Assembly: GCF_030719295.1 (NCBI RefSeq)
Contig: NZ_CP120997.1
Span: 6,706,001-6,770,000, forward strand
Origin: Streptomyces sp. Mut1
Lineage (GTDB): Bacteria > Actinomycetota > Actinomycetes > Streptomycetales > Streptomycetaceae
DNA length: 64,000 bases
Reading direction: 5' to 3'
The notes beneath the pieces are model-generated. The model made no database searches and was not told the DNA's origin. It was given only the letters and a program-made list of their open reading frames with translations. Below, piece by piece: positions 1 through 64,000 of the stretch; position 1 is the first letter of the stretch; each line of letters starts with the position of its first letter. Position numbers and translations under genes: made by a program.

Positions 1-110
1 AATCCGACCCGGTCGGGGAGCCCAGCGGCCGTGTCGACCGGTGGGGTGTCGGGTTTCCAGCGTACGGGGATGCACGGCTGGTCGATCAGGTTGTAGGTGC
101 CCGTCGGCAT
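1..110 (-). CDS. casA: CasA/Cse1 N-terminus, type I-E Cascade large subunit (partial)
   Basis: An ATG on the minus strand at 110 opens a frame starting MPTGTYNLIDQPCIPVRW that stays open to the left edge (36 codons seen). This opening is typical of Cse1/CasA, the large Cascade subunit that reads the PAM and recruits Cas3. The same N-terminus recurs at 3459, where it is broken. This copy is still intact at the edge, so it is the likely functional one, with casB-E expected further left. About 165 bp separate it from the cas3 remnant upstream, and that spacer is homologous to the cas3-casA spacer at 3460-3571. Only the N-terminus is visible, so integrity downstream cannot be judged. Confidence 0.75.
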   Translation of the reverse strand, partial: MPTGTYNLIDQPCIPVRWKPDTPPVDTAAGLPDRVG

Positions 111-275
111 GGATATGTCCTGTCGTCGTTCAGACAGTGCGGGGAGGAGCAGAGAGGTCGACCAGGCCGTGCACGCCACAGCCGTCCGAACCAGCCCCAA
201 GCAGCCTTCGCGCCCGCCTGCATAGGGCGCGGAACGCTGCAATCGGAATGTAGTCGAAGCGCATACAAGAGGTAA
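111..275 (-). other. Duplicated cas3-casA intergenic segment
   Basis: Much of this stretch (about 111-228) matches 3460-3567 closely, including the bases around the casA start and the run covering CAGACAGTGCG, GGAGGAGCAGAG and AACCAGCCCCAAG. It is the non-coding gap between cas3 and casA and marks one edge of a segmental duplication. I see no gene of its own. Confidence 0.6.
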
Positions 276-650
276 TCAAAACGTGAAGATCACTTGAGTT
301 CGAGACCGAACCAGTGACTGCTCGACAACCTGCGTCGCCGCCAGCACGGACGCCGGGCGAACCGCTACCGGCTCGTCGGCCGGGAGCGGCTTACCGAGAT
401 CCCCTACACAGTCGGCTGTGATGGACCCCCGCACACTCGCCGGGTGCCGGGAACTAAGCGGCCTCACCCCACGAGGGCGCGCGGCAAGACCGGGGAAGAC
501 CGCCCGGATGCCCCTGAGATGACAGATCACCGAGTACGGCCGTGTCAGCCCGTGCTCCTTCTCCCGCATCCGCGCATCCAGAACACAATGGTCTAAGGCT
601 CCTGCGCCGTTCTTCTTCACGACGACAGAGATACCAGCCCCCACTGACAT
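276..650 (-). pseudogene. cas3: Cas3 remnant with internal deletion and lost C-terminus
   Basis: Translation from the ATG at 650 gives a Cas3 N-terminus (MSVGAGISVVVKKNG, then RPYSVICHL) that parallels the intact gene at 3572-6478. Near 495-515 it jumps to sequence matching residues about 630-690 of intact Cas3 (GLAARP, SITADC, ATQVVEQSL). About 575 codons, covering the HD nuclease and helicase motifs I-III, are missing. It ends with a stop soon after EQSL, so motif VI and the C-terminal domain are also gone. It cannot encode a working Cas3. Its flanks (leader and three-repeat array on one side, casA spacer on the other) mirror those of the intact copy, so the two came from one duplication. 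Confidence 0.8.
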
Positions 651-786
651 CAGCTCCAAATCCAGCAAACAGGGGGAGCAGCCTGGGATGGCCCGTACAC
701 TCGCTGCGCGATGATGACTGCACAGGACGGGATTCACGACGAACCCAGGCAAAGGAAGAGCAAAAGGGGTTCGATAAGGCCACGTG
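651..786 (+). promoter_or_regulatory. Leader of the three-repeat CRISPR remnant
   Basis: Aligns with the leader of the array at 6612. Both contain CGTACACTCGCTGCGCGATG (a TACACT -10-like hexamer at 696-701 here, 6515-6520 there) and both end in a GGCAAAGGAA / GCAAA-rich block just before the first repeat. The hexamer lies about 86 bp before the first repeat, close to 92 bp in the other array. The promoter function is inferred from this conservation. Confidence 0.5.
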
Positions 787-936
787 GTGCTCTCTGCGCG
801 AGCAGAGGTGAGCCGCAGCGCACGCGGGACGAACTTCTCGGTGACGGGTGCTCTCCGCGCGAGTGGAGGTGAGCTTCCGACCGGACGGAGGATGCCTACG
901 AGTGCGCGTGCTCTCTACGTGCGTGGAGGTGAGCCG
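787..936 (+). CRISPR. Three-repeat degenerate type I-E CRISPR remnant
   Basis: Repeats lie at 787-815, 848-876 and 908-936 with spacers of 32 and 31 nt. They match the 29-nt repeat of the arrays at 1411 and 6612 with substitutions. The first has CTCTGC...GCAGAG in place of CTCCGC...GCGGAG, a compensatory pair that keeps the stem. The second ends in GAGCTT instead of GAGCCG. The third has CTCTACGTGCGTGGAG, which weakens the hairpin. Orientation (GTGAGCCG handle at the right end) means transcription to the right, away from the cas3 remnant. Decay fits a dormant array. Confidence 0.85.
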
Positions 937-939
937 CCG

Positions 940-1388
940 GAGCCGATCGTGTTGCCCTTGCGCCCTGCGGCGGCGGTGCAAGCCCTTGAAATCGTCGCAA
1001 TGCTCCTGAGCCAGGTCGACCAGCAAGGTCAAACCGGCGTCGATGGAGAAGTTTGAACCAGATCGCCGTGCGGGCCACCACCTTCTCGGCGCTGGGCGAG
1101 CCCCTTGCTGTTCGAATGACGAACGGCAAGGCCGCCACCCGCTCATTGAGGCGGGCACATCCGGGCGAGGATGAGCTCCTTGGTCACCAGCCGCCAGAGT
1201 GGGTCACAGACCTTGTTGAACCGCCAGACCTTGGAACACGGTTTCATCGACTCCGGGCCGTCGCTCATGTCCCACACCTCCTCCTCGAACCAGTAACCGT
1301 GGCTGTCAGGGAGCATCGCCAGATCGGCCATCTCGGCGATGCCCACCCCGGCGAAGCGCGGCGTGACGCGGAGAGGAGGGAAGAACAA
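940..1388 (-). pseudogene. Tyrosine recombinase/integrase remnant
   Basis: The minus strand encodes, in successive shifted frames, pieces that join into one protein: a segment with WFEEEVWDMSD, VWRFNKVCDPLWRLVTKE and LILARM (1143-1388), then ALPFVIRTARG (about 1060-1140), then LAQEHCDDFKGLHRRRR (about 960-1020). The pattern VW.F....DPLWR.V.KE...AR followed by ALPF..RT and QEHCD resembles the N-terminal half of large actinobacterial phage-type integrases as I remember them. At least two frameshifts are needed and the catalytic half is absent. It is wedged between two CRISPR arrays. Family assignment is from memory. Confidence 0.45.
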
Positions 1389-1410
1389 GCCCAGTTGGCA
1401 CTCGGTCCCG

Positions 1411-2659
1411 CAGTTCGCCTCCGCTCGCGCGGAGAGGACATGGGCCCGCGGGCGGACGACCTCGCCGATACCGGCTCACCTCCGCTCGCGCGGAGAGGAC
1501 AGACCCCTTGACCTACGGGACGTCGGCACCTGCGGCTCACCTCCGCTCGCGCGGAGAGGACAGGAAGGTCTCGGGTCCGTCGGCACCCCGGGCCGGCTCA
1601 CCTCCGCTCGCGCGGAGAGGACTCAACTGATCACGCGTCAGGAGTCGGAACAGGCGGCTCACCTCCGCTCGCGCGGAGAGGACTCAACTGATCACGCGTC
1701 AGGAGTCGGAACAGGCGGCTCACCTCCGCTCGCGCGGAGAGGACCCGGGCGGGACCAGCCACGCCCGCAGCTCCGGCGGCTCACCTCCGCTCGCGCGGAG
1801 AGGACGGCGGGGACGGCGGGAAGGTTCGGTGCGGGCGCGGCTCACCTCCGCTCGCGCGGAGAGGACGTGACGAGCCCGCCGTCGAGGCGGTTGCCGTCCG
1901 GCTCACCTCCGCTCGCGCGGAGAGGACGTACTCGTCGGTCACGGCGTAGGCGGTGAGGGCGGCTCACCTCCGCTCGCGCGGAGAGGACCGGATCTGACCG
2001 CTGAACCCCTGCCGCGTTCGCGGCTCACCTCCGCTCGCGCGGAGAGGACTCGGCCTGCGCCTTCGCCCGGGCTTCCTCCGCCGGCTCACCTCCGCTCGCG
2101 CGGAGAGGACGCGCGGTAGGCGAGCGGGGACTCGAACCCCTACGGCTCACCTCCGCTCGCGCGGAGAGGACCGGTTGAGCTTGTTGCGGGCCTTCACCAG
2201 GAACGGCTCACCTCCGCTCGCGCGGAGAGGACGCGACCAGGCGCCGGAACTCGGCTTCGGCCCGCGGCTCACCTCCGCTCGCGCGGAGAGGACAGCGCAA
2301 GCACCGCGACGCGCTGACGACCTATCGGCTCACCTCCGCTCGCGCGGAGAGGACTGCGCGGTCTGGCTGGCCCCGTCGCGCATCGGCGGCTCACCTCCGC
2401 TCGCGCGGAGAGGACAAGTCCTCGAACTACGGCCGGGGCAACCCGACCGGCTCACCTCCGCTCGCGCGGAGAGGACGGGTTGGCCGCTCGCGCCACGGGC
2501 GGCCGGCCCGGCTCACCTCCGCTCGCGCGGAGAGGACGTGACCGTGTCGAAGGAGGCCGTGAGCAGCCTCGGCTCACCTCCGCTCGCGCGGAGAGGACGA
2601 GCGAGTTGGTTCGCGTAACTGCGGATGTGGCGGCTCACCTCCGCTCGCGCGGAGAGGAC
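1411..2659 (-). CRISPR. Type I-E CRISPR array 1: 21 repeats, 20 spacers
   Basis: Repeat ends fall every 61 bp from 1439 to 2659, giving 29-nt repeats and 32-nt spacers. In crRNA orientation (minus strand) the repeat begins GTCCTCTCCGCGCGAGC and ends GGTGAGCCG, with a stem CTCCGC/GCGGAG and the type I-E style 8-nt handle GTGAGCCG. The leader end is at 2659, next to cas2. The far repeat (1411-1439) is degenerate, as expected for the oldest end. The spacers at 1623-1654 and 1684-1715 are identical. The spacer at 2111-2142 resembles the 3' end of a tRNA. Repeats in this array have C at the third position where array 2 has G. Confidence 0.98.
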
Positions 2660-2700
2660 CCTCTTTGACCTGGCCCGCTAGAGGGGCTTTGCCGTTTCTT
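2660..2700 (-). promoter_or_regulatory. Leader end of CRISPR array 1
   Basis: On the minus strand the last ~40 nt before the first repeat read GAAACGGCAAAG...CAGGT...AGG. This aligns with the block before array 2 (GAACGGCAAAG...CAGGT...AAGG) and, more loosely, with that before the three-repeat remnant. It overlaps the end of cas2, so the leader is unusually compact and the array may be transcribed together with cas2 as well as from any promoter inside it. A role in spacer integration is inferred from position and conservation. Confidence 0.5.
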
Positions 2701-2989
2701 GACTTTCGCGTTTTAAGGCGATGAGGGTGAGGCCGTCGAAGTCGAGGGGTTCGCGGCGGCGGGTTCCGGCTGTGTGTAGTTGGAAGCCTTGTTCGTTGTC
2801 GGCGGGGTGGGCGAGGACGGCGAGGCCGTCGTGGGTGCAGGCGGTGGCGGCTGCCCGGAGTTCGTCGCGGACGCGGGCTGAGACGGTGCCGACGTAGAGC
2901 TCGGGGGTGACTTCGAGGAGCCAACGGGTGAGGGCGCCGCGTAGATGGTCGGGTACGGCGGTGGCGGAGATGACAATCATTGAAGACAT
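2678..2989 (-). CDS. cas2: Cas2 (type I-E adaptation protein)
   Basis: 103 aa. The sequence MIVISATAVPDHLRGALTRW, followed by LYVGTVSARVRDEL, a DNEQGFQ segment and FDGLTLIALK, is the pattern of type I-E Cas2, the dimer that bridges two Cas1 dimers during spacer integration. It starts at ATG 2989; an in-frame ATG at 2980 is equally possible and matches the usual Cas2e start better. It lies directly beside the leader of array 1, as usual, but no cas1 is found beside it: a casA fragment ends 28 bp upstream. Leu92 is a TTA codon, the codon read by the bldA tRNA in Streptomyces, so full-length product may depend on development. Confidence 0.9.
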   Translation of the reverse strand: MSSMIVISATAVPDHLRGALTRWLLEVTPELYVGTVSARVRDELRAAATACTHDGLAVLAHPADNEQGFQLHTAGTRRREPLDFDGLTLIALKRESQETAKPL

Positions 2990-3017
2990 GTGCGCCGCCT
3001 TGCTGGAGGGTAGCGGG

Positions 3018-3459
3018 TCATGGCTGTGTCCCGTGGTTGATGCCGGCGGGTACGGAGCCGGTGACCGGGTCCCAGAGGTCGACCATCTGTTCTTCGGGGT
3101 CGGGTCCCTCGTAGGTGCGGCTCGGGTCGAGGAGTTGCTGGGCGAAGTAGGCGTCGACCTTGGCGGCCTGAAGCCGGCCCTCGTCCAGGATGTCCAGCTG
3201 GTGCTCGTCCCAGTCGCCTGACGGACCTTGTTCGGTCAGGTCGGCGATGCGGGCGGTGATCGCGTACAGGACCCGCAGCAGGGCCGCGCGCGGGGGCGTC
3301 GGCGATGGCGAGGGGCTCGATGTCGTGGCTGCGCAGCAGGAGTTCACGGAAGCCGACCCGGTGGGGGAGGCCGGCCGCCGTGTCGACCGGTGGGGTGTCG
3401 GGTTTCCAGCGTACGGGGATGCACGGCTGGTCGATCAGGTTGTAGGTGCCCGTCGGCAT
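3018..3459 (-). pseudogene. casA: Truncated, frameshifted CasA/Cse1 copy
   Basis: From ATG 3459 the frame encodes MPTGTYNLIDQPCIPVRW, then RELLLRSHDIEPLAIADAP. A one-base shift near 3295 moves the Cse1 continuation (ALLRVLYAITARIADL, then LDEGRLQAAKVDAYFA) into the next frame. The match to Cse1 stops near 3140. The final ~40 codons (QLLDPSRTYEG, then VDLWDPVTGSVPAGINHG) do not look like Cse1 and may be the tail of Cas1, which would place the deletion junction between casA and the end of cas1. It stands between cas3 and cas2, the place where a complete casA-B-C-D-E-cas1 run would be expected. Non-functional. Confidence 0.75.
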
Positions 3460-3571
3460 GGAGATGTCCTGTCGTCGCCAGACAGTGCGAGGAGGAGCAG
3501 AGCGGTCGGCCTGGCCGTGCACGGCACAGCCGTGCGAACCAGCCCCAAGAAGCCTTCGTGCCCGCCTGAGA

Positions 3572-6478
3572 TTACTCGAATTCGAGACCGACATCCGAAA
3601 TTGAAACCGTAGAACGCCCGTGCCGACATCTCCATATGCCACCGGAGGGAGTCATCCGCAGCAAAACCAGGCCGCGCAGCGAAGGATGGGTGCCCCACTT
3701 CCTGGGAACAGCGCTGTCCGGCTCCTCCTCACGCAGCCAGCGCCCCGGGACGGGGGCGACGCGCCGTGCGACGTCGGCCAACTGTGGTGCTGTGAGCCCG
3801 TGACGGCCACCGGCCGGTACCGGGAGGCTGCCTTCGGGGTCGAGGGTGAACGTGCCGCCGGACTGTTCGTAGAGGCAGAGCACCCGGCCGGTATCAGCGC
3901 CGAGCCGGGTTGTGAGCATTTCCTCGCTCACCCCGGCCTCCCGAAGTGACAACTTGCTCAGATCACCCCGGACGTCCGCCGGTGCACAGATGCCCGTCCA
4001 GGCCGCCATGTGCCGTTCGGCTGCTTCACGGGCCAGCCGCTCCTCGTCGAACCGAGCCAGTTCCGCACGAACCGCCTCGTCCGCTTTGTCGACGAAGTCT
4101 TCGTCGTACACCGCATCCACCAGCCGCTGCACATCACCCGGCACCGCGATCCCCTGGCTTGCGAGGTCCGCAAGCATCCGCGAGGTGCGATGAAGCAGCG
4201 ACGCGTCGTAGACGGTGCCCCACGAACGAGGCACCGCCTCGCCCGGCTCCGTCAGGGGATCGAGCACCACAAGCACAGGCTCCTCCTCGGTGGCAGCCCA
4301 TGCCGGGCGCCCCGAGGGGCCCCGGCAGTGACGGCGTGCACGGCCCGCACGCTGCAACAGCTGTGCCAGCGGCGCCAGATCCGACACCACCAGGTCGAAA
4401 TCCAGGTCGAGTGACTGCTCGACCACCTGCGTTGCCACCAGCACGGACGCCGGACGCAGCGCGACCGGCTCGTCGGACGGGGCCGGTTTGCCGTAGGCCC
4501 GCTCGCAGTCGGCTGTGATCGATGCCCGTGCGTCTGCCGGGTACCGGGAATGAAGCAGCCGCAACCCACCGGGGCGCGCTGCAAGGTCGGGGAAGGCCGC
4601 CAGGAGGTCCCTGTACGTCTGCTGAGCCTCGGCCACCGTCGTACAGCACACCAGCGCCGTACCACCCACCTCGGCGACTGGTGCCAGCACCTCGCGAAGC
4701 GCTGCCCGGCGTCCGCCCTCGCGGACCGGCGAGCCGATCGGTTCCGCCGTGTCCCACGCCACCGCCCTGCGCGACACCATCAGAGTCCGTGCCCTATTGC
4801 TCAGCGTGCTCCGGACAGCCGAGACCTCGCCCGACCCTCCGCTCGCGAACAACCAGCCCGGATAGCGCGGAGCCACAGCAGACGGCTCATAGAACCCGGC
4901 ACCGCGCCGGTAGGCGTCCACCAGGGAGCCGGCCGAACGCCCCGTAAGCGTGGCCGACAACAGCACGACCGGCGCGCGCATCGTTCCCAGCCATTCCAGC
5001 AACCGAAGGAGCAGTTGATGCATCCACGGTCCGTAAGCGTGGGCCTCGTCCACGACGAACACCTTGTCCGACAGACCGAACAGCCGCAGAGCGTTGTAGC
5101 GAAGGGGCAGCACCGCGCTCAGCGCCTGGTCGATGGTGCCGACACCCAGCGGAGCGAGCAGGCCGCGCTTCGGGCCGCGCAGCCACCCATCCGCCTCCAC
5201 AACCGTCGACGCGCCCGCACTCACCACATCCGCCTGCCCGACGGCATCGCCGAACAGGTCCTGGCCCCCGTTGCCCGGCGAACTCAGCCAGGCCATGGAG
5301 TGCAGCAGCATCAACGCCCGCTCCCCGGACAACGCCTGGGAAGCGAACGCCTCCACTCGGGGCAGCATCGCGTCCGCCGTGCCCATCGTCGGCAGCGCGA
5401 AATACAAACCCCGACACCCCGCCGCGCGCCCCAACACCGAGGCGGCGAACAACGCCCCCTCAGTTTTGCCGTCACCGGTCGGAGCCGTCACCAGCACCAG
5501 CCCAGGACCGTGCTCGCGCACCAAACCGGGAAGATGCTCCGCGAGATCACGCTGCAGACTGTTCGGCTCAAAGGGGAACATCGCCGCAAAATCCTGCGAA
5601 GAAAACCGCGCCCGGCCCAGCCGCGCCGAACCCACCAGCTTCGGGGCAGCCCGCACCGCGCCCTGCCAATGCGCATCCACCTGCGCCGGCGTGCCCGACC
5701 AGCCGGAAGCCGGCAGGCGTGCCTCGATCGCCGAAGTCTGGCTTGCCAGCCAGTCGGCCACCACCACCGCTCCGGCCACGACCACGGCCAGCCCGGCCGG
5801 AAGCCCCCGAGCAGGAACCGCAATGGCTCCCATCACCCGCCGCACTTCCGCAAAGTGCACGCGCCGCTGATCAGCCCACCCAACCCCGCCCAGACCAGCG
5901 TTGTAAGCACTGGCTTGCGCCACCTGCTTGGACTTCAACACCGCCCCGAACGAACCATGGTGACCGCCCAGAAGCTGTGCGACCTGGTGGCTCACTGACC
6001 GGTGCATCCGCCGCCCGTCACCCGGATAGCCAACCTCTTCGAGCAACGCCGACAGCGACCAATGGGAAGCGATTTCGTGACGGAACTGCCTCTCGTACTC
6101 CGCACCAGGCGCGCTCACATAGGCGGAATCCTCGCGCAACAGTTCGTAGCAACTGGGAACCTGCGCCTGGAATGGTGGAGTGATCTTGCCGATGTCGTGC
6201 AACGCGGCCCAAAAGGAAACCACCGCGCGTGCCTCGGACAGACTCAGACCAAGAGCGCTTGCCACCGCTTCCCGGGTCTCCTGGCTCAGGACGACGTCCC
6301 AGAGCTCTCGGAACACGGCACCCGTGTCCAGAAGATGACAGATCACGGGGTACGGCCGTGTCAGCCCGCGTTCCTTCCCCCACATCCGCGCATCCAGAAG
6401 ACAGCCTTCCAGGGCACCTGCCGTATCGCTCTTTTCCACGAGCACAGAGATAGCACCCCCTACTGACAGCGCGCCCAT
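3572..6478 (-). CDS. cas3: Cas3 helicase-nuclease (type I-E)
   Basis: About 968 aa from ATG 6478; a later ATG at 6385 (MWGKERGLTRPYPV) is an alternative start. Cas3 is recruited by Cascade to a recognised target and unwinds and degrades it. Residue positions are from 6478: HD-nuclease motif HDIGK at about 94, further metal-site histidines (GGHHGSF) near 173, Walker A GDGKTE at 335-340, DEAH at 477-480, SAT at about 509, ATQVVEQSLDLDFD near 683 and QRAGRARR near 709. All key motifs are present, so it should be active. The frame stays open upstream into array 2, but that extension only translates repeats. It is followed by a dead casA, so its Cascade partner is probably the operon at the left edge. 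Confidence 0.95.
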   Translation of the reverse strand: MGALSVGGAISVLVEKSDTAGALEGCLLDARMWGKERGLTRPYPVICHLLDTGAVFRELWDVVLSQETREAVASALGLSLSEARAVVSFWAALHDIGKITPPFQAQVPSCYELLREDSAYVSAPGAEYERQFRHEIASHWSLSALLEEVGYPGDGRRMHRSVSHQVAQLLGGHHGSFGAVLKSKQVAQASAYNAGLGGVGWADQRRVHFAEVRRVMGAIAVPARGLPAGLAVVVAGAVVVADWLASQTSAIEARLPASGWSGTPAQVDAHWQGAVRAAPKLVGSARLGRARFSSQDFAAMFPFEPNSLQRDLAEHLPGLVREHGPGLVLVTAPTGDGKTEGALFAASVLGRAAGCRGLYFALPTMGTADAMLPRVEAFASQALSGERALMLLHSMAWLSSPGNGGQDLFGDAVGQADVVSAGASTVVEADGWLRGPKRGLLAPLGVGTIDQALSAVLPLRYNALRLFGLSDKVFVVDEAHAYGPWMHQLLLRLLEWLGTMRAPVVLLSATLTGRSAGSLVDAYRRGAGFYEPSAVAPRYPGWLFASGGSGEVSAVRSTLSNRARTLMVSRRAVAWDTAEPIGSPVREGGRRAALREVLAPVAEVGGTALVCCTTVAEAQQTYRDLLAAFPDLAARPGGLRLLHSRYPADARASITADCERAYGKPAPSDEPVALRPASVLVATQVVEQSLDLDFDLVVSDLAPLAQLLQRAGRARRHCRGPSGRPAWAATEEEPVLVVLDPLTEPGEAVPRSWGTVYDASLLHRTSRMLADLASQGIAVPGDVQRLVDAVYDEDFVDKADEAVRAELARFDEERLAREAAERHMAAWTGICAPADVRGDLSKLSLREAGVSEEMLTTRLGADTGRVLCLYEQSGGTFTLDPEGSLPVPAGGRHGLTAPQLADVARRVAPVPGRWLREEEPDSAVPRKWGTHPSLRGLVLLRMTPSGGIWRCRHGRSTVSISDVGLEFE

Positions 6479-6611
6479 ATCCACCGAACAGGGGACGGCG
6501 CGAGGGAGGGGCCGTACACTCGCTGCGCGATGTCGACGAGAGAGAACATGATGCGCCGTCATCCCTGGCAAAGGAACGGCAAAGGGCTTCCTTAGGGGCA
6601 GGTGGCGAAGG
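6479..6611 (+). promoter_or_regulatory. Leader and divergent promoter region between cas3 and CRISPR array 2
   Basis: 133 bp separate the cas3 start (minus) from the first repeat of array 2 (plus). The block with TACACT at 6515-6520 (TANNNT, -10-like) and the block GGCAAAGGGCTTCC before the repeat are both conserved in the leader at 651-786. The second block is also found beside array 1. The region probably carries the crRNA promoter, the integration signal and the cas3 promoter. No -35 hexamer is convincing. Confidence 0.55.
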
Positions 6612-7738
6612 GTGCTCTCCGCGCGAGCGGAGGTGAGCCGCCGGCCGGGGCCGGACGGCCGCCCGAGTACTGGTGCTCTCCGCGCGAGCGGAGGTGAGCC
6701 GAGGCTCGGCGCATCGCCGAGAAGCATGCAGCGGTGCTCTCCGCGCGAGCGGAGGTGAGCCGTCGAGGACGCTACCTCGGGCCTGGGGGGCCTGGTGCTC
6801 TCCGCGCGAGCGGAGGTGAGCCGCACCTCGCCGTTCGCTGACCCGCGCGGCGCGTGTGCTCTCCGCGCGAGCGGAGGTGAGCCGACTGGCGCCGGACTTC
6901 GGACCCTGCCGCTGACGTGCTCTCCGCGCGAGCGGAGGTGAGCCGTTCAGGGTGGTATCCACGGGCTACTCCTCGCCGTGCTCTCCGCGCGAGCGGAGGT
7001 GAGCCGGCGGTCATGCGATGGCTCCGATCAGGGCGTGGGTGCTCTCCGCGCGAGCGGAGGTGAGCCGTTTGCGACCCTCGATGTCCTGCGTGTCGGTGGG
7101 TGCTCTCCGCGCGAGCGGAGGTGAGCCGGCGTTCGAGCAGCTGCGGCATACGCAGGGCGCGTGCTCTCCGCGCGAGCGGAGGTGAGCCGGCGACCGCCTC
7201 CCGTACATCAACATCGCGAACGTGCTCTCCGCGCGAGCGGAGGTGAGCCGTACTTCAACGACAGCGCCACCCTGTTCGGGCCGTGCTCTCCGCGCGAGCG
7301 GAGGTGAGCCGGCGATCTCGTGCCTGCTGTCGGGGACGAGCTAGTGCTCTCCGCGCGAGCGGAGGTGAGCCGGATTACAAGGTTGAGTGGTTCTACGGGG
7401 ACCCGTGCTCTCCGCGCGAGCGGAGGTGAGCCGTAGCTGGTGGCCAACTGGACAACGATCTCGCCGTGCTCTCCGCGCGAGCGGAGGTGAGCCGGACATG
7501 CCGTCTCCTAGGGGGTGAGCCGCAGTGTGCTCTCCGCGCGAGCGGAGGTGAGCCGACGTCACTGCCGATCGTGTAGATCGTCCGCAGGTGCTCTCCGCGC
7601 GAGCGGAGGTGAGCCGTCGTCGCCGTCCGCCTCGGGCGGCGGGGTCTTGTGCTCTCCGGGCGAGCGGAGGTGTGCCGACCAGACAGTCTCGGTGACGGAT
7701 GCGGAATTGGTGCTCTTCGTGCCAGGTGAAGCCACCTG
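6612..7738 (+). CRISPR. Type I-E CRISPR array 2: 19 repeats, 18 spacers
   Basis: Repeats start every 61 bp from 6612 to 7710. Each is 29 nt, beginning GTGCTCTCCGCGCGAGC and ending GGTGAGCCG. Repeats 1-17 are essentially identical. The 18th (7649) has two changes and the 19th (7710-7738) keeps only GTGCTCT and scattered bases, so the right end is the old end and transcription runs rightwards from the leader. Spacers are 32 nt. Several read as open protein code, for example DYKVEWFYGD at 7373-7404 and YFNDSATLFG at 7251-7282, suggesting phage or plasmid genes as sources. The spacer at 7495-7526 contains GGTGAGCCG, the repeat's own 3' end. Confidence 0.98.
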
Positions 7739-7877
7739 CACCCCCGGGGGGATCATCCAGTCCCGCCCCGCCGCACTGACCTGCTTGATCCTGCCGCGAG
7801 GAGATGTCCTGAGCCTTGCTGCCCACGGATCAAAAGCCGGTATCCGGCGTCGGCGCCGAGACGGCACCGTCGGCCGC

Positions 7878-8396
7878 TCACCTGCACTCGTTGCATCGCT
7901 CGCCGCGACCGTGCCTGGCCTCCCGCCAGTGCTGCTTCTTCAGCGCCCAGAATGCTTTTTCGTATGCCTGCCGGACCCGCAGGCATTCTTCCCGCTCCTC
8001 CTGGTCCAGATGCGACCAGCAGGCTCCGGGGTCTTCCGTACCGTATCCGCGCGGCCACTCCGCTGCCTGCCGCCCGCACACCCGCTGGTCATTCCTGCGG
8101 CGCACACACGTCGACTTCACATCGTCCAGTCGCCCACCCCATGGCGGGAAGGGGAAGCGAACCCAGTCGCTGGGGAGGGCCCGGGTCCCGCCGGGCGCCG
8201 GCAGCGAGGTGGCCAGATGCACTCGCGCGGTGTAGGCCGCCGACCCGGGGAGCTGCCGGGCTGTGGGTGGTTCGCTCGATGCCCATGTCGTTGCGAGGAG
8301 CTCGGCGATTCGCAGGAGGGCTGGCTCGTCGGCCGCGACGATGTCGACGTACCCCGTCCCGGGACCGGACAGATGCCTCGATGTGTGGTCTTCCAT
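7878..8396 (-). CDS. Hypothetical protein with C-terminal Cys/His cluster
   Basis: 172 aa from ATG 8396, beginning MEDHTSRHLSGPGTGYVDIV. I do not recognise the family. The first ~100 residues have a mixed alpha/beta look (VDIVAADEPALLRIAELLA). The second part has CVRRRNDQRVCGR, then GACWSHL, and a charged helix (LDQEEREECLRVRQAYEKAF) ending in CNEC. The C..C..C..H spacing could bind zinc. It is divergent from pcaL, with 70 bp between. No strong Shine-Dalgarno is seen for this start, so an upstream start is possible. The 139 bp between its stop and the last CRISPR repeat (7739-7877) hold nothing I can identify. Confidence 0.5.
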   Translation of the reverse strand: MEDHTSRHLSGPGTGYVDIVAADEPALLRIAELLATTWASSEPPTARQLPGSAAYTARVHLATSLPAPGGTRALPSDWVRFPFPPWGGRLDDVKSTCVRRRNDQRVCGRQAAEWPRGYGTEDPGACWSHLDQEEREECLRVRQAYEKAFWALKKQHWREARHGRGERCNECR

Positions 8397-8466
8397 GTCC
8401 TGGCAGACGGTCGCCGTCTGGCTGGGGTTTCGGGCACGGCCGGTGAGACGTGAGAGGGTGCGGGGC

Positions 8467-9744
8467 GTGAGTGATACACCGCCGAACACCCTGCAATACC
8501 GCTTTGACGGGCCAGAAGACGCCCCGGTCCTGGTCATCGGCCCCTCACTGGGTACCACATGGCATATGTGGGACAGACAGATACCCGAGCTCACCCAGCA
8601 CTGGAGAGTCTTCCGCTACGACCTTCCCGGACACGGCGGCGCGCCCGCCAGGCCCGCCAGTGCCGTGGCGGAGCTGGGCGACCGGCTGCTGGCCACGCTC
8701 GACGGGGTCGGGGTGCAGCGCTTCGGTTACGCGGGGTGTTCGATCGGCGGGGCGATTGGGGCCGATCTCGCGCTGCGGCATCCGCAGCGGGTCGCCGCGC
8801 TCGCGCTGGTGGCGTCCTCGGCCCGGTTCGGCAGCGCGGACGAGTTCCGTCAGCGCGGGGTCATCGTCCGTACCAACGGCCTGGAGCCCATGGCGCGCAC
8901 CGCGCCGGAGCGGTGGTTCACGCCCGCCTTCGCCGCCGCGCAGCCCGCCATCGTCGAGTGGGCCGTCCAGATGGTGCGGACCACCGACCCGGGGTGCTAC
9001 ATCGCCGCCTGCGAGGCCCTGGCCGCCTTCGACATCCGTACGGAACTGGCCCGCATCCCGGTCCCCACACTCGTCCTCGTCGGGGCGGAGGACCGGGTGA
9101 CCGGTCCCGGTGACGCGCGCACCCTGGTCGCGGGCATACCGGATGCCCGGCTCGCGCTGGTGCCCGGCGCGTCCCACCTCGCGCCCGTCGAGCAGCCGGG
9201 GGCGGTCACCGATCTGCTGCTGACCCACTTCTCGGCCGCCTGGCAGGACACGCAGGCGGGCATCCCGATGCCGCAGTCCGTGCCCCGGCTCACCACCCCG
9301 GTGCTGCCCGTCGCGGAGATCGGTACGGCCGAGGAGGAGCCGGAGGCCGTGGCAGGCGGGCGGGCCGACCCGTACGCGCCGGGCATGCGCATCCGGCGGG
9401 AGGTGCTGGGCGACGCGCAGGTGGACGGGGTGATGGCGGCCGCCGACGACTTCACCGACGAGTTCCAGCAGCTCGTCACCCGGTACGCCTGGGGCGAGGT
9501 CTGGAGCCGGGAGGGGCTGGACCGGCGTGCCCGCAGCACCGTCACGCTCACCGCGCTGGTCGCTTCGGGGCGGCTGGAGAGCCTGGCCGCGCACACCAGG
9601 GCGGCCCTGCGCAACGGGCTCACACCGGCCGAGATCAAGGAAGTGCTGATGCAGACGGCCGTGTACTGCGGGATTCCGGCCGCGAGCGCGGCGTTCACGA
9701 TCGCCCAGTCGGTGATTCAGGCGGAAACGACGCCTCCGGAGTAG
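8467..9744 (+). CDS. pcaL: PcaL: fused 3-oxoadipate enol-lactonase / 4-carboxymuconolactone decarboxylase
   Basis: 425 aa from GTG 8467, preceded by GAGAGGG. Residues ~1-265 form an alpha/beta hydrolase: oxyanion-side LGTTWHMWD, nucleophile elbow GCSIGG (Ser near residue 92), acid in VLVGAEDRV, and catalytic His in PGASHLAPVEQP. Residues ~300-420 are a carboxymuconolactone decarboxylase domain (REVLGDAQVD, RSTVTLTALVA, EIKEVLMQTAVYCGIPA). The fusion, typical of actinobacteria, performs two consecutive steps of the protocatechuate branch of the beta-ketoadipate pathway, giving 3-oxoadipate. No other pca genes are near. It is 12 bp upstream of the MBL-fold gene and probably cotranscribed. Confidence 0.92.
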   Translation: MSDTPPNTLQYRFDGPEDAPVLVIGPSLGTTWHMWDRQIPELTQHWRVFRYDLPGHGGAPARPASAVAELGDRLLATLDGVGVQRFGYAGCSIGGAIGADLALRHPQRVAALALVASSARFGSADEFRQRGVIVRTNGLEPMARTAPERWFTPAFAAAQPAIVEWAVQMVRTTDPGCYIAACEALAAFDIRTELARIPVPTLVLVGAEDRVTGPGDARTLVAGIPDARLALVPGASHLAPVEQPGAVTDLLLTHFSAAWQDTQAGIPMPQSVPRLTTPVLPVAEIGTAEEEPEAVAGGRADPYAPGMRIRREVLGDAQVDGVMAAADDFTDEFQQLVTRYAWGEVWSREGLDRRARSTVTLTALVASGRLESLAAHTRAALRNGLTPAEIKEVLMQTAVYCGIPAASAAFTIAQSVIQAETTPPE

Positions 9745-9756
9745 CAGGATGGAACC

Positions 9757-10437
9757 ATGACTGCCGAGAACTCCCAGAACGCCGCGAGCACCGAGCCGAT
9801 CGCGCTCACGCTGACCAAGAAGTCCCACTCCTGCATCCGCCTGGAGAAGGGCGGGCGCACGCTCGTCATCGACCCGGGCGGCTTCTCGGAGCGGGACGCG
9901 GCGATCGGCGCCGAGGCGATCCTGGTGACGCACGAGCACCCGGACCACTTCGACGAGGAGCGGCTGCGGGCCGGTCTGGAGGCCGACCCGGCCGCGGAGA
10001 TCTGGACCCTGCGCAGCGTCGCGGAGCGGCTGGGCGCGGCGTTCCCGGGGCGGGTGCACACCGTCGGCGACGGGGACACCTTCTCGGCCGCCGGGTTCGA
10101 CATCCAGGTGCACGGCGAACTCCACGCGGTGATCCACCCGGACATCCCGCGCGTCACCAACATCGGCTTCCTGATCGACGGCTCCGTCTTCCACCCCGGC
10201 GACGCCCTGACGCTGCCCGGCCGGCCGGTCGACACTCTGATGCTCCCGGTGATGGCCCCCTGGAACAAGATCTCCGAGGTCATCGACTACGTCCGCGAGG
10301 TGAAGCCGCGCCGGGCCATCGACGTCCACGACGCGCTGCTCACCGACCTGGCCCGCCCGATCTACGACCGGCAGATCGGCGAGCTGGGCGGCGCCGGTCA
10401 CGGCCGGATGGCACCGGGCGACTCGACGGACCTGTGA
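9757..10437 (+). CDS. MBL-fold metal-dependent hydrolase (UlaG-like)
   Basis: 226 aa from ATG 9757. The metal motif THEHPDHFD lies at residues ~68-76, with further ligand positions in VHGELHAVIHPD, FHPGDAL and DVHDALL. The compact size and the MAPWNKISEVIDYV segment match the small metallo-beta-lactamase-fold hydrolases related to UlaG/YtnP-type proteins. The substrate is unknown. It follows pcaL closely and is followed by a hairpin at 10436, so the two genes likely end one transcript. Confidence 0.85.
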   Translation: MTAENSQNAASTEPIALTLTKKSHSCIRLEKGGRTLVIDPGGFSERDAAIGAEAILVTHEHPDHFDEERLRAGLEADPAAEIWTLRSVAERLGAAFPGRVHTVGDGDTFSAAGFDIQVHGELHAVIHPDIPRVTNIGFLIDGSVFHPGDALTLPGRPVDTLMLPVMAPWNKISEVIDYVREVKPRRAIDVHDALLTDLARPIYDRQIGELGGAGHGRMAPGDSTDL

Positions 10438-10460
10438 CAGCCGCCGCCCCGGCGGCTGTC
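10436..10460 (+). terminator. Hairpin after the MBL-fold gene
   Basis: Perfect 10-bp inverted repeat GACAGCCGCC / GGCGGCTGTC around a 5-nt loop, starting inside the stop codon of the upstream gene. There is no T run, which is common for Streptomyces terminators. It lies 25 bp before the xthA start. Confidence 0.6.
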
Positions 10461-10485
10461 AGTGGCAGGCGCTAGGTTTACGTAC

Positions 10486-11265
10486 ATGCGCATCGCCACC
10501 TGGAACGTCAACTCGATCACCGCCCGTCTGCCGAGGCTGCTGGCCTGGCTGGAGAGCAGCGGCACGGACGTGCTGTGCCTCCAGGAGACCAAGTGCACGG
10601 CTGAGCAGTTCCCCTCGGACGCGCTCCGCGAAGCCGGCTACGAGTCCGCGGTCCACGCGACGGGCCGGTGGAACGGGGTCGCGCTGATCTCCCGCGCCGG
10701 CCTGTCCGACGTCGTGACGGGCCTGCCCGAAGGACCCGCCTACGAGACCGCGCAGGAGCCCCGCGCGATCAGCGCGACGTGCGGCCCGGTGCGGCTCTGG
10801 TCGGTGTACGTGCCCAACGGCCGCGAGGTCGCCCACGAGCACTACGCGTACAAGCTGCGCTGGCTGGAGGCGTTGCGCAAGGCGGTGGCCGCCGACGCCG
10901 CGGGCCCGAGTCCGTTCGCCGTGCTCGGTGACTTCAATGTGGCCCCGACCGACGAGGACGTCTGGGACCCGGCCCTGTTCGAGGGGGCCACGCATGTCAC
11001 CCCCGCCGAGCGGGAGGCCCTGGCCGCGCTGCGCGAGGAGGGGCTGTCGGACGTGATGCCCCGCCCCCTGAAGTACGACCACCCCTACACCTTCTGGGAC
11101 TACCGCGAGCTGCGCTTCCCGAAGAACAGGGGCATGCGCATCGACCTCGTCTACGGAAACGCCCCTTTCACCGCCGCGGTGCGGGACAGCTACGTGGACC
11201 GCGAGGAGCGCAAGGGCAAGGGCGCGTCCGACCACGCCCCGGTGGTCGTCGACCTCGACCTCTGA
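10486..11265 (+). CDS. xthA: Exodeoxyribonuclease III (AP endonuclease)
   Basis: 259 aa from ATG 10486, chosen because MRIATWNVNSI is the conserved start of ExoIII; a longer in-frame start at 10462 would add eight unmatched residues. Catalytic-site motifs are present in order: NVNS (5-10), LCLQETK with Glu near 36, GDFNVAPTD near residue 150, MRIDLVYG, and the terminal SDHAPVVVDLDL with its active-site His. It repairs abasic sites and 3'-blocked ends. TAGGTT lies 7-16 nt before the ATG, so transcription could start very close to it and give a nearly leaderless mRNA. Confidence 0.95.
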   Translation: MRIATWNVNSITARLPRLLAWLESSGTDVLCLQETKCTAEQFPSDALREAGYESAVHATGRWNGVALISRAGLSDVVTGLPEGPAYETAQEPRAISATCGPVRLWSVYVPNGREVAHEHYAYKLRWLEALRKAVAADAAGPSPFAVLGDFNVAPTDEDVWDPALFEGATHVTPAEREALAALREEGLSDVMPRPLKYDHPYTFWDYRELRFPKNRGMRIDLVYGNAPFTAAVRDSYVDREERKGKGASDHAPVVVDLDL

Positions 11266-11380
11266 GCGCCGCCCCTCCCGCCTCGGGTGAACGCGCGGTG
11301 ACCGTGTGGTGTTCAGCACTCGAACGACAGGCCGCGCGTCCTGTGGTGCCGAAGCCGACCGGGATGCGACCCTGAGCGGT

Positions 11381-11821
11381 ATGAACATCCCTTTCTTGGA
11401 CAACTGGCGTAAGCGTCACGAGGGGGCGCGGGAGGCGGGGCTCGCGGCGGCCGTCGACGTCGATCCGGAAGGTGTGGCCGCGCTGCTCGCCGAGTGCGAG
11501 CTGCTCCGCGTCAGAGTGGGGGAGCGCGGCATCGAACTGGACGACAGTCCGGCCTCGTTGGCCGCGCTCGACCAGCTGCCGCCGCGCTGGCGCGACGACC
11601 CGGAGGAGCTGCCCTGGCTGGGCAACGACGCGGGTCTCTACCTCGGTACGGTCCTGGTGCGCAATGTCCCCGGGGCGCTCTGGCACATCTGGCCGAGCGG
11701 CCAGCCCGTCGTACGGCTCGCCTCGGGGCGTGAGATCGACGTGGTCGAGGCCGGTCTGGACTGGGCGATGTCCGGCAGCCCCGAGCTGTCCCAGGTGTAC
11801 GCGGAGTCCGCCGAGGGCTGA
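11381..11821 (+). CDS. Conserved Streptomyces hypothetical protein (DUF6278-like)
   Basis: 146 aa from ATG 11381 (MNIPFLDNWRKRHEGA). It has the look of a small soluble protein with the well-kept segments LDQLPPRWRDD, LPWLGNDAGLYLGTVLV, PVVRLASGREIDVV and SPELSQVYAE. I recall this as a conserved Streptomyces family (DUF6278) of unknown function; that name is from memory. It stands alone between xthA and gluA. Confidence 0.8.
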   Translation: MNIPFLDNWRKRHEGAREAGLAAAVDVDPEGVAALLAECELLRVRVGERGIELDDSPASLAALDQLPPRWRDDPEELPWLGNDAGLYLGTVLVRNVPGALWHIWPSGQPVVRLASGREIDVVEAGLDWAMSGSPELSQVYAESAEG

Positions 11822-11864
11822 CCCGGCCGCCCGGCGGGACGCGCGAAGAGATAAAACGCCTTAT

Positions 11865-11944
11865 GCACCATTGGTGCGTGTCGGGCCACAACCCCCTTGC
11901 CGGGCTGGTTAGTTTGCGCTGACCTCGACCGAGCGACAAGGGGG
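11865..11944 (+). promoter_or_regulatory. Palindrome and inverted repeat upstream of gluABCD
   Basis: A perfect palindromic half-site pair GCACCA-T-TGGTGC sits at 11865-11877. An 8-bp inverted repeat CCCCCTTG (11892-11899) / CAAGGGGG (11937-11944) follows, its right arm lying at the Shine-Dalgarno position 12-19 bp before the gluA start. The first could be an operator. The second could hide the ribosome site if the mRNA begins upstream of 11892. TAGTTT at 11910-11915 is a possible -10. All functional roles here are inference. Confidence 0.4.
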
Positions 11945-11955
11945 TAGGGCAGCGT

Positions 11956-12699
11956 ATGGCCGTCGATCCGTTGATCGAGCTGCGAGACGTCAATAAGTTC
12001 TACGGGAAGTTGCACGTACTGCAGGACATCAATCTCACCGTCGGCCGCGGGGAGGTGGTGGTGGTCATCGGCCCGTCCGGCTCCGGGAAATCGACGCTCT
12101 GCCGGACGATCAACCGGCTGGAGACGATCGAGTCGGGCCACATCACCATCGACGGCGAACCCCTCCCCGAGGAGGGCCGGGGTCTGGCCCGGCTGAGGGC
12201 CGAAGTCGGCATGGTCTTCCAGTCGTTCAACCTCTTCGCGCACAAGAGCGTGCTCGCCAACGTCTCCCTTGCCCAGGTCAAGGTCCGCAAGCGGAAGAAG
12301 GACGAGGCCGACCAGCGGTCCCGGGAACTGCTGGAGCGGGTGGGACTCGCCGAGCACGCCGACAAGTTCCCCGCGCAGCTCTCCGGCGGACAGCAGCAGC
12401 GCGTGGCCATCGCCCGTGCCCTCGCCATGGATCCGAAGGCCCTCCTGTTCGACGAGCCGACCTCGGCCCTCGACCCGGAGATGATCAACGAGGTCCTGGA
12501 AGTGATGCGGCAACTCGCCCGCGAGGGCATGACGATGGTCGTCGTCACCCACGAGATGGGCTTCGCCCGCTCCGCCGCCAACCGCGTCGTGTTCATGTCC
12601 GACGGCTGCATCGTCGAGGACCGCACCCCGGAGGAATTCTTCACCGCCCCGGAGAGCGACCGGGCCAAGGACTTCCTGTCCAAGATCCTCAAGCACTGA
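11956..12699 (+). CDS. gluA: Glutamate ABC transporter ATP-binding protein GluA
   Basis: 247 aa from ATG 11956. Walker [10 protein letters not shown] near residue 40, Q-loop MVFQSFNLF, signature [15 protein letters not shown], Walker [14 protein letters not shown] and H-loop VVTHEM are all present. Length and motifs match polar amino-acid uptake ATPases. With the binding protein and two permeases immediately downstream this is a gluABCD operon for glutamate or related acidic amino acid import. It is separated by 13 bp from gluB. Confidence 0.93.
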
Positions 12700-12712
12700 C
12701 GGGAGGCCCGAG

Positions 12713-13624
12713 TTGCGTACGAGGAAAGTGCTGGCCGCCTGCGCCGGCCTGCTGCTCGCCGTTCTCGCCGCCGGCTGCGGCAAGAACGGCAGCCCGCCGG
12801 TCAAGGGGCCCAAGGCCGGGGAGCTGCCCGTCTACAAGGTCGACACCGGCTTCCGGCTGCCGGACTCCAGGACCTGGACGCAGGCGAAGAAGCGCGGCTA
12901 TCTGCGGGTGGGGGCCAAGGAGGACCAGCCCTACCTGGGTGAGAAGGACCCCGCGACCGGCGTCTACTCCGGCTTCGACATCGAGATCGCCCGGATGATG
13001 GCGGCGTCCCTCGGCTTCGACCCGAAGACGATCCGGTTCAGGACGATCGCCTCCGCCAACCGCGAGACCGCGCTCCAGAACGGGCAGATCGACTACTACG
13101 TCGGCACCTACACCATCAACGACATGCGCAAGAAGCTCGTCGGCTTCGCCGGCCCGTACTACATGGCGGGCCAGGGGCTGCTGGTGCGCACCGACGAGGA
13201 CGACATCCACGGGCCCCAGGACCTGGCGGGCAAGACGGTCTGCTCGGCGGCGGGTTCGACCCCGTACCAGCGGATCGCCGCCGACTACCCGAAGGCGAAG
13301 CTGGTCGCCTACGACACGTACTCGATCTGTGTCGACAACCTGCTGACGTTCCAGGTCGACGCGGTCACCACCGACGACGCGATCCTGCTGGGCTTCGCCG
13401 CCAAGGCGCCCGATGAGATGAAGGTCGTCGGCAAGCCGTTCTCCGAGGAGCCGTACGGCATCGGGGTCCCGCGCAGCGACAACGCGCTGCGCCTCGCGCT
13501 GGACGACGCGCTGGAGGCCAACGAGAAGAACGGCAACTGGAAGAAGGCGTTCGAGGCGACGCTCGGCCTGTCCGGCACACCCGCGCCCAAGCCGCCGCCC
13601 ATCGACCGCTACCCGGCGAACTGA
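12713..13624 (+). CDS. gluB: Glutamate-binding lipoprotein GluB
   Basis: 303 aa. The start is TTG 12713, supported by GGGAGG seven bases upstream. Residues 1-21 are a signal peptide with lipobox LAAGC (Cys22), so the mature protein is a membrane lipoprotein. The body is a periplasmic-type solute-binding fold: YLRVGAKEDQPYLGEKD, FDIEIARMMAASLGFD, NRETALQNGQIDYYVGTYTI and SGTPAPKPPPIDRY at the end. It delivers substrate to GluCD. Confidence 0.93.
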   Translation: MRTRKVLAACAGLLLAVLAAGCGKNGSPPVKGPKAGELPVYKVDTGFRLPDSRTWTQAKKRGYLRVGAKEDQPYLGEKDPATGVYSGFDIEIARMMAASLGFDPKTIRFRTIASANRETALQNGQIDYYVGTYTINDMRKKLVGFAGPYYMAGQGLLVRTDEDDIHGPQDLAGKTVCSAAGSTPYQRIAADYPKAKLVAYDTYSICVDNLLTFQVDAVTTDDAILLGFAAKAPDEMKVVGKPFSEEPYGIGVPRSDNALRLALDDALEANEKNGNWKKAFEATLGLSGTPAPKPPPIDRYPAN

Positions 13625-13640
13625 GAGGACGGCCGATTCC

Positions 13641-14285
13641 ATGGACGTACTCACCGACAACTTCTCGCTCTACGGCAAGGGCTTCCTCGGCACCGTCGAA
13701 CTCACCGTCTACGCCTCGGTCCTGGCGATGGTCCTCGGCTTCGTCATGGCTTCCTTCCGGGTGGCGCCCGTCGGCTCGCTGCGGGTGATCGGCACGGTCT
13801 GGGTGACGGTCCTGCGCAACACCCCGCTCACCCTGCTCTTCTTCGCCGTGCTCCTCGGCCTGCCCCGCTTCGGCCTGGTGCTGCCGTTCAACGTGTTCGC
13901 GGTCCTGGCGCTCGGCTGCTACACCTCGGCGTTCATCTGCGAGGTGCTGCGCTCCGGCATCAACACCGTGCCCACCGGGCAGGGCGAGGCGGCCCGCAGC
14001 CTCGGGATGACCTTCGGCCAGACCCTCGGCAATGTCGTCCTGCCGCAGGCGTTCCGCTCGGTGATCCCGCCGGTCGGCTCCACACTCATCGCGCTCGCGA
14101 AGAACTCGGCGATCGCCGGGGCGTTCAGCGTCACCGAACTGCTCGGCACCTACAAGACCCTCAACGAGCTGGGCTACAGCATCATCTGGACCTTCGTCTG
14201 GATCGCCGTGGGATACCTCATCATCACCCTCACCATCAGCGCGCTCTTCCACGTCATGGAAAAGCGCTGGGGAGTCGCCCGATGA
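13641..14285 (+). CDS. gluC: Glutamate ABC transporter permease GluC
   Basis: 214 aa from ATG 13641, with an RBS-like GAGAGGAC upstream. It has five predicted membrane segments and the EAA loop EAARSLGMTFGQTLGNVVLPQAF that docks on the ATPase. It forms the membrane channel with GluD, whose start overlaps its stop (ATGA at 14282). Confidence 0.93.
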   Translation: MDVLTDNFSLYGKGFLGTVELTVYASVLAMVLGFVMASFRVAPVGSLRVIGTVWVTVLRNTPLTLLFFAVLLGLPRFGLVLPFNVFAVLALGCYTSAFICEVLRSGINTVPTGQGEAARSLGMTFGQTLGNVVLPQAFRSVIPPVGSTLIALAKNSAIAGAFSVTELLGTYKTLNELGYSIIWTFVWIAVGYLIITLTISALFHVMEKRWGVAR

Positions 14286-15154
14286 CCGCCCACTCCACCC
14301 CCTCCGCGACCGTCCTCTACGACATCCCGGGACCGCACACCCGTAAACGGCACCGCGTCTACGGGATCGTGTCGACCGTCCTGCTCCTCGCCCTGGTCGG
14401 CTGGGTCATCCATCTGCTGTTCGACACCGACCAGTTCACCAGCGCCAAGTGGTCGCCCTTCGAGTACAAGGGCATCCAGGAACTCCTGCTGCGCGGACTC
14501 GGTAACACCCTCAAGGCGTTCGCGTACGCCGCCGTCCTCTCGCTGGCGCTCGGGGCCGTCCTCGCGGTGGGGCGCCTGTCCGAACACCGCCCGGTGCGCT
14601 GGGTCTCGACGGTCCTCGTGGAGTTCTTCCGCGCCATGCCCGTCCTGGTGATGATCTTCTTCATCTTCGTGGCGCTGAAGGTGCAGCCGCTGCCCGCGCT
14701 GGTCGCCGGGCTCACCCTGTACAACGGCTCGGTGCTCGCCGAGGTGTTCCGTACCGGCATCAACTCGGTGGAGCGGGGCCAGGGCGAGGCGGCGTACGCG
14801 CTCGGCATGCGCAAGACGCACGTCACCACCTACGTACTGGCGCCGCAGGCCATCCGCGCGATGCTGCCCACCATCATCAGCCAGCTGGTGGTGGCCCTGA
14901 AGGACACCTCGCTCGGCTACCTGATCACCTACGAGGAGTTCCTCCACGCGGGCAAGCTCATCGCCTCCAACCTGGACTACGATCTGCCTTTCATCCCGGT
15001 GGTGATGGTGATCTCACCGATCTACATCGGGATGTGCATGCTGCTCTCCTGGTTCGCCACGTGGGTGGCCAGGCGGCAACGGCGCAATCCGAAGACGGAG
15101 GCGGTGGGCGTCGGCCGGGCCCAGCCGGGAACGCTGATGCCGGGAGCGCGGTAG
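14282..15154 (+). CDS. gluD: Glutamate ABC transporter permease GluD
   Basis: 290 aa from ATG 14282, overlapping gluC by 4 bp and so translationally coupled. There is a longer cytoplasmic N-terminus, a first membrane helix at ~25-45, and the EAA loop EAAYALGMRKTHVTTYVLAPQA. The C-terminus is a hydrophilic tail ending GTLMPGAR. It is the second permease of the importer. Confidence 0.93.
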   Translation: MTAHSTPSATVLYDIPGPHTRKRHRVYGIVSTVLLLALVGWVIHLLFDTDQFTSAKWSPFEYKGIQELLLRGLGNTLKAFAYAAVLSLALGAVLAVGRLSEHRPVRWVSTVLVEFFRAMPVLVMIFFIFVALKVQPLPALVAGLTLYNGSVLAEVFRTGINSVERGQGEAAYALGMRKTHVTTYVLAPQAIRAMLPTIISQLVVALKDTSLGYLITYEEFLHAGKLIASNLDYDLPFIPVVMVISPIYIGMCMLLSWFATWVARRQRRNPKTEAVGVGRAQPGTLMPGAR

Positions 15155-15172
15155 TCACGGGAGCGGTGCCCG

Positions 15173-15188
15173 ACCGGCAGCAGCCGGT
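15173..15188. terminator. Small hairpin between converging gluD and ldt
   Basis: ACCGGC-AGCA-GCCGGT, a 6-bp stem 18 bp after the gluD stop, in the 85-bp convergent gap. It is short for a terminator, so this is a weak call. Confidence 0.3.
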
Positions 15189-15239
15189 GATCACTTCTCG
15201 CGCCGCGGGAAGAAGGTCAGCTGCGAGCCGGCCGGGCCG

Positions 15240-16469
15240 TCAGGCGAGTGCGCTCTTCGCCTGCCAGTCGGACCAGGAGACGTTCCATGCCCCGTAGCCG
15301 TTGCCCTCCGCGACCGTGCCCTTGGCGTCCGCGCCGGTGATCTCGAACGGGTCACCGACGTGGGCCTGCCGGTAGAGGGACGCCGCGTCCGCGTCGCTCA
15401 TGCCGACACACCCCGAACTGTGGTTGGCCCGCCCGAAGTACGCGGTGTTCCAGGGGGCGGCGTGGGCGTACATGCCCGACCAGGTCAGCCGCATCGAGTA
15501 GTCGACCATCTTGTCGTAGGTGTGGCCCAGCCCCACCGTCTCGGAGCGCATGTTGATCGTGCCCTCCTTCGCCATCAGCACGGCCGTGCCCCGCCACGAC
15601 GCCTTGTCGCCGCCCGGCGTGCCCGCCGACATCGGCACGTCCATGACCGTCCGGCCGTCCCGCCGCAGCGCCAGCCGGTGACGGTCGAGGTCCACCTTCA
15701 CCACCTGGCTCGCGCCCACCGTGAAGGTTGTGGCGTAGTCCCGTACGAAGAAGCCGCCCGAGGGGCCCGAGTCGACGCCGTTCAGCTGGGCGTCGAGCGT
15801 GATGCGCGTACCGGACTTCCAGTACTCCTTGGGGCGCCAGTCGACGCGGTCGCGGCCCGAGTAGTCGCGCAGCCAGCCCCAGGAGCCCTCGGTGTTGTTC
15901 GAGGTGGACACCTTGAGCGCCTTCTCGACGGCCGCCCTGTCCTTCACCGGGTTGTCGAACACGATCGACAGCGGCTGGGCGATGCCGACCGTGGTGTTCT
16001 TGCCGGGTGCCAGCGCCAGCTTGTTCACCTTCGCCGCCGCCGCGGTCGTGAACGAGGCCGTGTCGCTGCCGCCTCCGGTGTCCCGTGCCTCGACGCGGTA
16101 CGCGGTGCCGGGCGCCGCCGCCCGGTCCGAGGTCCAGGTCCGGCCGTCGGCGGATATCCGGCCGGTGAGCGCCTTTCCCTCCGCGGCCGAGACGGTGACC
16201 TCGCGCAGCTTTCCGGCCGCCAGGGTCACGGTCACCGGCTTGCCCGCGGCGGCCGCGGTGCCGTGCGGGTTCACCGAGATGCTGGTCCGCGCGGCCTTCG
16301 AAGGACCGGAGTCCCCTCCCTGGCCGGCGTCGGCCCGGCCCGAAGCGGCGACGCTTCCGGAGCAGGCCGTGAGAGCGATGCCGAGCACCGCGGTGCCGGC
16401 GGCGAGGGCGAGCCGGGCGGGGCGCGGCGGGCGCGCCGGCGAGACAGAGGCGGGAATCGCGGGAATCAA
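15240..16469 (-). CDS. L,D-transpeptidase lipoprotein (YkuD domain)
   Basis: 409 aa if started at TTG 16469, which has GGAGG eight bases upstream. An ATG at 16514 adds 15 residues but has a poor RBS. A signal peptide with lipobox LTAC puts the lipidated Cys near residue 36. Two Ig-like segments (VTVTLAAGKLREVTVSAAEG, VNKLALAPGKNTTVGI) precede the YkuD catalytic domain, which has MYAHAAPWN and the HSSGCVGM motif with the nucleophile Cys. It makes 3-3 cross-links in peptidoglycan outside the membrane. Convergent with gluD; divergent from the femX-like gene. Confidence 0.92.
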   Translation of the reverse strand: MIPAIPASVSPARPPRPARLALAAGTAVLGIALTACSGSVAASGRADAGQGGDSGPSKAARTSISVNPHGTAAAAGKPVTVTLAAGKLREVTVSAAEGKALTGRISADGRTWTSDRAAAPGTAYRVEARDTGGGSDTASFTTAAAAKVNKLALAPGKNTTVGIAQPLSIVFDNPVKDRAAVEKALKVSTSNNTEGSWGWLRDYSGRDRVDWRPKEYWKSGTRITLDAQLNGVDSGPSGGFFVRDYATTFTVGASQVVKVDLDRHRLALRRDGRTVMDVPMSAGTPGGDKASWRGTAVLMAKEGTINMRSETVGLGHTYDKMVDYSMRLTWSGMYAHAAPWNTAYFGRANHSSGCVGMSDADAASLYRQAHVGDPFEITGADAKGTVAEGNGYGAWNVSWSDWQAKSALA

Positions 16470-16694
16470 CGGAAGAACCTCCAGGGCCTTGCTCGTTCGT
16501 CGGTGGAGAGGCATGCGGCGGAGCCTAAGTTCCGTAAATCCGTGGAAAAGCAGGAAATCCCTGTGTGACAAGAAGTGCGGCGCAACGGTCATCGTCCGGT
16601 CACATGCGGCGCGCGGACCGGTCACGGACCGCTGTGAGCATCCTGTGCAGCCCCGCAGAGCAGACCGCGGGACCCACGAGGAAAGGCCACGGAC

Positions 16695-17852
16695 ATGTCA
16701 GCGCTGCTCGCGACCGAGGACCGCAGCCGTGAACTACGCATACACGGCCTGACGGCGGACGAGCACCGTGCGCACCTGGCCACGCACGCCGACGCCGGCT
16801 TTCTGCAGCACCCGTCGTGGGCGGGTGTGAAAGAGGGATGGTCGTCGGAGAGCCTCGGCTGGCACGACGGGGACGGGGTGCTGAGCGGCAGCGCGCTCGT
16901 CCTCTACCGGCAGTTCCCCGGCACCCGGAAGTACTTCGCCTATCTTCCGGAAGGGCCGGTCGTCGACTGGGCCGACCCCGGCATCGACCGGTGGCTGCGG
17001 CCGCTGCTCGCCCATCTGCGCGCTGCCGGGGCGTTCGCCGTACGCATGGGGCCTTCCCCCGCCTACCGCCGCTGGGACACCCCCCGGCTCAAGGCCGCCA
17101 CCGGGCCGGGCCGCACCATCCCGGACGTCCTGGCCAGCGAGGTCGACCCGCTCGGCGCGGCCGTCGCGGACCGGCTGCGGGCACGCGGCTGGCAGCGCTG
17201 CGGCAAGGACGGCGACGACGCCGACGCCCAGCCCCGGTACGTCTTCCGGGTGCCGCTCGCCGGACGCGGCACCGAGGACCTGTGGGCCGGGCTCAACCAG
17301 GAGTGGCGGCGCAATGTCCGCCGCGCGGGGAAGGCGGGGGTGCGCGTCGTGACCGGCAGCGCCGCCGAACTGCCCGAGTTCCACCGGCTGCTGCGGATCA
17401 CCGAGGAACGCGACGGCTTCCGCCTCGGGCGCTCCCTCGCCTACTACCAGCGCCAGTACGCCGTGCTCAACGCCGAACAGCCGGGCCGGATGAGGCTCTG
17501 CCTCGCCGTCCACGAAGGCGAGATCCTCGCCGCGCACACCGTCATCAGCACCGGCCGGCGGGTCTGGTACCAGACGGGCGCCTCCGCCGACCACCGCCGC
17601 GAGGTCCGCCCCAGCAACGCCCTCCAGTGGCAGCTGATGTGCGACGCCCGGGACGGGGGCGCACAGGTGTACGACATGCGCGGGGTATCCTCCACCCTCG
17701 ATCCCGACGACCGGCCCTTCGGGCTGCTGCGCTGGAAATTCGGCACCGGCGGACACGTCGTGGAAACCCTCGGAGAGTGGGAGACATCGGTGGGCGGAGC
17801 CGCCAACAACACGCTGTACCGGGCATTCCGGGCCTACCTGGCGCGCCGGTGA
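16695..17852 (+). CDS. FemX/FemAB-like peptidoglycan aminoacyltransferase
   Basis: 385 aa from ATG 16695, preceded by GAGGAAAGG. The double GNAT-fold hallmarks of the FemABX family are visible: FLQHPSWAGVKEGW at the start, YLPEGPVVDW, NQEWRRNVRRAGKAGV, HTVISTGRRVWYQTGAS and VYDMRGVSSTLDPDDRPFGLLRWKFGTGGHVVE. Members add amino acids to lipid II to build the interpeptide bridge (glycine in Streptomyces). Its stop overlaps the murJ start by GTGA, which ties bridge synthesis to lipid II flipping. Confidence 0.92.
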   Translation: MSALLATEDRSRELRIHGLTADEHRAHLATHADAGFLQHPSWAGVKEGWSSESLGWHDGDGVLSGSALVLYRQFPGTRKYFAYLPEGPVVDWADPGIDRWLRPLLAHLRAAGAFAVRMGPSPAYRRWDTPRLKAATGPGRTIPDVLASEVDPLGAAVADRLRARGWQRCGKDGDDADAQPRYVFRVPLAGRGTEDLWAGLNQEWRRNVRRAGKAGVRVVTGSAAELPEFHRLLRITEERDGFRLGRSLAYYQRQYAVLNAEQPGRMRLCLAVHEGEILAAHTVISTGRRVWYQTGASADHRREVRPSNALQWQLMCDARDGGAQVYDMRGVSSTLDPDDRPFGLLRWKFGTGGHVVETLGEWETSVGGAANNTLYRAFRAYLARR

Positions 17853-19540
17853 CGGCCGCCGACGCCGCCCCCGCGGCAGACGCCCCCGAACAGTCCGCGA
17901 ACCGCGGCTCCGGCTCGGTGCTGCGCAGCGGCGCCGTGATGGCCGCCGGCTCCGTCGTCTCGCGGGCGACGGGGTTCATACGCTCGGCGGTCGTCGTCGC
18001 CGCGCTCGGCACCGGACTGCGGGCCGACGGCTACACGGTCGCCAACACCGTGCCCAACATCCTCTACATGCTGCTGATCGGCGGCGCCCTCAACGCGGTC
18101 TTCGTCCCCGAACTCGTCCGCGCCGCCAAGGAACACAGCGACGGCGGCGCCGCCTACACCGACCGCCTGCTGACCCTGTGCACGGCAGGTCTGATCGCCC
18201 TCACCGCGCTCGCCGTCATCGGCGCACCGCTGATCATCTCGGTCTACGCCCCCACCTACGACGGCGAGCAGGCCGAACTCACCATCGCCCTGGCCCGCTA
18301 CTGCCTGCCGCAGATCCTCTTCTACGGCCTGTTCACACTCCTCGGGCAGGTGCTCAACGCCCGTGACCGGTTCGGCGCGATGATGTGGACGCCCGTCCTC
18401 AACAACGTCGTGATCATCGCGGTGTTCGGGCTCTACCTCTGGACGGCCGCCGGCTCGGACGGCACCCTCACCTCCGCGCAGGCCCAGTGGCTGGGCTGGG
18501 GCACCACGGCGGGCATCGCCGTGCAGAGCCTCGCGCTGGTGCCCTCCCTGCGGGCCGCGAAATTCCGCTGGCGGCCGCGGTTCGACTGGCGCGGCAGCGG
18601 ACTCACCCGTCCGCTGCGCGCGGCCGGCTGGCTCGTCATGCTCGTCCTGACCAACCAGGCCGCCTACTGGGTCGTGACCCGGCTCTCCACCGCGACCGGC
18701 CAGCACGCCGTGGACCAGCATGTCGCGGGCGGCGCCGGCTACACCGCGTACAGCTACGCCTATCAGCTGTGGGTGGTGCCGCAGGGCATCGTGACCGTCA
18801 GCCTCGTCACCGCGCTGATGCCCCGGATGAGCCGGGCGGCGGCCGGCGGCGACCTGGCCGGGGTGCGGCGGGACCTCTCGTACGCGCTGCGCACCTCCGC
18901 GGCCGTGGTCGTCCCCGCCGCCGCCCTCCTGCTGGCGCTCGCGCCCTGGGTGATGGGGTCGGTCTTCGGCTACGGACGCACGGGGCCGGCGGACATCACG
19001 GTGATGGCGGGCATGATGGCCGCGTTCGCCCCCGGGCTCATCGCCTTCTCCGGTCAGTACGTGCTCTCCCGGGGCTTCTACGCGATGAGCGACACCCGCA
19101 CCCCCTTCCTGCTGAACCTGGTCATCGCCGCCCTGAACGCCGGGCTCTGCGTCGTCGCCTACCTGCTGCTGCCCCCGCGCTGGGCGGTGACGGGCATGGC
19201 GGGCGCGTACTCGGTGGCCCTGCTCACCGGCTTCGCGTTCACCGCGTACGTCCTGAACCGCAGGGTCTCCCCGGCCGGTGCCGGGCGCCCCTCGCTCACC
19301 CGCTCGCCCGGGGTACGGGCCCACGCGCGGCTGACGGCCGCCTGCGTGCCCGCCGGGCTGCTGGCGTACCTGGCGGCCCGCGCCGTCGACACGGACGGGT
19401 CGGGATCCGGGGACCTCGCCGCGCTGGGCGCGGGGACCGTCGTCCTCGCCCTGGTCGTGGCGCTGCTGGCCCGCCCCCTGGGACTCACCGAGGTCAGCGC
19501 CGCGCTGAACGCCGTCCGGGGCCGGCTGAGGCGCACCTGA
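17849..19540 (+). CDS. murJ: Lipid II flippase MurJ
   Basis: 563 aa from GTG 17849, overlapping the femX-like stop. The frame extends upstream but that part is a shadow of the preceding gene. Multi-pass MVF-family protein: SGAVMAAGSVVSRATGFIRS at the start, NTVPNILYMLLIGGALNAVFVPELVR, LARYCLPQILFYGLFTLLGQ and VLNNVVIIAV, with about 14 hydrophobic segments. It flips lipid II across the membrane for cell-wall synthesis. Confidence 0.95.
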   Translation: MTAADAAPAADAPEQSANRGSGSVLRSGAVMAAGSVVSRATGFIRSAVVVAALGTGLRADGYTVANTVPNILYMLLIGGALNAVFVPELVRAAKEHSDGGAAYTDRLLTLCTAGLIALTALAVIGAPLIISVYAPTYDGEQAELTIALARYCLPQILFYGLFTLLGQVLNARDRFGAMMWTPVLNNVVIIAVFGLYLWTAAGSDGTLTSAQAQWLGWGTTAGIAVQSLALVPSLRAAKFRWRPRFDWRGSGLTRPLRAAGWLVMLVLTNQAAYWVVTRLSTATGQHAVDQHVAGGAGYTAYSYAYQLWVVPQGIVTVSLVTALMPRMSRAAAGGDLAGVRRDLSYALRTSAAVVVPAAALLLALAPWVMGSVFGYGRTGPADITVMAGMMAAFAPGLIAFSGQYVLSRGFYAMSDTRTPFLLNLVIAALNAGLCVVAYLLLPPRWAVTGMAGAYSVALLTGFAFTAYVLNRRVSPAGAGRPSLTRSPGVRAHARLTAACVPAGLLAYLAARAVDTDGSGSGDLAALGAGTVVLALVVALLARPLGLTEVSAALNAVRGRLRRT

Positions 19541-19600
19541 ACCGGGCCCCGACCGCCCGCCCGTTCGCATCCATTCCTTGATCGCTGGGAAACTGACGCC

Positions 19601-20284
19601 ATGCCTCGCGTGCTCCTGATCGAAGACGACCCCTCCGTGCGGGAAGGGGTCGAACTGGGGCTGCGCAGGCGCGGACACGAGCTGCGGGCCGTCGGTACGG
19701 GCGAGGCGGGGCTCGCCGCGCTGGGCGAATTCCGGCCCGATCTGGTCCTCCTCGACCTCATGCTGCCCGGCATGAACGGCGTCCAGGTCTGCCGCCGGAT
19801 CCGCGAGACCAGCCAGCTGCCCGTCATCATGCTCACCGCGCGCGGCGACGACTTCGACGTCGTGGTGGGCCTGGAGGCGGGCGCCGACGACTACATCGTC
19901 AAACCCGCCCGCACCGAGGTCATCGACGCCCGCGTCCGCGCCGTGCTGCGCCGGATCGCCGTCCCCGCCGGACGCGGCGGCACCGAGACGCACGGCGAGC
20001 TGACCGTCGACCGCGCGGGCCTGGCCGTCGCGAAGTCCGGCGAGCGCCTGCTGCTCGCACCCTCCGAACTGAAGCTCCTGCTCCACCTCTCGGCCTCGCC
20101 CGAGCAGGTCTTCAGCCGCCAGCAGCTCCTCGAATACGTGTGGGAGCACAGCTACCACGGGGACGCCCGGCTGGTCGACGCCTGTGTGCGCAGGCTGCGC
20201 CAGAAGGTCGAGGACGTGCCCGGCAGCCCCCGCTACATCCAGACCGTGCGCGGTTTCGGCTACCGTTTCGGACCCCTTGAGTGA
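19601..20284 (+). CDS. OmpR/PhoB-type response regulator
   Basis: 227 aa from ATG 19601. Receiver domain with acidic pocket EDD (8-10), phospho-acceptor Asp52 in LLDLMLPG, Thr79 and Lys101 in VKPAR. The C-terminal winged helix has SELKLLLHLS, FSRQQLLEYVWEH and the recognition region DARLVDACVRRLRQKVEDVP, then TVRGFGYRF. It overlaps the kinase start by 4 bp. The arrangement regulator-kinase-lipoprotein recalls Streptomyces envelope-sensing systems of the AfsQ/Cse type, but I cannot assign an orthologue. Confidence 0.93.
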   Translation: MPRVLLIEDDPSVREGVELGLRRRGHELRAVGTGEAGLAALGEFRPDLVLLDLMLPGMNGVQVCRRIRETSQLPVIMLTARGDDFDVVVGLEAGADDYIVKPARTEVIDARVRAVLRRIAVPAGRGGTETHGELTVDRAGLAVAKSGERLLLAPSELKLLLHLSASPEQVFSRQQLLEYVWEHSYHGDARLVDACVRRLRQKVEDVPGSPRYIQTVRGFGYRFGPLE

Positions 20285-21717
20285 AGCTCTTCGCCGCCCG
20301 CTTCGGCCTGCGCACCCGGCTGATCGCCGCGTTCCTGTTCGTCGCCGCCGTCAGCGCCGCCACCACCGCGGCCCTCACCTACCGCGAGGCCCGCTCGGCG
20401 ATACTCCAGCAGGCGCAGGACACCGCCGTGTCCCAGTTCCGGGACCGGGTCGCGGCCCAGGGCATCACCATTCCGCTGGACCGGGTCTGGATGCGGGAGA
20501 TCTGCCTCACGCTGGCCCGGCAGGGCACCTCGCACACGTGGACCGTCTTCGCCGAATACGGGAACCTGCGGGCCTCCTCCTCGGACCGGACGACCTCCAC
20601 CGTGATCACTCCCGCGCTGCGCGCCGCCGCCCGCGGCAGCGCCCACGGCTCGTTCCAGCGGGTCGTCAAGAACGGCAAGCCGTGGCTGACCGTCGGCATG
20701 CCGACCCTGTTCGACCGGGGCGACGGCAGCCAGCCCACCGGCCTCGTCCTCTACGCCGTGATGCCGCTGTCCAGCGAGGAGGCCAACGTCGCCGCCATGG
20801 TCACCGCCGCCCGTGACGGCGCCCTGCCCGCCCTGCTCGTCGCCCTGGTGCCCGCCCTGCTCGCCGCCCGCAGCGTCCTGCGCCCGGTGCGCGACCTGCG
20901 CAGGGCCGCCGCCGGCATCGGCCGGGGTGAGCTGGACACCCGCATCACGGTGCGCGGCAACGACGAAATCGCCGACCTCGCCTGGACGTTCAACGAGTCG
21001 TCGACCAAGCTCCAGGAGTCCGTCGACGAGCTGCGCCGCGCCGAGGAGCGGGCCAGGCGCTTCGCCTCCGACGTCTCCCACGAACTGCGCACCCCGCTCG
21101 CCGGCATGCTCGCCGTCACCGAGGTCCTGGACGAGGACGCCGGTGAACTGCGCCCCGACACCGCCGCCGCCGTCCGGCTGATCAGCGCGGAGACGGGGAA
21201 GCTCGCCACCCTGGTGGAGGACCTGATGGAGATATCCCGCTTCGACGCCCGCGCGGCGGACCTGCACCTGGACGAGGTCGATGTCGCCGAGACCGTACGC
21301 AAGACGCTCCAGAGCCGCCGCTGGGAGGGCCGGGTCACCACCGAACTCGCCGACGGCGTACGGGCGGTGCTCGACCCGCGCCGCTTCGACGTGGTCGTCG
21401 CCAACCTCGTCGGCAACGCGCTGCGGCACGGCGCCGAACCGGTCACCCTGCGGGTGCGTACCGGGCGGCGGGACGACGGGGACCGGCTCGTCGTGGAGGT
21501 CCGGGACAGCGGACCCGGCATCGACGAGGCCGTGCTCCCGCACATCTTCGACCGCTTCTACAAGGCCGACGCGGCGCGCACCCGGTCGGCGGGCAGCGGT
21601 CTCGGCCTCGCCATCGCGCAGGAGAACGTCCGGCTGCACGGCGGCACGGTCGGCGCGGCGAACACCCCGGGCGGCGGCGCGGTGTTCACCGTGGACCTGC
21701 CGATGGGGGAGCGGTGA
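20281..21717 (+). CDS. Sensor histidine kinase
   Basis: 478 aa from GTG 20281. The first membrane helix is at ~12-35, followed by an extracytoplasmic sensor region of ~130 residues and a second helix near 180-200. HAMP follows, then the dimerisation box ASDVSHELRTPLAG with the phospho-His near 266. The ATPase has N-box VVVANLVGNALRHG, G1 DSGPGIDE, F-box FDRFYKAD and G2 GSGLGLAI. It is the cognate partner of the regulator upstream. Its stop overlaps the lipoprotein start. Confidence 0.93.
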   Translation: MKLFAARFGLRTRLIAAFLFVAAVSAATTAALTYREARSAILQQAQDTAVSQFRDRVAAQGITIPLDRVWMREICLTLARQGTSHTWTVFAEYGNLRASSSDRTTSTVITPALRAAARGSAHGSFQRVVKNGKPWLTVGMPTLFDRGDGSQPTGLVLYAVMPLSSEEANVAAMVTAARDGALPALLVALVPALLAARSVLRPVRDLRRAAAGIGRGELDTRITVRGNDEIADLAWTFNESSTKLQESVDELRRAEERARRFASDVSHELRTPLAGMLAVTEVLDEDAGELRPDTAAAVRLISAETGKLATLVEDLMEISRFDARAADLHLDEVDVAETVRKTLQSRRWEGRVTTELADGVRAVLDPRRFDVVVANLVGNALRHGAEPVTLRVRTGRRDDGDRLVVEVRDSGPGIDEAVLPHIFDRFYKADAARTRSAGSGLGLAIAQENVRLHGGTVGAANTPGGGAVFTVDLPMGER

Positions 21718-22250
21718 GGGGGCGGCGCGCACTCGGCGCGCTGCTGCCCGTACTGCTGCTCGCGACCGCCACCGGCTGCGGCATCCGCGCGACGGACGTC
21801 GTGGAGGCCGGGGAACCGGCGACGGTGGAGGTGGCCCCGGCCGGTCAGCTCGGCACCCTGCTGTACTTCGTCTCCTCGTCCACGGCCTCCCGGCTGCTGC
21901 CGGTCGTCCGGAACGTCGGCTGGGAGGGCTATGGCGACGATGACGGCCGGAAGCAGGGCGGACCCGTCGGGGCGTCGGCCGCCGTCGCCCTGCTCTTCCA
22001 GGGGCCCAACGCGGCGGAGAAGGCGGCGGGCCTGCGCACGGAGCTGCCCGGGGACCTGGTGAAGGTCGGCGTCGAGCTGAGCGCGCAGGGCGTACAGGTC
22101 ACCCTCACCCTCCCGGTCACCGGACTCTCCCGGGCGGCCCGCGAGCAGCTCATCTGCACCGCGGCCCGAGCCCGTACCGCCGACCGCACCGAGGCGGTCA
22201 CGGTCACCGGCACGGACGGCGTCATCGGCCCGGCGCACTGCTCCGTCTGA
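21714..22250 (+). CDS. Small secreted lipoprotein of the two-component operon
   Basis: 178 aa from GTG 21714, in GTGA overlap with the kinase gene. Signal peptide LLPVLLLATATGCG has its lipobox ending at Cys near 22. The mature part (VEVAPAGQLGTLLYFVSSSTASRLLPVVR, then VALLFQGPNAAEKAAGLRTELP) resembles one GerMN-like domain. A lipoprotein coupled to a sensor kinase may modulate its signalling at the membrane; that role is inferred from position. Confidence 0.85.
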   Translation: MRGRRALGALLPVLLLATATGCGIRATDVVEAGEPATVEVAPAGQLGTLLYFVSSSTASRLLPVVRNVGWEGYGDDDGRKQGGPVGASAAVALLFQGPNAAEKAAGLRTELPGDLVKVGVELSAQGVQVTLTLPVTGLSRAAREQLICTAARARTADRTEAVTVTGTDGVIGPAHCSV

Positions 22251-22262
22251 GCAGGGACGGGA

Positions 22263-22292
22263 GCCGGCGCGCGAGCTCCGTGGAGCGCCGGC
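22263..22292. terminator. Bidirectional hairpin between converging genes
   Basis: GCCGGCGC (22263-22270) pairs perfectly with GCGCCGGC (22285-22292) around a 14-nt loop, in the 87-bp gap between the lipoprotein and methyltransferase stops. Confidence 0.55.
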
Positions 22293-22337
22293 GGGCCGGG
22301 GCCGTGTGTGGTCGCGCCTTCGCCGTCAGCGGTGCGG

Positions 22338-23135
22338 TCAGCTGGTTTTGAGGGCGACTGCTCCGTAGACGCCGATCGCGGCCGGCCGTGCTGAGGAGGG
22401 TGTGTCCGGCCGCCAGGAGGGGACGGAAACGAGGCCGGGCGTCAGCAGCTCGAAACCCTCGAAGAACTTCCCGATCTCGCTGTGGGAGCGCGGGGTGAGG
22501 GGCGTGGTGGCTGTGTCGTAGACGGCTTGTGCCGCGCTGCAGTCGGCGAAGTCGTCGGTGGCGTGCGAGAGCACCAGGTAGCTGCCGGCCGGGAGCGCGT
22601 CGCGCAGGGTGGCGACGATCCGTTCGGGCCTGTGCGCGTCAGTGAGGAAGTGGAGCACGGAGGTGAGGAGCAGGGCGAGGGGGCGGTCGAAGTCGATGAC
22701 GTCGCGGACGTGGGGATGTTCCACGATGGCCCGCGGGTCGCGGAGGTCGGCGAGCGCGACGCCGATCGTGTCGGAGCTGCGCAGCAGGGCGTCCGCGTGT
22801 GCGGTGACGATCGGGTCGTTGTCGACGTACGCGACGCGCACGTCGGGCGCCGCTTCGAGGGCGACCTCGTGCACGTTGGGGGAATGGGGCAGCCCGGTGC
22901 CGATGTCGAGGACCTGCCGCACGCCCGCGCCGACGACGTGGCGGACGGCGCGCTCCAGGAAGGCACGGTTGGCACGGGCGCCGGCCCGCTCCTGGGGCGC
23001 GGCGGCGACGAGTTCGTCACCGGCCTGTTGGTCCACCCGGTAGTTGTCCTTGCCGCCGAGCAGGTAGTCGTAGATCCTCGCGGAGTGAGGTCGGCCGGTG
23101 TCGATCACCGGGACGGATAAGCCATGCTGCCTCAA
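22338..23135 (-). CDS. SAM-dependent methyltransferase, DUF574/SAV2177 type
   Basis: 265 aa if started at TTG 23135, which has AGGAG six bases upstream. Key segments are VIDTGRPHSARIYDYLLGGKDNYRVD, then RANRAFLERAVRHVV, SAM-binding VLDIGTGLPHSPNVHEVA, VAYVDNDPIV and LLTSVLHFLTDAHRPE. This matches a family very abundant in Streptomyces whose substrates are largely unknown. With this start, codon 6 is TTA, which would make expression bldA-dependent; a GTG at 23108 would avoid it but has no RBS. Convergent with the lipoprotein gene. Confidence 0.88.
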   Translation of the reverse strand: MRQHGLSVPVIDTGRPHSARIYDYLLGGKDNYRVDQQAGDELVAAAPQERAGARANRAFLERAVRHVVGAGVRQVLDIGTGLPHSPNVHEVALEAAPDVRVAYVDNDPIVTAHADALLRSSDTIGVALADLRDPRAIVEHPHVRDVIDFDRPLALLLTSVLHFLTDAHRPERIVATLRDALPAGSYLVLSHATDDFADCSAAQAVYDTATTPLTPRSHSEIGKFFEGFELLTPGLVSVPSWRPDTPSSARPAAIGVYGAVALKTS

Positions 23136-23322
23136 GTGGCGCTCCTCTCGGCGGTCGCTGCCGTCAAGGGGCTGCGGGGGCCGGACGTGTGCTCTCCCGG
23201 GCCGCGTGACGTGAAGCGCGCAGTCCGGGTGTGCGACGGGCATGCGTACGTTCGGCCGACGTCCGCAACAGGTCGACACGGGAGTCTGCCGATGGTGCGA
23301 TCCTGCCCTTGCGTCCGACGGC

Positions 23323-23940
23323 ATGTCAACTAAAGTACACAAGAGCAAGATCGATGATGGCGAGAGAGATCATTACGTGAGTGCGAGCCGTGACGAGGGA
23401 GAGGCCCGGAGAGGCGCTGCCGCCGAAACGCTGTGTCCGCCACCGAACTCCCTTGCGCAGAAGCTGAAGTCGCTCATGGCCCACCGGAAGGACACACGGG
23501 GCAGGCCGTACGTCTCCCGCACCCTGTCGCAGGCCGTCGACGACCTGCCCGACCCGCCCGCGACGACATCGTTCGCGCTCATCGCGAAACTTGCCGGCGG
23601 CCAGCAGGACAACCCGACGATCAAGACCGTCCTCGCCCTGTGCCAGGCCCTCGGCGACGTGCCGCCGGCATACCTGCTGCCGCACGCCGGCTACGACGAC
23701 CTCGCAGCGCTCGAAGCCTTCGAGAACCCGCTCGCCCGTCGCTTGCTCGTCCTGCTGAGCGACCTGCCGGAGAGTGAAGTCCGCAAGGTGGTCGCACATC
23801 TGGAACGCCGGCGTGAAACCCTCGGCCTGTCCTCCGTGCCGGACGACGGACCGAGCGCCGAGAAGCCGAGGAAGGCCCGGCGACGGCGGACTGAATCCGA
23901 AGCCGCCCAATACGCGGCCGATGCACTGGAAGGTCTCTGA
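23323..23940 (+). CDS. XRE-type helix-turn-helix regulator
   Basis: 205 aa from ATG 23323; a GTG at 23377 (VSASRDEG) after GAGAGA is another possible start. The central helix-turn-helix (NSLAQKLKSLMAHRK, then SRTLSQAVDDL, FALIAKLAGGQQDNPTIKTVLALCQALGDVPPAYLLP) is of the Cro/XRE kind. The C-terminus is basic (KPRKARRRRTES). Its stop overlaps the start of the next gene (TGATG), so the regulator and the membrane protein form a coupled pair, a common Streptomyces arrangement. Confidence 0.85.
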   Translation: MSTKVHKSKIDDGERDHYVSASRDEGEARRGAAAETLCPPPNSLAQKLKSLMAHRKDTRGRPYVSRTLSQAVDDLPDPPATTSFALIAKLAGGQQDNPTIKTVLALCQALGDVPPAYLLPHAGYDDLAALEAFENPLARRLLVLLSDLPESEVRKVVAHLERRRETLGLSSVPDDGPSAEKPRKARRRRTESEAAQYAADALEGL

Positions 23941-24722
23941 TGGACGGCATGATATTCGGCTCCTGCGCCGTCGCGGGAGTGATCGTCACCGTGCTCTGCG
24001 CCCGGAGAGCCATGCACCACCCACGCGTGTTCACCTGGTTAATCGCCGTGGCGTTCGGTGTATGCACCGTGGGAGTCTTCTTCGCGGTACCCGCGGTCGC
24101 CGGGACGGCCGAGGACATCACCGGCCTGGACAACGCCGGGAAGCTGGTGGCGCACGTGTGCGCCATCCTCTGGTGCGCGGCACTGCAGATCACGATGGTG
24201 GACCTGGCCTACCGCCCGGAGTACCTACGAGCCGCCATGTACCAGCGCGTCTTCGCGGCAGTCGTCGTACTGGCCGTGATGGTCCCGCTCTTCCTCGCCG
24301 CGAACGGCCGGGACGTCGAGTTCACCACGGCGTACGCCGACCATCCGTCCGTGGCCGCCTACCTGCTCGTCTACCTCTCCTACGTCCTGGTCACCTGCGG
24401 CGAACTCGCCTTCATGTGCGGCCGCACCGCCCGCCGATGCCGCACTATCCGTCCCTGGACCGGCGCCGGCTTCGCGCTGTGTGCTCTCGCGGCGGTGCTG
24501 GGCGTCGGTTACACGATGTCCAAGGGCTCCTACATCGTCTTCTACACACTCGACAGCCCGTGGTCCCTCGCCGTCGAGGAGGCAGTGAGCCCGGCACTGA
24601 GCGGGCTCGCCGTCCTCTTCCTCTTCGCCGGCCTGACCATGCCGATGCTCGGCGGGCTGCTCCAGCGGCTGCGTGGACGCGAGCAGACCACACAGGCGCG
24701 TCGGTCAGTGGTCGACCTGTAG
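23940..24722 (+). CDS. Seven-helix membrane protein (MAB_1171c-like)
   Basis: 260 aa from ATG 23940, overlapping the regulator stop. About seven membrane helices are visible (IFGSCAVAGVIVTVLCA, FTWLIAVAFGVCTVGVFFAV, VVVLAVMVPLFLA, YLLVYLSYVLVTCGELAFM, FALCALAAVLGVGYTMS, LSGLAVLFLFAGLTMP). It resembles the MAB_1171c-type putative transporters found next to XRE genes in Streptomyces, as I remember them. Leu34 is a TTA codon (24039-24041), so translation probably needs the bldA tRNA and follows development. Confidence 0.8.
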   Translation: MDGMIFGSCAVAGVIVTVLCARRAMHHPRVFTWLIAVAFGVCTVGVFFAVPAVAGTAEDITGLDNAGKLVAHVCAILWCAALQITMVDLAYRPEYLRAAMYQRVFAAVVVLAVMVPLFLAANGRDVEFTTAYADHPSVAAYLLVYLSYVLVTCGELAFMCGRTARRCRTIRPWTGAGFALCALAAVLGVGYTMSKGSYIVFYTLDSPWSLAVEEAVSPALSGLAVLFLFAGLTMPMLGGLLQRLRGREQTTQARRSVVDL

Positions 24723-24828
24723 GGGCGGCCGGGGGCAGCAGCGCCCTCGGCCCCGCCTGCTCGTTTCCGTGCGCGCTGCGGCGGGTGCGTGCGAAAATCC
24801 GCTTGAGGGCGGCGCGAAGGAGCAGGCG

Positions 24829-25425
24829 ATGAGACGGCTCGACCGGAGGATCCAGTTCCACAACGCTGACGACCAGACCGCCGACTGGATGGCGCAGGCG
24901 CGTACGGCCGAGACGCGTACGCGCATCCGACGCTGGTCGCGGGTGGAGACGACCGGCGTGCTGACGGTGCTGGTCGGTGCCTCGCTGCTCGTCCTCGCCC
25001 CGTTCGCGACGCTCGCGCTGGCCATCTGGTTCGGCGTCGCCGGCATCGGCCGTACGGACGTGTACTGGTGGGTGTGGGGCATTGCCGCCGGGGTGCCGCT
25101 CGTCGGAGGCATCCTCATGGCCGTGGGCAGTCGCGAGCGCCTCGCGGCCTGCTTCGCGGACGGGTACGTGTCGACGGGCCGTGTCGACAAGGTGATCGAG
25201 CAGTCCGGCAGCGGCGACGACACCACGTCGTACCAGTTGAGGGTCAGCGCCGAGCTGCCCGACGGCGTCGTCCTCCACCGGAAGGTGTACCTGGACGGAA
25301 GCAACCCCCGTCGGCGGATCGGAGGACCGATCCGTTTCCGTCACAACACCCTTGACCCCGACGACGCGCACGACGTTCTGTTCGACGGGTTCCCGGGTGC
25401 GGACGCGAAGGCGGTGCGATCATGA
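24829..25425 (+). CDS. Two-helix membrane protein with C-terminal DPDD motif
   Basis: 198 aa from ATG 24829, with AAGGAG upstream. The N-terminus has QTADWMAQARTAETRTRIRRW, then two membrane helices (VLTVLVGASLLVLAPFATLA and WGIAAGVPLVGGILMAV). A cytoplasmic or external beta domain follows (TGRVDKVIEQ, YQLRVSAELPDG), ending GPIRFRHNTLDPDDAHDVLF. The layout recalls DUF3592-like proteins, where a closing loop of the form RY.P.DP is typical. It is the head of a four-gene patch sharing this motif. Function unknown. Confidence 0.7.
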   Translation: MRRLDRRIQFHNADDQTADWMAQARTAETRTRIRRWSRVETTGVLTVLVGASLLVLAPFATLALAIWFGVAGIGRTDVYWWVWGIAAGVPLVGGILMAVGSRERLAACFADGYVSTGRVDKVIEQSGSGDDTTSYQLRVSAELPDGVVLHRKVYLDGSNPRRRIGGPIRFRHNTLDPDDAHDVLFDGFPGADAKAVRS

Positions 25426-26063
25426 GCCGGCCGGAGAGCGGAGAATCCCGCCTGGTCCGGGAATCGGAGGACCGCCTGAGTTCCGAGCGCAAGCAGTTCA
25501 GGGTCATGTGGATCCTGGTCGCCGTGCTGGTGGCCTGGCTGGCCTTCGGGTTCGTCCGGGAGCCGGCCTCCTCCTGGCTGGAGCGTTGGATCGTCGGTGG
25601 CCTCGCCTGCTGCTTTGCCGCGCCCATGATCGGGACGAGGGGCTGGCGCAAGACGCTCCCCGCGCTCGACCGCACTCCACGGCAGGCCACCGTCACCGGG
25701 CGCGTCCGCTTCGACGTGGATCCCGATTCCGACAGCGACATGCCCGCCTACGCCCTCATCGAGGTCCGCCTCGACATCGGCGGCGTCCAGGTCGACACGA
25801 CGATCGCCGACATCGTCGCCTCGGAAAGCCTTGCGCGCTTCGCGGTCGGCTCGGTCTGGGAGGTGTACGCGTTCGAGAACCCGGCCGAGCTGAACCACGA
25901 CCACCGGACCCGGGTCCTCCTCGCCGAACCCCACGAGGACGTCATCCGTTCCGGATACGACCTCGGCGCCTACACGCTGCATCAGGAACCGGGACCGGGA
26001 TCGGACCTGTTGCGGCGCCGCTTCGCCAACGACCGCCGTACGCGGAAGGCGGCAGGCTCATGA
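25422..26063 (+). CDS. Membrane protein, DUF3592-like
   Basis: 213 aa from ATG 25422, overlapping the previous stop (ATGA). Two helices lie near residues 28-45 and 55-70 (VMWILVAVLVAWLAFGFV, WIVGGLACCFAAPMIG), then a beta domain with RQATVTGRVRFDVD, YALIEVRLDIGGVQVDT and SVWEVYAFENPAELNHDHR. It is translationally coupled to its neighbours on both sides. No specific function is recognised. Confidence 0.7.
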   Translation: MSRPESGESRLVRESEDRLSSERKQFRVMWILVAVLVAWLAFGFVREPASSWLERWIVGGLACCFAAPMIGTRGWRKTLPALDRTPRQATVTGRVRFDVDPDSDSDMPAYALIEVRLDIGGVQVDTTIADIVASESLARFAVGSVWEVYAFENPAELNHDHRTRVLLAEPHEDVIRSGYDLGAYTLHQEPGPGSDLLRRRFANDRRTRKAAGS

Positions 26064-26325
26064 CCAGTGGGCAGACCGATGAGTGGATGAGCCGCGCGAA
26101 GACCCCGGAGACCCGGGCACGGATCCGCCGGTGGACGCGGTGGGAGGGGGTTTCCCAGTGGGTACTGACAATCGGCGCCTACGGGGATCGGGAGACTCGG
26201 CGGGGCCGGACGACCGCTGGATCGGGCGGGCGATCCGCCTTCGCCACAACACGTCCGACCCTGACGACGAGCACGACGCCCTCTTCGTCGGGTTGCCCGA
26301 CGACACGAAGGAGAGCCCCCGATGA
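26060..26325 (+). pseudogene. Internally deleted copy of the 24829 gene
   Basis: From ATG 26060 the frame reads QTDEWMSRAKTPETRARIRRW, a close match to the N-terminus of the protein at 24829. After WVLTIGAYGD the match is lost. In a different frame, just before 26325, IGRAIRLRHNTSDPDDEHD matches the C-terminus of the same protein. The membrane helices and most of the beta domain are missing and the frame is shifted, so this is a decayed paralogue. The 26322 gene overlaps its end. Confidence 0.75.
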
Positions 26326-26912
26326 GCTTCCTGCGCTCCGGCAAGCGGTCCCGCACGAGAGAGGAACGATTCGCCGAGGGCCACTTCGCCGTCGGCGTGA
26401 TCGAGAACTCCATCGAGGAGCCCGCCGGGGAGACGCAGGGCGCCGACACGCTCGTCATCAGGGCCGACGTACGGGGACACCGGGCCTTCCGCCGGAGCGT
26501 GACCTGCCCGTTGTCGATGCCCGGCCGAGGCCGCGACCTGGTCGGACAGCCCGTCGGCTTCCGGCACGTGACCGACGACCCCGACGACGTGGAGGACGTG
26601 TTCGTCGTCCGGTGGCCGGACGAGGTCAGGAAGGCTCTTGAACCGTTCCGTCCCGTGGGCCCGGGGGCGAGGCGCGCACGGGCATGGAGGTTCCTCGGTC
26701 AGTGCAGCGCGGTCGTCACGGTGGGAGGGATCCTGCTGACCTCGGTGATGCTCATCGGCGTGGTGTTCGCCTCCGAGGTGTTCGCCGATCTCCCGGCGTG
26801 GTTCCGGCCCGGCGTGGCGCTCGCCGCGAGTGCGGGCGCGGCGGTGCTGGGGACGCTCACATTCGCCCTCTGCGACTCCCGCATGTCGGCGGCTCTCGCT
26901 CGCACCCGGTGA
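26322..26912 (+). CDS. Membrane protein with central DPDD motif
   Basis: 196 aa from ATG 26322. The N-terminal half is soluble (FAEGHFAVGVIENSIEEPAG, VIRADVRGHRAF, GQPVGFRHVTDDPDDVEDVF). The motif FRH.T.DPDD..D aligns with the C-terminus of the 24829 protein. Two membrane helices follow (VVTVGGILLTSVMLIGVVFA, ALAASAGAAVLGTLTFAL). So the domain order is reversed relative to the 24829 protein: beta domain first, helices last. Function unknown. Confidence 0.7.
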   Translation: MSFLRSGKRSRTREERFAEGHFAVGVIENSIEEPAGETQGADTLVIRADVRGHRAFRRSVTCPLSMPGRGRDLVGQPVGFRHVTDDPDDVEDVFVVRWPDEVRKALEPFRPVGPGARRARAWRFLGQCSAVVTVGGILLTSVMLIGVVFASEVFADLPAWFRPGVALAASAGAAVLGTLTFALCDSRMSAALARTR

Positions 26913-26923
26913 CCTCCGGCGCC

Positions 26924-27152
26924 TCAGCCCGTCGCGCGGTGGGAGGTGCGCGGGGCGGGCGCGGGGGACTGGGCCGCGCGGGTCACGTCGCCGACCAGCT
27001 CGACCACGTCGGGGCCGTACGCCTGGGAGTTGACCACCTTCAGCAGCAGGCAGAAGGTGTTGTTGCCGTGCTTGCGGGCGAGACGCCTGGAAACCGGCGT
27101 CGGTCGTCGAGACGTTCCGCGGAAACGCAGTGTGGTTCTGCGCTCCCACCAT
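26924..27152 (-). pseudogene. Small frameshifted gene remnant
   Basis: ATG 27152 starts MVGAQNHTAFPRNVSTTDAG. A one-base shift near 27098 carries the reading on as RLARKHGNNTFCLLLKVVNS, AYGPDVVELVGDVTRAAQ and a TGA at 26924. Both pieces look like real protein and join to about 76 aa. I do not recognise the family. It could be a sequencing error in an intact small gene. It lies downstream of the ricin-type gene on the same strand and converges with the 26322 gene. Confidence 0.4.
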
Positions 27153-27193
27153 CGTCTGATGGACGCGGCCCGTGTGCAGGGCCGTCGGCGGAC

Positions 27194-28285
27194 TCAGCGC
27201 CTGCTCCACTTCTGGTTGTCCTGGCCGTTGCAGTCCCAGAGCTGGAGGCGGGCGCCGCCGCCGGTCTGCGCGTTCTTCACGTCCACGCACTTGTTGGCCT
27301 GCGGGTTCACCAGGTCGTGGTCGGCGCTCAGCACGAACTGCTGGGCCGGGTTCCCGCTGCACCACGCGATCTGGATCACCGCACCGTTGTCGTGCGAGCC
27401 CCACGCCACGTCCATGCAGAGGCCCATCGAGCGGATGGTGCCGTCCGGGCGGAAGTCCCATTTCTGCCAGTTCTTACCGGTGCAGTTGGCGATCTGGAGG
27501 GGGGAGCCGTCCGCCCCCTTGTGGGCCACCATCTCGATACAGCGGTTGGAGGCGTGGCCGAAGAGCGTGGTGCCCGGCGCCGCGGTCACCGTGGTGGTGA
27601 CGGCGGGCTTCGGGGGCGTCTTCTTCTTCGGCTTCTGCGGAGTCTTCGACGGCTCCGGGTTCTTCGGTGCCTCCTGCGTGCTCCTCGGCACCGCCGGGCC
27701 CCCCACCACGGCGCCCGTCTTCGGCTCGTGCTTCCCGTCGTCCTCCTTGCCCTTGCCCGCGGACGGCGACGGCGACGGTGACGACGGGGCCGGGTCGGCC
27801 GATCCGTAGACGCCGGGTGCCGCGCCGTTGCCCGAGTCGTTCAGCACCGTGCCCGCGTCGGCCACCCGGTCCGCCGGTCCGCCGTTCCCCGGCCCCGATC
27901 TGTCCAGTGCCCCCGACACCAGGAATGGCACCCCGACCAGTAGCGCCCCCGCGATGGCCGCACCGGCCAGCAGGCCCCGGGACGGACGGCCGGAGGGACG
28001 GGGGGCCGTGGACTTGCCGCTGGCTGCCGAGTCGGCCTCGGGCTCGGCTTCCGCCTCGGCCTCCGCCGTGGCTGTGGCCGCCGGTTCGGTGTCCGGAGCC
28101 GCCGCCTGCGCGGCAGCCGCGTCGGGTGCCTCCGGTGCGGGCGTGCTCTCCGGGGCGGCGGGCTCCGGCTCGGCGGTCTTCGCCAGTTCCGAAGAGGCGG
28201 CTGCTTTTGGCGCCTCCGGCTCCGATGCGGTCGGCGTCGCCGCGGCCGCCGCGCCCTGGTGGTGCGGTTCGTTCCTGCCGGACAT
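27194..28285 (-). CDS. Membrane-anchored ricin-type (RICIN) lectin domain protein
   Basis: 363 aa from ATG 28285. Residues 1-100 are an Ala/Glu/Pro-rich tail, 104-126 a membrane helix (GLLAGAAIAGALLVGVPFLV), 130-235 a Pro/Ser/Lys-rich stalk. Residues ~237-363 form a ricin B-type beta-trefoil with three repeats ending QKWDF, QQFVLS and QKWSRR and the D/Q-rich sugar-site pattern (CIEMVAHKG, CMDVAWGSHDNG, CVDVKNAQTGG). The lectin domain should face outside and bind carbohydrate. It follows the giant T7SS-linked gene on the same strand after 89 bp, so it may be the last gene of that operon. Confidence 0.85.
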   Translation of the reverse strand: MSGRNEPHHQGAAAAATPTASEPEAPKAAASSELAKTAEPEPAAPESTPAPEAPDAAAAQAAAPDTEPAATATAEAEAEAEPEADSAASGKSTAPRPSGRPSRGLLAGAAIAGALLVGVPFLVSGALDRSGPGNGGPADRVADAGTVLNDSGNGAAPGVYGSADPAPSSPSPSPSAGKGKEDDGKHEPKTGAVVGGPAVPRSTQEAPKNPEPSKTPQKPKKKTPPKPAVTTTVTAAPGTTLFGHASNRCIEMVAHKGADGSPLQIANCTGKNWQKWDFRPDGTIRSMGLCMDVAWGSHDNGAVIQIAWCSGNPAQQFVLSADHDLVNPQANKCVDVKNAQTGGGARLQLWDCNGQDNQKWSRR

Positions 28286-28302
28286 GGTCTTCCTTTCGGG
28301 GT

Positions 28303-28386
28303 GGTGGTGCGGGGATCGGGCCGTGCCCGTGGTCAGCCGCAGGGAGGTGGTGCGGAGTCGGTCCGTACCCGTGGTCAGCCGCCGGG
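28303..28386. repeat. Imperfect 41-bp tandem duplication over the giant gene's stop codon
   Basis: Copy 1 (28303-28344) and copy 2 (28346-28386) share GGTGGTGCGG, the CCGTGGTCAGCCGC block and spacing, with about eight differences. Copy 2 contains the stop codon of the giant gene. Copy 1 repeats the same TGA context downstream. Confidence 0.7.
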
Positions 28387-31300
28387 TGGGGTGGCCGAGA
28401 AGCGGCGCCCGTCGAAGTACAGGTTCAGCGGGTCGCCCCCCTCCGGTCCGAACGCGCGGACGCCGTCGCCGGGTCCGAGCACCCGCACCGGACGTCCGGC
28501 CTCCCGGGCGACCAGCGCGGCCAGGGTCGCCACGTACGCCGGGGAGTCGGGGCGTGCCAGGACCAGCGCGAGGCGCGCGGCGTCGTCGAGTCCGGCCTCC
28601 TCCACGGTCACCCGGCCGCTCTGGAGGATCGACTGGGCGCGCAGCGCGTCGGTGAGGGCATCGATCCGGGCGAGGTCATCGATGCTCACCAGCGTCTCGC
28701 CCTCGGGGAGTTCGGCATCGTCCGGGGCCCGGCGTGCCGCCACGTCCGTACGCGCCCATGCGCGCAGCGCGCCGTGCGGGTCGCGCGACCCGGTCCACGC
28801 CGGGGCGTCGCCCGACGCGGTGAGCAGCCGGGAGAGCGAGGCCACGAATGAGTCCGGACGCTCGCCCCGGGGGACCGGCGGCGGGCCGCCCGCGTCCTCG
28901 GCGTCCTCCTCGTCGCTGTCGTCCTCCGAGTCCGTGTCCGAGGCGTCGGGCTCCTCCTCGATCCCGGGCGGCGCCGGCCGGCCCGTGCGGATCGGCCAGC
29001 CCGCCGGTGTACGGGCGAAGGAGCCCGTCGGGAGTGGCACCGTGCCGTCGCCCGCCGCCGCGCGCTCCGCCTCCAGGACGGTCACGAGGTCGGTCAGGCC
29101 GTTCTGGGCGTCGCGCTGCCGGTCCGCCTGACGGGCCTGTTCGGCGAGGGCTTCGCCGACCCGGCGTTCGAGGCCGTTCACGCCCTGCTGGGCCGCGTCG
29201 AGTGCCGTGACCGCGGCGTCATGGCGTTCGGTGGCCGCGGTCAGGGCGTCGCGGGCCTCCCGGTCGGTCCGCGACGCCGTCGTGGCCGTGGCACGGGCGC
29301 GGGTCAGCGCGGAGGCCGCGGCGCCGGCCGCGTCGCGGGCCATGTCACGGCGGCGGACGGCGTCCTCGGCCGCGTGCCGGGCGGCGTCGGCGGCGCGCTC
29401 CGCCGCCTCGGACGCCGTCCGGGCCGTCTCCAGCGCGGCGCGGGCACCGTCCCGGCGTACGGTGCGGCGGGCGACCGACCCGCTGGAGCGGCTGGACCCG
29501 TGCGACCCGCCGGACCGGTCCGACCTGCCCGAACCGCCGGACCTGGAACCGCCGCGCGAGGCCGCATCGGCCACCGCCTCCCGCAGGCTGCGTTGCGTCG
29601 CCTCCAGATGTTCCCGCGCGGCGCGGACCGCCTCCTGGGCCTCCTCCGCCTCGCGGGTCGCCGCCGTCGCGCGGGACCGGCGGTCCTGGGCGTCGGCCGT
29701 CAGCTCCGCGACACGGGTGCGCCGTTCCCGGTCGGTGCGTTCGGCGGCGGTGACCGCGCGCTCGGCGGCCGTGAGGGCGTCGCGGGCGTCCCGCTGGGCG
29801 GCGCGGGCGTCGTCCAGGTCCCGCCCCGCACGCGCCACCGGGGGCTGGGCCTCGTCCAGCGCCCGGCGCGCTCCGGGCAGTTCGGCCTGGAGCCCCGCCT
29901 CATCGGCGCGGGCCGCCTCCTCCGCGTGCGCCGCCTCGTCCAGCGTGCCGACCTGCTCACGGACGGCCGCCCAGCCGGCGCCGTCCTCCTCCGGGCCGGC
30001 CGGCTCCGGCTCGCCGTCGGCGTCGAAGCGGCGGAAGCGCACGCCCTCGTCGTTGCGCAGCGCCAGCTCGACCGGACGGTGCAGCAGCGCTGCCGCGCCG
30101 GCGGCCGCGTACAGCGCGCGGGCCGTCCGCCCCGGGCCGCCGTCCACGGCGAGCCATATCTGCACGCCCTCCACGGCCGCCCCGCCGTCCGCCCGGACGC
30201 CGTCCGCCAACAGCGCCGGCAGGTCGCGCAGCGGCACCGTGCGCCAGTCGCGCAGTACGGCGTCGGCGACGGCGTCGGCCGGGGCACCCGCCGCGTGGGC
30301 GCGGGCGTCGGCGGCTTCCCGCACCAGGGCGGCACCGTCGAACGTCCCGGCGTCGGTGCGGGCGCCGGTCACACCGAGGCCCAGCAGATCGCGCTCCAGG
30401 GGGCGCATCCGCACCGTGCCCGTCACGTACCGCACGCTGTCCGGGCCGTGCACGGTGATCAGCGCGTCGGCGAGGATCTCGTGGCTGCGGGTGCCGCGCG
30501 AGCCCTCCGGGGCGCTGGTGTTGCCGTGCTTGAGCCAGTCCCGGCGGGTGCCGCTCACGGCGGCGCCGGGCCCGGGGGCCTGCGGCTGGCGGGCCAGCAC
30601 CGGGACGGTGAAGTTGACGATGTGCCGGTTGTCGTCGGTGGCGGCGAGCCCGCCCTGTGCCGCGAGCCCGGCGGTGACGCCCGCCTGCGAGGAGGACGCC
30701 GCGCCGAACGTGCTCAGCCGCAGCCGGTCCACCGTCACATCCCCCGTGTCGGTGACCGGGCGCGGTCGGTACAGCTCCACCGTGAGGCGGGGCGGGGTGC
30801 CCGGCGCGCCCTGGAAGGGGTAGGCGCCCGGCATCGTCGTGGTCGGACCGGCCGGGCCGCGCGGGTGGTCCAGCGAGAGGGTGCCGGACTGGATCAGCTC
30901 GCCCACGCGCACCGCCGTGGCGTCCGCCGATCCGGAGGAGGTCAGGGAACGCCAGGAGCGGGTCAGCCCCGGGGCCACCTCGCCCAGCGCCGCGGCCAGT
31001 TCCGCGCCGCCGTCGAAAGCGTACACGGGGGCCGGGCCGTGCGGCACGAAGCGGTCCCCGGTCATCGCGGGCCGCGTGGTGGGCCGGGCCACCGGCAACG
31101 GCGCGGGCGTGGGGGCGGGGTCGCCGGTCTCGCTGCCGGTGAACCGCAGCGCGGCGGCGGTGTACACGGTGGTGGTCCGCGCCGGCCGGCCGCCGAACAG
31201 GTGCGCGATGCGGTCGGCGAGTGTCGCGTCCGCCTCGGTGAGGCTCAGCACGCCGTGCTGGAACAGGCTGCCCGGCAGGTCGAGCAGCCACTGCGCGGCC

Positions 31301-34300
31301 GGGGTCGACCGCACCTCGGCCACCACCCGGTACGGCACGCCCTCGAAGTCGGCGGCGTTGTCCGTCCGCTGCCAGAAGCGGTCCTCGGCGGAGCGGGTGA
31401 CGCGCGCCGCGTTGCCACGCGTCGTGTCGGCGCTGAGCAGCGCGCCCGCCCGGTCGGTGCGCGGGCCGCCGGTGGGCCGCGGGAAGCGCGACTGGAGCTG
31501 CACGAACCCGGCATGCCGCACACTGCGCGCCGTCCGGTCGGTCACCGAGGAGGGCACATGGCCGAGGAACTGCTCGATGCCCGAGCCCGAAGCCGCCGGA
31601 TGCCCGCGCAGCGCGCGCAGCGCGTGGTCGTCGGCGTCCGGCTCGGTGCGCAGCGTCACCTCGACCAACTGGGCGCCGCCGTAGCCGAGATAACGGAACC
31701 GGAAGCGCTGCACATGGCCCGGGCCGCGACCGGCGAGGGTGCGCAGGCCGGCCGTCGAAGACAGGTCGGCGATACGGGTCGCCACGCCCGGCAGATGCGA
31801 GGAGTGGCCGGGCCGGGTGATGCCGGGCGCCTCCTCCTCGGTCAGAGCGAGGAGCCGCTGCCGCAACACGTCGGGGCGCTGCACCGTGCGCGTCGCGTCG
31901 GTGAACTGGTCCACCGCGAGCACGCTGCCCAGACCCACTTCGCGGGAGGCCGTGAAGCGGCGCGGCAGCGGCACCGAGCCCACCGCCGGGCCCGGTACGG
32001 CAGGACCGGCCACGCCCGCGAACCACGCGGCGTGCCGCCGGATCTGCGCCGGGGTGGCCAGGAATCGCACCCCGTCCGCCAGGTCCAGCGCCACCGTCAC
32101 CGCGCGGCCCTCGCCCTGCCCGAACGCGTTGCCGACGACGTTGCGGCGGCCCCGGCGGAACGTCACCAGCAGCGTCGCGTCGGCCGTGATCCGGTGCTGG
32201 GTGCCGCTCTCGGTGGCGGTGCGGTAGGCGGTCGTCGTGGAGCCCAGCGCCCGCGACCGCTCGCTCCGGGCCGTACGGGTGTAACGGCCCGACGGGTTCA
32301 GCGTGCTCGGCCGGGACGCCGGCGGCGCGCTCTCCTCCTGACCGGTGCGGTCGGCGCGGGTCACCAGGACGTCGTCGAAGTCGTTGCCCGCCGCCTGGTC
32401 GGCGGCCGGCGTCTGGCTCGACGACGTGTTGCGGACCGCGCGGAAGCCGCCCGCCCACTGCGAGGTGCCTGCCGCGCCCCGCTGCTGTGCCGCTCCGTCG
32501 GTGGCGCTCAGACCGGTCTCGAAGTACTGCGAGAAACCGTCCGTCGCCCTGGGCCGCCGCAGTGCGCCGCGGATCTCCACCGACAGCACCTCGTCCGAGG
32601 CGAGCCCCGGCAGCGTCAGGCCCTCCACCACGTAGGCGCCCTTGAACACCTGGTGCCCCCGGGCCAGCAGCGCGGCGGGGCTGCGCGCGGCGGACAGCAT
32701 CTCCGCCGCCACCGTCGTCGGATCGGTGGCCGCCGCTCCCGCCAGCGACTCGCCCAGCGCCCGCCCGGCCCGCGCCACCGGACGCGGGGTGCGCCCGACG
32801 ACCGCGTCTCGCACGTCGTCCAGCAGACCGCGCGCCGGATGCCCCGGGTAGGTGTTGCCGAGCACGGCGCGGAACGCCGAGTCCAGCGCGGCGGACGCCT
32901 GGAACACCTCCATGATCGCGTCGTCCGGCAGCAGCACCGTGTCCGGCAGCGCGGCGCCCTCCTCGTCGGTCAGGTCGAGCAGGTCCCGGTCGGCGTCGGT
33001 GGCCGCGCGCAGCACCGGCGCCGGGGGAGCGGCCGGCACCGGAGCCCCGGCGGGAAGCGTGCGATGCGTCGGCACCGAAAGGCGCAGCGTGCCCGGCACC
33101 CGGTCCGGCGGCGGGCCCGGCGGCTCGGCGGGCGGGGCACCGTGCGGCACGAACGGCACCTCCACCGTCTCGTGCGCGAAACGCACCGACGGCTGCTCAC
33201 CGGGGCCCTCGTACAGGTCCAGCGCGAGGTCGGCCGGCACCTCGAAGACCTCGCTGCGCTGCCCGGCCCCGCTCCCGATGAACAACTGGTCGTGCCCGAC
33301 GCCCAGTTGCACGCTGTTGTCGTGCCGTACCTGGTTGCCGCGCACATAGTCGCCGCTCCCGCCCAGCGTCCACGAGCCCTTCGGCAGCCCGAACGAGCCG
33401 CCACCGCCGTACGAGAGCCCGTACGACGAACCGCGGTGGTCGGCGCCCGCCGCCGACAGGGACGCCACGCCCATGCCCTGCACGTCCGGCAGCACCCGGC
33501 TGTGCACGCTGTCGCCGTCGCCGCGCACCGCGCTGAGCACCAGCCGCACCCGCCGCGTCCCGGTCGCGGTCGGGATCTCCAGGAACAGCGAGTGGCCACC
33601 GTCCAGCATGGCGTCCGTGGCGGCCCGCTGCCCCACCTCCGAACGACCCTGCTCGAACCGGCGCAGATTGTTCAACTGCGCCTGTACCAGGGCCTCGTCG
33701 GGCAGCACCCGGTTGCGTCCCGGTGTGTCGCCGGGCAGGAAGCCCTCCCGTCGCAGCCAGTTCTCGGCGTGTACGAAGAGCGGTGCGGCGCCGTCCACGG
33801 CGAGTGGCGTCGCCGTCGTGCCGACCGACCGCAGGTGCTCCAGTTCCGCGGGCAGCCGCCGCAGCTCGTCCGCCGCCGGCGCGTGTCCGTTGGCGTCCTC
33901 GGCGGTCAGCAGCCGCAGATGCATGCCGCGCGGCCAGGCGTCCGGGGTGAACTCCCGCCGGCCGCCGCCCGGCAGGTGCAGCACCAGCGTGTGCCGCACC
34001 TCGGCCGGGGCCAGCAAATGGCTGCGGTTGGTGCGGACCGCGTGCATCAGCGCCGTACTGCCGCTCTGCACCAGTTCCTCGTGCGTGCCCGCCTGCGCGG
34101 ACACCCGCCCCAGCACACCGCCGCCGGGCCGTTGCGAGGCGTTCGGATGCCCCTGCGACCGGTCCGCGGTGAGCGCCGGACCGACGCTCCCGGACAGGGA
34201 GAGCCCGCTGCTGAACCGCGACTGCGAGTCCAGCTTGACCACCTGGGTCAGGTGGCTCTCCAGGTTGATCTTCCCGGCCACGCTGCGCCGCAGCGGCTCG

Positions 34301-37300
34301 CCCACAACGACCTCGGTCCGCAACTGGAACATGCCCAGGGCGCGCCCCGAGGTGTCGAGCAGCACCGGCGAGAACACCCCCCGGTCCCGCTGCATCGGCA
34401 GCGTGCCCCGCAGCAGCGGCTCCGACAGGAACGTCTCCAGCTCCGCCGCCGAGTCCTCGTCCAGCGTGCTCAGCTCGGTGCCGAAGAAGCCCAGCGCCTC
34501 CGCGAGCAGCCGCTGCGGCTCGGCGACCGTGTCCACGCCCCACACCGGCAGGTCGTCCAGACCGGCCGCCTCCGGCAGGTCGTCCGCCTCGTCCCGCGCG
34601 AGGTGCTGCGGGAACCAGAACGTCACCGGCCCGTGCGCCTGCGGCGGCCCCCAGGTGACCGGCGGCGCCAGCCGTGGCGCGTCCACCCGCACCTCCCACG
34701 AGGCCGTGAAGTCGTACGGCTCCGAGGGCTCGTTGCTGCGCTGGGCCGACGTCGTCTGCACCACCGTCGTCACCGACGACGTCGAGGACAGCTGGTTCAG
34801 GGTCATCGCCAGCGTCAGCGCCACGTCGACACCGCGCACCGGGATCGCCCGTGTCACCGGGAACAGGCCCGTCCACGGCAGCAGCAGCGTGCGGACCGTG
34901 CCCGACGCCTCAGCGGACACCGACTCCTGGGTGCCGATGCCGCGCCGCTCCACACGCACGTCACGCTCGGCGCCCTCCGTCTGCCCGTACCGCGCCGACG
35001 ACACCGGGTCCGACAGCCGCATCCGCACGTCCACGGTCCGGTCGCGGCCGTCCACCCGGACGGTGAACCGGAAGCCCAGACTGCTGCGCACATAGGGCAG
35101 GTTGAGTATCAGCTGCTCACCGCTCGCCACCGCCCGGAGCTGTACCCGTACCGGGTGCGTGTCAGGGGCGTCCCCCAGTCCGAGGGTGCCCATCACCTGC
35201 TGGTGCAGCCCCTCCACCACCGCCGGTGGCAGCGGCTCCAGGTACACCAGGCCCACATTGCCGTCCAGTTGGGCGCCGTAGGCGAGCACGTAGGTGGAGG
35301 ACGGCGCGGGCACGGGCGCCCGGGAGGTGGGCCAGTCGGGGGCTTCGGTGGCCGGAATGGGCGTGGCGTCGGGATCGGTGGGGGACTTGGTGGTCGCGGG
35401 GGTGTGGTCGTGGAGCTGCGGCCCGGAGTCGGTGACGTTCTCGATGGTGGCGAGGTAGCGGTGGGGGAGTGGCGCGAGGGTTTCGGTCGTGGCCATGAGG
35501 CCGTCGGTGCGGACGGCGCCGGCGTCGGGGTGGTTGCGGAAGAGGAAGTCGTTGTCGCGCTGTTCGTCGGGCAGGCCGAGGTAGTGCAGGAGTTCGTGGA
35601 GGAGCCGGCTGTCGGTGTGGTTGAGGTCGAGGTGGGTCTGGTCGGGCCGTGCGGGCTTGTCCGTGTGCGTGAGGGCGATGGCTTCCGGGTGTTCCGGGCT
35701 GTCGACGAGGTTGACGTTGACGTGGAACTGGTCGCCCGAAGCGGGCAGGGCGTAGCCGGTGTTGAGGTGGTGCTCCACGAGTTGCCCGAGGCGTTGCGCG
35801 AGCCGGGCGGTGTGCTGCGGATCGGCCGCGTTGACGGGGAGGTTGAGGGTGTAATCGCGTATCCATTGCCCGCTTGGGGCTTGGATACGGCGGATCTGGG
35901 CGCGGATGAGGGTGGTGGCGCCGGAGAGGAGCCCGGGCCGGGGGGCGTCGGCGGTGGGGTCGGCGTGGGGGTCGAAGCGTTCGGTGCGCAGGGTGGCGGG
36001 GCGGGTGTGGGGGCGGAGGTGGTGCCAGGTGTCGGGGTGCGCGGGCTCGGCGACACGGGGTGCGGGCCGGTCGTCACGGGGGGCGCGGCGGGGCGCGGGG
36101 CGGCGGCGTCCGGCGGGCCGGGTGCTGGGCGCGTCCTGCGGGCCGCGCGGCGCACTGGACGTCGGGATCGCGGTGAGCGGGGCCGCGTCGCTGGCCGTGT
36201 AGTGGTTCAGCCCCCAGTAGTGGACCTCCAGGACCCGGCCCGCGGTGGGTGAGCCGACGCGGGTCACCGTGCCGAGGCCGGTCGTGGGATCGGGCCTCAG
36301 CACCTCCACCGTGACGCCGAGGGTGTCGGCGAGCAGCGGCAGGAACATCTCGCCCTGGTCGCTCTGCCAGGCGCCGGACCAGTTCCGCACCGCGGCGAGG
36401 GCGTGGTTCAGCTCCTCGTCCGTGAAGGGGACGGTGCTCTCGGTGTAGGCGGAATCGACGACCTGACGGAGCTGGGCGTCGTCCAGTTCGTCGAGGGAGG
36501 GCAGCCGACCCGTGTCGCGCAGGTGGTTGAACATCTCGATGACGCCGGGGTCGGCCGGGCGGTCGGTCACCCCGTCCTCGGTCAGCGCGGCGTCGAAACG
36601 GGTGTTGAGGTCGTTCAGCTCCTCCGGCCGGCGCACCCCGCTGATGCCGTAGCGCCCGGCGGTGGCGAGGAGCTGGGACCGGTTCATGGCGGCCGTGGCC
36701 CGGGTGAAGCGCGGTGCCAGCGTCTGCCGGACCTGGCCCACCACGTCCTGCGGCAGCGGCCGTCCGCCCCGGTGCCCGTCGAGCAGCCGCTGTTCGGCCG
36801 CAGAGCGGAGGTGGTCGGCGGCGATCAGCAGATGGTTGCGGGCCTGCCGGGCGGCGGGGGAGGTGTCGCCGCGGGCGGCCAGGCCCAGACCGGTGCGCAC
36901 GTCGTCGGTGCGGCCCAGCCACGCGTACGTCTCCGGGGCCTGGGTGCTCAGTCCGGGCACCCGCTCGCGGACGCGCTGCGGATCGGTGCCGATGAACGTG
37001 TAGAGGATGCAGCGGCCGTCGTCGATCGTGGGCACGGTGTTGCCGCGCGGCGCGCGTACCTGGAAGGGCTCGGAGAGGGGCGGCGGCGGTGCCGTGCTCT
37101 CGGGCTCGGGCTCAGGCTTGGGCTCAGGCTTGGGCTTGGGCTTGGGCTTGGGTTCGGGCTCGGGTTTGGGCTCGGGCTCGGGTTTGGGGTCCGGGTCGGC
37201 GTCGGATTCGGAACGGGTGTCGCCGTCCTCGCCGTCCTTGCCGTGCTCGGAGGTGCCCTCGCTCTTGGGCGGGACCGGAGGCGTCGGGTCCGGCACGGTG

Positions 37301-40300
37301 ATCGCGGTCTCCGCCTCGGACGGGTCGTCACGGTCGTCGGAGCGCGGGTCCGAGGCGACCGAGGCGGTGGAGTCCGACTCGGCGTCGGAATCGGTGCCGT
37401 CCCCGATGGCGGGGCTGTTGCCGGTGGAGGGCCCGGCCGTCCTGGGCAGCCCGGAGCCCGGCGGGTGAGGGGTGGTGGCGGACAGCGACGACCGCGAGGG
37501 CGGCACGGCCGAGGGGCCGTTCGCCAGGACCGGCCCCGCGGCCGCGGGCAGGGCGGTCTCCGCGGCGGCGCGACGGGTGGCGGCGTCGTCGCGGCGGCCG
37601 AGGATGTCGTCCAGTGCGTGGTCGATCTCGCCGAGGCGCAGCTCGGCCCGGTCGTGCGACTCCTGCGCATCCTGGCGAACCAGCTCGGTGTCGTCGGCGT
37701 GACCGCGCGCCGCGTCGGCGTCGGAGCGCAGGTCCCGTGCGGTGCCGCGGAGGTCCGGGAGCTGTGCCTCAAGCTCCTTGAGGGCCGCCTCGTCCCGGGC
37801 GAGGGAGATCTCGGACTGCCGGAAGTTCGTCCGGTCGAGCGTCAACTGGTCCTGGATCGCGTCCAGTTCTCCGTTGATCCGGTCGACCTCAGCGGTCGCG
37901 GTGTCGATCCGCTCGGTGAGCCGCGGGTCGACGGCCGGGGGTGTCGCGGGGTCGGCCGTGGGTGTCGACGTGGTGCCGGGCCCGGGCTCCGTGGCCGGCG
38001 CGGGAGGCGCGGCGGCGGTCTCGTTGAGGGCGTCGAGAGCGTCTTGCGCCGTTTTCAGGTCGGTGACGAGACGGGCCTGCCGCCGCCCGCCCTGGGTGAG
38101 GGACTCGGTGAGCGCGTCGATCGTGCCGAGGGTGCCGGTGATGTCCGTGGTCAGCTTGTCGATCCGGCCTTCGAGGTCGCGGACGTCCTGCTCGGCCCGG
38201 TCGGCCCCGGTCTCCGCCGTGCCGGCCGCCCGGTCGGCGTCGTCGGCCGCCGTGCGCGCGTCGTCCAGCGTCGTGACCGCGCCCCGCAGTCCGTCCACCG
38301 CGTCCGACCGCAGGTTCCGCATCTCGGTCTCGTCCGCGAGGGCCTGTGCGTGGTCGCCGTGGGCGCGGTGCAGGTCGTTCGCGATGGTCTCGAAGCCGGC
38401 CCAGGCACGGTCCAGCGCAGGGTCCCCGATGCGCGGCGTGCTCTCCGTGCCCGGCGCCGAGGCGGGGGCCGGGGTGGTCCGCAGGGCGCCGTCCGGTCCG
38501 AACGACCAGAACCGCAGCCCCTCCGGGCCGCGCGTCACCAGCTCCACCGGATGCCCGGTCAGTCGGGCCGTACGGGACGACCCGTACAGCGCGAGGGCGA
38601 GCCGGGAGCCGTCCGGGTCCGCGCCGGTCGCCAGCCAGAACTGGTACCCGTCGTCGTCCGGATCGACCCCGGCGACAAGGGCGTCCGGCAGGTCGCGCGG
38701 CGGTGTGGACGCCCACTGCCCCGGCGCGGTGCCGGTCTGCGAGGCCAGCAGCGCGGGCAGATCGTAAACACGCGGGAGGGGCCGGGGCGGGGTGATGCCA
38801 TGGCCCAGCGCGTCGCGCTCCTCGATGCGGAGGGTGGCCGTACCGGTGACGTGCCGCAGCCCTTCGGGGCCGCTGACCTGGATGTGCACGTCCGCCTGGA
38901 CCTCGTAGCCGCGGGTGCCGTGCCCCTCGGCCGGGGCGCTGGTGCTGCCGGTCTTGAGCCACTCGCGGCGCCCGCCGGAGACGTTGCCGCCGAAGTTGCT
39001 CGGGTCGATGGGCCGTTGGAGTACGGGCGGAGTGGCGCCGACCAGATTGCGGTCGGGGTCGTCGGCGCTCAGCACGAACGGCAGGGACAGGCCCAGGGCG
39101 GTGTCGTTACCGGACACCGTGCCCGAGGTATCGGTGACGATACGCAGCCGGTCCACGGCGACGTCGCTGCTCTCGGTGACCACCCGGGGCCGGTACAGGG
39201 ACACCGTCAGGGTGGGCCCCTCCGGGGTGTCCCGGAGCGGGAAGGCGCCCGGCATGGCCGGCAGCATCCCGCCGACCTGACGCGGGTTGTCCAGTGTGAT
39301 CGAACCTGCCTGGAGCAGCTCCCCGAGGCGCACCGAGGCGTTCTCGTCGGAGGTGGACGCGGGCTGCGCGCGCCAGCCGCTGCCGGTGGCCGGGGCCACC
39401 TGGTCGAGGGCCGTGTAGAGCTGGTCCCAGGCGTTGAAGCCGTACACCGGGACGTTGCCGTTCGGGTGGAACAGCCCGTCGTCGCGCAGCGCGGGCTGCC
39501 CGTGCGGCGCCGGCCGCGGGTCGACCCGGGACACCGATACGGGGACCGGCAACGGGTTGCCGCCGCGCGGGTCGGCCGTCTCACCGCCGGCGAACCGCAG
39601 GGTGACGTGGGCCGGGACCCGGGTCCGGCCGCCGATCTCGCCGGCCAGGGTGCGGCTGATCCAGCTCCGGGTCGGCGCGTCGGCGTCGCTCCAGGCGATG
39701 AACCCGCGCTGCACCAGCGCGCCCACCACGTTCGGCGGCCAGTCCGTGACCCAGGTGGAGCGGACGGTGGCGACCAGTTCGTAGTCCAGGCCGTCGAAGT
39801 CGGCGGCGTTGTCGGTGCGCAGCCAGAACCGGTCCTCGGCGGTCCGGCCCCGCTTGTCGGTCTTGACACTGGCCGACGTCCACTGGGCGGACGGGCCGAG
39901 CCGGTCGGTGCGGTCGTCCGCGTCGGGCCGGGTGAAGCGGGCCGTCGGATTGAGGGTGACCCGGTGCTGCCGGCTCACCGTGTTCGCCGTGGACCGGCCC
40001 GCCGGGGTCTGCGACGTCCAGCTCTCCAGCCCCGACTTGTCGCCGGGGACGGCAGTGCCGCGGCGCGCGCCCCGGTTGGCGGCGGTGGTCGTGGGCCGGG
40101 CCGAGAACGTCACCTCGACCAGGGCCGCGCCGCCGAACCGGTGGTGCCGGAAGCTGAACCGGGCCTGGCCGCCGCCGCGTCCGATCAGCGCGCGCTTGCC
40201 CGCGGTGCTCGTCTGGTCGGCGATCAGGGTGGCGACGCCGGGCAGGTACGAGGCGTGGCCGGGGGTCGTGACGCCGGGCGCGTACCGGTCGAGGAGGCCG

Positions 40301-43300
40301 CGCACCTCGTTCTGGAACCGCTGGCGCTGCGCGGTGCCGGGCCGGCCGGTCGGGCCCAGTTCGGTGACCGAGGTGACCGAGGCCAGGCCCAGCGTTCCGT
40401 CCCGCACATAGCGGCTGGGCAGCGGCGGGCTCGCCAGGCCGGTGGGCGGCACGTCGGCGGGAAGCCCCTCGACGCCGCCCATCCACTGCCGGTCGCGGCG
40501 CAACTGGCTGTCGGTCATCAGGAATTGGAGGCCCTGCGGCACGTCCACGGCGAGCTGGACGGTCTGCCCGTTGGTGTAGCCGACGAAGTTCGCGAACGCG
40601 TTGCGGTGCCCGGAGCGGATGGTGATGACATAGGTGAGGTCGGCCGTGACCCGGTGCTGGATGCCCGTCTGGGTCGGTACCCGGTTGGTCGTCGTCGTAC
40701 TGATCGAGGTGTCGGACTTGTCCGCCTTGCGGTCGTACTGGTAGCGCAGGGACGGGTTGAAACGGGACGGCTGCCGGGTCTCCGCCGTGCTGGGCTGCGG
40801 AGCGGAGGTGGCACCGTCCTGCTGCGAGTTCGGCTCCGGGTCGGTGGCGGGGGCGGGCGACTTCGGGTTGTTCTGTGTCGCCGTGCCCGCCAGCCCGAAC
40901 TGGTGCGTCTTGCCAAGACCCTTGAGCTGCTGCGCCGAGTCGGCGGCGGCGACGTCCGACTCCATGTACTGGCTCGTGCCGGACGTCAGCCGCGGGTGGT
41001 GCGCGACGGCCTGGATCTCCGCGGAGAGCTGCCCGTCGGCGCCGAGCCCCGGCAGGGTCAGGCCCTCCACCACGTAGCTGCCGCCGAGTATCTGCTGTCC
41101 GCGCGCGACCAGCGAACCGGGCGAGAGCGCCGCGGTCCGGGACTCGGCGGCCACCGTGGTGGGGTCGGCGAACGGGTTGCCGGTGAGCGAGCTGCCGACG
41201 AACCCAGCGAAGCGGCTCAGCAGCGAGGGCGCCGGGGTGAGGGAGACCGGACCGGGGGCCGGAGCGGTGGTGCCGGTGGTGGGTGCCGCGCCGGTGACGA
41301 TGCGCTGGAAGGCGTCCTGGAGGGCCGCCGAACCCCGCATCACGTCCACCAGGGCGTCGTCCGGGACCCGCACCACGTCCGGGCGCGGTCGGCCGGTGCC
41401 GTCCGTCAGGGCCAGCCGGTCCCTGTCGAGCCGGGAGACCGGGCGTACGGTGAACGGCTCGCCGGCCGGCTCCGGCGCCGGGGCGTCCAGGGTCCGGCCG
41501 TGGGGCACGCCCAGCCGGACCGTGCCCGGCACCCCCGCCGGCACGGTGCCCGGCGCGGACTCCAGGTCACCGGGCGGGTGCGGCCGGGGCTCCGGGGTGC
41601 CGAAGCGGACCCGCGGCCCGGGGCCCGTGCCCTCGTACAGATCGAGCGTGAGGCGGGCCGGCACGTCGAACTCGTGGGCGTCCTGGCCCGAGCTGATGAA
41701 GAACTGGTCCTGACCGACTGTCGACGAGGTGGTGTTGCCGAGCGAGGCGTTGCCGACGTACTGGTAGTCGCCGGTGCCGCTCAGTGTCCAGGCGCCGTTC
41801 GGAGTGGGAATACTGGGGCCGCCGCCGAAGCCGAGGCCGCCGCTGTAGCTGTTGCCGAGCCTGCCGTTGCCGCCGGCCGTCGAAGACGACACGCTGATGA
41901 CGGCGATGCCCGGGAGAACCCTCCTGTGTACGGGCGGCCGGTCCGCGTCGGCGATTGCGCCGAGCACCAGCCGCACCCGGCGCCGCCCCGTCGACGAGGG
42001 TGTCTCCAGGAACAGCGAGTGCCCACCGTCCACCATGGAGTCGGTCGCGCCCCGCAGCCCCAGCCCGGAGCGCAGCTCCAGGAGCCGCCGCAGGTTGTTC
42101 AACTGCGCCTGCACCAACGTCTCGTCGGGCAGCGAGCCCCGGCGCGGCGCGTTCGCGGGAGGGGGCAGGAAGCCCTGGTCGCGCAGCCAGGTCTCGGCCT
42201 CCGCGAACAGCGGGGCCGTGCCCTCCACGCCGAGGGGCGCCGCCGACTGCCCGATCGAGCCGAGCGACGCCAGCTCGGCGGGGAGCTGTCTGACCTCGGA
42301 CTCGGCCGGCGCGTGGCCCCGGGCGTCGTCCGCGCTGAGCATGCGCAGGTCGAGGCCGTGCCGCCAGGTTCCCGGCGCGTACGAGGCGGTGCTGCCGTCC
42401 GGCCGGATCAGGGTGACGGTGTACGAGACGTCGGCCTCGGTCAGCAGATGGCTGCGGTTGGTGCGCAGCGCGTGCACGGAGGCCGCCGAGGAACTGGTGC
42501 CGAAGGCGTTCTGCGCGCCGAGCTGGAGGGTGCCCTTGCCGCTGAAACTCCCGCCGAGGGAGCCGGTGGCGTCCGGGTGGTCCGCCCGCGTGTCACCGGT
42601 GAACGACGGGCCGATGCCGCCGGCGAGGGCGACACCGCTGTTGAACGTGGTGTTCTGGTCGTTCTTGACCGTGTTGACGAGGTGGCTCTCCAGGTTGATC
42701 TTCGCGTCGATGCTCTTGGCGACCGGCGCGGTCGGCGTGACCCGCGCGTCCAGCCGCACCATGCCGACGGCCCGGCCGTTGCCGTCCGTCAGCACCGGCG
42801 AGTACAGCCCGCCGTCGCGCTGCATCGGCAGCGTGCCGCGCAGCACCGGCTCGGAGAGGAAGTCGGCGAGCTGCGAGGAGGACGTGGCGTCGAGGTCGGC
42901 GCGGAAGTGCGCCGCCGCGCCCTCGTACAGGCGCCGGGGGTTGAGCACCGAGTCCACGCCCCACAGCGGCAGGTCGTCCAGGAGGGCGGGAGCGGGCAGT
43001 TCCTGGGCGGGGTCGGCGTCCGCGTCCACCAGGTGCTGCGGGAACCAGGCGGTGACCGGCCCGTGCTGCCGCACCGGCGACCAGCCGTCGACGGGGTGGC
43101 TGTCGGTGGTCGGGGCGGTCGGCGTGGCAGGGGCCACGCGGACCTGCCAGTTGCCGTCGAAGTCGTAGGCCCGGGACGGCTCGGCGCTGCGCTGGGCGGT
43201 GGTGGTCTGCGTGACCTGGGTGACGGTGACAGAGCCGTCCGCCTGGTTGTGCGTGATGGTCGCGGACAGCGCCATGTCCAGCGAACGGACCGGACCCGCC

Positions 43301-44750
43301 GACGTGATCGGCAGCGAACCCGTCCAGGGCACGGGGATCGTCGAGAACGTGCCGGACGGCTGCGCCGAGACGTTCTCCCGGGTGCCCTGGCCGCGCCGCT
43401 CCACATGCTTGTCGGGGTCACTGGTGTCCAACTCGCCCTGCCGCGCGGACGGCCGCCCCCCGTCCAGGGCCAGCCGCACGTCCACGCTCCGGTCGGTGCC
43501 GTCGACGCGCAGCGTGACGCGGTGGCCGCCGAGGCTGCGCAGGTACGGCAGGTGCTGGGCCATCTGGGTCGCCGACAGCACGTCCCGCAACTGGGCGAGG
43601 ACCGGGTCGTCGGGGCGCGGGGCCGGCCGGCCGAGGGCGGTGATCACCTGCCGGTGCACGGCGTCCACGACATCCGGCGAGAACGGCTCCATGAGGACGA
43701 GCCCGACCTGCCCGTCGTGCCGCTGCCCGTAGCCGCCGAGGTAGGAGGGGCGGGGACCGCGCCCACCGGTCGTCTCCGGCTCGGGGTCCGGGTCCGGATC
43801 GGGCAGCGGAGCGGTGTCACCGTCCGCCGTGGTGAGCGTCAGCACCGGCACTACCGGCGGGGGCGCCGCCTCCTCGGAGGTGACGACGGGCGGGGGAACG
43901 GTTGTGTCGTCCGGGACCGGCGCGGACGTGGTGCTGATCGGGACCATCGGCATGGCTTCGGAGTCCGAGACCGGGTCGACGGCGGGCGCGGTGACGGGCG
44001 TTGTGGCGGGCGGGACGAGCGGCGCCGGCGGGTCCGCGCCGAGGTCGCCGGTGACCGGCACGGGCGGCGTCGCGGCGTCGCGGCGCTCACCGTCGGGGCG
44101 CGGCCGGGGCGCGTCGGCGGGGTCGCCCACCAGCGTGGCGATGAGCTGGAGGTGCCGGGGCCGCAGCCCGCCCGCCTGGTAGCCGGCCGGCTCCGGCGAG
44201 GGGGCGGGCACGGGGGCGCCGGTGACCGGGGGCGCGTCGCCCATCAGGCTTTCGTTGCCGCCGCGGTGCGGCGCGGCCGGGTCGAGGCCGCTCTCGTCGC
44301 GCAGGCCGAGCTGGTGGCCGATCTCGTGCGCCAGCGCCGAGTCGGAGATGTCCGCCGGCCATGAGTGGTGCGTGGTGGGCACGCCGTCCGCCGGGTCGGT
44401 CAGGGCGACGTCCAGGTGCGCGGTCTGCCCTTCGGCGGCCGGAATGACAGTGACGTGCAGCCGGCTGCCGTCGGGCAGGCGGTGGTCCGGGGTGTTGAAC
44501 ACCCTCCGCACACCCTCTTCGAGCCGCTGCCGCACCCCGTCGACCTCCGGGCCGAGCTGCGGGTCGCCCGTCACGCGATAGGTGACGGTGAGATCGGTGA
44601 CGGGCTCACCGCCGTGCGTGAACTGCCGTACGTCGAAGGAGGAACGCACCACGTACTGCGTCGGCCTGCCGTCCGGACCCGTGGGCCGCGAGACCGGGTC
44701 CACCCACGTGTGACTCCGCGGCGTCGGCGTCGCCCCGTTCCGCGCCTCCT
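28375..44750 (-). repeat. Two homologous halves inside the giant gene
   Basis: Half A (about 36170-44750) and half B (28375 to about 36010) share an ordered series of segments: HExxHxxGxxD; VGLV.(M/L)EP; LPY(L/V)RS; LPMQRD.G..SPVL; KINLESHL; AQLNNLRR; GG.SLFLE; YVVEGLTLPGL; NPS.RY; RTDNAADF; MPGA(F/Y)P; GTR.(Y/H)E; coiled coil. The offset between matching segments is about 2,815 residues. Divergence is substantial, so this is an old duplication rather than a recent tandem copy or assembly error. Confidence 0.9.
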
Positions 44751-46926
44751 CGAAACTGCCCGGCGCGGGGTGGGACGCCGGGGTGGCGGGCGGCGTCGGA
44801 GTCAGGACCACCGGCTCCCGTACGTCGTTGGCGACGGGGCCAGGTATGTCGTTCCGCACGGGGTGCAGCCCGTCGTTCTGGACCGGGTCCGTCGTCGAGT
44901 CCGACGACGAGTCGTTCCGGACGGGGTCCGGCGTCGAGTCCGAGGAGGATGTGTGCACGGGCGTCGGGCGGGGGGCGGGGCTGACGGCCGGTGCGTTGCC
45001 GGGTATGCCGTCCGGGGCGGTTCCCTGGGGGAGACCGGTCGGCGGCGGTGTGGTGCTGCCGGTGACGATCGGCTTGGGCGCTTCGGTGACAGGGGCGTGG
45101 GCGGCGGTGTCCCCGGTGCCGTCGGGGTCGGTGATGTCGCTCTCGGCGATGCTGTCGGTGTCACTGAACACGGAGTCCGTGTCCGAGCCGCCCTCGGTGT
45201 CGGTGTCGCTGTCCACGCCGGTTCGGACGTCCGTGTCCGTGTCCGTGTCGTTCGCCGTTGTGTCGTCGGGCTGCGGCGAACTCCCCGGACGCGGGGTGCC
45301 GTTGCCGGTGTGCGGCTGCTGCTGAACGGTCTGCGCCGGCGTCGGATTGCCGGGCACCGTCACCGGAGGGGTCGGCGTCGGCGTCCGGGTCGACGGATCG
45401 GTCACCGAGTTCACGTGGGGGTCGGTGACCGGGTCGGTGACCGTGACGTTGCCGTCGAGGTCCGGGACATCGCTGTGGACGTGGACCCCGTCGATCTTGA
45501 CGGGGTCCACGTGCACGCCGTCGAAGTGGACGCCGGACGGACCGTCGGCGGTGACCTTGCCGCCCGTCACGTCCACGTTCAGGTCGGGCGACTGGGTCGG
45601 AGGACGGAGGGTGACCGGGCCGTTCCGCCCGCCGCCCGTCGGGGACGGGCCCGGTGTCGGCACACCGTCGCCCGGCCCCGGGGTGGGCGTGCCCGGGCCG
45701 GGGCCCTTGCCGTCGCCATTGCCCGGGCGGGGAGCGTCGTCCGCCGTGGAGTCGTCCGGCGTGTCCGGGAGGTGCGCGGTGTTCACGGTGGGCGGCTTGG
45801 TGAAGTTGAACTTGTTGCCCAGGGCGGACGCGCCCTGCCCCAGATGCCGTTCGCTGACCGCGCTCAGCCCGCCGCCCAGGAAGGTCATCGGGCCCTCGAC
45901 GGGGAGATGGAAGATCGCCGCCGTGGCCAGCTCGCCCAGCGCCTCCGCGCTGCCCTCGGTGAGGAAGTGTCCGATGTCCTCACCGAGCTCGTGCTTGATC
46001 CTGTCCCCGAGGCCGGGGGGCGCGGTGGGGGGCGGCTTGGGCAGCGGGACCGGATTGGGCTTCGGCGTGGGGGTCGGCTCGGGGCCCGGCTTCGGCGTCG
46101 GCTTCGGGTCCGGCCGGTGGGAGGGCCCGTCGTTGAGGTGATGGTTGTCGAACTTGTTGTTGTGGAACTTGTTACCGTTGCCGTCGATGCTCTTGAACGG
46201 GTTGTTCCCGCTGCCCCAGAGGTTCTTGAAGTTCTTCTTCAGGTTCTTGAGGATGTCGTTGAGGAACCCGTGGAACAGTCCGGTGAACGCGCCGAAGACA
46301 CCGTCCTGGACGATCTGCGACCAGTCGAAGCCGTGCGGCCGCCGCCCCTTGGGCGCGCCCAGCATCATCGCGAGGCGGACCGCGAACGTAGTGAACGCCT
46401 CTTCGATCATCTCGGAGAGGGTCGGCAGCAGGTGGGTGCGCTTCATCAGCCAGTCGAGCAGCGTGAGGATCGCCACCCGGCTGCGTGCCTTGGCGACCGC
46501 CGCCTGGCTGGAGGCCGAACCGCCGGTGAAGATGGACAGCGCCATGATGATGGCCAGTTCGATCAGCAGCCGGATCAGCTCGGCGATGATCTGCCACTTG
46601 GCCTCCATGATGTCCATGGAGGACTTGGTGCGCGCCTTCTCCAGATCGTCGAGCTGGTCGGCGAAGTCCTTCAGGTAGTTCTTGCCGCCACTGTCCAGGA
46701 ACAGGTGCATGGCCTTGACGTACTGGTTGCCCACCCGCGGCGGCAGCGAGCGCCCCACGCCACCCGCGGTCTGCTCGATCAGGTCCGACAGGTCACGCAC
46801 CCGCCGCCCCAGCCGCCCGTAGGGCCGGCCGTTGGCGAAGGCCATGTCCTCGTCGGCCTGCAGCATTTTCTCACCGATCAGCACGAACAGCAGATTGTTC
46901 AGCTGCGGTGAAACCTGGATGCTCAT
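28375..46926 (-). CDS. Giant 6,183-aa T7SS-linked protein with two metzincin-like modules and a lone-Cys OTU-like module
   Basis: An uninterrupted 18.5-kb frame from ATG 46926, 18 bp after an ESX-like gene. Residues 1-225 are helical, with no signal peptide and a hydrophobic helix near 118-137, like T7SS substrate heads. Residues ~230-720 are Pro/Asp/Thr-rich linker. Half A (~725-3585) has HEIGHQLGLRD (~865) with Met-turn SLMGD, a beta-rich LPYLRS/RVDG domain (~1125), KINLESHL (~1410), coiled coil (~2860-3130), a Lys-Pro-Glu linker (~3240-3280) and an OTU-like domain with DGRC (Cys~3306) and NHY (~3573). Half B (~3640-6183) repeats the order with HELLHYLGLPD (~3776), KINLESHL (~4224), coiled coil (~5655-5960) and a degenerate end. 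I found only one Cys. I recall giant Streptomyces proteins named lonely Cys domain-containing; unverified. Probably an exported protease or effector. Confidence 0.93.
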   Translation of the reverse strand: MSIQVSPQLNNLLFVLIGEKMLQADEDMAFANGRPYGRLGRRVRDLSDLIEQTAGGVGRSLPPRVGNQYVKAMHLFLDSGGKNYLKDFADQLDDLEKARTKSSMDIMEAKWQIIAELIRLLIELAIIMALSIFTGGSASSQAAVAKARSRVAILTLLDWLMKRTHLLPTLSEMIEEAFTTFAVRLAMMLGAPKGRRPHGFDWSQIVQDGVFGAFTGLFHGFLNDILKNLKKNFKNLWGSGNNPFKSIDGNGNKFHNNKFDNHHLNDGPSHRPDPKPTPKPGPEPTPTPKPNPVPLPKPPPTAPPGLGDRIKHELGEDIGHFLTEGSAEALGELATAAIFHLPVEGPMTFLGGGLSAVSERHLGQGASALGNKFNFTKPPTVNTAHLPDTPDDSTADDAPRPGNGDGKGPGPGTPTPGPGDGVPTPGPSPTGGGRNGPVTLRPPTQSPDLNVDVTGGKVTADGPSGVHFDGVHVDPVKIDGVHVHSDVPDLDGNVTVTDPVTDPHVNSVTDPSTRTPTPTPPVTVPGNPTPAQTVQQQPHTGNGTPRPGSSPQPDDTTANDTDTDTDVRTGVDSDTDTEGGSDTDSVFSDTDSIAESDITDPDGTGDTAAHAPVTEAPKPIVTGSTTPPPTGLPQGTAPDGIPGNAPAVSPAPRPTPVHTSSSDSTPDPVRNDSSSDSTTDPVQNDGLHPVRNDIPGPVANDVREPVVLTPTPPATPASHPAPGSFEEARNGATPTPRSHTWVDPVSRPTGPDGRPTQYVVRSSFDVRQFTHGGEPVTDLTVTYRVTGDPQLGPEVDGVRQRLEEGVRRVFNTPDHRLPDGSRLHVTVIPAAEGQTAHLDVALTDPADGVPTTHHSWPADISDSALAHEIGHQLGLRDESGLDPAAPHRGGNESLMGDAPPVTGAPVPAPSPEPAGYQAGGLRPRHLQLIATLVGDPADAPRPRPDGERRDAATPPVPVTGDLGADPPAPLVPPATTPVTAPAVDPVSDSEAMPMVPISTTSAPVPDDTTVPPPVVTSEEAAPPPVVPVLTLTTADGDTAPLPDPDPDPEPETTGGRGPRPSYLGGYGQRHDGQVGLVLMEPFSPDVVDAVHRQVITALGRPAPRPDDPVLAQLRDVLSATQMAQHLPYLRSLGGHRVTLRVDGTDRSVDVRLALDGGRPSARQGELDTSDPDKHVERRGQGTRENVSAQPSGTFSTIPVPWTGSLPITSAGPVRSLDMALSATITHNQADGSVTVTQVTQTTTAQRSAEPSRAYDFDGNWQVRVAPATPTAPTTDSHPVDGWSPVRQHGPVTAWFPQHLVDADADPAQELPAPALLDDLPLWGVDSVLNPRRLYEGAAAHFRADLDATSSSQLADFLSEPVLRGTLPMQRDGGLYSPVLTDGNGRAVGMVRLDARVTPTAPVAKSIDAKINLESHLVNTVKNDQNTTFNSGVALAGGIGPSFTGDTRADHPDATGSLGGSFSGKGTLQLGAQNAFGTSSSAASVHALRTNRSHLLTEADVSYTVTLIRPDGSTASYAPGTWRHGLDLRMLSADDARGHAPAESEVRQLPAELASLGSIGQSAAPLGVEGTAPLFAEAETWLRDQGFLPPPANAPRRGSLPDETLVQAQLNNLRRLLELRSGLGLRGATDSMVDGGHSLFLETPSSTGRRRVRLVLGAIADADRPPVHRRVLPGIAVISVSSSTAGGNGRLGNSYSGGLGFGGGPSIPTPNGAWTLSGTGDYQYVGNASLGNTTSSTVGQDQFFISSGQDAHEFDVPARLTLDLYEGTGPGPRVRFGTPEPRPHPPGDLESAPGTVPAGVPGTVRLGVPHGRTLDAPAPEPAGEPFTVRPVSRLDRDRLALTDGTGRPRPDVVRVPDDALVDVMRGSAALQDAFQRIVTGAAPTTGTTAPAPGPVSLTPAPSLLSRFAGFVGSSLTGNPFADPTTVAAESRTAALSPGSLVARGQQILGGSYVVEGLTLPGLGADGQLSAEIQAVAHHPRLTSGTSQYMESDVAAADSAQQLKGLGKTHQFGLAGTATQNNPKSPAPATDPEPNSQQDGATSAPQPSTAETRQPSRFNPSLRYQYDRKADKSDTSISTTTTNRVPTQTGIQHRVTADLTYVITIRSGHRNAFANFVGYTNGQTVQLAVDVPQGLQFLMTDSQLRRDRQWMGGVEGLPADVPPTGLASPPLPSRYVRDGTLGLASVTSVTELGPTGRPGTAQRQRFQNEVRGLLDRYAPGVTTPGHASYLPGVATLIADQTSTAGKRALIGRGGGQARFSFRHHRFGGAALVEVTFSARPTTTAANRGARRGTAVPGDKSGLESWTSQTPAGRSTANTVSRQHRVTLNPTARFTRPDADDRTDRLGPSAQWTSASVKTDKRGRTAEDRFWLRTDNAADFDGLDYELVATVRSTWVTDWPPNVVGALVQRGFIAWSDADAPTRSWISRTLAGEIGGRTRVPAHVTLRFAGGETADPRGGNPLPVPVSVSRVDPRPAPHGQPALRDDGLFHPNGNVPVYGFNAWDQLYTALDQVAPATGSGWRAQPASTSDENASVRLGELLQAGSITLDNPRQVGGMLPAMPGAFPLRDTPEGPTLTVSLYRPRVVTESSDVAVDRLRIVTDTSGTVSGNDTALGLSLPFVLSADDPDRNLVGATPPVLQRPIDPSNFGGNVSGGRREWLKTGSTSAPAEGHGTRGYEVQADVHIQVSGPEGLRHVTGTATLRIEERDALGHGITPPRPLPRVYDLPALLASQTGTAPGQWASTPPRDLPDALVAGVDPDDDGYQFWLATGADPDGSRLALALYGSSRTARLTGHPVELVTRGPEGLRFWSFGPDGALRTTPAPASAPGTESTPRIGDPALDRAWAGFETIANDLHRAHGDHAQALADETEMRNLRSDAVDGLRGAVTTLDDARTAADDADRAAGTAETGADRAEQDVRDLEGRIDKLTTDITGTLGTIDALTESLTQGGRRQARLVTDLKTAQDALDALNETAAAPPAPATEPGPGTTSTPTADPATPPAVDPRLTERIDTATAEVDRINGELDAIQDQLTLDRTNFRQSEISLARDEAALKELEAQLPDLRGTARDLRSDADAARGHADDTELVRQDAQESHDRAELRLGEIDHALDDILGRRDDAATRRAAAETALPAAAGPVLANGPSAVPPSRSSLSATTPHPPGSGLPRTAGPSTGNSPAIGDGTDSDAESDSTASVASDPRSDDRDDPSEAETAITVPDPTPPVPPKSEGTSEHGKDGEDGDTRSESDADPDPKPEPEPKPEPEPKPKPKPKPEPKPEPEPESTAPPPPLSEPFQVRAPRGNTVPTIDDGRCILYTFIGTDPQRVRERVPGLSTQAPETYAWLGRTDDVRTGLGLAARGDTSPAARQARNHLLIAADHLRSAAEQRLLDGHRGGRPLPQDVVGQVRQTLAPRFTRATAAMNRSQLLATAGRYGISGVRRPEELNDLNTRFDAALTEDGVTDRPADPGVIEMFNHLRDTGRLPSLDELDDAQLRQVVDSAYTESTVPFTDEELNHALAAVRNWSGAWQSDQGEMFLPLLADTLGVTVEVLRPDPTTGLGTVTRVGSPTAGRVLEVHYWGLNHYTASDAAPLTAIPTSSAPRGPQDAPSTRPAGRRRPAPRRAPRDDRPAPRVAEPAHPDTWHHLRPHTRPATLRTERFDPHADPTADAPRPGLLSGATTLIRAQIRRIQAPSGQWIRDYTLNLPVNAADPQHTARLAQRLGQLVEHHLNTGYALPASGDQFHVNVNLVDSPEHPEAIALTHTDKPARPDQTHLDLNHTDSRLLHELLHYLGLPDEQRDNDFLFRNHPDAGAVRTDGLMATTETLAPLPHRYLATIENVTDSGPQLHDHTPATTKSPTDPDATPIPATEAPDWPTSRAPVPAPSSTYVLAYGAQLDGNVGLVYLEPLPPAVVEGLHQQVMGTLGLGDAPDTHPVRVQLRAVASGEQLILNLPYVRSSLGFRFTVRVDGRDRTVDVRMRLSDPVSSARYGQTEGAERDVRVERRGIGTQESVSAEASGTVRTLLLPWTGLFPVTRAIPVRGVDVALTLAMTLNQLSSTSSVTTVVQTTSAQRSNEPSEPYDFTASWEVRVDAPRLAPPVTWGPPQAHGPVTFWFPQHLARDEADDLPEAAGLDDLPVWGVDTVAEPQRLLAEALGFFGTELSTLDEDSAAELETFLSEPLLRGTLPMQRDRGVFSPVLLDTSGRALGMFQLRTEVVVGEPLRRSVAGKINLESHLTQVVKLDSQSRFSSGLSLSGSVGPALTADRSQGHPNASQRPGGGVLGRVSAQAGTHEELVQSGSTALMHAVRTNRSHLLAPAEVRHTLVLHLPGGGRREFTPDAWPRGMHLRLLTAEDANGHAPAADELRRLPAELEHLRSVGTTATPLAVDGAAPLFVHAENWLRREGFLPGDTPGRNRVLPDEALVQAQLNNLRRFEQGRSEVGQRAATDAMLDGGHSLFLEIPTATGTRRVRLVLSAVRGDGDSVHSRVLPDVQGMGVASLSAAGADHRGSSYGLSYGGGGSFGLPKGSWTLGGSGDYVRGNQVRHDNSVQLGVGHDQLFIGSGAGQRSEVFEVPADLALDLYEGPGEQPSVRFAHETVEVPFVPHGAPPAEPPGPPPDRVPGTLRLSVPTHRTLPAGAPVPAAPPAPVLRAATDADRDLLDLTDEEGAALPDTVLLPDDAIMEVFQASAALDSAFRAVLGNTYPGHPARGLLDDVRDAVVGRTPRPVARAGRALGESLAGAAATDPTTVAAEMLSAARSPAALLARGHQVFKGAYVVEGLTLPGLASDEVLSVEIRGALRRPRATDGFSQYFETGLSATDGAAQQRGAAGTSQWAGGFRAVRNTSSSQTPAADQAAGNDFDDVLVTRADRTGQEESAPPASRPSTLNPSGRYTRTARSERSRALGSTTTAYRTATESGTQHRITADATLLVTFRRGRRNVVGNAFGQGEGRAVTVALDLADGVRFLATPAQIRRHAAWFAGVAGPAVPGPAVGSVPLPRRFTASREVGLGSVLAVDQFTDATRTVQRPDVLRQRLLALTEEEAPGITRPGHSSHLPGVATRIADLSSTAGLRTLAGRGPGHVQRFRFRYLGYGGAQLVEVTLRTEPDADDHALRALRGHPAASGSGIEQFLGHVPSSVTDRTARSVRHAGFVQLQSRFPRPTGGPRTDRAGALLSADTTRGNAARVTRSAEDRFWQRTDNAADFEGVPYRVVAEVRSTPAAQWLLDLPGSLFQHGVLSLTEADATLADRIAHLFGGRPARTTTVYTAAALRFTGSETGDPAPTPAPLPVARPTTRPAMTGDRFVPHGPAPVYAFDGGAELAAALGEVAPGLTRSWRSLTSSGSADATAVRVGELIQSGTLSLDHPRGPAGPTTTMPGAYPFQGAPGTPPRLTVELYRPRPVTDTGDVTVDRLRLSTFGAASSSQAGVTAGLAAQGGLAATDDNRHIVNFTVPVLARQPQAPGPGAAVSGTRRDWLKHGNTSAPEGSRGTRSHEILADALITVHGPDSVRYVTGTVRMRPLERDLLGLGVTGARTDAGTFDGAALVREAADARAHAAGAPADAVADAVLRDWRTVPLRDLPALLADGVRADGGAAVEGVQIWLAVDGGPGRTARALYAAAGAAALLHRPVELALRNDEGVRFRRFDADGEPEPAGPEEDGAGWAAVREQVGTLDEAAHAEEAARADEAGLQAELPGARRALDEAQPPVARAGRDLDDARAAQRDARDALTAAERAVTAAERTDRERRTRVAELTADAQDRRSRATAATREAEEAQEAVRAAREHLEATQRSLREAVADAASRGGSRSGGSGRSDRSGGSHGSSRSSGSVARRTVRRDGARAALETARTASEAAERAADAARHAAEDAVRRRDMARDAAGAAASALTRARATATTASRTDREARDALTAATERHDAAVTALDAAQQGVNGLERRVGEALAEQARQADRQRDAQNGLTDLVTVLEAERAAAGDGTVPLPTGSFARTPAGWPIRTGRPAPPGIEEEPDASDTDSEDDSDEEDAEDAGGPPPVPRGERPDSFVASLSRLLTASGDAPAWTGSRDPHGALRAWARTDVAARRAPDDAELPEGETLVSIDDLARIDALTDALRAQSILQSGRVTVEEAGLDDAARLALVLARPDSPAYVATLAALVAREAGRPVRVLGPGDGVRAFGPEGGDPLNLYFDGRRFSATPPGG
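36190..37060 (-). other. OTU-like cysteine protease (lone Cys) domain of the giant protein
   Basis: Protein residues about 3290-3590. DGRCILYTF at the start fits the DG.C nucleophile motif of OTU-family cysteine proteases. FLPLLADTLGVTVEVLRPD and EVHYWGLNHYTAS at the end fit their closing strand and catalytic His. This Cys is the only one I could find in the whole protein. Catalysis is inferred from the motif pair; the fold assignment needs structure comparison. Confidence 0.55.
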
Positions 46927-46944
46927 GGGGTGCGGTCCGGTCCG

Positions 46945-47301
46945 TCAGTGCCTGCCGCCGCCGGAGACGTTGCTGTTGTCGATGTGGGACTCGTGGATCG
47001 CGTCGAGGTTGCCGCCCAGCGTGGTCAGGACGCTCTTCAGGTTGGCGAGCGTGCCGTCGCCCACGCCGACGATGGCCTCGGTCAGGGCCTTGCCGGTGCT
47101 CACCGCGCCCTCCCGCTGCTTCTTCTCCTGCGGGACCATCGTCTTGGCGTAACTGTCGTCCTTGCCGGGCCAGTCACTGGTCGCCGACACGTCGTGGAAG
47201 AACTCGTTGAACATGTCGACTGCGTAGTTGCTGATGGCCTGGAGCTGCCGGGTGCCGCCGGTCAGGCCGGGGAAGTTGGCGTAGTACGCGTTTTCCGTCA
47301 T
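46945..47301 (-). CDS. ESX-like (WXG100-type) small helical protein
   Basis: 118 aa from ATG 47301, with GAGGAG five bases upstream and only 7 bp after the YbaB-like stop. Two helices flank SDWPGKDDSYA, which supplies the W-x-G turn of WXG100 proteins, although the preceding helix is untypical (YYANFPGLTGGTRQLQAISNYAVDMF). It has a flexible Ser/Gly tail. It lies directly before the giant gene and could be its dedicated secretion partner, as ESX pairs and substrates are often adjacent; that pairing is inference. Confidence 0.75.
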   Translation of the reverse strand: MTENAYYANFPGLTGGTRQLQAISNYAVDMFNEFFHDVSATSDWPGKDDSYAKTMVPQEKKQREGAVSTGKALTEAIVGVGDGTLANLKSVLTTLGGNLDAIHESHIDNSNVSGGGRH

Positions 47302-47308
47302 CGTCTCC

Positions 47309-47758
47309 TCAGTCCTCCGGGTCTTCGCTGATCTCGTCACGGAGCCGGCCGGAGCCGCGGCGGCGGTCGCCCTTCGGGCCCTCCAGCACACCGGGCCCGA
47401 AGATCTTGTTCCAGTCCACGTCGAAGCCGGTGAGTTCGGGTGCCTCCGCGTTCGCGTGGGTGAAGGGCTCGAAGGTGGACATCACCCGCCGGGCCATTCG
47501 GGCTCGCGCCTCCTGCGCCGCCTCCAGCACGCTGGCAGCGAGCTGACCTGCGGGCATCGTACGGTACTTGTCGTCCAGGAAGGTCAGCGCGGTCATGTCG
47601 CCCTGGGCGGATACGGTCACCTCGACCGAGCGGTCCGCGGAGCGCACCGTCGCCTCGGCGTGCGCCAGTTCGCTCTCGGCGCGCGCCACGGCGGCCTCGG
47701 TCTCCTCCAGTTCCGCCATCGCCTTGGCGAGCCGCTGTTCGATCGACTCACTGTTCAC
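47309..47758 (-). CDS. YbaB/EbfC-like protein in the T7SS operon
   Basis: 149 aa from GTG 47758, with GGGAG six bases upstream. The N-terminal coiled helix (IEQRLAKAMAELEETEAAVARAESEL) is followed by the YbaB core SVEVTVSAQGDMTALTFLDDKYRTMPAGQLAASVLEA, then a C-terminal extension (FGPGVLEGPKGDRRRGSGRL). YbaB proteins are DNA-associated dimers, but such copies inside actinobacterial ESX clusters are usually called EspG- or chaperone-region partners of unknown role. Their position between substrate genes suggests a substrate-linked function. Confidence 0.8.
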   Translation of the reverse strand: MNSESIEQRLAKAMAELEETEAAVARAESELAHAEATVRSADRSVEVTVSAQGDMTALTFLDDKYRTMPAGQLAASVLEAAQEARARMARRVMSTFEPFTHANAEAPELTGFDVDWNKIFGPGVLEGPKGDRRRGSGRLRDEISEDPED

Positions 47759-47805
47759 CGCGCACTCCCTCTCCCGTTCTCTCTTCCGTGGCCCGGCCCG
47801 CGTCC

Positions 47806-50800
47806 TCAGCGTCCGATGACCGCCGGGGCGCCGCCGTCGTCGGTGCCCCACACGTCGTCGTCCTCGGCCAGCCACGCCTCGCGGGCGCGGTCGCCGCTCT
47901 CCGTGGTCGTGCAGCCCTGGCCGGCGGCGCCGGGTCCGCCCACCGGGTAGGGCGAGCTGGAGGTGGTCGGCCGGGTGTACACGATCTCCTCGTCCTCGTC
48001 GACCCCCGCGGCCCGTCCGCCGCGCCCGCCCCGGGCGCCGCCGACCGGGTCGGTGAGGACGGCCCGGGTGCGTTCGCTGGTGCCCTGGCCGCCGCCGCCC
48101 GCGCCGCCCATGCCGGGCATGCCGCCGCCCCCCATGCCCATCGGGTTGAGCGGGGTGCCGTTCGCGGACTGCGCCGCCGGGTTGCCGGCGAGCGCGGCGG
48201 CGCCGGGGTTGGCCGACCCCAGGGAGCCGCCGCCGTACGGGGTGCTGTCGTAGTCGTCGTAGTAGTCGTCGAGGTTGGAGTCCGGGCCGCCGGACGTGTT
48301 CAGCGAGCCGCCCGGTCCGTGGGTGTTCAGGCCGGACGAGTGGGTGAGCGGCGACGACGTGTGCGGGCCGTCGAGACCCTGGGTGTTGAGCCCGTCGGTG
48401 TCCGGACCGTTGTGGTTGAGGCTGTCGAGGTCCGGGATGCGGGTGTTGAGCGACGGGCCGTCGCCGTTCAGGTCGGTCGTGGTGGTGTGCCCGGCGGCGT
48501 CGGTGGTGGTCAGCCGGCCCGTATCCGGGTCGAGGACCTGCTTGGAGCCGTCTGGGAACTCGGTGGTGAGCGTGCCGTCGTTGTTCAGGGTGGTGGTGGA
48601 CCCGTCGGGGTTGGTGAACGACTCACCGGGGTTGAGCTGGTGGGTGGTGACGTTGCCCGAGGGGTCGGTGACGGTGACCTGGCCTGTGTCCGGGTTCAGG
48701 GTTTCCATCGAGCCGTCGGGGAACTTCGTGGTGAGCGTGCCGTCGCCGTTGAGCTGGGACGTGGAGCCGCCCGGGTTGGAGAAGGCGCCGTCGGTCGGGT
48801 TCAGCGTCGACTCGGACAGGCTGCCGTCCGGGTTGAGGGTCTCCACATGGCCGGTCTTCGGGTCGAGGGTCTGGCTCGAACCGTCCGGGAAGGTGGTGGT
48901 GAGTGTGCCGTCGTCGTTGAGCGTGGTGGTCGATCCGTCCGGGTTCAGCAGGCTGGTGCCCGGGTTGAGCTGCGAGGTCGACGTCACCCCCTTCGGGGAG
49001 GTGCTGGTGACCAGACCCGTGCGCGGGTCGATGGTCTGCGTCGAGCCGTCGGGGAACTTCGTGGTCAGTGTGCCGTCGTCGTTGAGCTGGGTGCTGCCCC
49101 CGAGGGGGGTGTTCAGCAGCGACGAGCCGCCCTTCCCGTCCTTGTTGCCGAGGCCGTCGTTGTTCAGCAGCGAGGTGATCGGAGGCACCAGTGCGGCCGG
49201 GTTCGGCCCTCCGAGCGGGGAGTCCGGGTCGCCGTTCAGGCCCAGGCCGTCGCCCAGACCGTTGTTCAGCCCGTCGTTGAGCGTGCTGAAGTTGTTGTTG
49301 AGGCCGTCACCGAGGTTGTTGACGCCGTCGCCCAGGCCGTTGAGCCCGTCGCCGAGGCCGTTCAGGCTGTCGTTGAGCCCGTCGTTGATCCCGTTCAGGC
49401 TGTCGTTGAGCCCGTCGTTCAGCCCGTTCAGGTTGTCGTTGAGCCCGTCGTTGAGGTCCTTGAACCCGTCTCCGAGGCCGTTGAGACTGTCGTTGAGCCC
49501 GTCGTTGAGGTCCTTGAACCCGTCACCCAGGTCGTTGAGGCTGTCGTTCAGGCCGTCGTTGAGGTCGTTGAGACCGTCACCGATCGTGTTGATGTTGTCG
49601 TTGAGGCCGTCGAGGTAGTCGTTCAGCTTGTCGTTGTTCGCATTGGCCTCGTCCTTCGCGATGTCGGCCTCCTCCTTCGCGAGGACCTCGGCCAGCGTCT
49701 CGGAGTTCTTGTCGGTGACCTCCTGGTCGAAGGCGTCCGTCACATCGGCCCAGGCGGACTTCACATTGCTGAGGGCGTCGATGGCCGGCTGCTTCAGCAC
49801 GCTGTCGGCATGGTCCGACCAGCTCTTGACGGCCGCGTCGGCGATCTTCTTCCAGGTGGTGTGCTGGGTGAGGTCGCCGTACGCGGAGGTCTGCTTGAAC
49901 TCGGACGTGGTCGAGTAGGTCTTGTACGAGCCGCCACCGCCGTAGCCGCCGTAGTACTGGGTCTTCACGTTCACGTGCTGGATGTTGTCCTTGAGGACGA
50001 AGGCGGACACCTCGTCCAGCACCTTCACCAGGTGCCTGTGCGGGTCGTGCTTGCCGTCCTTGGCCCAGCTGTTCCACGCCGTCTGGAGGTCGGTGACCGC
50101 GTCCTTGAGCGCGGTCTGCGCGGCGGCCAGGGCGTCGCTCAGCTTCGACTTGGGGACGTAGCCGCCCACCGTGGTGTTCTTCGGGCTGTAGTCGCGGCCG
50201 CCCAACTGGGAGACGTATCCGTCGTAGTTGGTCTTCAGCTCCTTCAGCAGGTGCCAGAAGAGGCTGGCCGCCTTGCCCTTCCACGCGGCCTGGTCCTCGC
50301 CGAGGGACTTCATCCACCCGTTGACGACGTCCGAGTGGTCCTTGAAGAACTGCATCGCCCTGTCGAAGGACTGGCCCGTCTCCTCGAAGGACTTGAACTC
50401 GACAGCGTTGCCATCGAGGACCGACAGGTTGCTGAAACTCCAGCCCTTGGTGGTGTGGTTGTTCAGCAGCTCGTCCAGAGCCAGTTTGCTGCCGGAGATG
50501 TACTGGGCCATCGGGCCGGAGTCCCACTGGACATGTGAGTACGAGCCCTCGAACTCACCGCCGCCGGAGATCGCCCCGTCCCCCCACAGGTCGGCGCGGC
50601 CGTCCTCGCCCACGCCCACGCCGATCATCACGATCCGCGCCTTCTTCAGGCTCACGCTGTCGTGCGCGCCGTCGCCGCCCGCGTCGTAGAAGGCCAGGTC
50701 GTAGTCCTCGCCCGTGCTCTGCTGGAAGCCGCTGAGCCGTGTGTAGTCGTCCGTGGACACCGCACGCATCGTCTGCCCGGAGATCTCCATCCGGAACAGC

Positions 50801-50961
50801 TTCAGGTCGGAGAAGTCGTCGCCGCTGTCGCTGCTGAGGGAGTTGAACAGGCTGGAGCGGGCCGGGATGGTGTAGCCGGTGAAGTTGGTGATCGCCTGGC
50901 CGTAGTAGTCGTCCGGGTCGTAGGTGGGCGTTCCGGAAGTACTTTTGCCGTCGTCGGCCAT
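47806..50961 (-). CDS. T7SS-associated 1,051-aa repeat protein
   Basis: ATG 50961. Residues ~1-180 form an unfamiliar globular head. Residues ~180-440 are a helical ESX/LXG-like region with a W-x-G in AAWKGKAASLFWHLLKEL near 240. Residues ~440-570 are 11-residue repeats of the form LNDGLNDSLND/LGDGFKD. Residues ~620-830 hold four copies of a ~56-residue unit with DGTLTT.FPDGS..LDP.TG. The last ~220 residues are Gly/Asn/Pro-rich with a DDYYDDYDS acidic patch. No signal peptide. Placed between WXG100 genes and the giant gene, it is a likely secreted or surface T7SS substrate. Confidence 0.8.
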   Translation of the reverse strand: MADDGKSTSGTPTYDPDDYYGQAITNFTGYTIPARSSLFNSLSSDSGDDFSDLKLFRMEISGQTMRAVSTDDYTRLSGFQQSTGEDYDLAFYDAGGDGAHDSVSLKKARIVMIGVGVGEDGRADLWGDGAISGGGEFEGSYSHVQWDSGPMAQYISGSKLALDELLNNHTTKGWSFSNLSVLDGNAVEFKSFEETGQSFDRAMQFFKDHSDVVNGWMKSLGEDQAAWKGKAASLFWHLLKELKTNYDGYVSQLGGRDYSPKNTTVGGYVPKSKLSDALAAAQTALKDAVTDLQTAWNSWAKDGKHDPHRHLVKVLDEVSAFVLKDNIQHVNVKTQYYGGYGGGGSYKTYSTTSEFKQTSAYGDLTQHTTWKKIADAAVKSWSDHADSVLKQPAIDALSNVKSAWADVTDAFDQEVTDKNSETLAEVLAKEEADIAKDEANANNDKLNDYLDGLNDNINTIGDGLNDLNDGLNDSLNDLGDGFKDLNDGLNDSLNGLGDGFKDLNDGLNDNLNGLNDGLNDSLNGINDGLNDSLNGLGDGLNGLGDGVNNLGDGLNNNFSTLNDGLNNGLGDGLGLNGDPDSPLGGPNPAALVPPITSLLNNDGLGNKDGKGGSSLLNTPLGGSTQLNDDGTLTTKFPDGSTQTIDPRTGLVTSTSPKGVTSTSQLNPGTSLLNPDGSTTTLNDDGTLTTTFPDGSSQTLDPKTGHVETLNPDGSLSESTLNPTDGAFSNPGGSTSQLNGDGTLTTKFPDGSMETLNPDTGQVTVTDPSGNVTTHQLNPGESFTNPDGSTTTLNNDGTLTTEFPDGSKQVLDPDTGRLTTTDAAGHTTTTDLNGDGPSLNTRIPDLDSLNHNGPDTDGLNTQGLDGPHTSSPLTHSSGLNTHGPGGSLNTSGGPDSNLDDYYDDYDSTPYGGGSLGSANPGAAALAGNPAAQSANGTPLNPMGMGGGGMPGMGGAGGGGQGTSERTRAVLTDPVGGARGGRGGRAAGVDEDEEIVYTRPTTSSSPYPVGGPGAAGQGCTTTESGDRAREAWLAEDDDVWGTDDGGAPAVIGR
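48470..49120 (-). repeat. Four ~56-residue DGTLTT-FPDGS repeats
   Basis: Within the 1,051-aa protein, the units DGTLTTKFPDGSTQTIDP, DGTLTTTFPDGSSQTLDP, DGTLTTKFPDGSMETLNP and DGTLTTEFPDGSKQVLDP recur at about 165-170-bp spacing, each followed by TG and a Thr/Ser-rich strand. They read like stacked beta-hairpins, as in YD-type or adhesin repeats. Confidence 0.85.
49250..49640 (-). repeat. 11-residue LNDGLNDSLND repeat tract
   Basis: About 130 residues of the 1,051-aa protein built from 11-residue units alternating LNDGLNDSLN, GLGDGFKD and GLGDGLN. The coding DNA repeats CGTTGAGCCCGTCGTTGAG at 33/66-bp spacing. Leu, Asn, Asp and Gly make up nearly everything, as in solenoid or coiled-coil stalks. 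Confidence 0.85.
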
Positions 50962-51021
50962 GGCACGGACTCCGCTGCTGGGGCTGAGGGGGTGGGGGAG
51001 AGGAGGACGCGGGGCCCGGCG

Positions 51022-51471
51022 TCAGCTGTCGGAGCCGGTGCCGCTCATGTCGTCGTCCACCGTGTCGAAGATGTCCATCAGCTTCTCGCCGTCGATCGAG
51101 GTCAGGCTGGCGCCCTGCGTAGTCAGCAGCGTGGTGATGGTTTCCTCGAGTGCGGACTCGATGTCGTCGAAGAGGACCTTCTGGCTCTTGAAGATGCCGT
51201 CCAGCGCGCCGCCCTGCGTCTTCAGCGCCTCGATCAGTGCCGAGCCACCGGTCGGGTCCTCGCTGTCGCCGCCGCCCATCAGGCCGATGCGCAGCATCTT
51301 GGCGTCGCCCGACGCCGAGCCCTTACCGGTCTCCGCGACCAGGTTCTTCAGCGAGCGGACACCCCCCTCGTTGTCCTTGCGGATGTTGAGCAGGTCGGTG
51401 ATGAAGTCCCCGACATCGTTGTTCTTGAAGGTCTTGAGCGCCGTCGAGTCCAGATGGGTCAGGTCTGCCAT
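51022..51471 (-). CDS. Small helical T7SS-associated protein
   Basis: 149 aa from ATG 51471, with GGAGG six bases upstream. Predominantly helical (LDSTALKTFKNNDVGDFITDLLNI, GSALIEALKTQGGALDGIFKSQKVLFDDIESALEETITTLL), no W-x-G turn, acidic C-terminus (DTVDDDMSGTGSDS). No signal peptide or membrane helix. Found between the WXG100 genes and the repeat protein; probably a secreted or chaperone component. I do not recognise a named family. Confidence 0.75.
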   Translation of the reverse strand: MADLTHLDSTALKTFKNNDVGDFITDLLNIRKDNEGGVRSLKNLVAETGKGSASGDAKMLRIGLMGGGDSEDPTGGSALIEALKTQGGALDGIFKSQKVLFDDIESALEETITTLLTTQGASLTSIDGEKLMDIFDTVDDDMSGTGSDS

Positions 51472-51586
51472 GGGTGCCTCCGGTGGCGGGACTCGCCGGA
51501 CCTGCGATTGGCACGGCGACGGTACGGGGAGATGCCACTGCCGCGCCGACCGAGGGCGGACCGGTCGGCGCGGTCGGGACGCGTGC

Positions 51587-51910
51587 TCAGCGGCCGATGG
51601 TCACTTCGGACCACATCTGGCTGAGGGAGTTCTCGCTGTACTTGTAGTTGCCGGAGATGTCGCTCAGGAGCTGCGCGTGCGAGGTGAGCAGCGTCTCCAT
51701 GTTCTGCACCGCGCCGTCCCAGGCGGCCTGCTTCCGGCGGTACGTGTCGCCGTCGTTGCCGTACCAGGTCTTGGACAGCTCGCTGAGCTCTGCCTCAAGA
51801 TTGGACAGCGTCTGGGCGATCGCCTTGGTCTGCATCACCATGTCGTCTGCCGCGTTCGACATGTGGTTGTAGCTGACGTAAATGAAACCGTCGCTCAGAT
51901 TGTCTGCCAC
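51587..51910 (-). CDS. WXG100 (Esx) protein
   Basis: 107 aa from GTG 51910, preceded by GAGG. The helical hairpin has the W-x-G turn in LSKTWYGNDGDTYRRKQAAWDGAV at ~48-52. Length and layout match EsxA/EsxB proteins, which leave through the ESX channel as heterodimers. The neighbour at 51995 is the natural partner. Two Esx genes beside eccB is the usual Streptomyces arrangement. Confidence 0.92.
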   Translation of the reverse strand: MADNLSDGFIYVSYNHMSNAADDMVMQTKAIAQTLSNLEAELSELSKTWYGNDGDTYRRKQAAWDGAVQNMETLLTSHAQLLSDISGNYKYSENSLSQMWSEVTIGR

Positions 51911-51994
51911 GGTCTGCCTCTTTCACACGGTGTTGAGGGGGGCGGCCTGTCCGGTAGGTCACCGGGAGGCCCTGGTGCCGACGAGGCGCCCGGG

Positions 51995-52333
51995 TCAGCC
52001 GACCAGCTGATCGAAGGCCGACTGCGAGGTGTTGTACGCCTGGTTGATCGCGTCGTTCGACGAACCCTGGGTCTTGTTGTGCTCGACAAGGCTCTGGTTC
52101 AGCCGGTCGATGACGTCCTCAAGGTTCTTGAGAATGACGTTGCACTGGCCGTCCCACTGAGCGAGGAGCCGGCCGTACTGGCCGCCGTCGCTGCCCTGAT
52201 AGCCGGAGCCCAGGGTGGACTTGGTGCCGTCGACGTCCTGGCGGATCTTCATGATCCCGCTGAAGGCCGATTCAAGGGCCTGGATGCCGTTCCGGGTTGA
52301 TGACTCGCTTGACTGCTGGCCGTCTCCCGCCAT
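51995..52333 (-). CDS. WXG100-like (Esx) protein, Y-x-G turn
   Basis: 112 aa from ATG 52333, with AAAGGTGGG upstream. First helix NGIQALESAFSGIMKIRQDVDGTKSTL, then LGSGYQGSDGGQYGRLLAQWDG, where tyrosine replaces tryptophan in the W-x-G turn, then a second helix ending TSQSAFDQLVG. It is a likely heterodimer partner of the 51587 product. It is the first gene after the 155-bp gap from eccB and probably has its own promoter there. Confidence 0.9.
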   Translation of the reverse strand: MAGDGQQSSESSTRNGIQALESAFSGIMKIRQDVDGTKSTLGSGYQGSDGGQYGRLLAQWDGQCNVILKNLEDVIDRLNQSLVEHNKTQGSSNDAINQAYNTSQSAFDQLVG

Positions 52334-52468
52334 CGTCCCACCTTTCGTAAGTCGGATCTTGGTACGAGCAACTTGAGCCTAAAGTGCGGCAAGTTGAGAA
52401 AACAACAAGCTGAGGTAGATCTGAGGTTGGAGCTCGATATTTTCCCGGGTCATTAACCGGTGGGAAAC
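52334..52468 (-). promoter_or_regulatory. AT-richer promoter region of the esx operon
   Basis: The ~135 bp before the first Esx gene are clearly AT-richer than the surroundings (runs such as GTTGTTTTCTC and GGGAAAATATC on the minus strand). They follow a hairpin after eccB. I cannot pick a convincing -35/-10 pair. The composition and isolation support a separate promoter for the esx genes and substrates. Confidence 0.45.
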
Positions 52469-52487
52469 CTCCCCGGCGACGGGGGAG
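52469..52487 (-). terminator. Hairpin after eccB
   Basis: CTCCCC / GGGGAG stem around a 7-nt loop, starting 2 bp beyond the eccB stop, followed on the minus strand by GTTT. It probably lowers read-through from eccDB into the esx genes. Confidence 0.5.
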
Positions 52488-52488
52488 T

Positions 52489-54015
52489 TCAGGAGTCGGA
52501 AGCGGCCTTCCCGGTAACCGAATCGGCCGCCCGGACACCCGGTGACGCGACGTCGGTCCGGCACTGTGTCGCGGGACCCGGCCCGGCCTTCCTCGGATCC
52601 GTGCCCGGTTCGGACCGCGCCGCGGCCTCCGTACTCAGGTCAGGGCCGGTGGGCAGCAGCGACAGCAGCGTGGACGGCACCCGCACCGCATCGCCGTCGG
52701 AGTACCCGAGGGCGGCCAGCGCCTCCGCGTCCGCGACGCGGTACTTCACCCCGTCGTCGCCCACCAGGAACGTGGTGTTGCCGACTGTCGCGCCGGCCGC
52801 GCCCAGCACCCGCACCAGCGTGCCGTGCCCCGGGCGCGTCACCACATGATCCACCGCCACACAGGCGGGGACCAGCGCCGTGGAGTCGGCCGCGGCGTAG
52901 GGCGACAGCGCGACCTGGTCGATCCGCACCGACGTCACCCGCACCTCGCCGCCGTCCGGATCGACCCGCGTGCACGCCGCCTGCCCGGCGGGCAGCCGCA
53001 GCGCCACCGGCGGGCTGTCCGGCAGCCCGGCCACCGACGGGTCGGTGCCCGCCGTGCCCGGCGCCTGGTGGGAGCGCAGATCGGAGACGCCGATGGCGAC
53101 GGCTTCCGGGGACGCCCCGTCGTACGCCTTCTTGCGCGTGTCCGGGTCGCCCAGCAGCAGCGCCGCCTGAGTGGCCGTCACCGCGTGCAGGCCGTCCGTC
53201 TGGAGCACGTAGTCCTGACTCACGGAGCCCGCCGCCATCCGGAACACCTGTCCGACCCGGGTCTTCCCGCCCGCCAGCGCCGGACCCGCCCCGCCCCGGT
53301 CCGCGACCTTCAGGGTGGCCAGCTTCGGGCCGCTGACCAGGGCGTCCAGGAACGCCGCCGACACCGGGCGGGGTGTCACCGCGCCGTAACCCAGCGACTC
53401 CGCGGCCCCCGACCTCCGGTCCAGCTCCAGCCGGCTGCCCTGCCACATCAGGTACGTGCGGTCGTCCGGCCCCCGCACCACCAGCGCCGAACCCGCACCG
53501 ACCGGCCGGGTCTCGACCGGGGCGCCCGGCACCAGGGTCGTCTCCTCGCCGTCGCCCGTGGAGCACACCTCCCACGCCGACGTCTCCAGGTCACCCGGGC
53601 CCGGCACGCCGTCCGGGGCGCCGGTGATGCCGACCGGTGTGCCCACCGGAGTGCCCTTCAGCGATTCCCTGCCCACCGCCGTGGTGCCCAGGTCCGCGCC
53701 GCCTATCAGCAGCGCCGACGCGTAGTTGCGCACCGGACGCAGCCGGCCGTCCGCGTACAGATAACGGGCGCCGGTGTCCTTGTTGACGATCAGGGTGTCG
53801 CCGCCGCGCCAGGCGTCGTTGCCGCCCGGCCGGAGCAGCCCGTACACGAAGGCGCCGGCCGAGACGAGGATGGCGACGATGATGCCGATCAGCGCACCGC
53901 GGGTGGTGCGTCCCAGCGGGCTCTCCGGGGCGTCCGGGTCGGCCAGCAGCATGCCCGAGGTCAGCCGCCCCATCATGAACGTGTGCGCTTGCACCTGGTC
54001 GCGCCTGGACCGCAC
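52489..54015 (-). CDS. eccB: EccB, T7SS membrane-complex protein
   Basis: 508 aa from GTG 54015, with AGGAGG seven bases upstream. The cytoplasmic start RRDQVQAHTFMMGRLTSGML is the EccB signature. One membrane helix near 40-62 (RGALIGIIVAILVSAGAFVYG) precedes a large extracytoplasmic part with the repeated beta strands TLIVNKDTGARYLY and VRNYASALLI and the C-terminal FLVGDDGVKYRVAD. EccB builds the outer face of the ESX pore with EccC and EccD. It is 53 bp downstream of eccD. Confidence 0.93.
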   Translation of the reverse strand: MRSRRDQVQAHTFMMGRLTSGMLLADPDAPESPLGRTTRGALIGIIVAILVSAGAFVYGLLRPGGNDAWRGGDTLIVNKDTGARYLYADGRLRPVRNYASALLIGGADLGTTAVGRESLKGTPVGTPVGITGAPDGVPGPGDLETSAWEVCSTGDGEETTLVPGAPVETRPVGAGSALVVRGPDDRTYLMWQGSRLELDRRSGAAESLGYGAVTPRPVSAAFLDALVSGPKLATLKVADRGGAGPALAGGKTRVGQVFRMAAGSVSQDYVLQTDGLHAVTATQAALLLGDPDTRKKAYDGASPEAVAIGVSDLRSHQAPGTAGTDPSVAGLPDSPPVALRLPAGQAACTRVDPDGGEVRVTSVRIDQVALSPYAAADSTALVPACVAVDHVVTRPGHGTLVRVLGAAGATVGNTTFLVGDDGVKYRVADAEALAALGYSDGDAVRVPSTLLSLLPTGPDLSTEAAARSEPGTDPRKAGPGPATQCRTDVASPGVRAADSVTGKAASDS

Positions 54016-54068
54016 GGTCGCCTCCTGCTCTCAGTGGTTCGTCGTCGTCACGGTGCCCTGCCGGCCCG

Positions 54069-55469
54069 TCATCCGTTCCAGCCGCGCAGGGCGCCGAAGA
54101 CGCCCAGCAGCCAGAGGGTGAGCGGCAGCAGGGAGACCGCCAGAAGGGTGTGCAGCAGCTCGGCGGCCCGGCCCCAGTACGGCACCAGACGGCGGCCCGG
54201 CACCGTCCACACCGCGATGGTCAGCACCGTCGCGACCACCAGCAGACCCACCACCAGGAGCACCCGCTCCACACCGGTCAGCGCCAGGCCCCAGCCGAAT
54301 GCCAGCAGCAGCAGACCCCACGCGCCGGGCAGCACCAGCACCAGCCGCTGCGTGGTGTTCACCAGGCCCCGGCCGTGCAGGAGCAGCAGCAGCGACAGCG
54401 CCAGCGCGCACAGCAGCGCGGGCAGCGCGGGCCGGTGCGCGAGCGCAACCAGGCAGGCCGAAGCCAGCACGCCCGTCGCCCCGTACAGCGCCGTCATCCA
54501 CTCGCCGGCCAGCTCGGTACGGACCGCGACATCGTTGCCGCGGTAGGGCTCGATGCCCTCCTGGAGCTGCTGGGCGTTGGTCGGCAGCGCCGGCATCCGC
54601 ATCCCCGCGAACCGGAACGACAGCGCCGGCACCAGACCGCCGAGCAGCACCGTCAGCATCGCCACTACGCCCGCCGCGGCGGCCGCCCGCAGGTCGAAGA
54701 GGGTCATCACCGCACCGCCCACCGCCGCGGCGAACGCGGTCAGCGCGGAAGCCAGGAAGACCGGCGTGCGCACCGCGGTGGCCGCCAGCGCGAGCACCGC
54801 CCCGCCCGCCCAGGCCGCCGACGCGCCCAACAGCCTCGCGCCCAGAACCTGGTGGGCCTGGGGCCCGCTCAGCTCGCCGCCCGGCACCAGCCAGCCCGCC
54901 AGGGCCAGCGCCGGGGACGCCATCAGACCGAGGACCGCCCCGGTCGCGCCGTCGTCCACCGCCCGGCTCGCCGAGGCCGCGCCGGCCAGCAGCAGCACGC
55001 CGGCGACGACGGCCGCGCCCGCGCGCAGCGTCACCGACGTACCCGGCCACGCCAGCAGCGCCAGACCGGCCAGCACGGCCACCGCGACCAGGGCGCGCAG
55101 CAGGTGCCGCGCCGCTCCCTCGCTCCAGTCGTGCAGCCGGTCCCGGGTGACCGAGGCGATCCCGTCGACCAGGTCGTCGAGGCGCACCTCGGGCAGCGCC
55201 TCGGTGCGCGGTCGCAGATGCAGGACGTCGCCGTCGGTCAGGCCCAGGGTCGCCAGCGTCGCCTCCTCGTCCAGCGGCCGCCCGCCGAGGCGCTGGAGTA
55301 TCCAGCCGTCGTGTTCGAGGCCGGTCTCCTCGATGTCCTCGCCCGCGTACCGCAGCATCGTCGGCAGCAGGTCGGCCACCGGCACGTCGGAGGGCACGGA
55401 GAGGTCGATGGTGCGGCCCGGGGCGCGCACGGTCAGGTGGCACAGGTCGGCCACGGAGGTGTCGGTCAT
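54069..55469 (-). CDS. eccD: EccD, T7SS membrane channel component
   Basis: 466 aa from ATG 55469. Residues ~1-90 form the YukD ubiquitin-like domain (CHLTVRAPGRTIDLSVPSDV, ADLLPTMLRYAG, LDEEATLATLGLTDGDVLHLRP). About eleven membrane helices follow (LLRALVAVAVLAGLALLAWP to LLAVSLLPLTLWLLGVFGAL). EccD dimers form the membrane vestibule of the ESX complex. It is the first gene of the leftward T7SS transcript and is divergent from eccC. Confidence 0.93.
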   Translation of the reverse strand: MTDTSVADLCHLTVRAPGRTIDLSVPSDVPVADLLPTMLRYAGEDIEETGLEHDGWILQRLGGRPLDEEATLATLGLTDGDVLHLRPRTEALPEVRLDDLVDGIASVTRDRLHDWSEGAARHLLRALVAVAVLAGLALLAWPGTSVTLRAGAAVVAGVLLLAGAASASRAVDDGATGAVLGLMASPALALAGWLVPGGELSGPQAHQVLGARLLGASAAWAGGAVLALAATAVRTPVFLASALTAFAAAVGGAVMTLFDLRAAAAAGVVAMLTVLLGGLVPALSFRFAGMRMPALPTNAQQLQEGIEPYRGNDVAVRTELAGEWMTALYGATGVLASACLVALAHRPALPALLCALALSLLLLLHGRGLVNTTQRLVLVLPGAWGLLLLAFGWGLALTGVERVLLVVGLLVVATVLTIAVWTVPGRRLVPYWGRAAELLHTLLAVSLLPLTLWLLGVFGALRGWNG

Positions 55470-55822
55470 ACCGGGACTCACGTCTCCTGAGCGTCGGAAC
55501 GGAGTGCGTGGCATGCGGTGTTGCAGGCCACTGAGGGGGAGGTGGCGCGAATGAGATGGACGACGGTTGAACGGTGGGGAGCGTGCGGAGGGAGGGGGTG
55601 ACGTGGACTTACGGAGTTGACGGGGTGCACACTACTGTCACTCCCCGAGGCCGTCGTAACGGGAGTCCCGGCAACATGCACGGCACACATACCGGCCGGA
55701 CGTCCCAGGACTCCGCCGCCCGTATGGCCTGCCCGTAGCGCGCCCGCCGGCGTCGGCACCCGGACCGTGAGCCTCCGCTGATGTACCGCCGCGTGCGTGA
55801 AGACCACTAAGGAGCCCCAGCG
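55470..55822. other. Divergent intergenic region between eccD and eccC
   Basis: 353 bp with no gene I can support; short frames here are shadows. It must hold the promoters for both T7SS arms. TTGACG at 55617-55622 and TACTGT at 55633-55638 resemble -35 and -10 hexamers on the plus strand but stand only 10 bp apart, so they are not a standard pair. No operator is obvious. Confidence 0.4.
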
Positions 55823-58800
55823 TTGAGCGTGGTCCTGTTCCGTCGTCCGGCCCGTCGCCGCGGACCCGACATGCCGAGCGGCGAGCTGACCCTCCAGGAA
55901 CCGCCGACCCTGATGGAGACCGTGCCGGACACGTCCGCGGTGTGGACGTACCTGCCGATGGCCATGATGTCGGTCTCCATGATGCTGATGTTCCTGCGCA
56001 TGGGCGGCCAGGGGTCAGGCATCTTCATGTACATCGCGCTCGGCATGATGGTGCTCGCCGCCGCCGCGATGATGGTCGGTCAGGTCATGCGCAAGGCGGG
56101 CGACCGCAAGCAGCGGCTGCGCGGCGAACGCCGTGACTACCTGCGCTACCTGGCGCAGAGCCGGCGCACCGTGCAGCGCACCGTCGTCGAGCAGCAACTG
56201 GCCCTCGCCTGGCGCCACCCCGAGCCCACCGTGCTGCGCTCCATGGTGCGTACCACCCGGCTGTGGGAACGCCGCACCAAGGACGTCGACTTCGCCGAGC
56301 TGCGCATCGCCGTGGGCGACCAGCAGTTGGCCCTGCGGCTCAACCCCCTCTCGACCAAACCCGTCGAGGACCTCGAACCGCTGTGCGCGCACGCCCTGCG
56401 CCGCTTCATCCGCGCCTACAGCACCGTGCCCGGCCAGCCCATCGCGCTCTACCTGCGCTCCTGGTCCCGGGTGCTGCTGCGCGGCGACCAGGACGCCGCA
56501 CGGGGCATGCTGCGCGCCGCGCTGAGCCAGCTCGCGGTCTTCCACCCGCCGGAGGAGGTGTGGATCGCGGTCTGCGCCGACGACGAGCACCGCGCCGAGT
56601 GGGAGTGGGTGAAGTGGCTCCCGCACAACCAGCACCCCCAGGAGACCGACGGCGCCGGACCGCTGCGCATGGTCGCCTCCGCCTTCACCGACCTGGAGAA
56701 CCAGCTCGGCAGCGAGTTCTCCGAGCGGCCCGTCTTCGACCCGGACGCCGTGCCCGGCCGCGACGAGCCGCTCGTCGTGGTCGTCGTGGACGGTGCCACC
56801 GTCCCGGCCGGCCACCGCTTCGACGGCCCCGGCTACCGCAACGCCGTCGTCCTCGACCTCTCCTCCACCCTCACCTGGCGCCCCGGCCGCACGACCCTCC
56901 GCCTGGACGTCACCCCCGAGACCGTCGCCCTGGTACGCACCGACCGCAGCCGCAAGGAGCAGACGACCGTCCTCGGCCGCCCCGACCAGGTCGGCCCGGT
57001 TGCAGCCGAGACCCTGGCCCGGCTGATATCCCCGTATCGGATGAGCCTCACCGCCGACGCGGTCGAGCCGCTCTCCGCCGACATGGAGCTCACCACCCTG
57101 CTCGGCATACCCGACCTGCACCGCCTCGACCCCGAATCCCTGTGGCGGCGGCACAACGGCTCCGCACGGTTGCGGGTGCCGGTCGCAGTCGGCGCGGACG
57201 GCCGCCCGGTGGAGCTGGACATCAAGGAGTCCGCGCAGGGGGGCATGGGCCCGCACGGCATGCTCATCGGCGCCACCGGCTCCGGCAAGTCCGAGCTGCT
57301 GCGTACTCTGGTCCTCGGCCTCGCCCTCACCAACTCCTCCGAGACGCTCAATTTCGTCCTCGTCGACTTCAAGGGCGGTGCCACCTTCCTCGGCCTGGAC
57401 GAACTCCCGCACACCAGCGCCGTGATCACCAACCTCGCTGACGAGGCCGCCCTGGTCGAGCGCATGCAGGACGCCCTTCACGGCGAACTGCTGCGCCGCC
57501 AGGAGCTGTTGCGCGCGGCCGGCAACTACACCTCCGCCCTGGAGTACGAGCGGGCGCGCGCCGGCGGCGCCGGCCTCGCCCCGCTGCCCAGCCTCTTCGT
57601 CGTCGTCGACGAGTTCAGCGAACTGCTCGCAGCGCACCGCGAGTTCATGGAGCTGTTCGTGATGATCGGCCGCCTCGGCCGGTCCCTGGGCGTGCACCTG
57701 CTGCTCGCCTCGCAGCGCCTGGACGAGGGCCGCATGCACCAGCTGGAGTCGCACCTGTCCTACCGGATCGGGCTGCGCACCTTCTCCGCGATGGAGTCCC
57801 GCGGCGTCCTCGGCGTCCCCGACGCCTACGAACTGCCCTCCCAGCCGGGCAGCGGCTTCCTCAAGAGCGGCGTCGAGGCGCTGACCCGGTTCCGCGCCGC
57901 CTACGTCTCCGGCCCCTATCGCCGTCGCGGCGGCGCCGTCGCCCAGGCCCGCGTCGCCAGCCAGGTCGTGCCCTGGACCGCCGAGTACGTGGTGCCCCGC
58001 GCTCCCGCTCCGGCTGCCGTCGAACCGGAGGCGGAGGAGGCGGACGACAGCTCCAGCCTGCTGTCGGTCGCGCTGGACCGGCTGCGCGACGCCGGCCCGC
58101 CCGCCCACCGTGTGTGGCTGCCGCCGCTGGACGCCCCGTCCCCGCTCGACGTCCTGCTGCATGGCCTGACCGTCGACCCGGAGCGCGGCCTGACCGCGCC
58201 GGGGTGGAACGGGACCGGCAAGCTGCGGGTCCCCGTCGGCCTCGTCGACAAGCCCTTCGACCAGCGCCGCGACCCGCTCGTCGTGGACCTCGCGGCGGCC
58301 GGCGGCCACGTCGCCGTCGCGGGCGGCTCGCAGAGCGGCAAGTCGACCGTGCTGCGCAGCCTCATCATGGGCCTCGCGCTCACCCACACCCCGCGCGAAG
58401 TGCAGTTCTACTGCCTCGACTTTGGTGGCGGCACGCTCTCCCAGCTCACCGGGCTGCCGCACGTCGCCGGTGTCGCCGCCCGCCTCGACGCGGACCGGAT
58501 CGGCCGCACCGTGGCCGAGGTCACCGCCGTGCTCACCCGTCGCGAGCAGTTCTTCCTGGAGCACGGCATCGACTCGATGGCCACCTACCGGCGCCGCCGC
58601 GCAGCCGGGGAGTTCCCCGACGAGCCGCACGGAGACATCTTCCTGGTGATCGACGGCTGGTCCACGGTCCGGCAGAACCTCGACCAGTTCATCCCGACGT
58701 TCAACCAGATCGCCACCGGCGGCCTCAACTACGGCATCCACCTGATCGTCGCGACCTCGCGCTGGCTGGAGCTGACCGCCCCGGTGCGCGACCAGGCCGC

Positions 58801-59806
58801 GACCCGCCTGGAACTCCGGCTCGGCGACACGATGGACTCCGTGGTCGACGTCCGCAAGGCCGCCGGCGTGCCCCGTACGCCCGGCCGGGGGCTCACCGTC
58901 GATTCCAAGCTGCACTTCCTCTCCGCGCTGCCCCGAGGCGACGGTTCCAGCGACCCGGACACGCTGAGCGAGGGCGTCGGCGACCTGGTCGAGCGCATCG
59001 CCGCCGCCTGGCACGGGCCGCGCGCACCGCAGGTGCGGATGCTGCCGCACCGGCTGCCGGCCTCGGAGCTGCCCGAGCCGGAACTCGGCCAGGGCCAGAG
59101 CCTCAGGCTGCCCCTCGGCCAGGACGAGGAGACGCTGGACACCGTCTGGCACGACTTCTCCCGCACCCCGCACCTCGTCGCCGTCGGCGACACCGAGAGC
59201 GGCAAGACCAACCTGCTGCGGGTGGTGGCGGACGCCATCGTCGCCCGCTACTCCCCGACCGAGGCCCGCATCCTCGTCGTCGACTACCGCCGTGACCTGG
59301 TGGAGGCGGTGCCCGAGGAGTACCGGCTCGGGCACGCCGTCTCCGTCGACGCCCTCAAGCAGCTCGTCGGCGGCTCCGCGAAGGCGCTGCGGACCCGGCT
59401 GCCCGGTCAGGAGATCACGCCGGCCCGGATGCGCAGCGCCGACTGGTGGACCGGCCCCCGGTTGTTCGTCCTCGTCGACGACTACGACATGGTCGGCGGC
59501 GGCACGGTGATGGACCACCCGTTCGCACCGCTTTTCGACCACCTCGCGCTCGGCCATGAACTGGGCCTGCACATCGTCGTCGTACGGTCCGCCACCGGCG
59601 CCGGACGCGGCCTCAACGACCAGCTGCTGCGACGCCTGGACGAGGTCAACACCCCGGGCGTCCTGATGTCGACACCGCCGTCCGAGGGGTACGTCTTCGG
59701 GAACGTGAAGCCGCGCGTGCTGCCGCCGGGGCGCGCGCTGCACATCGTGCGGCGCAAGCCGGTGCTGATCCAGACGGCGCTCGCGCGCGGGACGGAGGAG
59801 GAGTAG
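55823..59806 (+). CDS. eccC: EccC, fused triple FtsK/SpoIIIE-type T7SS ATPase
   Basis: 1,327 aa. The start is TTG 55823, with AAGGAG eight bases upstream. Two membrane helices lie near residues 38-60 and 65-88. Three ATPase modules follow with Walker A GATGSGKSELL (~485), GGSQSGKSTVL (~834) and GDTESGKTNLL (~1122). The matching strands are FVVVDEFSELL, IFLVIDGWS and LFVLVDDYDM. In mycobacteria this is split as EccCa/EccCb; here it is one polypeptide, as in most other actinobacteria. It is the motor that recognises Esx substrates. All three P-loops are intact. Confidence 0.95.
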   Translation: MSVVLFRRPARRRGPDMPSGELTLQEPPTLMETVPDTSAVWTYLPMAMMSVSMMLMFLRMGGQGSGIFMYIALGMMVLAAAAMMVGQVMRKAGDRKQRLRGERRDYLRYLAQSRRTVQRTVVEQQLALAWRHPEPTVLRSMVRTTRLWERRTKDVDFAELRIAVGDQQLALRLNPLSTKPVEDLEPLCAHALRRFIRAYSTVPGQPIALYLRSWSRVLLRGDQDAARGMLRAALSQLAVFHPPEEVWIAVCADDEHRAEWEWVKWLPHNQHPQETDGAGPLRMVASAFTDLENQLGSEFSERPVFDPDAVPGRDEPLVVVVVDGATVPAGHRFDGPGYRNAVVLDLSSTLTWRPGRTTLRLDVTPETVALVRTDRSRKEQTTVLGRPDQVGPVAAETLARLISPYRMSLTADAVEPLSADMELTTLLGIPDLHRLDPESLWRRHNGSARLRVPVAVGADGRPVELDIKESAQGGMGPHGMLIGATGSGKSELLRTLVLGLALTNSSETLNFVLVDFKGGATFLGLDELPHTSAVITNLADEAALVERMQDALHGELLRRQELLRAAGNYTSALEYERARAGGAGLAPLPSLFVVVDEFSELLAAHREFMELFVMIGRLGRSLGVHLLLASQRLDEGRMHQLESHLSYRIGLRTFSAMESRGVLGVPDAYELPSQPGSGFLKSGVEALTRFRAAYVSGPYRRRGGAVAQARVASQVVPWTAEYVVPRAPAPAAVEPEAEEADDSSSLLSVALDRLRDAGPPAHRVWLPPLDAPSPLDVLLHGLTVDPERGLTAPGWNGTGKLRVPVGLVDKPFDQRRDPLVVDLAAAGGHVAVAGGSQSGKSTVLRSLIMGLALTHTPREVQFYCLDFGGGTLSQLTGLPHVAGVAARLDADRIGRTVAEVTAVLTRREQFFLEHGIDSMATYRRRRAAGEFPDEPHGDIFLVIDGWSTVRQNLDQFIPTFNQIATGGLNYGIHLIVATSRWLELTAPVRDQAATRLELRLGDTMDSVVDVRKAAGVPRTPGRGLTVDSKLHFLSALPRGDGSSDPDTLSEGVGDLVERIAAAWHGPRAPQVRMLPHRLPASELPEPELGQGQSLRLPLGQDEETLDTVWHDFSRTPHLVAVGDTESGKTNLLRVVADAIVARYSPTEARILVVDYRRDLVEAVPEEYRLGHAVSVDALKQLVGGSAKALRTRLPGQEITPARMRSADWWTGPRLFVLVDDYDMVGGGTVMDHPFAPLFDHLALGHELGLHIVVVRSATGAGRGLNDQLLRRLDEVNTPGVLMSTPPSEGYVFGNVKPRVLPPGRALHIVRRKPVLIQTALARGTEEE

Positions 59807-59853
59807 GCGGCTCCATGCCCCCTGCAAGGCGGCCCTGCCCATGCACCGCGCCG

Positions 59854-59890
59854 ATACGGCCCCGCGCCCTGCCGGGGCGCGGGGCCGTAT
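59854..59890. terminator. Strong bidirectional terminator between eccC and mycP
   Basis: A perfect 16-bp stem, ATACGGCCCCGCGCCC against its exact complement, with a 5-nt loop (59870-59874), centred in the 87-bp gap between converging stops. Confidence 0.85.
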
Positions 59891-59893
59891 CCC

Positions 59894-61123
59894 TCAGGGG
59901 CGCCGGGCAGACGGCCGCCAGCCCGTGCGGCGGCCCCGGGGGATGATCACGGCGAGCCAGACGACCGTGACCACCACGGCCACGCCGGCCAGCGTCGGCC
60001 ACATGGCGCGGCGCAGCGGCCCGGCGGCCCTGTCCTCCGGCATCCGCACCGGGGCGGCCGACTCCTTGTCCGCGGCCGGTCCCGCCGGCGCCTTCGCGGC
60101 GGTGGAGGCGGAGGCGAGGACAGCGGTGACGGCGGCGTACGGGTCGACCCGCGGCACGGCGTCCGGGTAGGCCGAGGACCGCAGCAGTTCCGCGGTCTGC
60201 GCGGCCGTCAGCTCCGGGTGCACCGATCGCACCAGGGCCGCCGCCCCCGCCACGTACCCGGCGGCGAGCGAGGCCCCGGAACCGATGTAGTGGCCGTTCT
60301 TCGACGGACCGATCCCGACCACCCCGTCACCGGGTGCCGCGAGCTGGGCGCTCCCGGTGGTGTACGAGCCGGTCGGCCGCTCACCCTTGGCGTCCACGTC
60401 GAGTACGGACAGCACACCGTCACCGGCGGCCGGGTAGTAGTCCCGGGCCGGGACCTCCTGGCCCACCCCGCCGGCCGGGGGGTCCGGCACGGCGGCGGCG
60501 ACCAGCAGGACGTCCTTCTTCGCGGCCAGTCGTACCGCGGACCTCAGGGCGGCCGTGTCGCCCGGGAAGGCCGCCGACACGGTCACCACCTCGGCACCGG
60601 CCCCGATGGCGGCCTCGATGCCCGAGGCGACCCGGCCGGGGGTGGCCGCGCCGCGCTCGTCGGTCCCGCGCACCGCGACGATGGCCGACCGCCGGGCGAC
60701 GCCCGCGAACTTCACGCCCTTGTCCGACTGCGCGGCGATCAGCCCGGCCACGAAGGTGCCGTGCCCGACACAGTCCTTCCCGGCCGCTCCGACCGCCGTG
60801 ACGCGGCCGTTCAGCGCGGGCGCGGAGGCCGAGACGCCGGTGTCGACGACGCCGACCTTGACCCCGGAGCCGGAGGCGAACTGCCAGGCCCGCCCCAGCT
60901 GGAGGCTGACCTGCTCCCACGGCACGGCGGTGGCCTGCCGTCCCGAACCCCCGGTGCAGCCGGCGTTGCCCGTCAGCTTCGTCCTGAGTACCGGCAGCTC
61001 CACAGTGTTCCCGCCGGCCGCCGCGGCGCCCGTGGCACCGGCACCGCTCAGAGCGGCCGTCAGCAGCAGTGCCAGCGCACCGGCGGCGGGCCGGGACAGG
61101 TTCCTCCCGCGCATCGCCGTCAC
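59894..61123 (-). CDS. mycP: Mycosin (MycP), T7SS subtilisin-like protease
   Basis: 409 aa from GTG 61123, whose GTGA overlaps the eccA-like stop; ATG 61114 is an alternative. A signal peptide spans ~1-36. Catalytic residues are Asp94 in GVVDTGV, His121 in GHGTFVAG and Ser285 in [15 protein letters not shown]-terminal membrane helix at ~372-392 ([19 protein letters not shown]) anchors it. Mycosins stabilise the ESX complex and trim substrates. The usual oxyanion-hole Asn of the GN motif is missing: the segment reads [13 protein letters not shown] at 207-218, so hydrolytic activity may be reduced. Confidence 0.92.
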
Positions 61124-64000
61124 GCCCCCGCCCCGCCGGAGGCGGACGCCGACACCGGGTCGGCGAGATCCTCCGGGAGCAGCAGCCGCAGATCGTCGAG
61201 GCTGGGCGCGGCCACTCGGCTGAGCCGGCCCGCCTGCCGGGTCATCATCCGCTCCAGCACCTGACGCGCGGTGCGCGCGTTGCCGAACGACCGGTCGCGC
61301 GGCAGGGTGTCGAAGTGGTGCCGCAGGACCGAGCCGAGCCCGTTGCCGCACTCGTACCCGGCCTGCGACGCGTGCTGGCGGACGATGGTGACGAGCTCGT
61401 CGGACGTGTAGTCGGCGAACTCGATCCTCCGTGAGAACCGCGAGTGCAGGCCCGGGTTGGAGGCGAGGAAGCCCTCCATCTCGCTGGTGTAGCCGGCGAC
61501 GATGACCACCACCTGGTCGCGGTGGTCCTCCATCAGCTTCAGCAGCGTGTCCACGGCCTCCCGGCCGAAGTCGGCGCCGGACGCCTCGCGCGGCGCGAGC
61601 GTGTACGCCTCGTCGATGAAGAGCACGCCGCCCAGTGCCCGCTCGAAGACCTCCTTGGTGAGCTGCGCGGTGTGGCCCACGTACCGCCCGACCATGTCGG
61701 CACGGGACACCTCGACGAGCTGGCCCCGTGGCAGGATGCCCAGGGAGACGAGGAGTTCGCCGTAGAGCCGGGCCACCGTGGTCTTGCCGGTGCCGGGCGG
61801 CCCGGTGAAGACGAGGTGGTGGCTGAGGCGCGGCACAGGCAGCCCGGCGGCCTCCCGCTGCCGGGCCGTCGAGACCAGGTTGACCAGGTCGGTGACGTCC
61901 CGCTTGACCGCGGAGAGTCCGACAAGGGTGTCCAGGCGGCTGAGAGCGTCGTCCCCGGCGTCGGCGCCGTCCGGACCGGCCTCGGAGTCGCGGGCGGCCT
62001 CCTCGCTGATGTCCTGCGGGAGCAGCAGTGTGAGGTCCTCCTCGGTGACCTGGGCCTGCGAGGCGAGCCGTACGGCCTGCCGGTCCACCATCTCCTCGAA
62101 GACCTGCCGTGCCGCACGGCCGTTGCCGAACCCGGCGTCTTTCGGTATCCGGTCGAAGTGGGTCGCGAGAGCCTTGCGGGTCTCGTCGTTCAGCACGTAC
62201 TGGTGGCGCCCGCACATGCTCTCCACGATCTCCACCAGTTCGGGGACCGAGTAGTTCTCGAACTCCACGGTCCGCGAGAACCGGGAGGCCAGGCCCGGGT
62301 TGGAGCCGAGGAAGCCGCGCATCTCACCGGAGTAGCCGGCGACCACGACCACCACGTCGTCGCGGTGGTCCTCCATCAGCTTCAGCAGCGTGTCCACCGC
62401 CTCCCGGCCGAAGTCGGCGCCCGAGCCGCGCGAGTCGGAAGTGAGCGCGTACGCCTCGTCGATGAAGAGCACGCCGCCCAGAGCCCGTTCGAAGGTCTCC
62501 GTGGTCTTGATGGCGGTACCGCCGATGACCTGCGCGACCAGATCGGCCCGGGAGACCTCGACCAGGTGCCCGGACCGCAGCGTCCCCAGCTCGGCCAGGA
62601 TCGTGCCGTAGAGCCGCGCGACCGTCGTCTTTCCGGTGCCGGGCGGGCCCGCGAAGACCAGGTGCCGGCTCATCGGCGGTGCGGACATGCCGAGTTGGGC
62701 GCGGCGTCGGGCGAGCTGGGTGAGGTTGACCAGCGTGCGGACCTGTTCCTTGACGTTGTCCAGGCCGATCAGGTTCTCCAGCGCGGCCATCGGGCCCTCC
62801 GGGCGTCCTGGACCGTCCGACTCGGGCACGGTGCCCGCCGGATCGGTGCCCTCGGCCTCGCCGTAACCCCAGGCGTCCCGGGACTCGTTGCCGGTGCTGT
62901 TCAGGTTCTCCACCGCGAGCCGGCCGCTCGCCCTGGACTGGACGAGCCCGCCGCCCTTGTTCTCGCGCACGGTGCAGCCGACCACCGACACCGGCGACTC
63001 GGTCTCCACCCGGATGCCGTCACGGCCGTTCCCCGCCGCCTCGCAGCCGTTGAGGTTGGCCCGGCCGCCCTCGCGGACCAGGAAGCCGTGGTCGGTGGCG
63101 GCGGCGGCCCGCACCCGGGTCGCCGTCAGCTCGCCGCCGTTGTCCACGACGACACCGCAGCCGCCCGCCGACACCAGCTCGCCGTCGCGCAGTGCCGCCG
63201 TGCCCTCGCCGCCTATCTCCAGACCGGCGCCGCCGGGTCCGGTCACCTTCAGGCCGGCCAGGTAGACGTTGCCGCCCGAGGCGACCGTCACTCCGGCGCC
63301 GCCCGGCGACTCCACCGAGCAGTCCTCCACCCGGCCGCGCCCGCCGTCGGTCACCGAGACGCCGTTGCCGCCCGTGCCGGTGATGCGGGCCCTGCGCACC
63401 AGCGGGTTGGCGCCGCCCTTGACCACCACGCCGGTGCCCCTGACGTCCAGGATCTCCACGCGGTCCAGCTCGGCCGCCGAATCCTCCTCCAGCAGCACGG
63501 CCTCGGCCTCGCCGTCCCGGACGGTCAGTGAGGTCAGGGTGGGCGAGGAGGAACCCGCCACGCGCAGCGCCGGTGCCCGGGCGCCGCTCAGCCAGCAGTC
63601 CTCGTACGTGCCCCGCGAACGGTCGGTGACGAAAAGGCCGTTGCCCGCCGTGCGGGACGTGCGGCAGCGGCGCAGCACCGGGTCGGCGCCGTGCGAGACG
63701 ATGATGCCCTGGCCGGTGGTGCCGTTGACCCGCACGTCGTCCAGCTCGATCCGGGCGGCGCTGGTCAGGTGAGCGCCGATCGCGGTGTCGTGGATCACGG
63801 TCCGCAGCACCCGGACCGCGCTGCGCTCCTCCAGCGCCAGCGCGGGCTTGTCGGTCGAGGAGAGATCGCAGTCCTCGACGGAGACCTGGGCGTCGCCGTT
63901 GGCCAGCAGGCCGTTGCCGCGTGCGTCGCGCACGGTGCAACCGCGTACCGTCGCCCTGCCGCGCTCGCCGATCACCACACCGCTGGTGCCCAGGTGCTCG
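61120..64000 (-). CDS. eccA: EccA-like protein: right-handed beta-helix fused to two CbxX-type AAA ATPases (partial)
   Basis: About 960 aa visible, with the 5' end beyond the right edge. Roughly 62880-64000 encodes a long right-handed beta-helix of repeated turns ([58 protein letters not shown]). Two AAA modules follow. The first has [10 protein letters not shown], Walker [18 protein letters not shown] and Walker [13 protein letters not shown]. The second has [26 protein letters not shown] and [12 protein letters not shown]. Both are intact. EccA-type ATPases act in the cytosol on ESX substrates or chaperones. Mycobacterial EccA has TPR repeats and one AAA module instead, so this is a different architecture. 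Confidence 0.88.

Follow-up and report, generated by a model that had tools for sequence, protein, structure and literature searches.

A minus-strand gene in the genome of Streptomyces sp. Mut1 encodes a protein of 6,183 residues with one cysteine, which lies in a predicted OTU-type domain whose Cys and His are conserved among relatives; the chain also carries an internal duplication and a predicted pseudo-OTU fold, and the gene has type VII secretion system (T7SS) neighbours. The gene occupies positions 28375..46926 of the window, by which we mean the whole stretch of 64,000 nucleotides that was analysed (contig NZ_CP120997.1, positions 6,706,001 to 6,770,000; assembly GCF_030719295.1). The reading that we favour, and that we place slightly on the probable side, is that the giant is a two-unit effector exported by the T7SS, that the OTU domain at the junction of the units cuts the chain or other targets, and that thiols are kept only at active sites. 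The initial annotation of this DNA had proposed an OTU-like Cys/His centre, export, a deficit of cysteine and a link to the label 'lonely Cys domain-containing'; the OTU-like fold and its conserved Cys and His, the likely export and the deficit have stood, and the 'lonely Cys' link has not.

The frame is open from an ATG start over 6,183 codons, with a GC3 of 0.94. A count by computer finds exactly one Cys codon, a TGC at 37009..37011 (minus strand) for residue 3306 within TIDDGRCILYTF, with no scattered extras, which confirms what had been noticed by reading through the translation. From the base composition at each codon position, 65.9 Cys codons would be expected (Poisson probability of one or fewer, 1.5e-27), and TGY triplets number 41, 48, 206, 315 and 317 in the five other frames of the same DNA. 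The single-Cys state is beyond chance, and the deficit in the remaining chain is real. Two full-length orthologues, L091 and L092, are 94.4% and 92.5% identical to the giant over the aligned chain and have a single Cys each; together with dN/dS values of 0.27 and 0.28 against the giant, obtained by a simple count, this argues that the giant is a real protein under purifying selection. A partial close relative (P0002) has an extra second Cys, in a low-complexity linker.

Cys 3306 is modelled at the start of a helix, and the histidine of the LNHYTAS motif, His 3575 (codon 36202..36204, minus strand), follows 269 residues later, where the last strand begins. Both belong to a predicted thiol peptidase domain spanning residues 3285-3590 (36157..37074, minus strand). 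The initial annotation had suggested predicting the structure around residues 3280-3600 and checking the conservation of Cys, His and an acidic partner. The AlphaFold2 model of residues 3285-3590 (pLDDT 94) gives its best structural alignments with OTU proteases, the nearest folds being viral, human and Wolbachia OTUs that cleave ubiquitin, in keeping with the proposed OTU-like centre. Identity to nairovirus vOTU, OTUD1/OTUD3 and the Wolbachia wMel OTU is 11-13%, and unlike these the domain of the giant has a long helical stretch separating Cys and His. In an alignment of 45 rows (the window giant and 44 of the 57 loci described below), Cys and His are both conserved in 43, while, of the 44 other rows, 42 have a domain 29-65% identical to the window's copy. 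As for the acidic partner, an acid or amide is found at Cys-3 (D/N) or His+2 (D/N/E) in 41 of 42 scorable rows. An apparent swap of the acid between the two places (Fisher p 5.6e-4) was discarded, as it involves few changes on the tree and is tied to relatedness.

Pfam OTU models match none of the family members by sequence, either among 24 or among 45 of them, so membership of the OTU group rests on the fold and the residues. A search of PDB sequences with the Cys domain gave no significant OTU placement (nairovirus OTU 6oat_A, E 0.36 and 1.5); an adiponectin match in the same search was set aside as a short NHYDGS coincidence, occurring three times in one chain. A 95%-identical partial protein bears the NCBI name OTU domain-containing. 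Elsewhere in the window genome, a WXG100_2 protein (L148, G000:C1:3616000-3621500; a frame of 1,611 aa with 9 Cys) shows a GEGNCL motif, resembling that of OTUs, at frame residue 877. Two other OTU-like domains in giant frames, L030 (on a contig shared with L146) and L031, have lost the Cys and have no His in the aligned stretch. From the model and the conserved residues, we infer that the OTU domain of the giant is an active cysteine peptidase. That it instead serves in structure or binding, or acts as an acyl transferase, with a Cys kept by happenstance, we think very unlikely: the loss of the Cys in L030 and L031 and the presence of a pseudo-OTU in the same chain would suit such a role, but Cys and His persist in 43 of 45 rows of a domain so divergent in the rest of its sequence.

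The rest of the chain appears to consist of two units, each with a metzincin-like HExxH domain, a module of about 1,800 residues and a coiled-coil-like stretch (all positions on the minus strand). An N-terminal WXG100_2-like domain (PF25547; residues 24-150, 46477..46857) scores 25.9 bits in a 1500-aa piece, where the cut-off is 27, and 31.0 bits, above the cut-off, in a search of the genome. The first unit comprises an HExxHxxGLxDE domain (residues 731-915, 44182..44736; motif HEIGHQLGLRDE at residue 867), which aligns with the second copy, a module of about 1,770 aa (residues 1043-2813, 38488..43800) and a coiled-coil-like stretch (residues 2841-3106, 37609..38406) with weak SMC matches far below cut-off. 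After the OTU domain the second unit repeats this order, with an HExxHxxGLxDE domain (residues 3631-3840, 35407..36036; motif HELLHYLGLPDE at residue 3777), a module (residues 3851-5638, 30013..35376) that is 43% identical to the first, and a coiled-coil-like stretch (residues 5672-5945, 29092..29913) with weak SMC/Rad50 matches. Neither module has a convincing match in a search of Pfam and NCBIfam library profiles. The extended zinc motif thus occurs twice, and the HExxH domains look weakly metzincin-like, with Pfam and PDB matches that are all weak; an anthrax-lethal-factor-like label was considered for them and dropped, being absent among the sequence matches. The chain ends in residues 6016-6183 (28378..28881), where Ser replaces the Cys and an Arg lies near the place of the His. 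By its predicted fold, which it has in common with the OTU domain, this C-terminal part is a cysteine-free pseudo-OTU; a profile comparison with the OTU alignment gave a probability of only 2-3%, and it was the fold that revealed the relation.

Relatives were collected in two ways. A profile of the OTU domain matched 31 of 392 Streptomyces genomes, among them the genome that holds the window, and across the class it matched 3 of 296 genomes and 2 of 114 genera, with two of the three genomes also in the Streptomyces set. Scanning named genomes yielded 57 loci (of which 54 are Streptomyces-titled, two from Actinobacteria bacterium OK074 and one from Micromonospora), which overlap the 31-genome set (e.g. 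L106/G223, L146/G122), so neither set is independent of the other. The motif Cys is present in the domain at 54 of the 57 loci and is the sole Cys of the frame in 24, a count to be read alongside clusters of extra Cys in the draft contigs L093, L095, L101, L142 and L145 that look like frameshifts. The longest frames of 24 relatives range from 3,412 to 15,168 aa. The longest (G068:C1, within 8690001-8770000; L038-L041) is one open frame with five modules, five HExxHxxGLxDE motifs, four OTU domains at the four junctions and a pseudo-OTU at the end, and its four Cys fall one in each OTU copy. The OTU domain sits between duplicated units of about 1,800 aa in the window giant, in G014, where it is placed between two modules, and in G068. 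At the G223 locus, the pseudo-OTU follows within ~40 residues of the OTU with no unit between them, and an OTU at every unit junction is therefore not universal.

This placement bears on what the OTU domain would do. In the reading we prefer, the thiol peptidase between the first and second units most probably cleaves the chain, either in cis or in trans, releasing the units after export, and may additionally cut target proteins, while the putative pseudo-OTU closes the chain. The main alternative, possible and in our estimate on the unlikely side, is that the OTU is a payload, a peptidase or deubiquitinase acting in or at other cells (rival bacteria, or ubiquitin-bearing soil eukaryotes) with no part in self-processing. 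The resemblance of the fold to ubiquitin-cleaving OTUs would fit such a role, and section 12 of Zhang et al. leaves room for the OTUs of T7SS proteins to act either as toxins or in processing (Zhang et al., 2012; PMC3482391). The fold match, however, is silent about the substrate, and in the window giant and G068 the OTU lies inside the chain, where units meet, and is repeated in the latter. Polymorphic toxins usually carry their payload at the C-terminus, a site occupied here by a pseudo-OTU that relatives have too.

Upstream of the giant gene lie genes for a neighbour of 1,051 aa (47806..50961), a WXG100 protein (51587..51910; PF06013, E 2e-11), a WXG100-like protein (51995..52333; PF06013, E 2.6e-5, below cut-off), EccB (52489..54015; PF05108, E 6.2e-106) and EccD (54069..55514; PF19053, E 3.6e-85, and YukD, E 2.5e-23), all on the minus strand, followed by an EccC-like ATPase with three FtsK/SpoIIIE stretches on the plus strand (55823..59806) and an AAA ATPase with a beta-helix on the minus strand (61120..63978), which we read as EccA-like. 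With its WXG100-like N-terminus and adjoining eccB, eccC, eccD and WXG100 genes, the giant has features of a T7SS (ESX) substrate; export, which the initial annotation had supposed, is likely on this sequence evidence, by way of the neighbouring type VII system. Among 26 giant loci for which limited stretches were fetched, EccB was found at 13, EccC at 8, a relative of the first 420 residues of the 1,051-aa neighbour at 14 and the N-terminal domain at 20; EccB was not in the fetched stretch at the other 13, in some cases owing to the end of a contig or stretch. The next gene downstream of the giant, at 27194-28285, encodes a Ricin-B-type lectin with six Cys, and a similar lectin stretch occurs at 6 of the 26 loci.

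Cysteines elsewhere in the family are also concentrated at putative active sites. In 25 frames (the window giant and 24 relatives) there are 96 Cys, of which 69 fit OTU (27) or caspase-like (42) motifs and 27 neither; these classes were assigned by regular expression, with second OTU-type matches in G301 and G481 that could have arisen by chance, and with a single Cys of G274 scored as caspase-like that sits inside the G274 OTU domain. The caspase-like class was defined by His-Gly or His-Ala 40-56 residues upstream of the Cys, a rule with a background of 8.1%, and in 35 of the 42 the upstream His is at 46-48 residues. The count leaves out G141 and G025, which have no frame with GC3 > 0.85, and uses stop-to-stop frames, some of them clipped by the ends of contigs or fetched stretches, so that a few of the Cys precede the true start (probably residue 3 of G091 and residue 18 of G335). 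The 27 Cys with neither motif come chiefly from six divergent relatives (G390, G122, G368, G301, G138 and G481). A recurring ICRDF/VCRDL motif in G335, G365, G301 and L115 is neither OTU nor caspase-like and is possibly another active site.

The caspase-like domain is where the 'lonely Cys' label belongs. The NCBI lonely_Cys model, NF012197 (707 positions), covers this domain and not the OTU; it matches residues 58-774 of relative L106 and has no match above the threshold of 200 bits in the window giant or anywhere in its genome, so the label cited in the initial annotation belongs to a neighbouring domain kind, and we reject the identification of the giant's Cys domain with it. As a positive control, the same search picked up the model in 13 of a set of 20 genomes made up of the window's own and 19 from relatives. 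NF012197 proteins resemble the giant in having a lone Cys in a peptidase-like motif and differ from it in being caspase-like, with the His upstream of the Cys. Both kinds of domain occur in one chain in L106 (the G223 locus), G306 and others. In six giants chosen for their strong NF012197 matches, and hence not a random sample, every one of the 25 Cys falls within an NF012197 match (19, including one whose match is below cut-off) or the OTU motif (6). A search of partially covered literature for 'lonely Cys domain' found no paper.

How unusual this economy is can be seen from Cys densities. The window giant has 0.16 Cys per 1000 residues and the 24 other OTU giants have 0.58 (95 Cys in 163,871 aa), against 4.76 in five NRPS frames of the window genome, picked among the longest (115 in 24,160 aa). 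In nine WXG100_2 proteins shorter than 2,000 aa the pooled figure is 3.72 per 1000 (51 in 13,711 aa), and nine other WXG100_2 giants of at least 3,000 aa, all outside the genus, have 0.91 (41 in 44,886 aa); the 20 WXG100_2 controls were hand-picked from 87 matches with long frames favoured, and the associated Spearman p of 0.04 ignores relatedness. These controls suggest that the deficit tracks size and the WXG domain jointly, and neither alone. It goes with giant T7SS-type chains, and is not confined to them, since L154, a short WXG100_2 protein, has its only Cys among the first residues of the frame. In the nine giants outside the genus (L156, L157 and L160-L166), 17 of the 41 Cys meet the His rule, often in SCYTG-type motifs, and ~25 look caspase-like by eye. 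The initial annotation had taken a lone Cys to be what is expected of an exported enzyme, which is too simple: the short WXG100_2 proteins are not Cys-poor as a group, the neighbouring lectin, which may or may not be exported, has six, and even Cys numbers are reported for ~60% of exported proteins in two Actinobacteria (PMC9974433).

On our preferred reading of a T7SS-exported two-unit effector, thiols would be selected against outside active sites, as a stray Cys in a long exported chain would oxidise or cross-link; the controls, in which relatedness is uncorrected, suggest that it is the export of a very long chain that would drive this purge. We regard as unlikely the alternative that the lack of Cys was inherited and not selected, the chain having been built and duplicated from Cys-free modules of biased composition. 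It draws on the same uncorrected counts and on the paralogy of the two modules, at 43% identity, by which their freedom from Cys may be one event. Against it, the WXG-like, metallopeptidase, module, coiled-coil-like, OTU and pseudo-OTU parts are dissimilar, the shared OTU/pseudo-OTU fold aside, and none has a spare Cys; the composition of the gene would give 65.9; all 25 Cys of the six relatives are within caspase-like or OTU domains; and low Cys densities extend to the giants outside the genus. A more general rule, which we put forward tentatively and hold to be doubtful, is that giant T7SS proteins of more than one family purge non-catalytic Cys above some length, so that the Cys count approximates the number of thiol-peptidase sites, with junction OTUs cutting after export and a pseudo-OTU capping the last unit. 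If this holds, it would suggest that thiols set a limit on the chain length open to type VII export; with a single reactive thiol per chain, a thiol-directed probe would then read out one enzyme among some 6,000 residues. The OTU/pseudo-OTU arrangement also gives a direct handle on whether giants cut themselves into units. In the window giant, the one Cys in 6,183 residues is tied to a predicted enzyme site, and relatives of up to 15,168 aa are also thiol-sparing.

Giant proteins of actinobacteria that carry OTU, caspase-like and metallopeptidase domains have been on record since 2012 (Zhang et al., 2012; PMC3482391), so this kind of protein is already known; the internal peptidases of such giants were suggested there to act in processing. 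In that account, sections 12 and 14 make no mention of Cys economy, a pseudo-OTU cap or junction placement, and 'disulfide' has 0 occurrences in the available text; a search of the literature, with partial coverage, likewise found nothing on Cys economy in these giants, the same paper covering the proteins themselves. What is added here is the placement and density of Cys, the pseudo-OTU C-terminus and the OTU between duplicated units. As far as these sections describe them, the giants of Zhang et al. are like the window giant in being very long actinobacterial chains with OTU and metallopeptidase domains together, and in having OTUs in proteins with WXG-type N-termini. The window giant is unlike them in its lack of an NF012197 domain, its Cys-free C-terminal pseudo-OTU and the position of its OTU at a unit junction.
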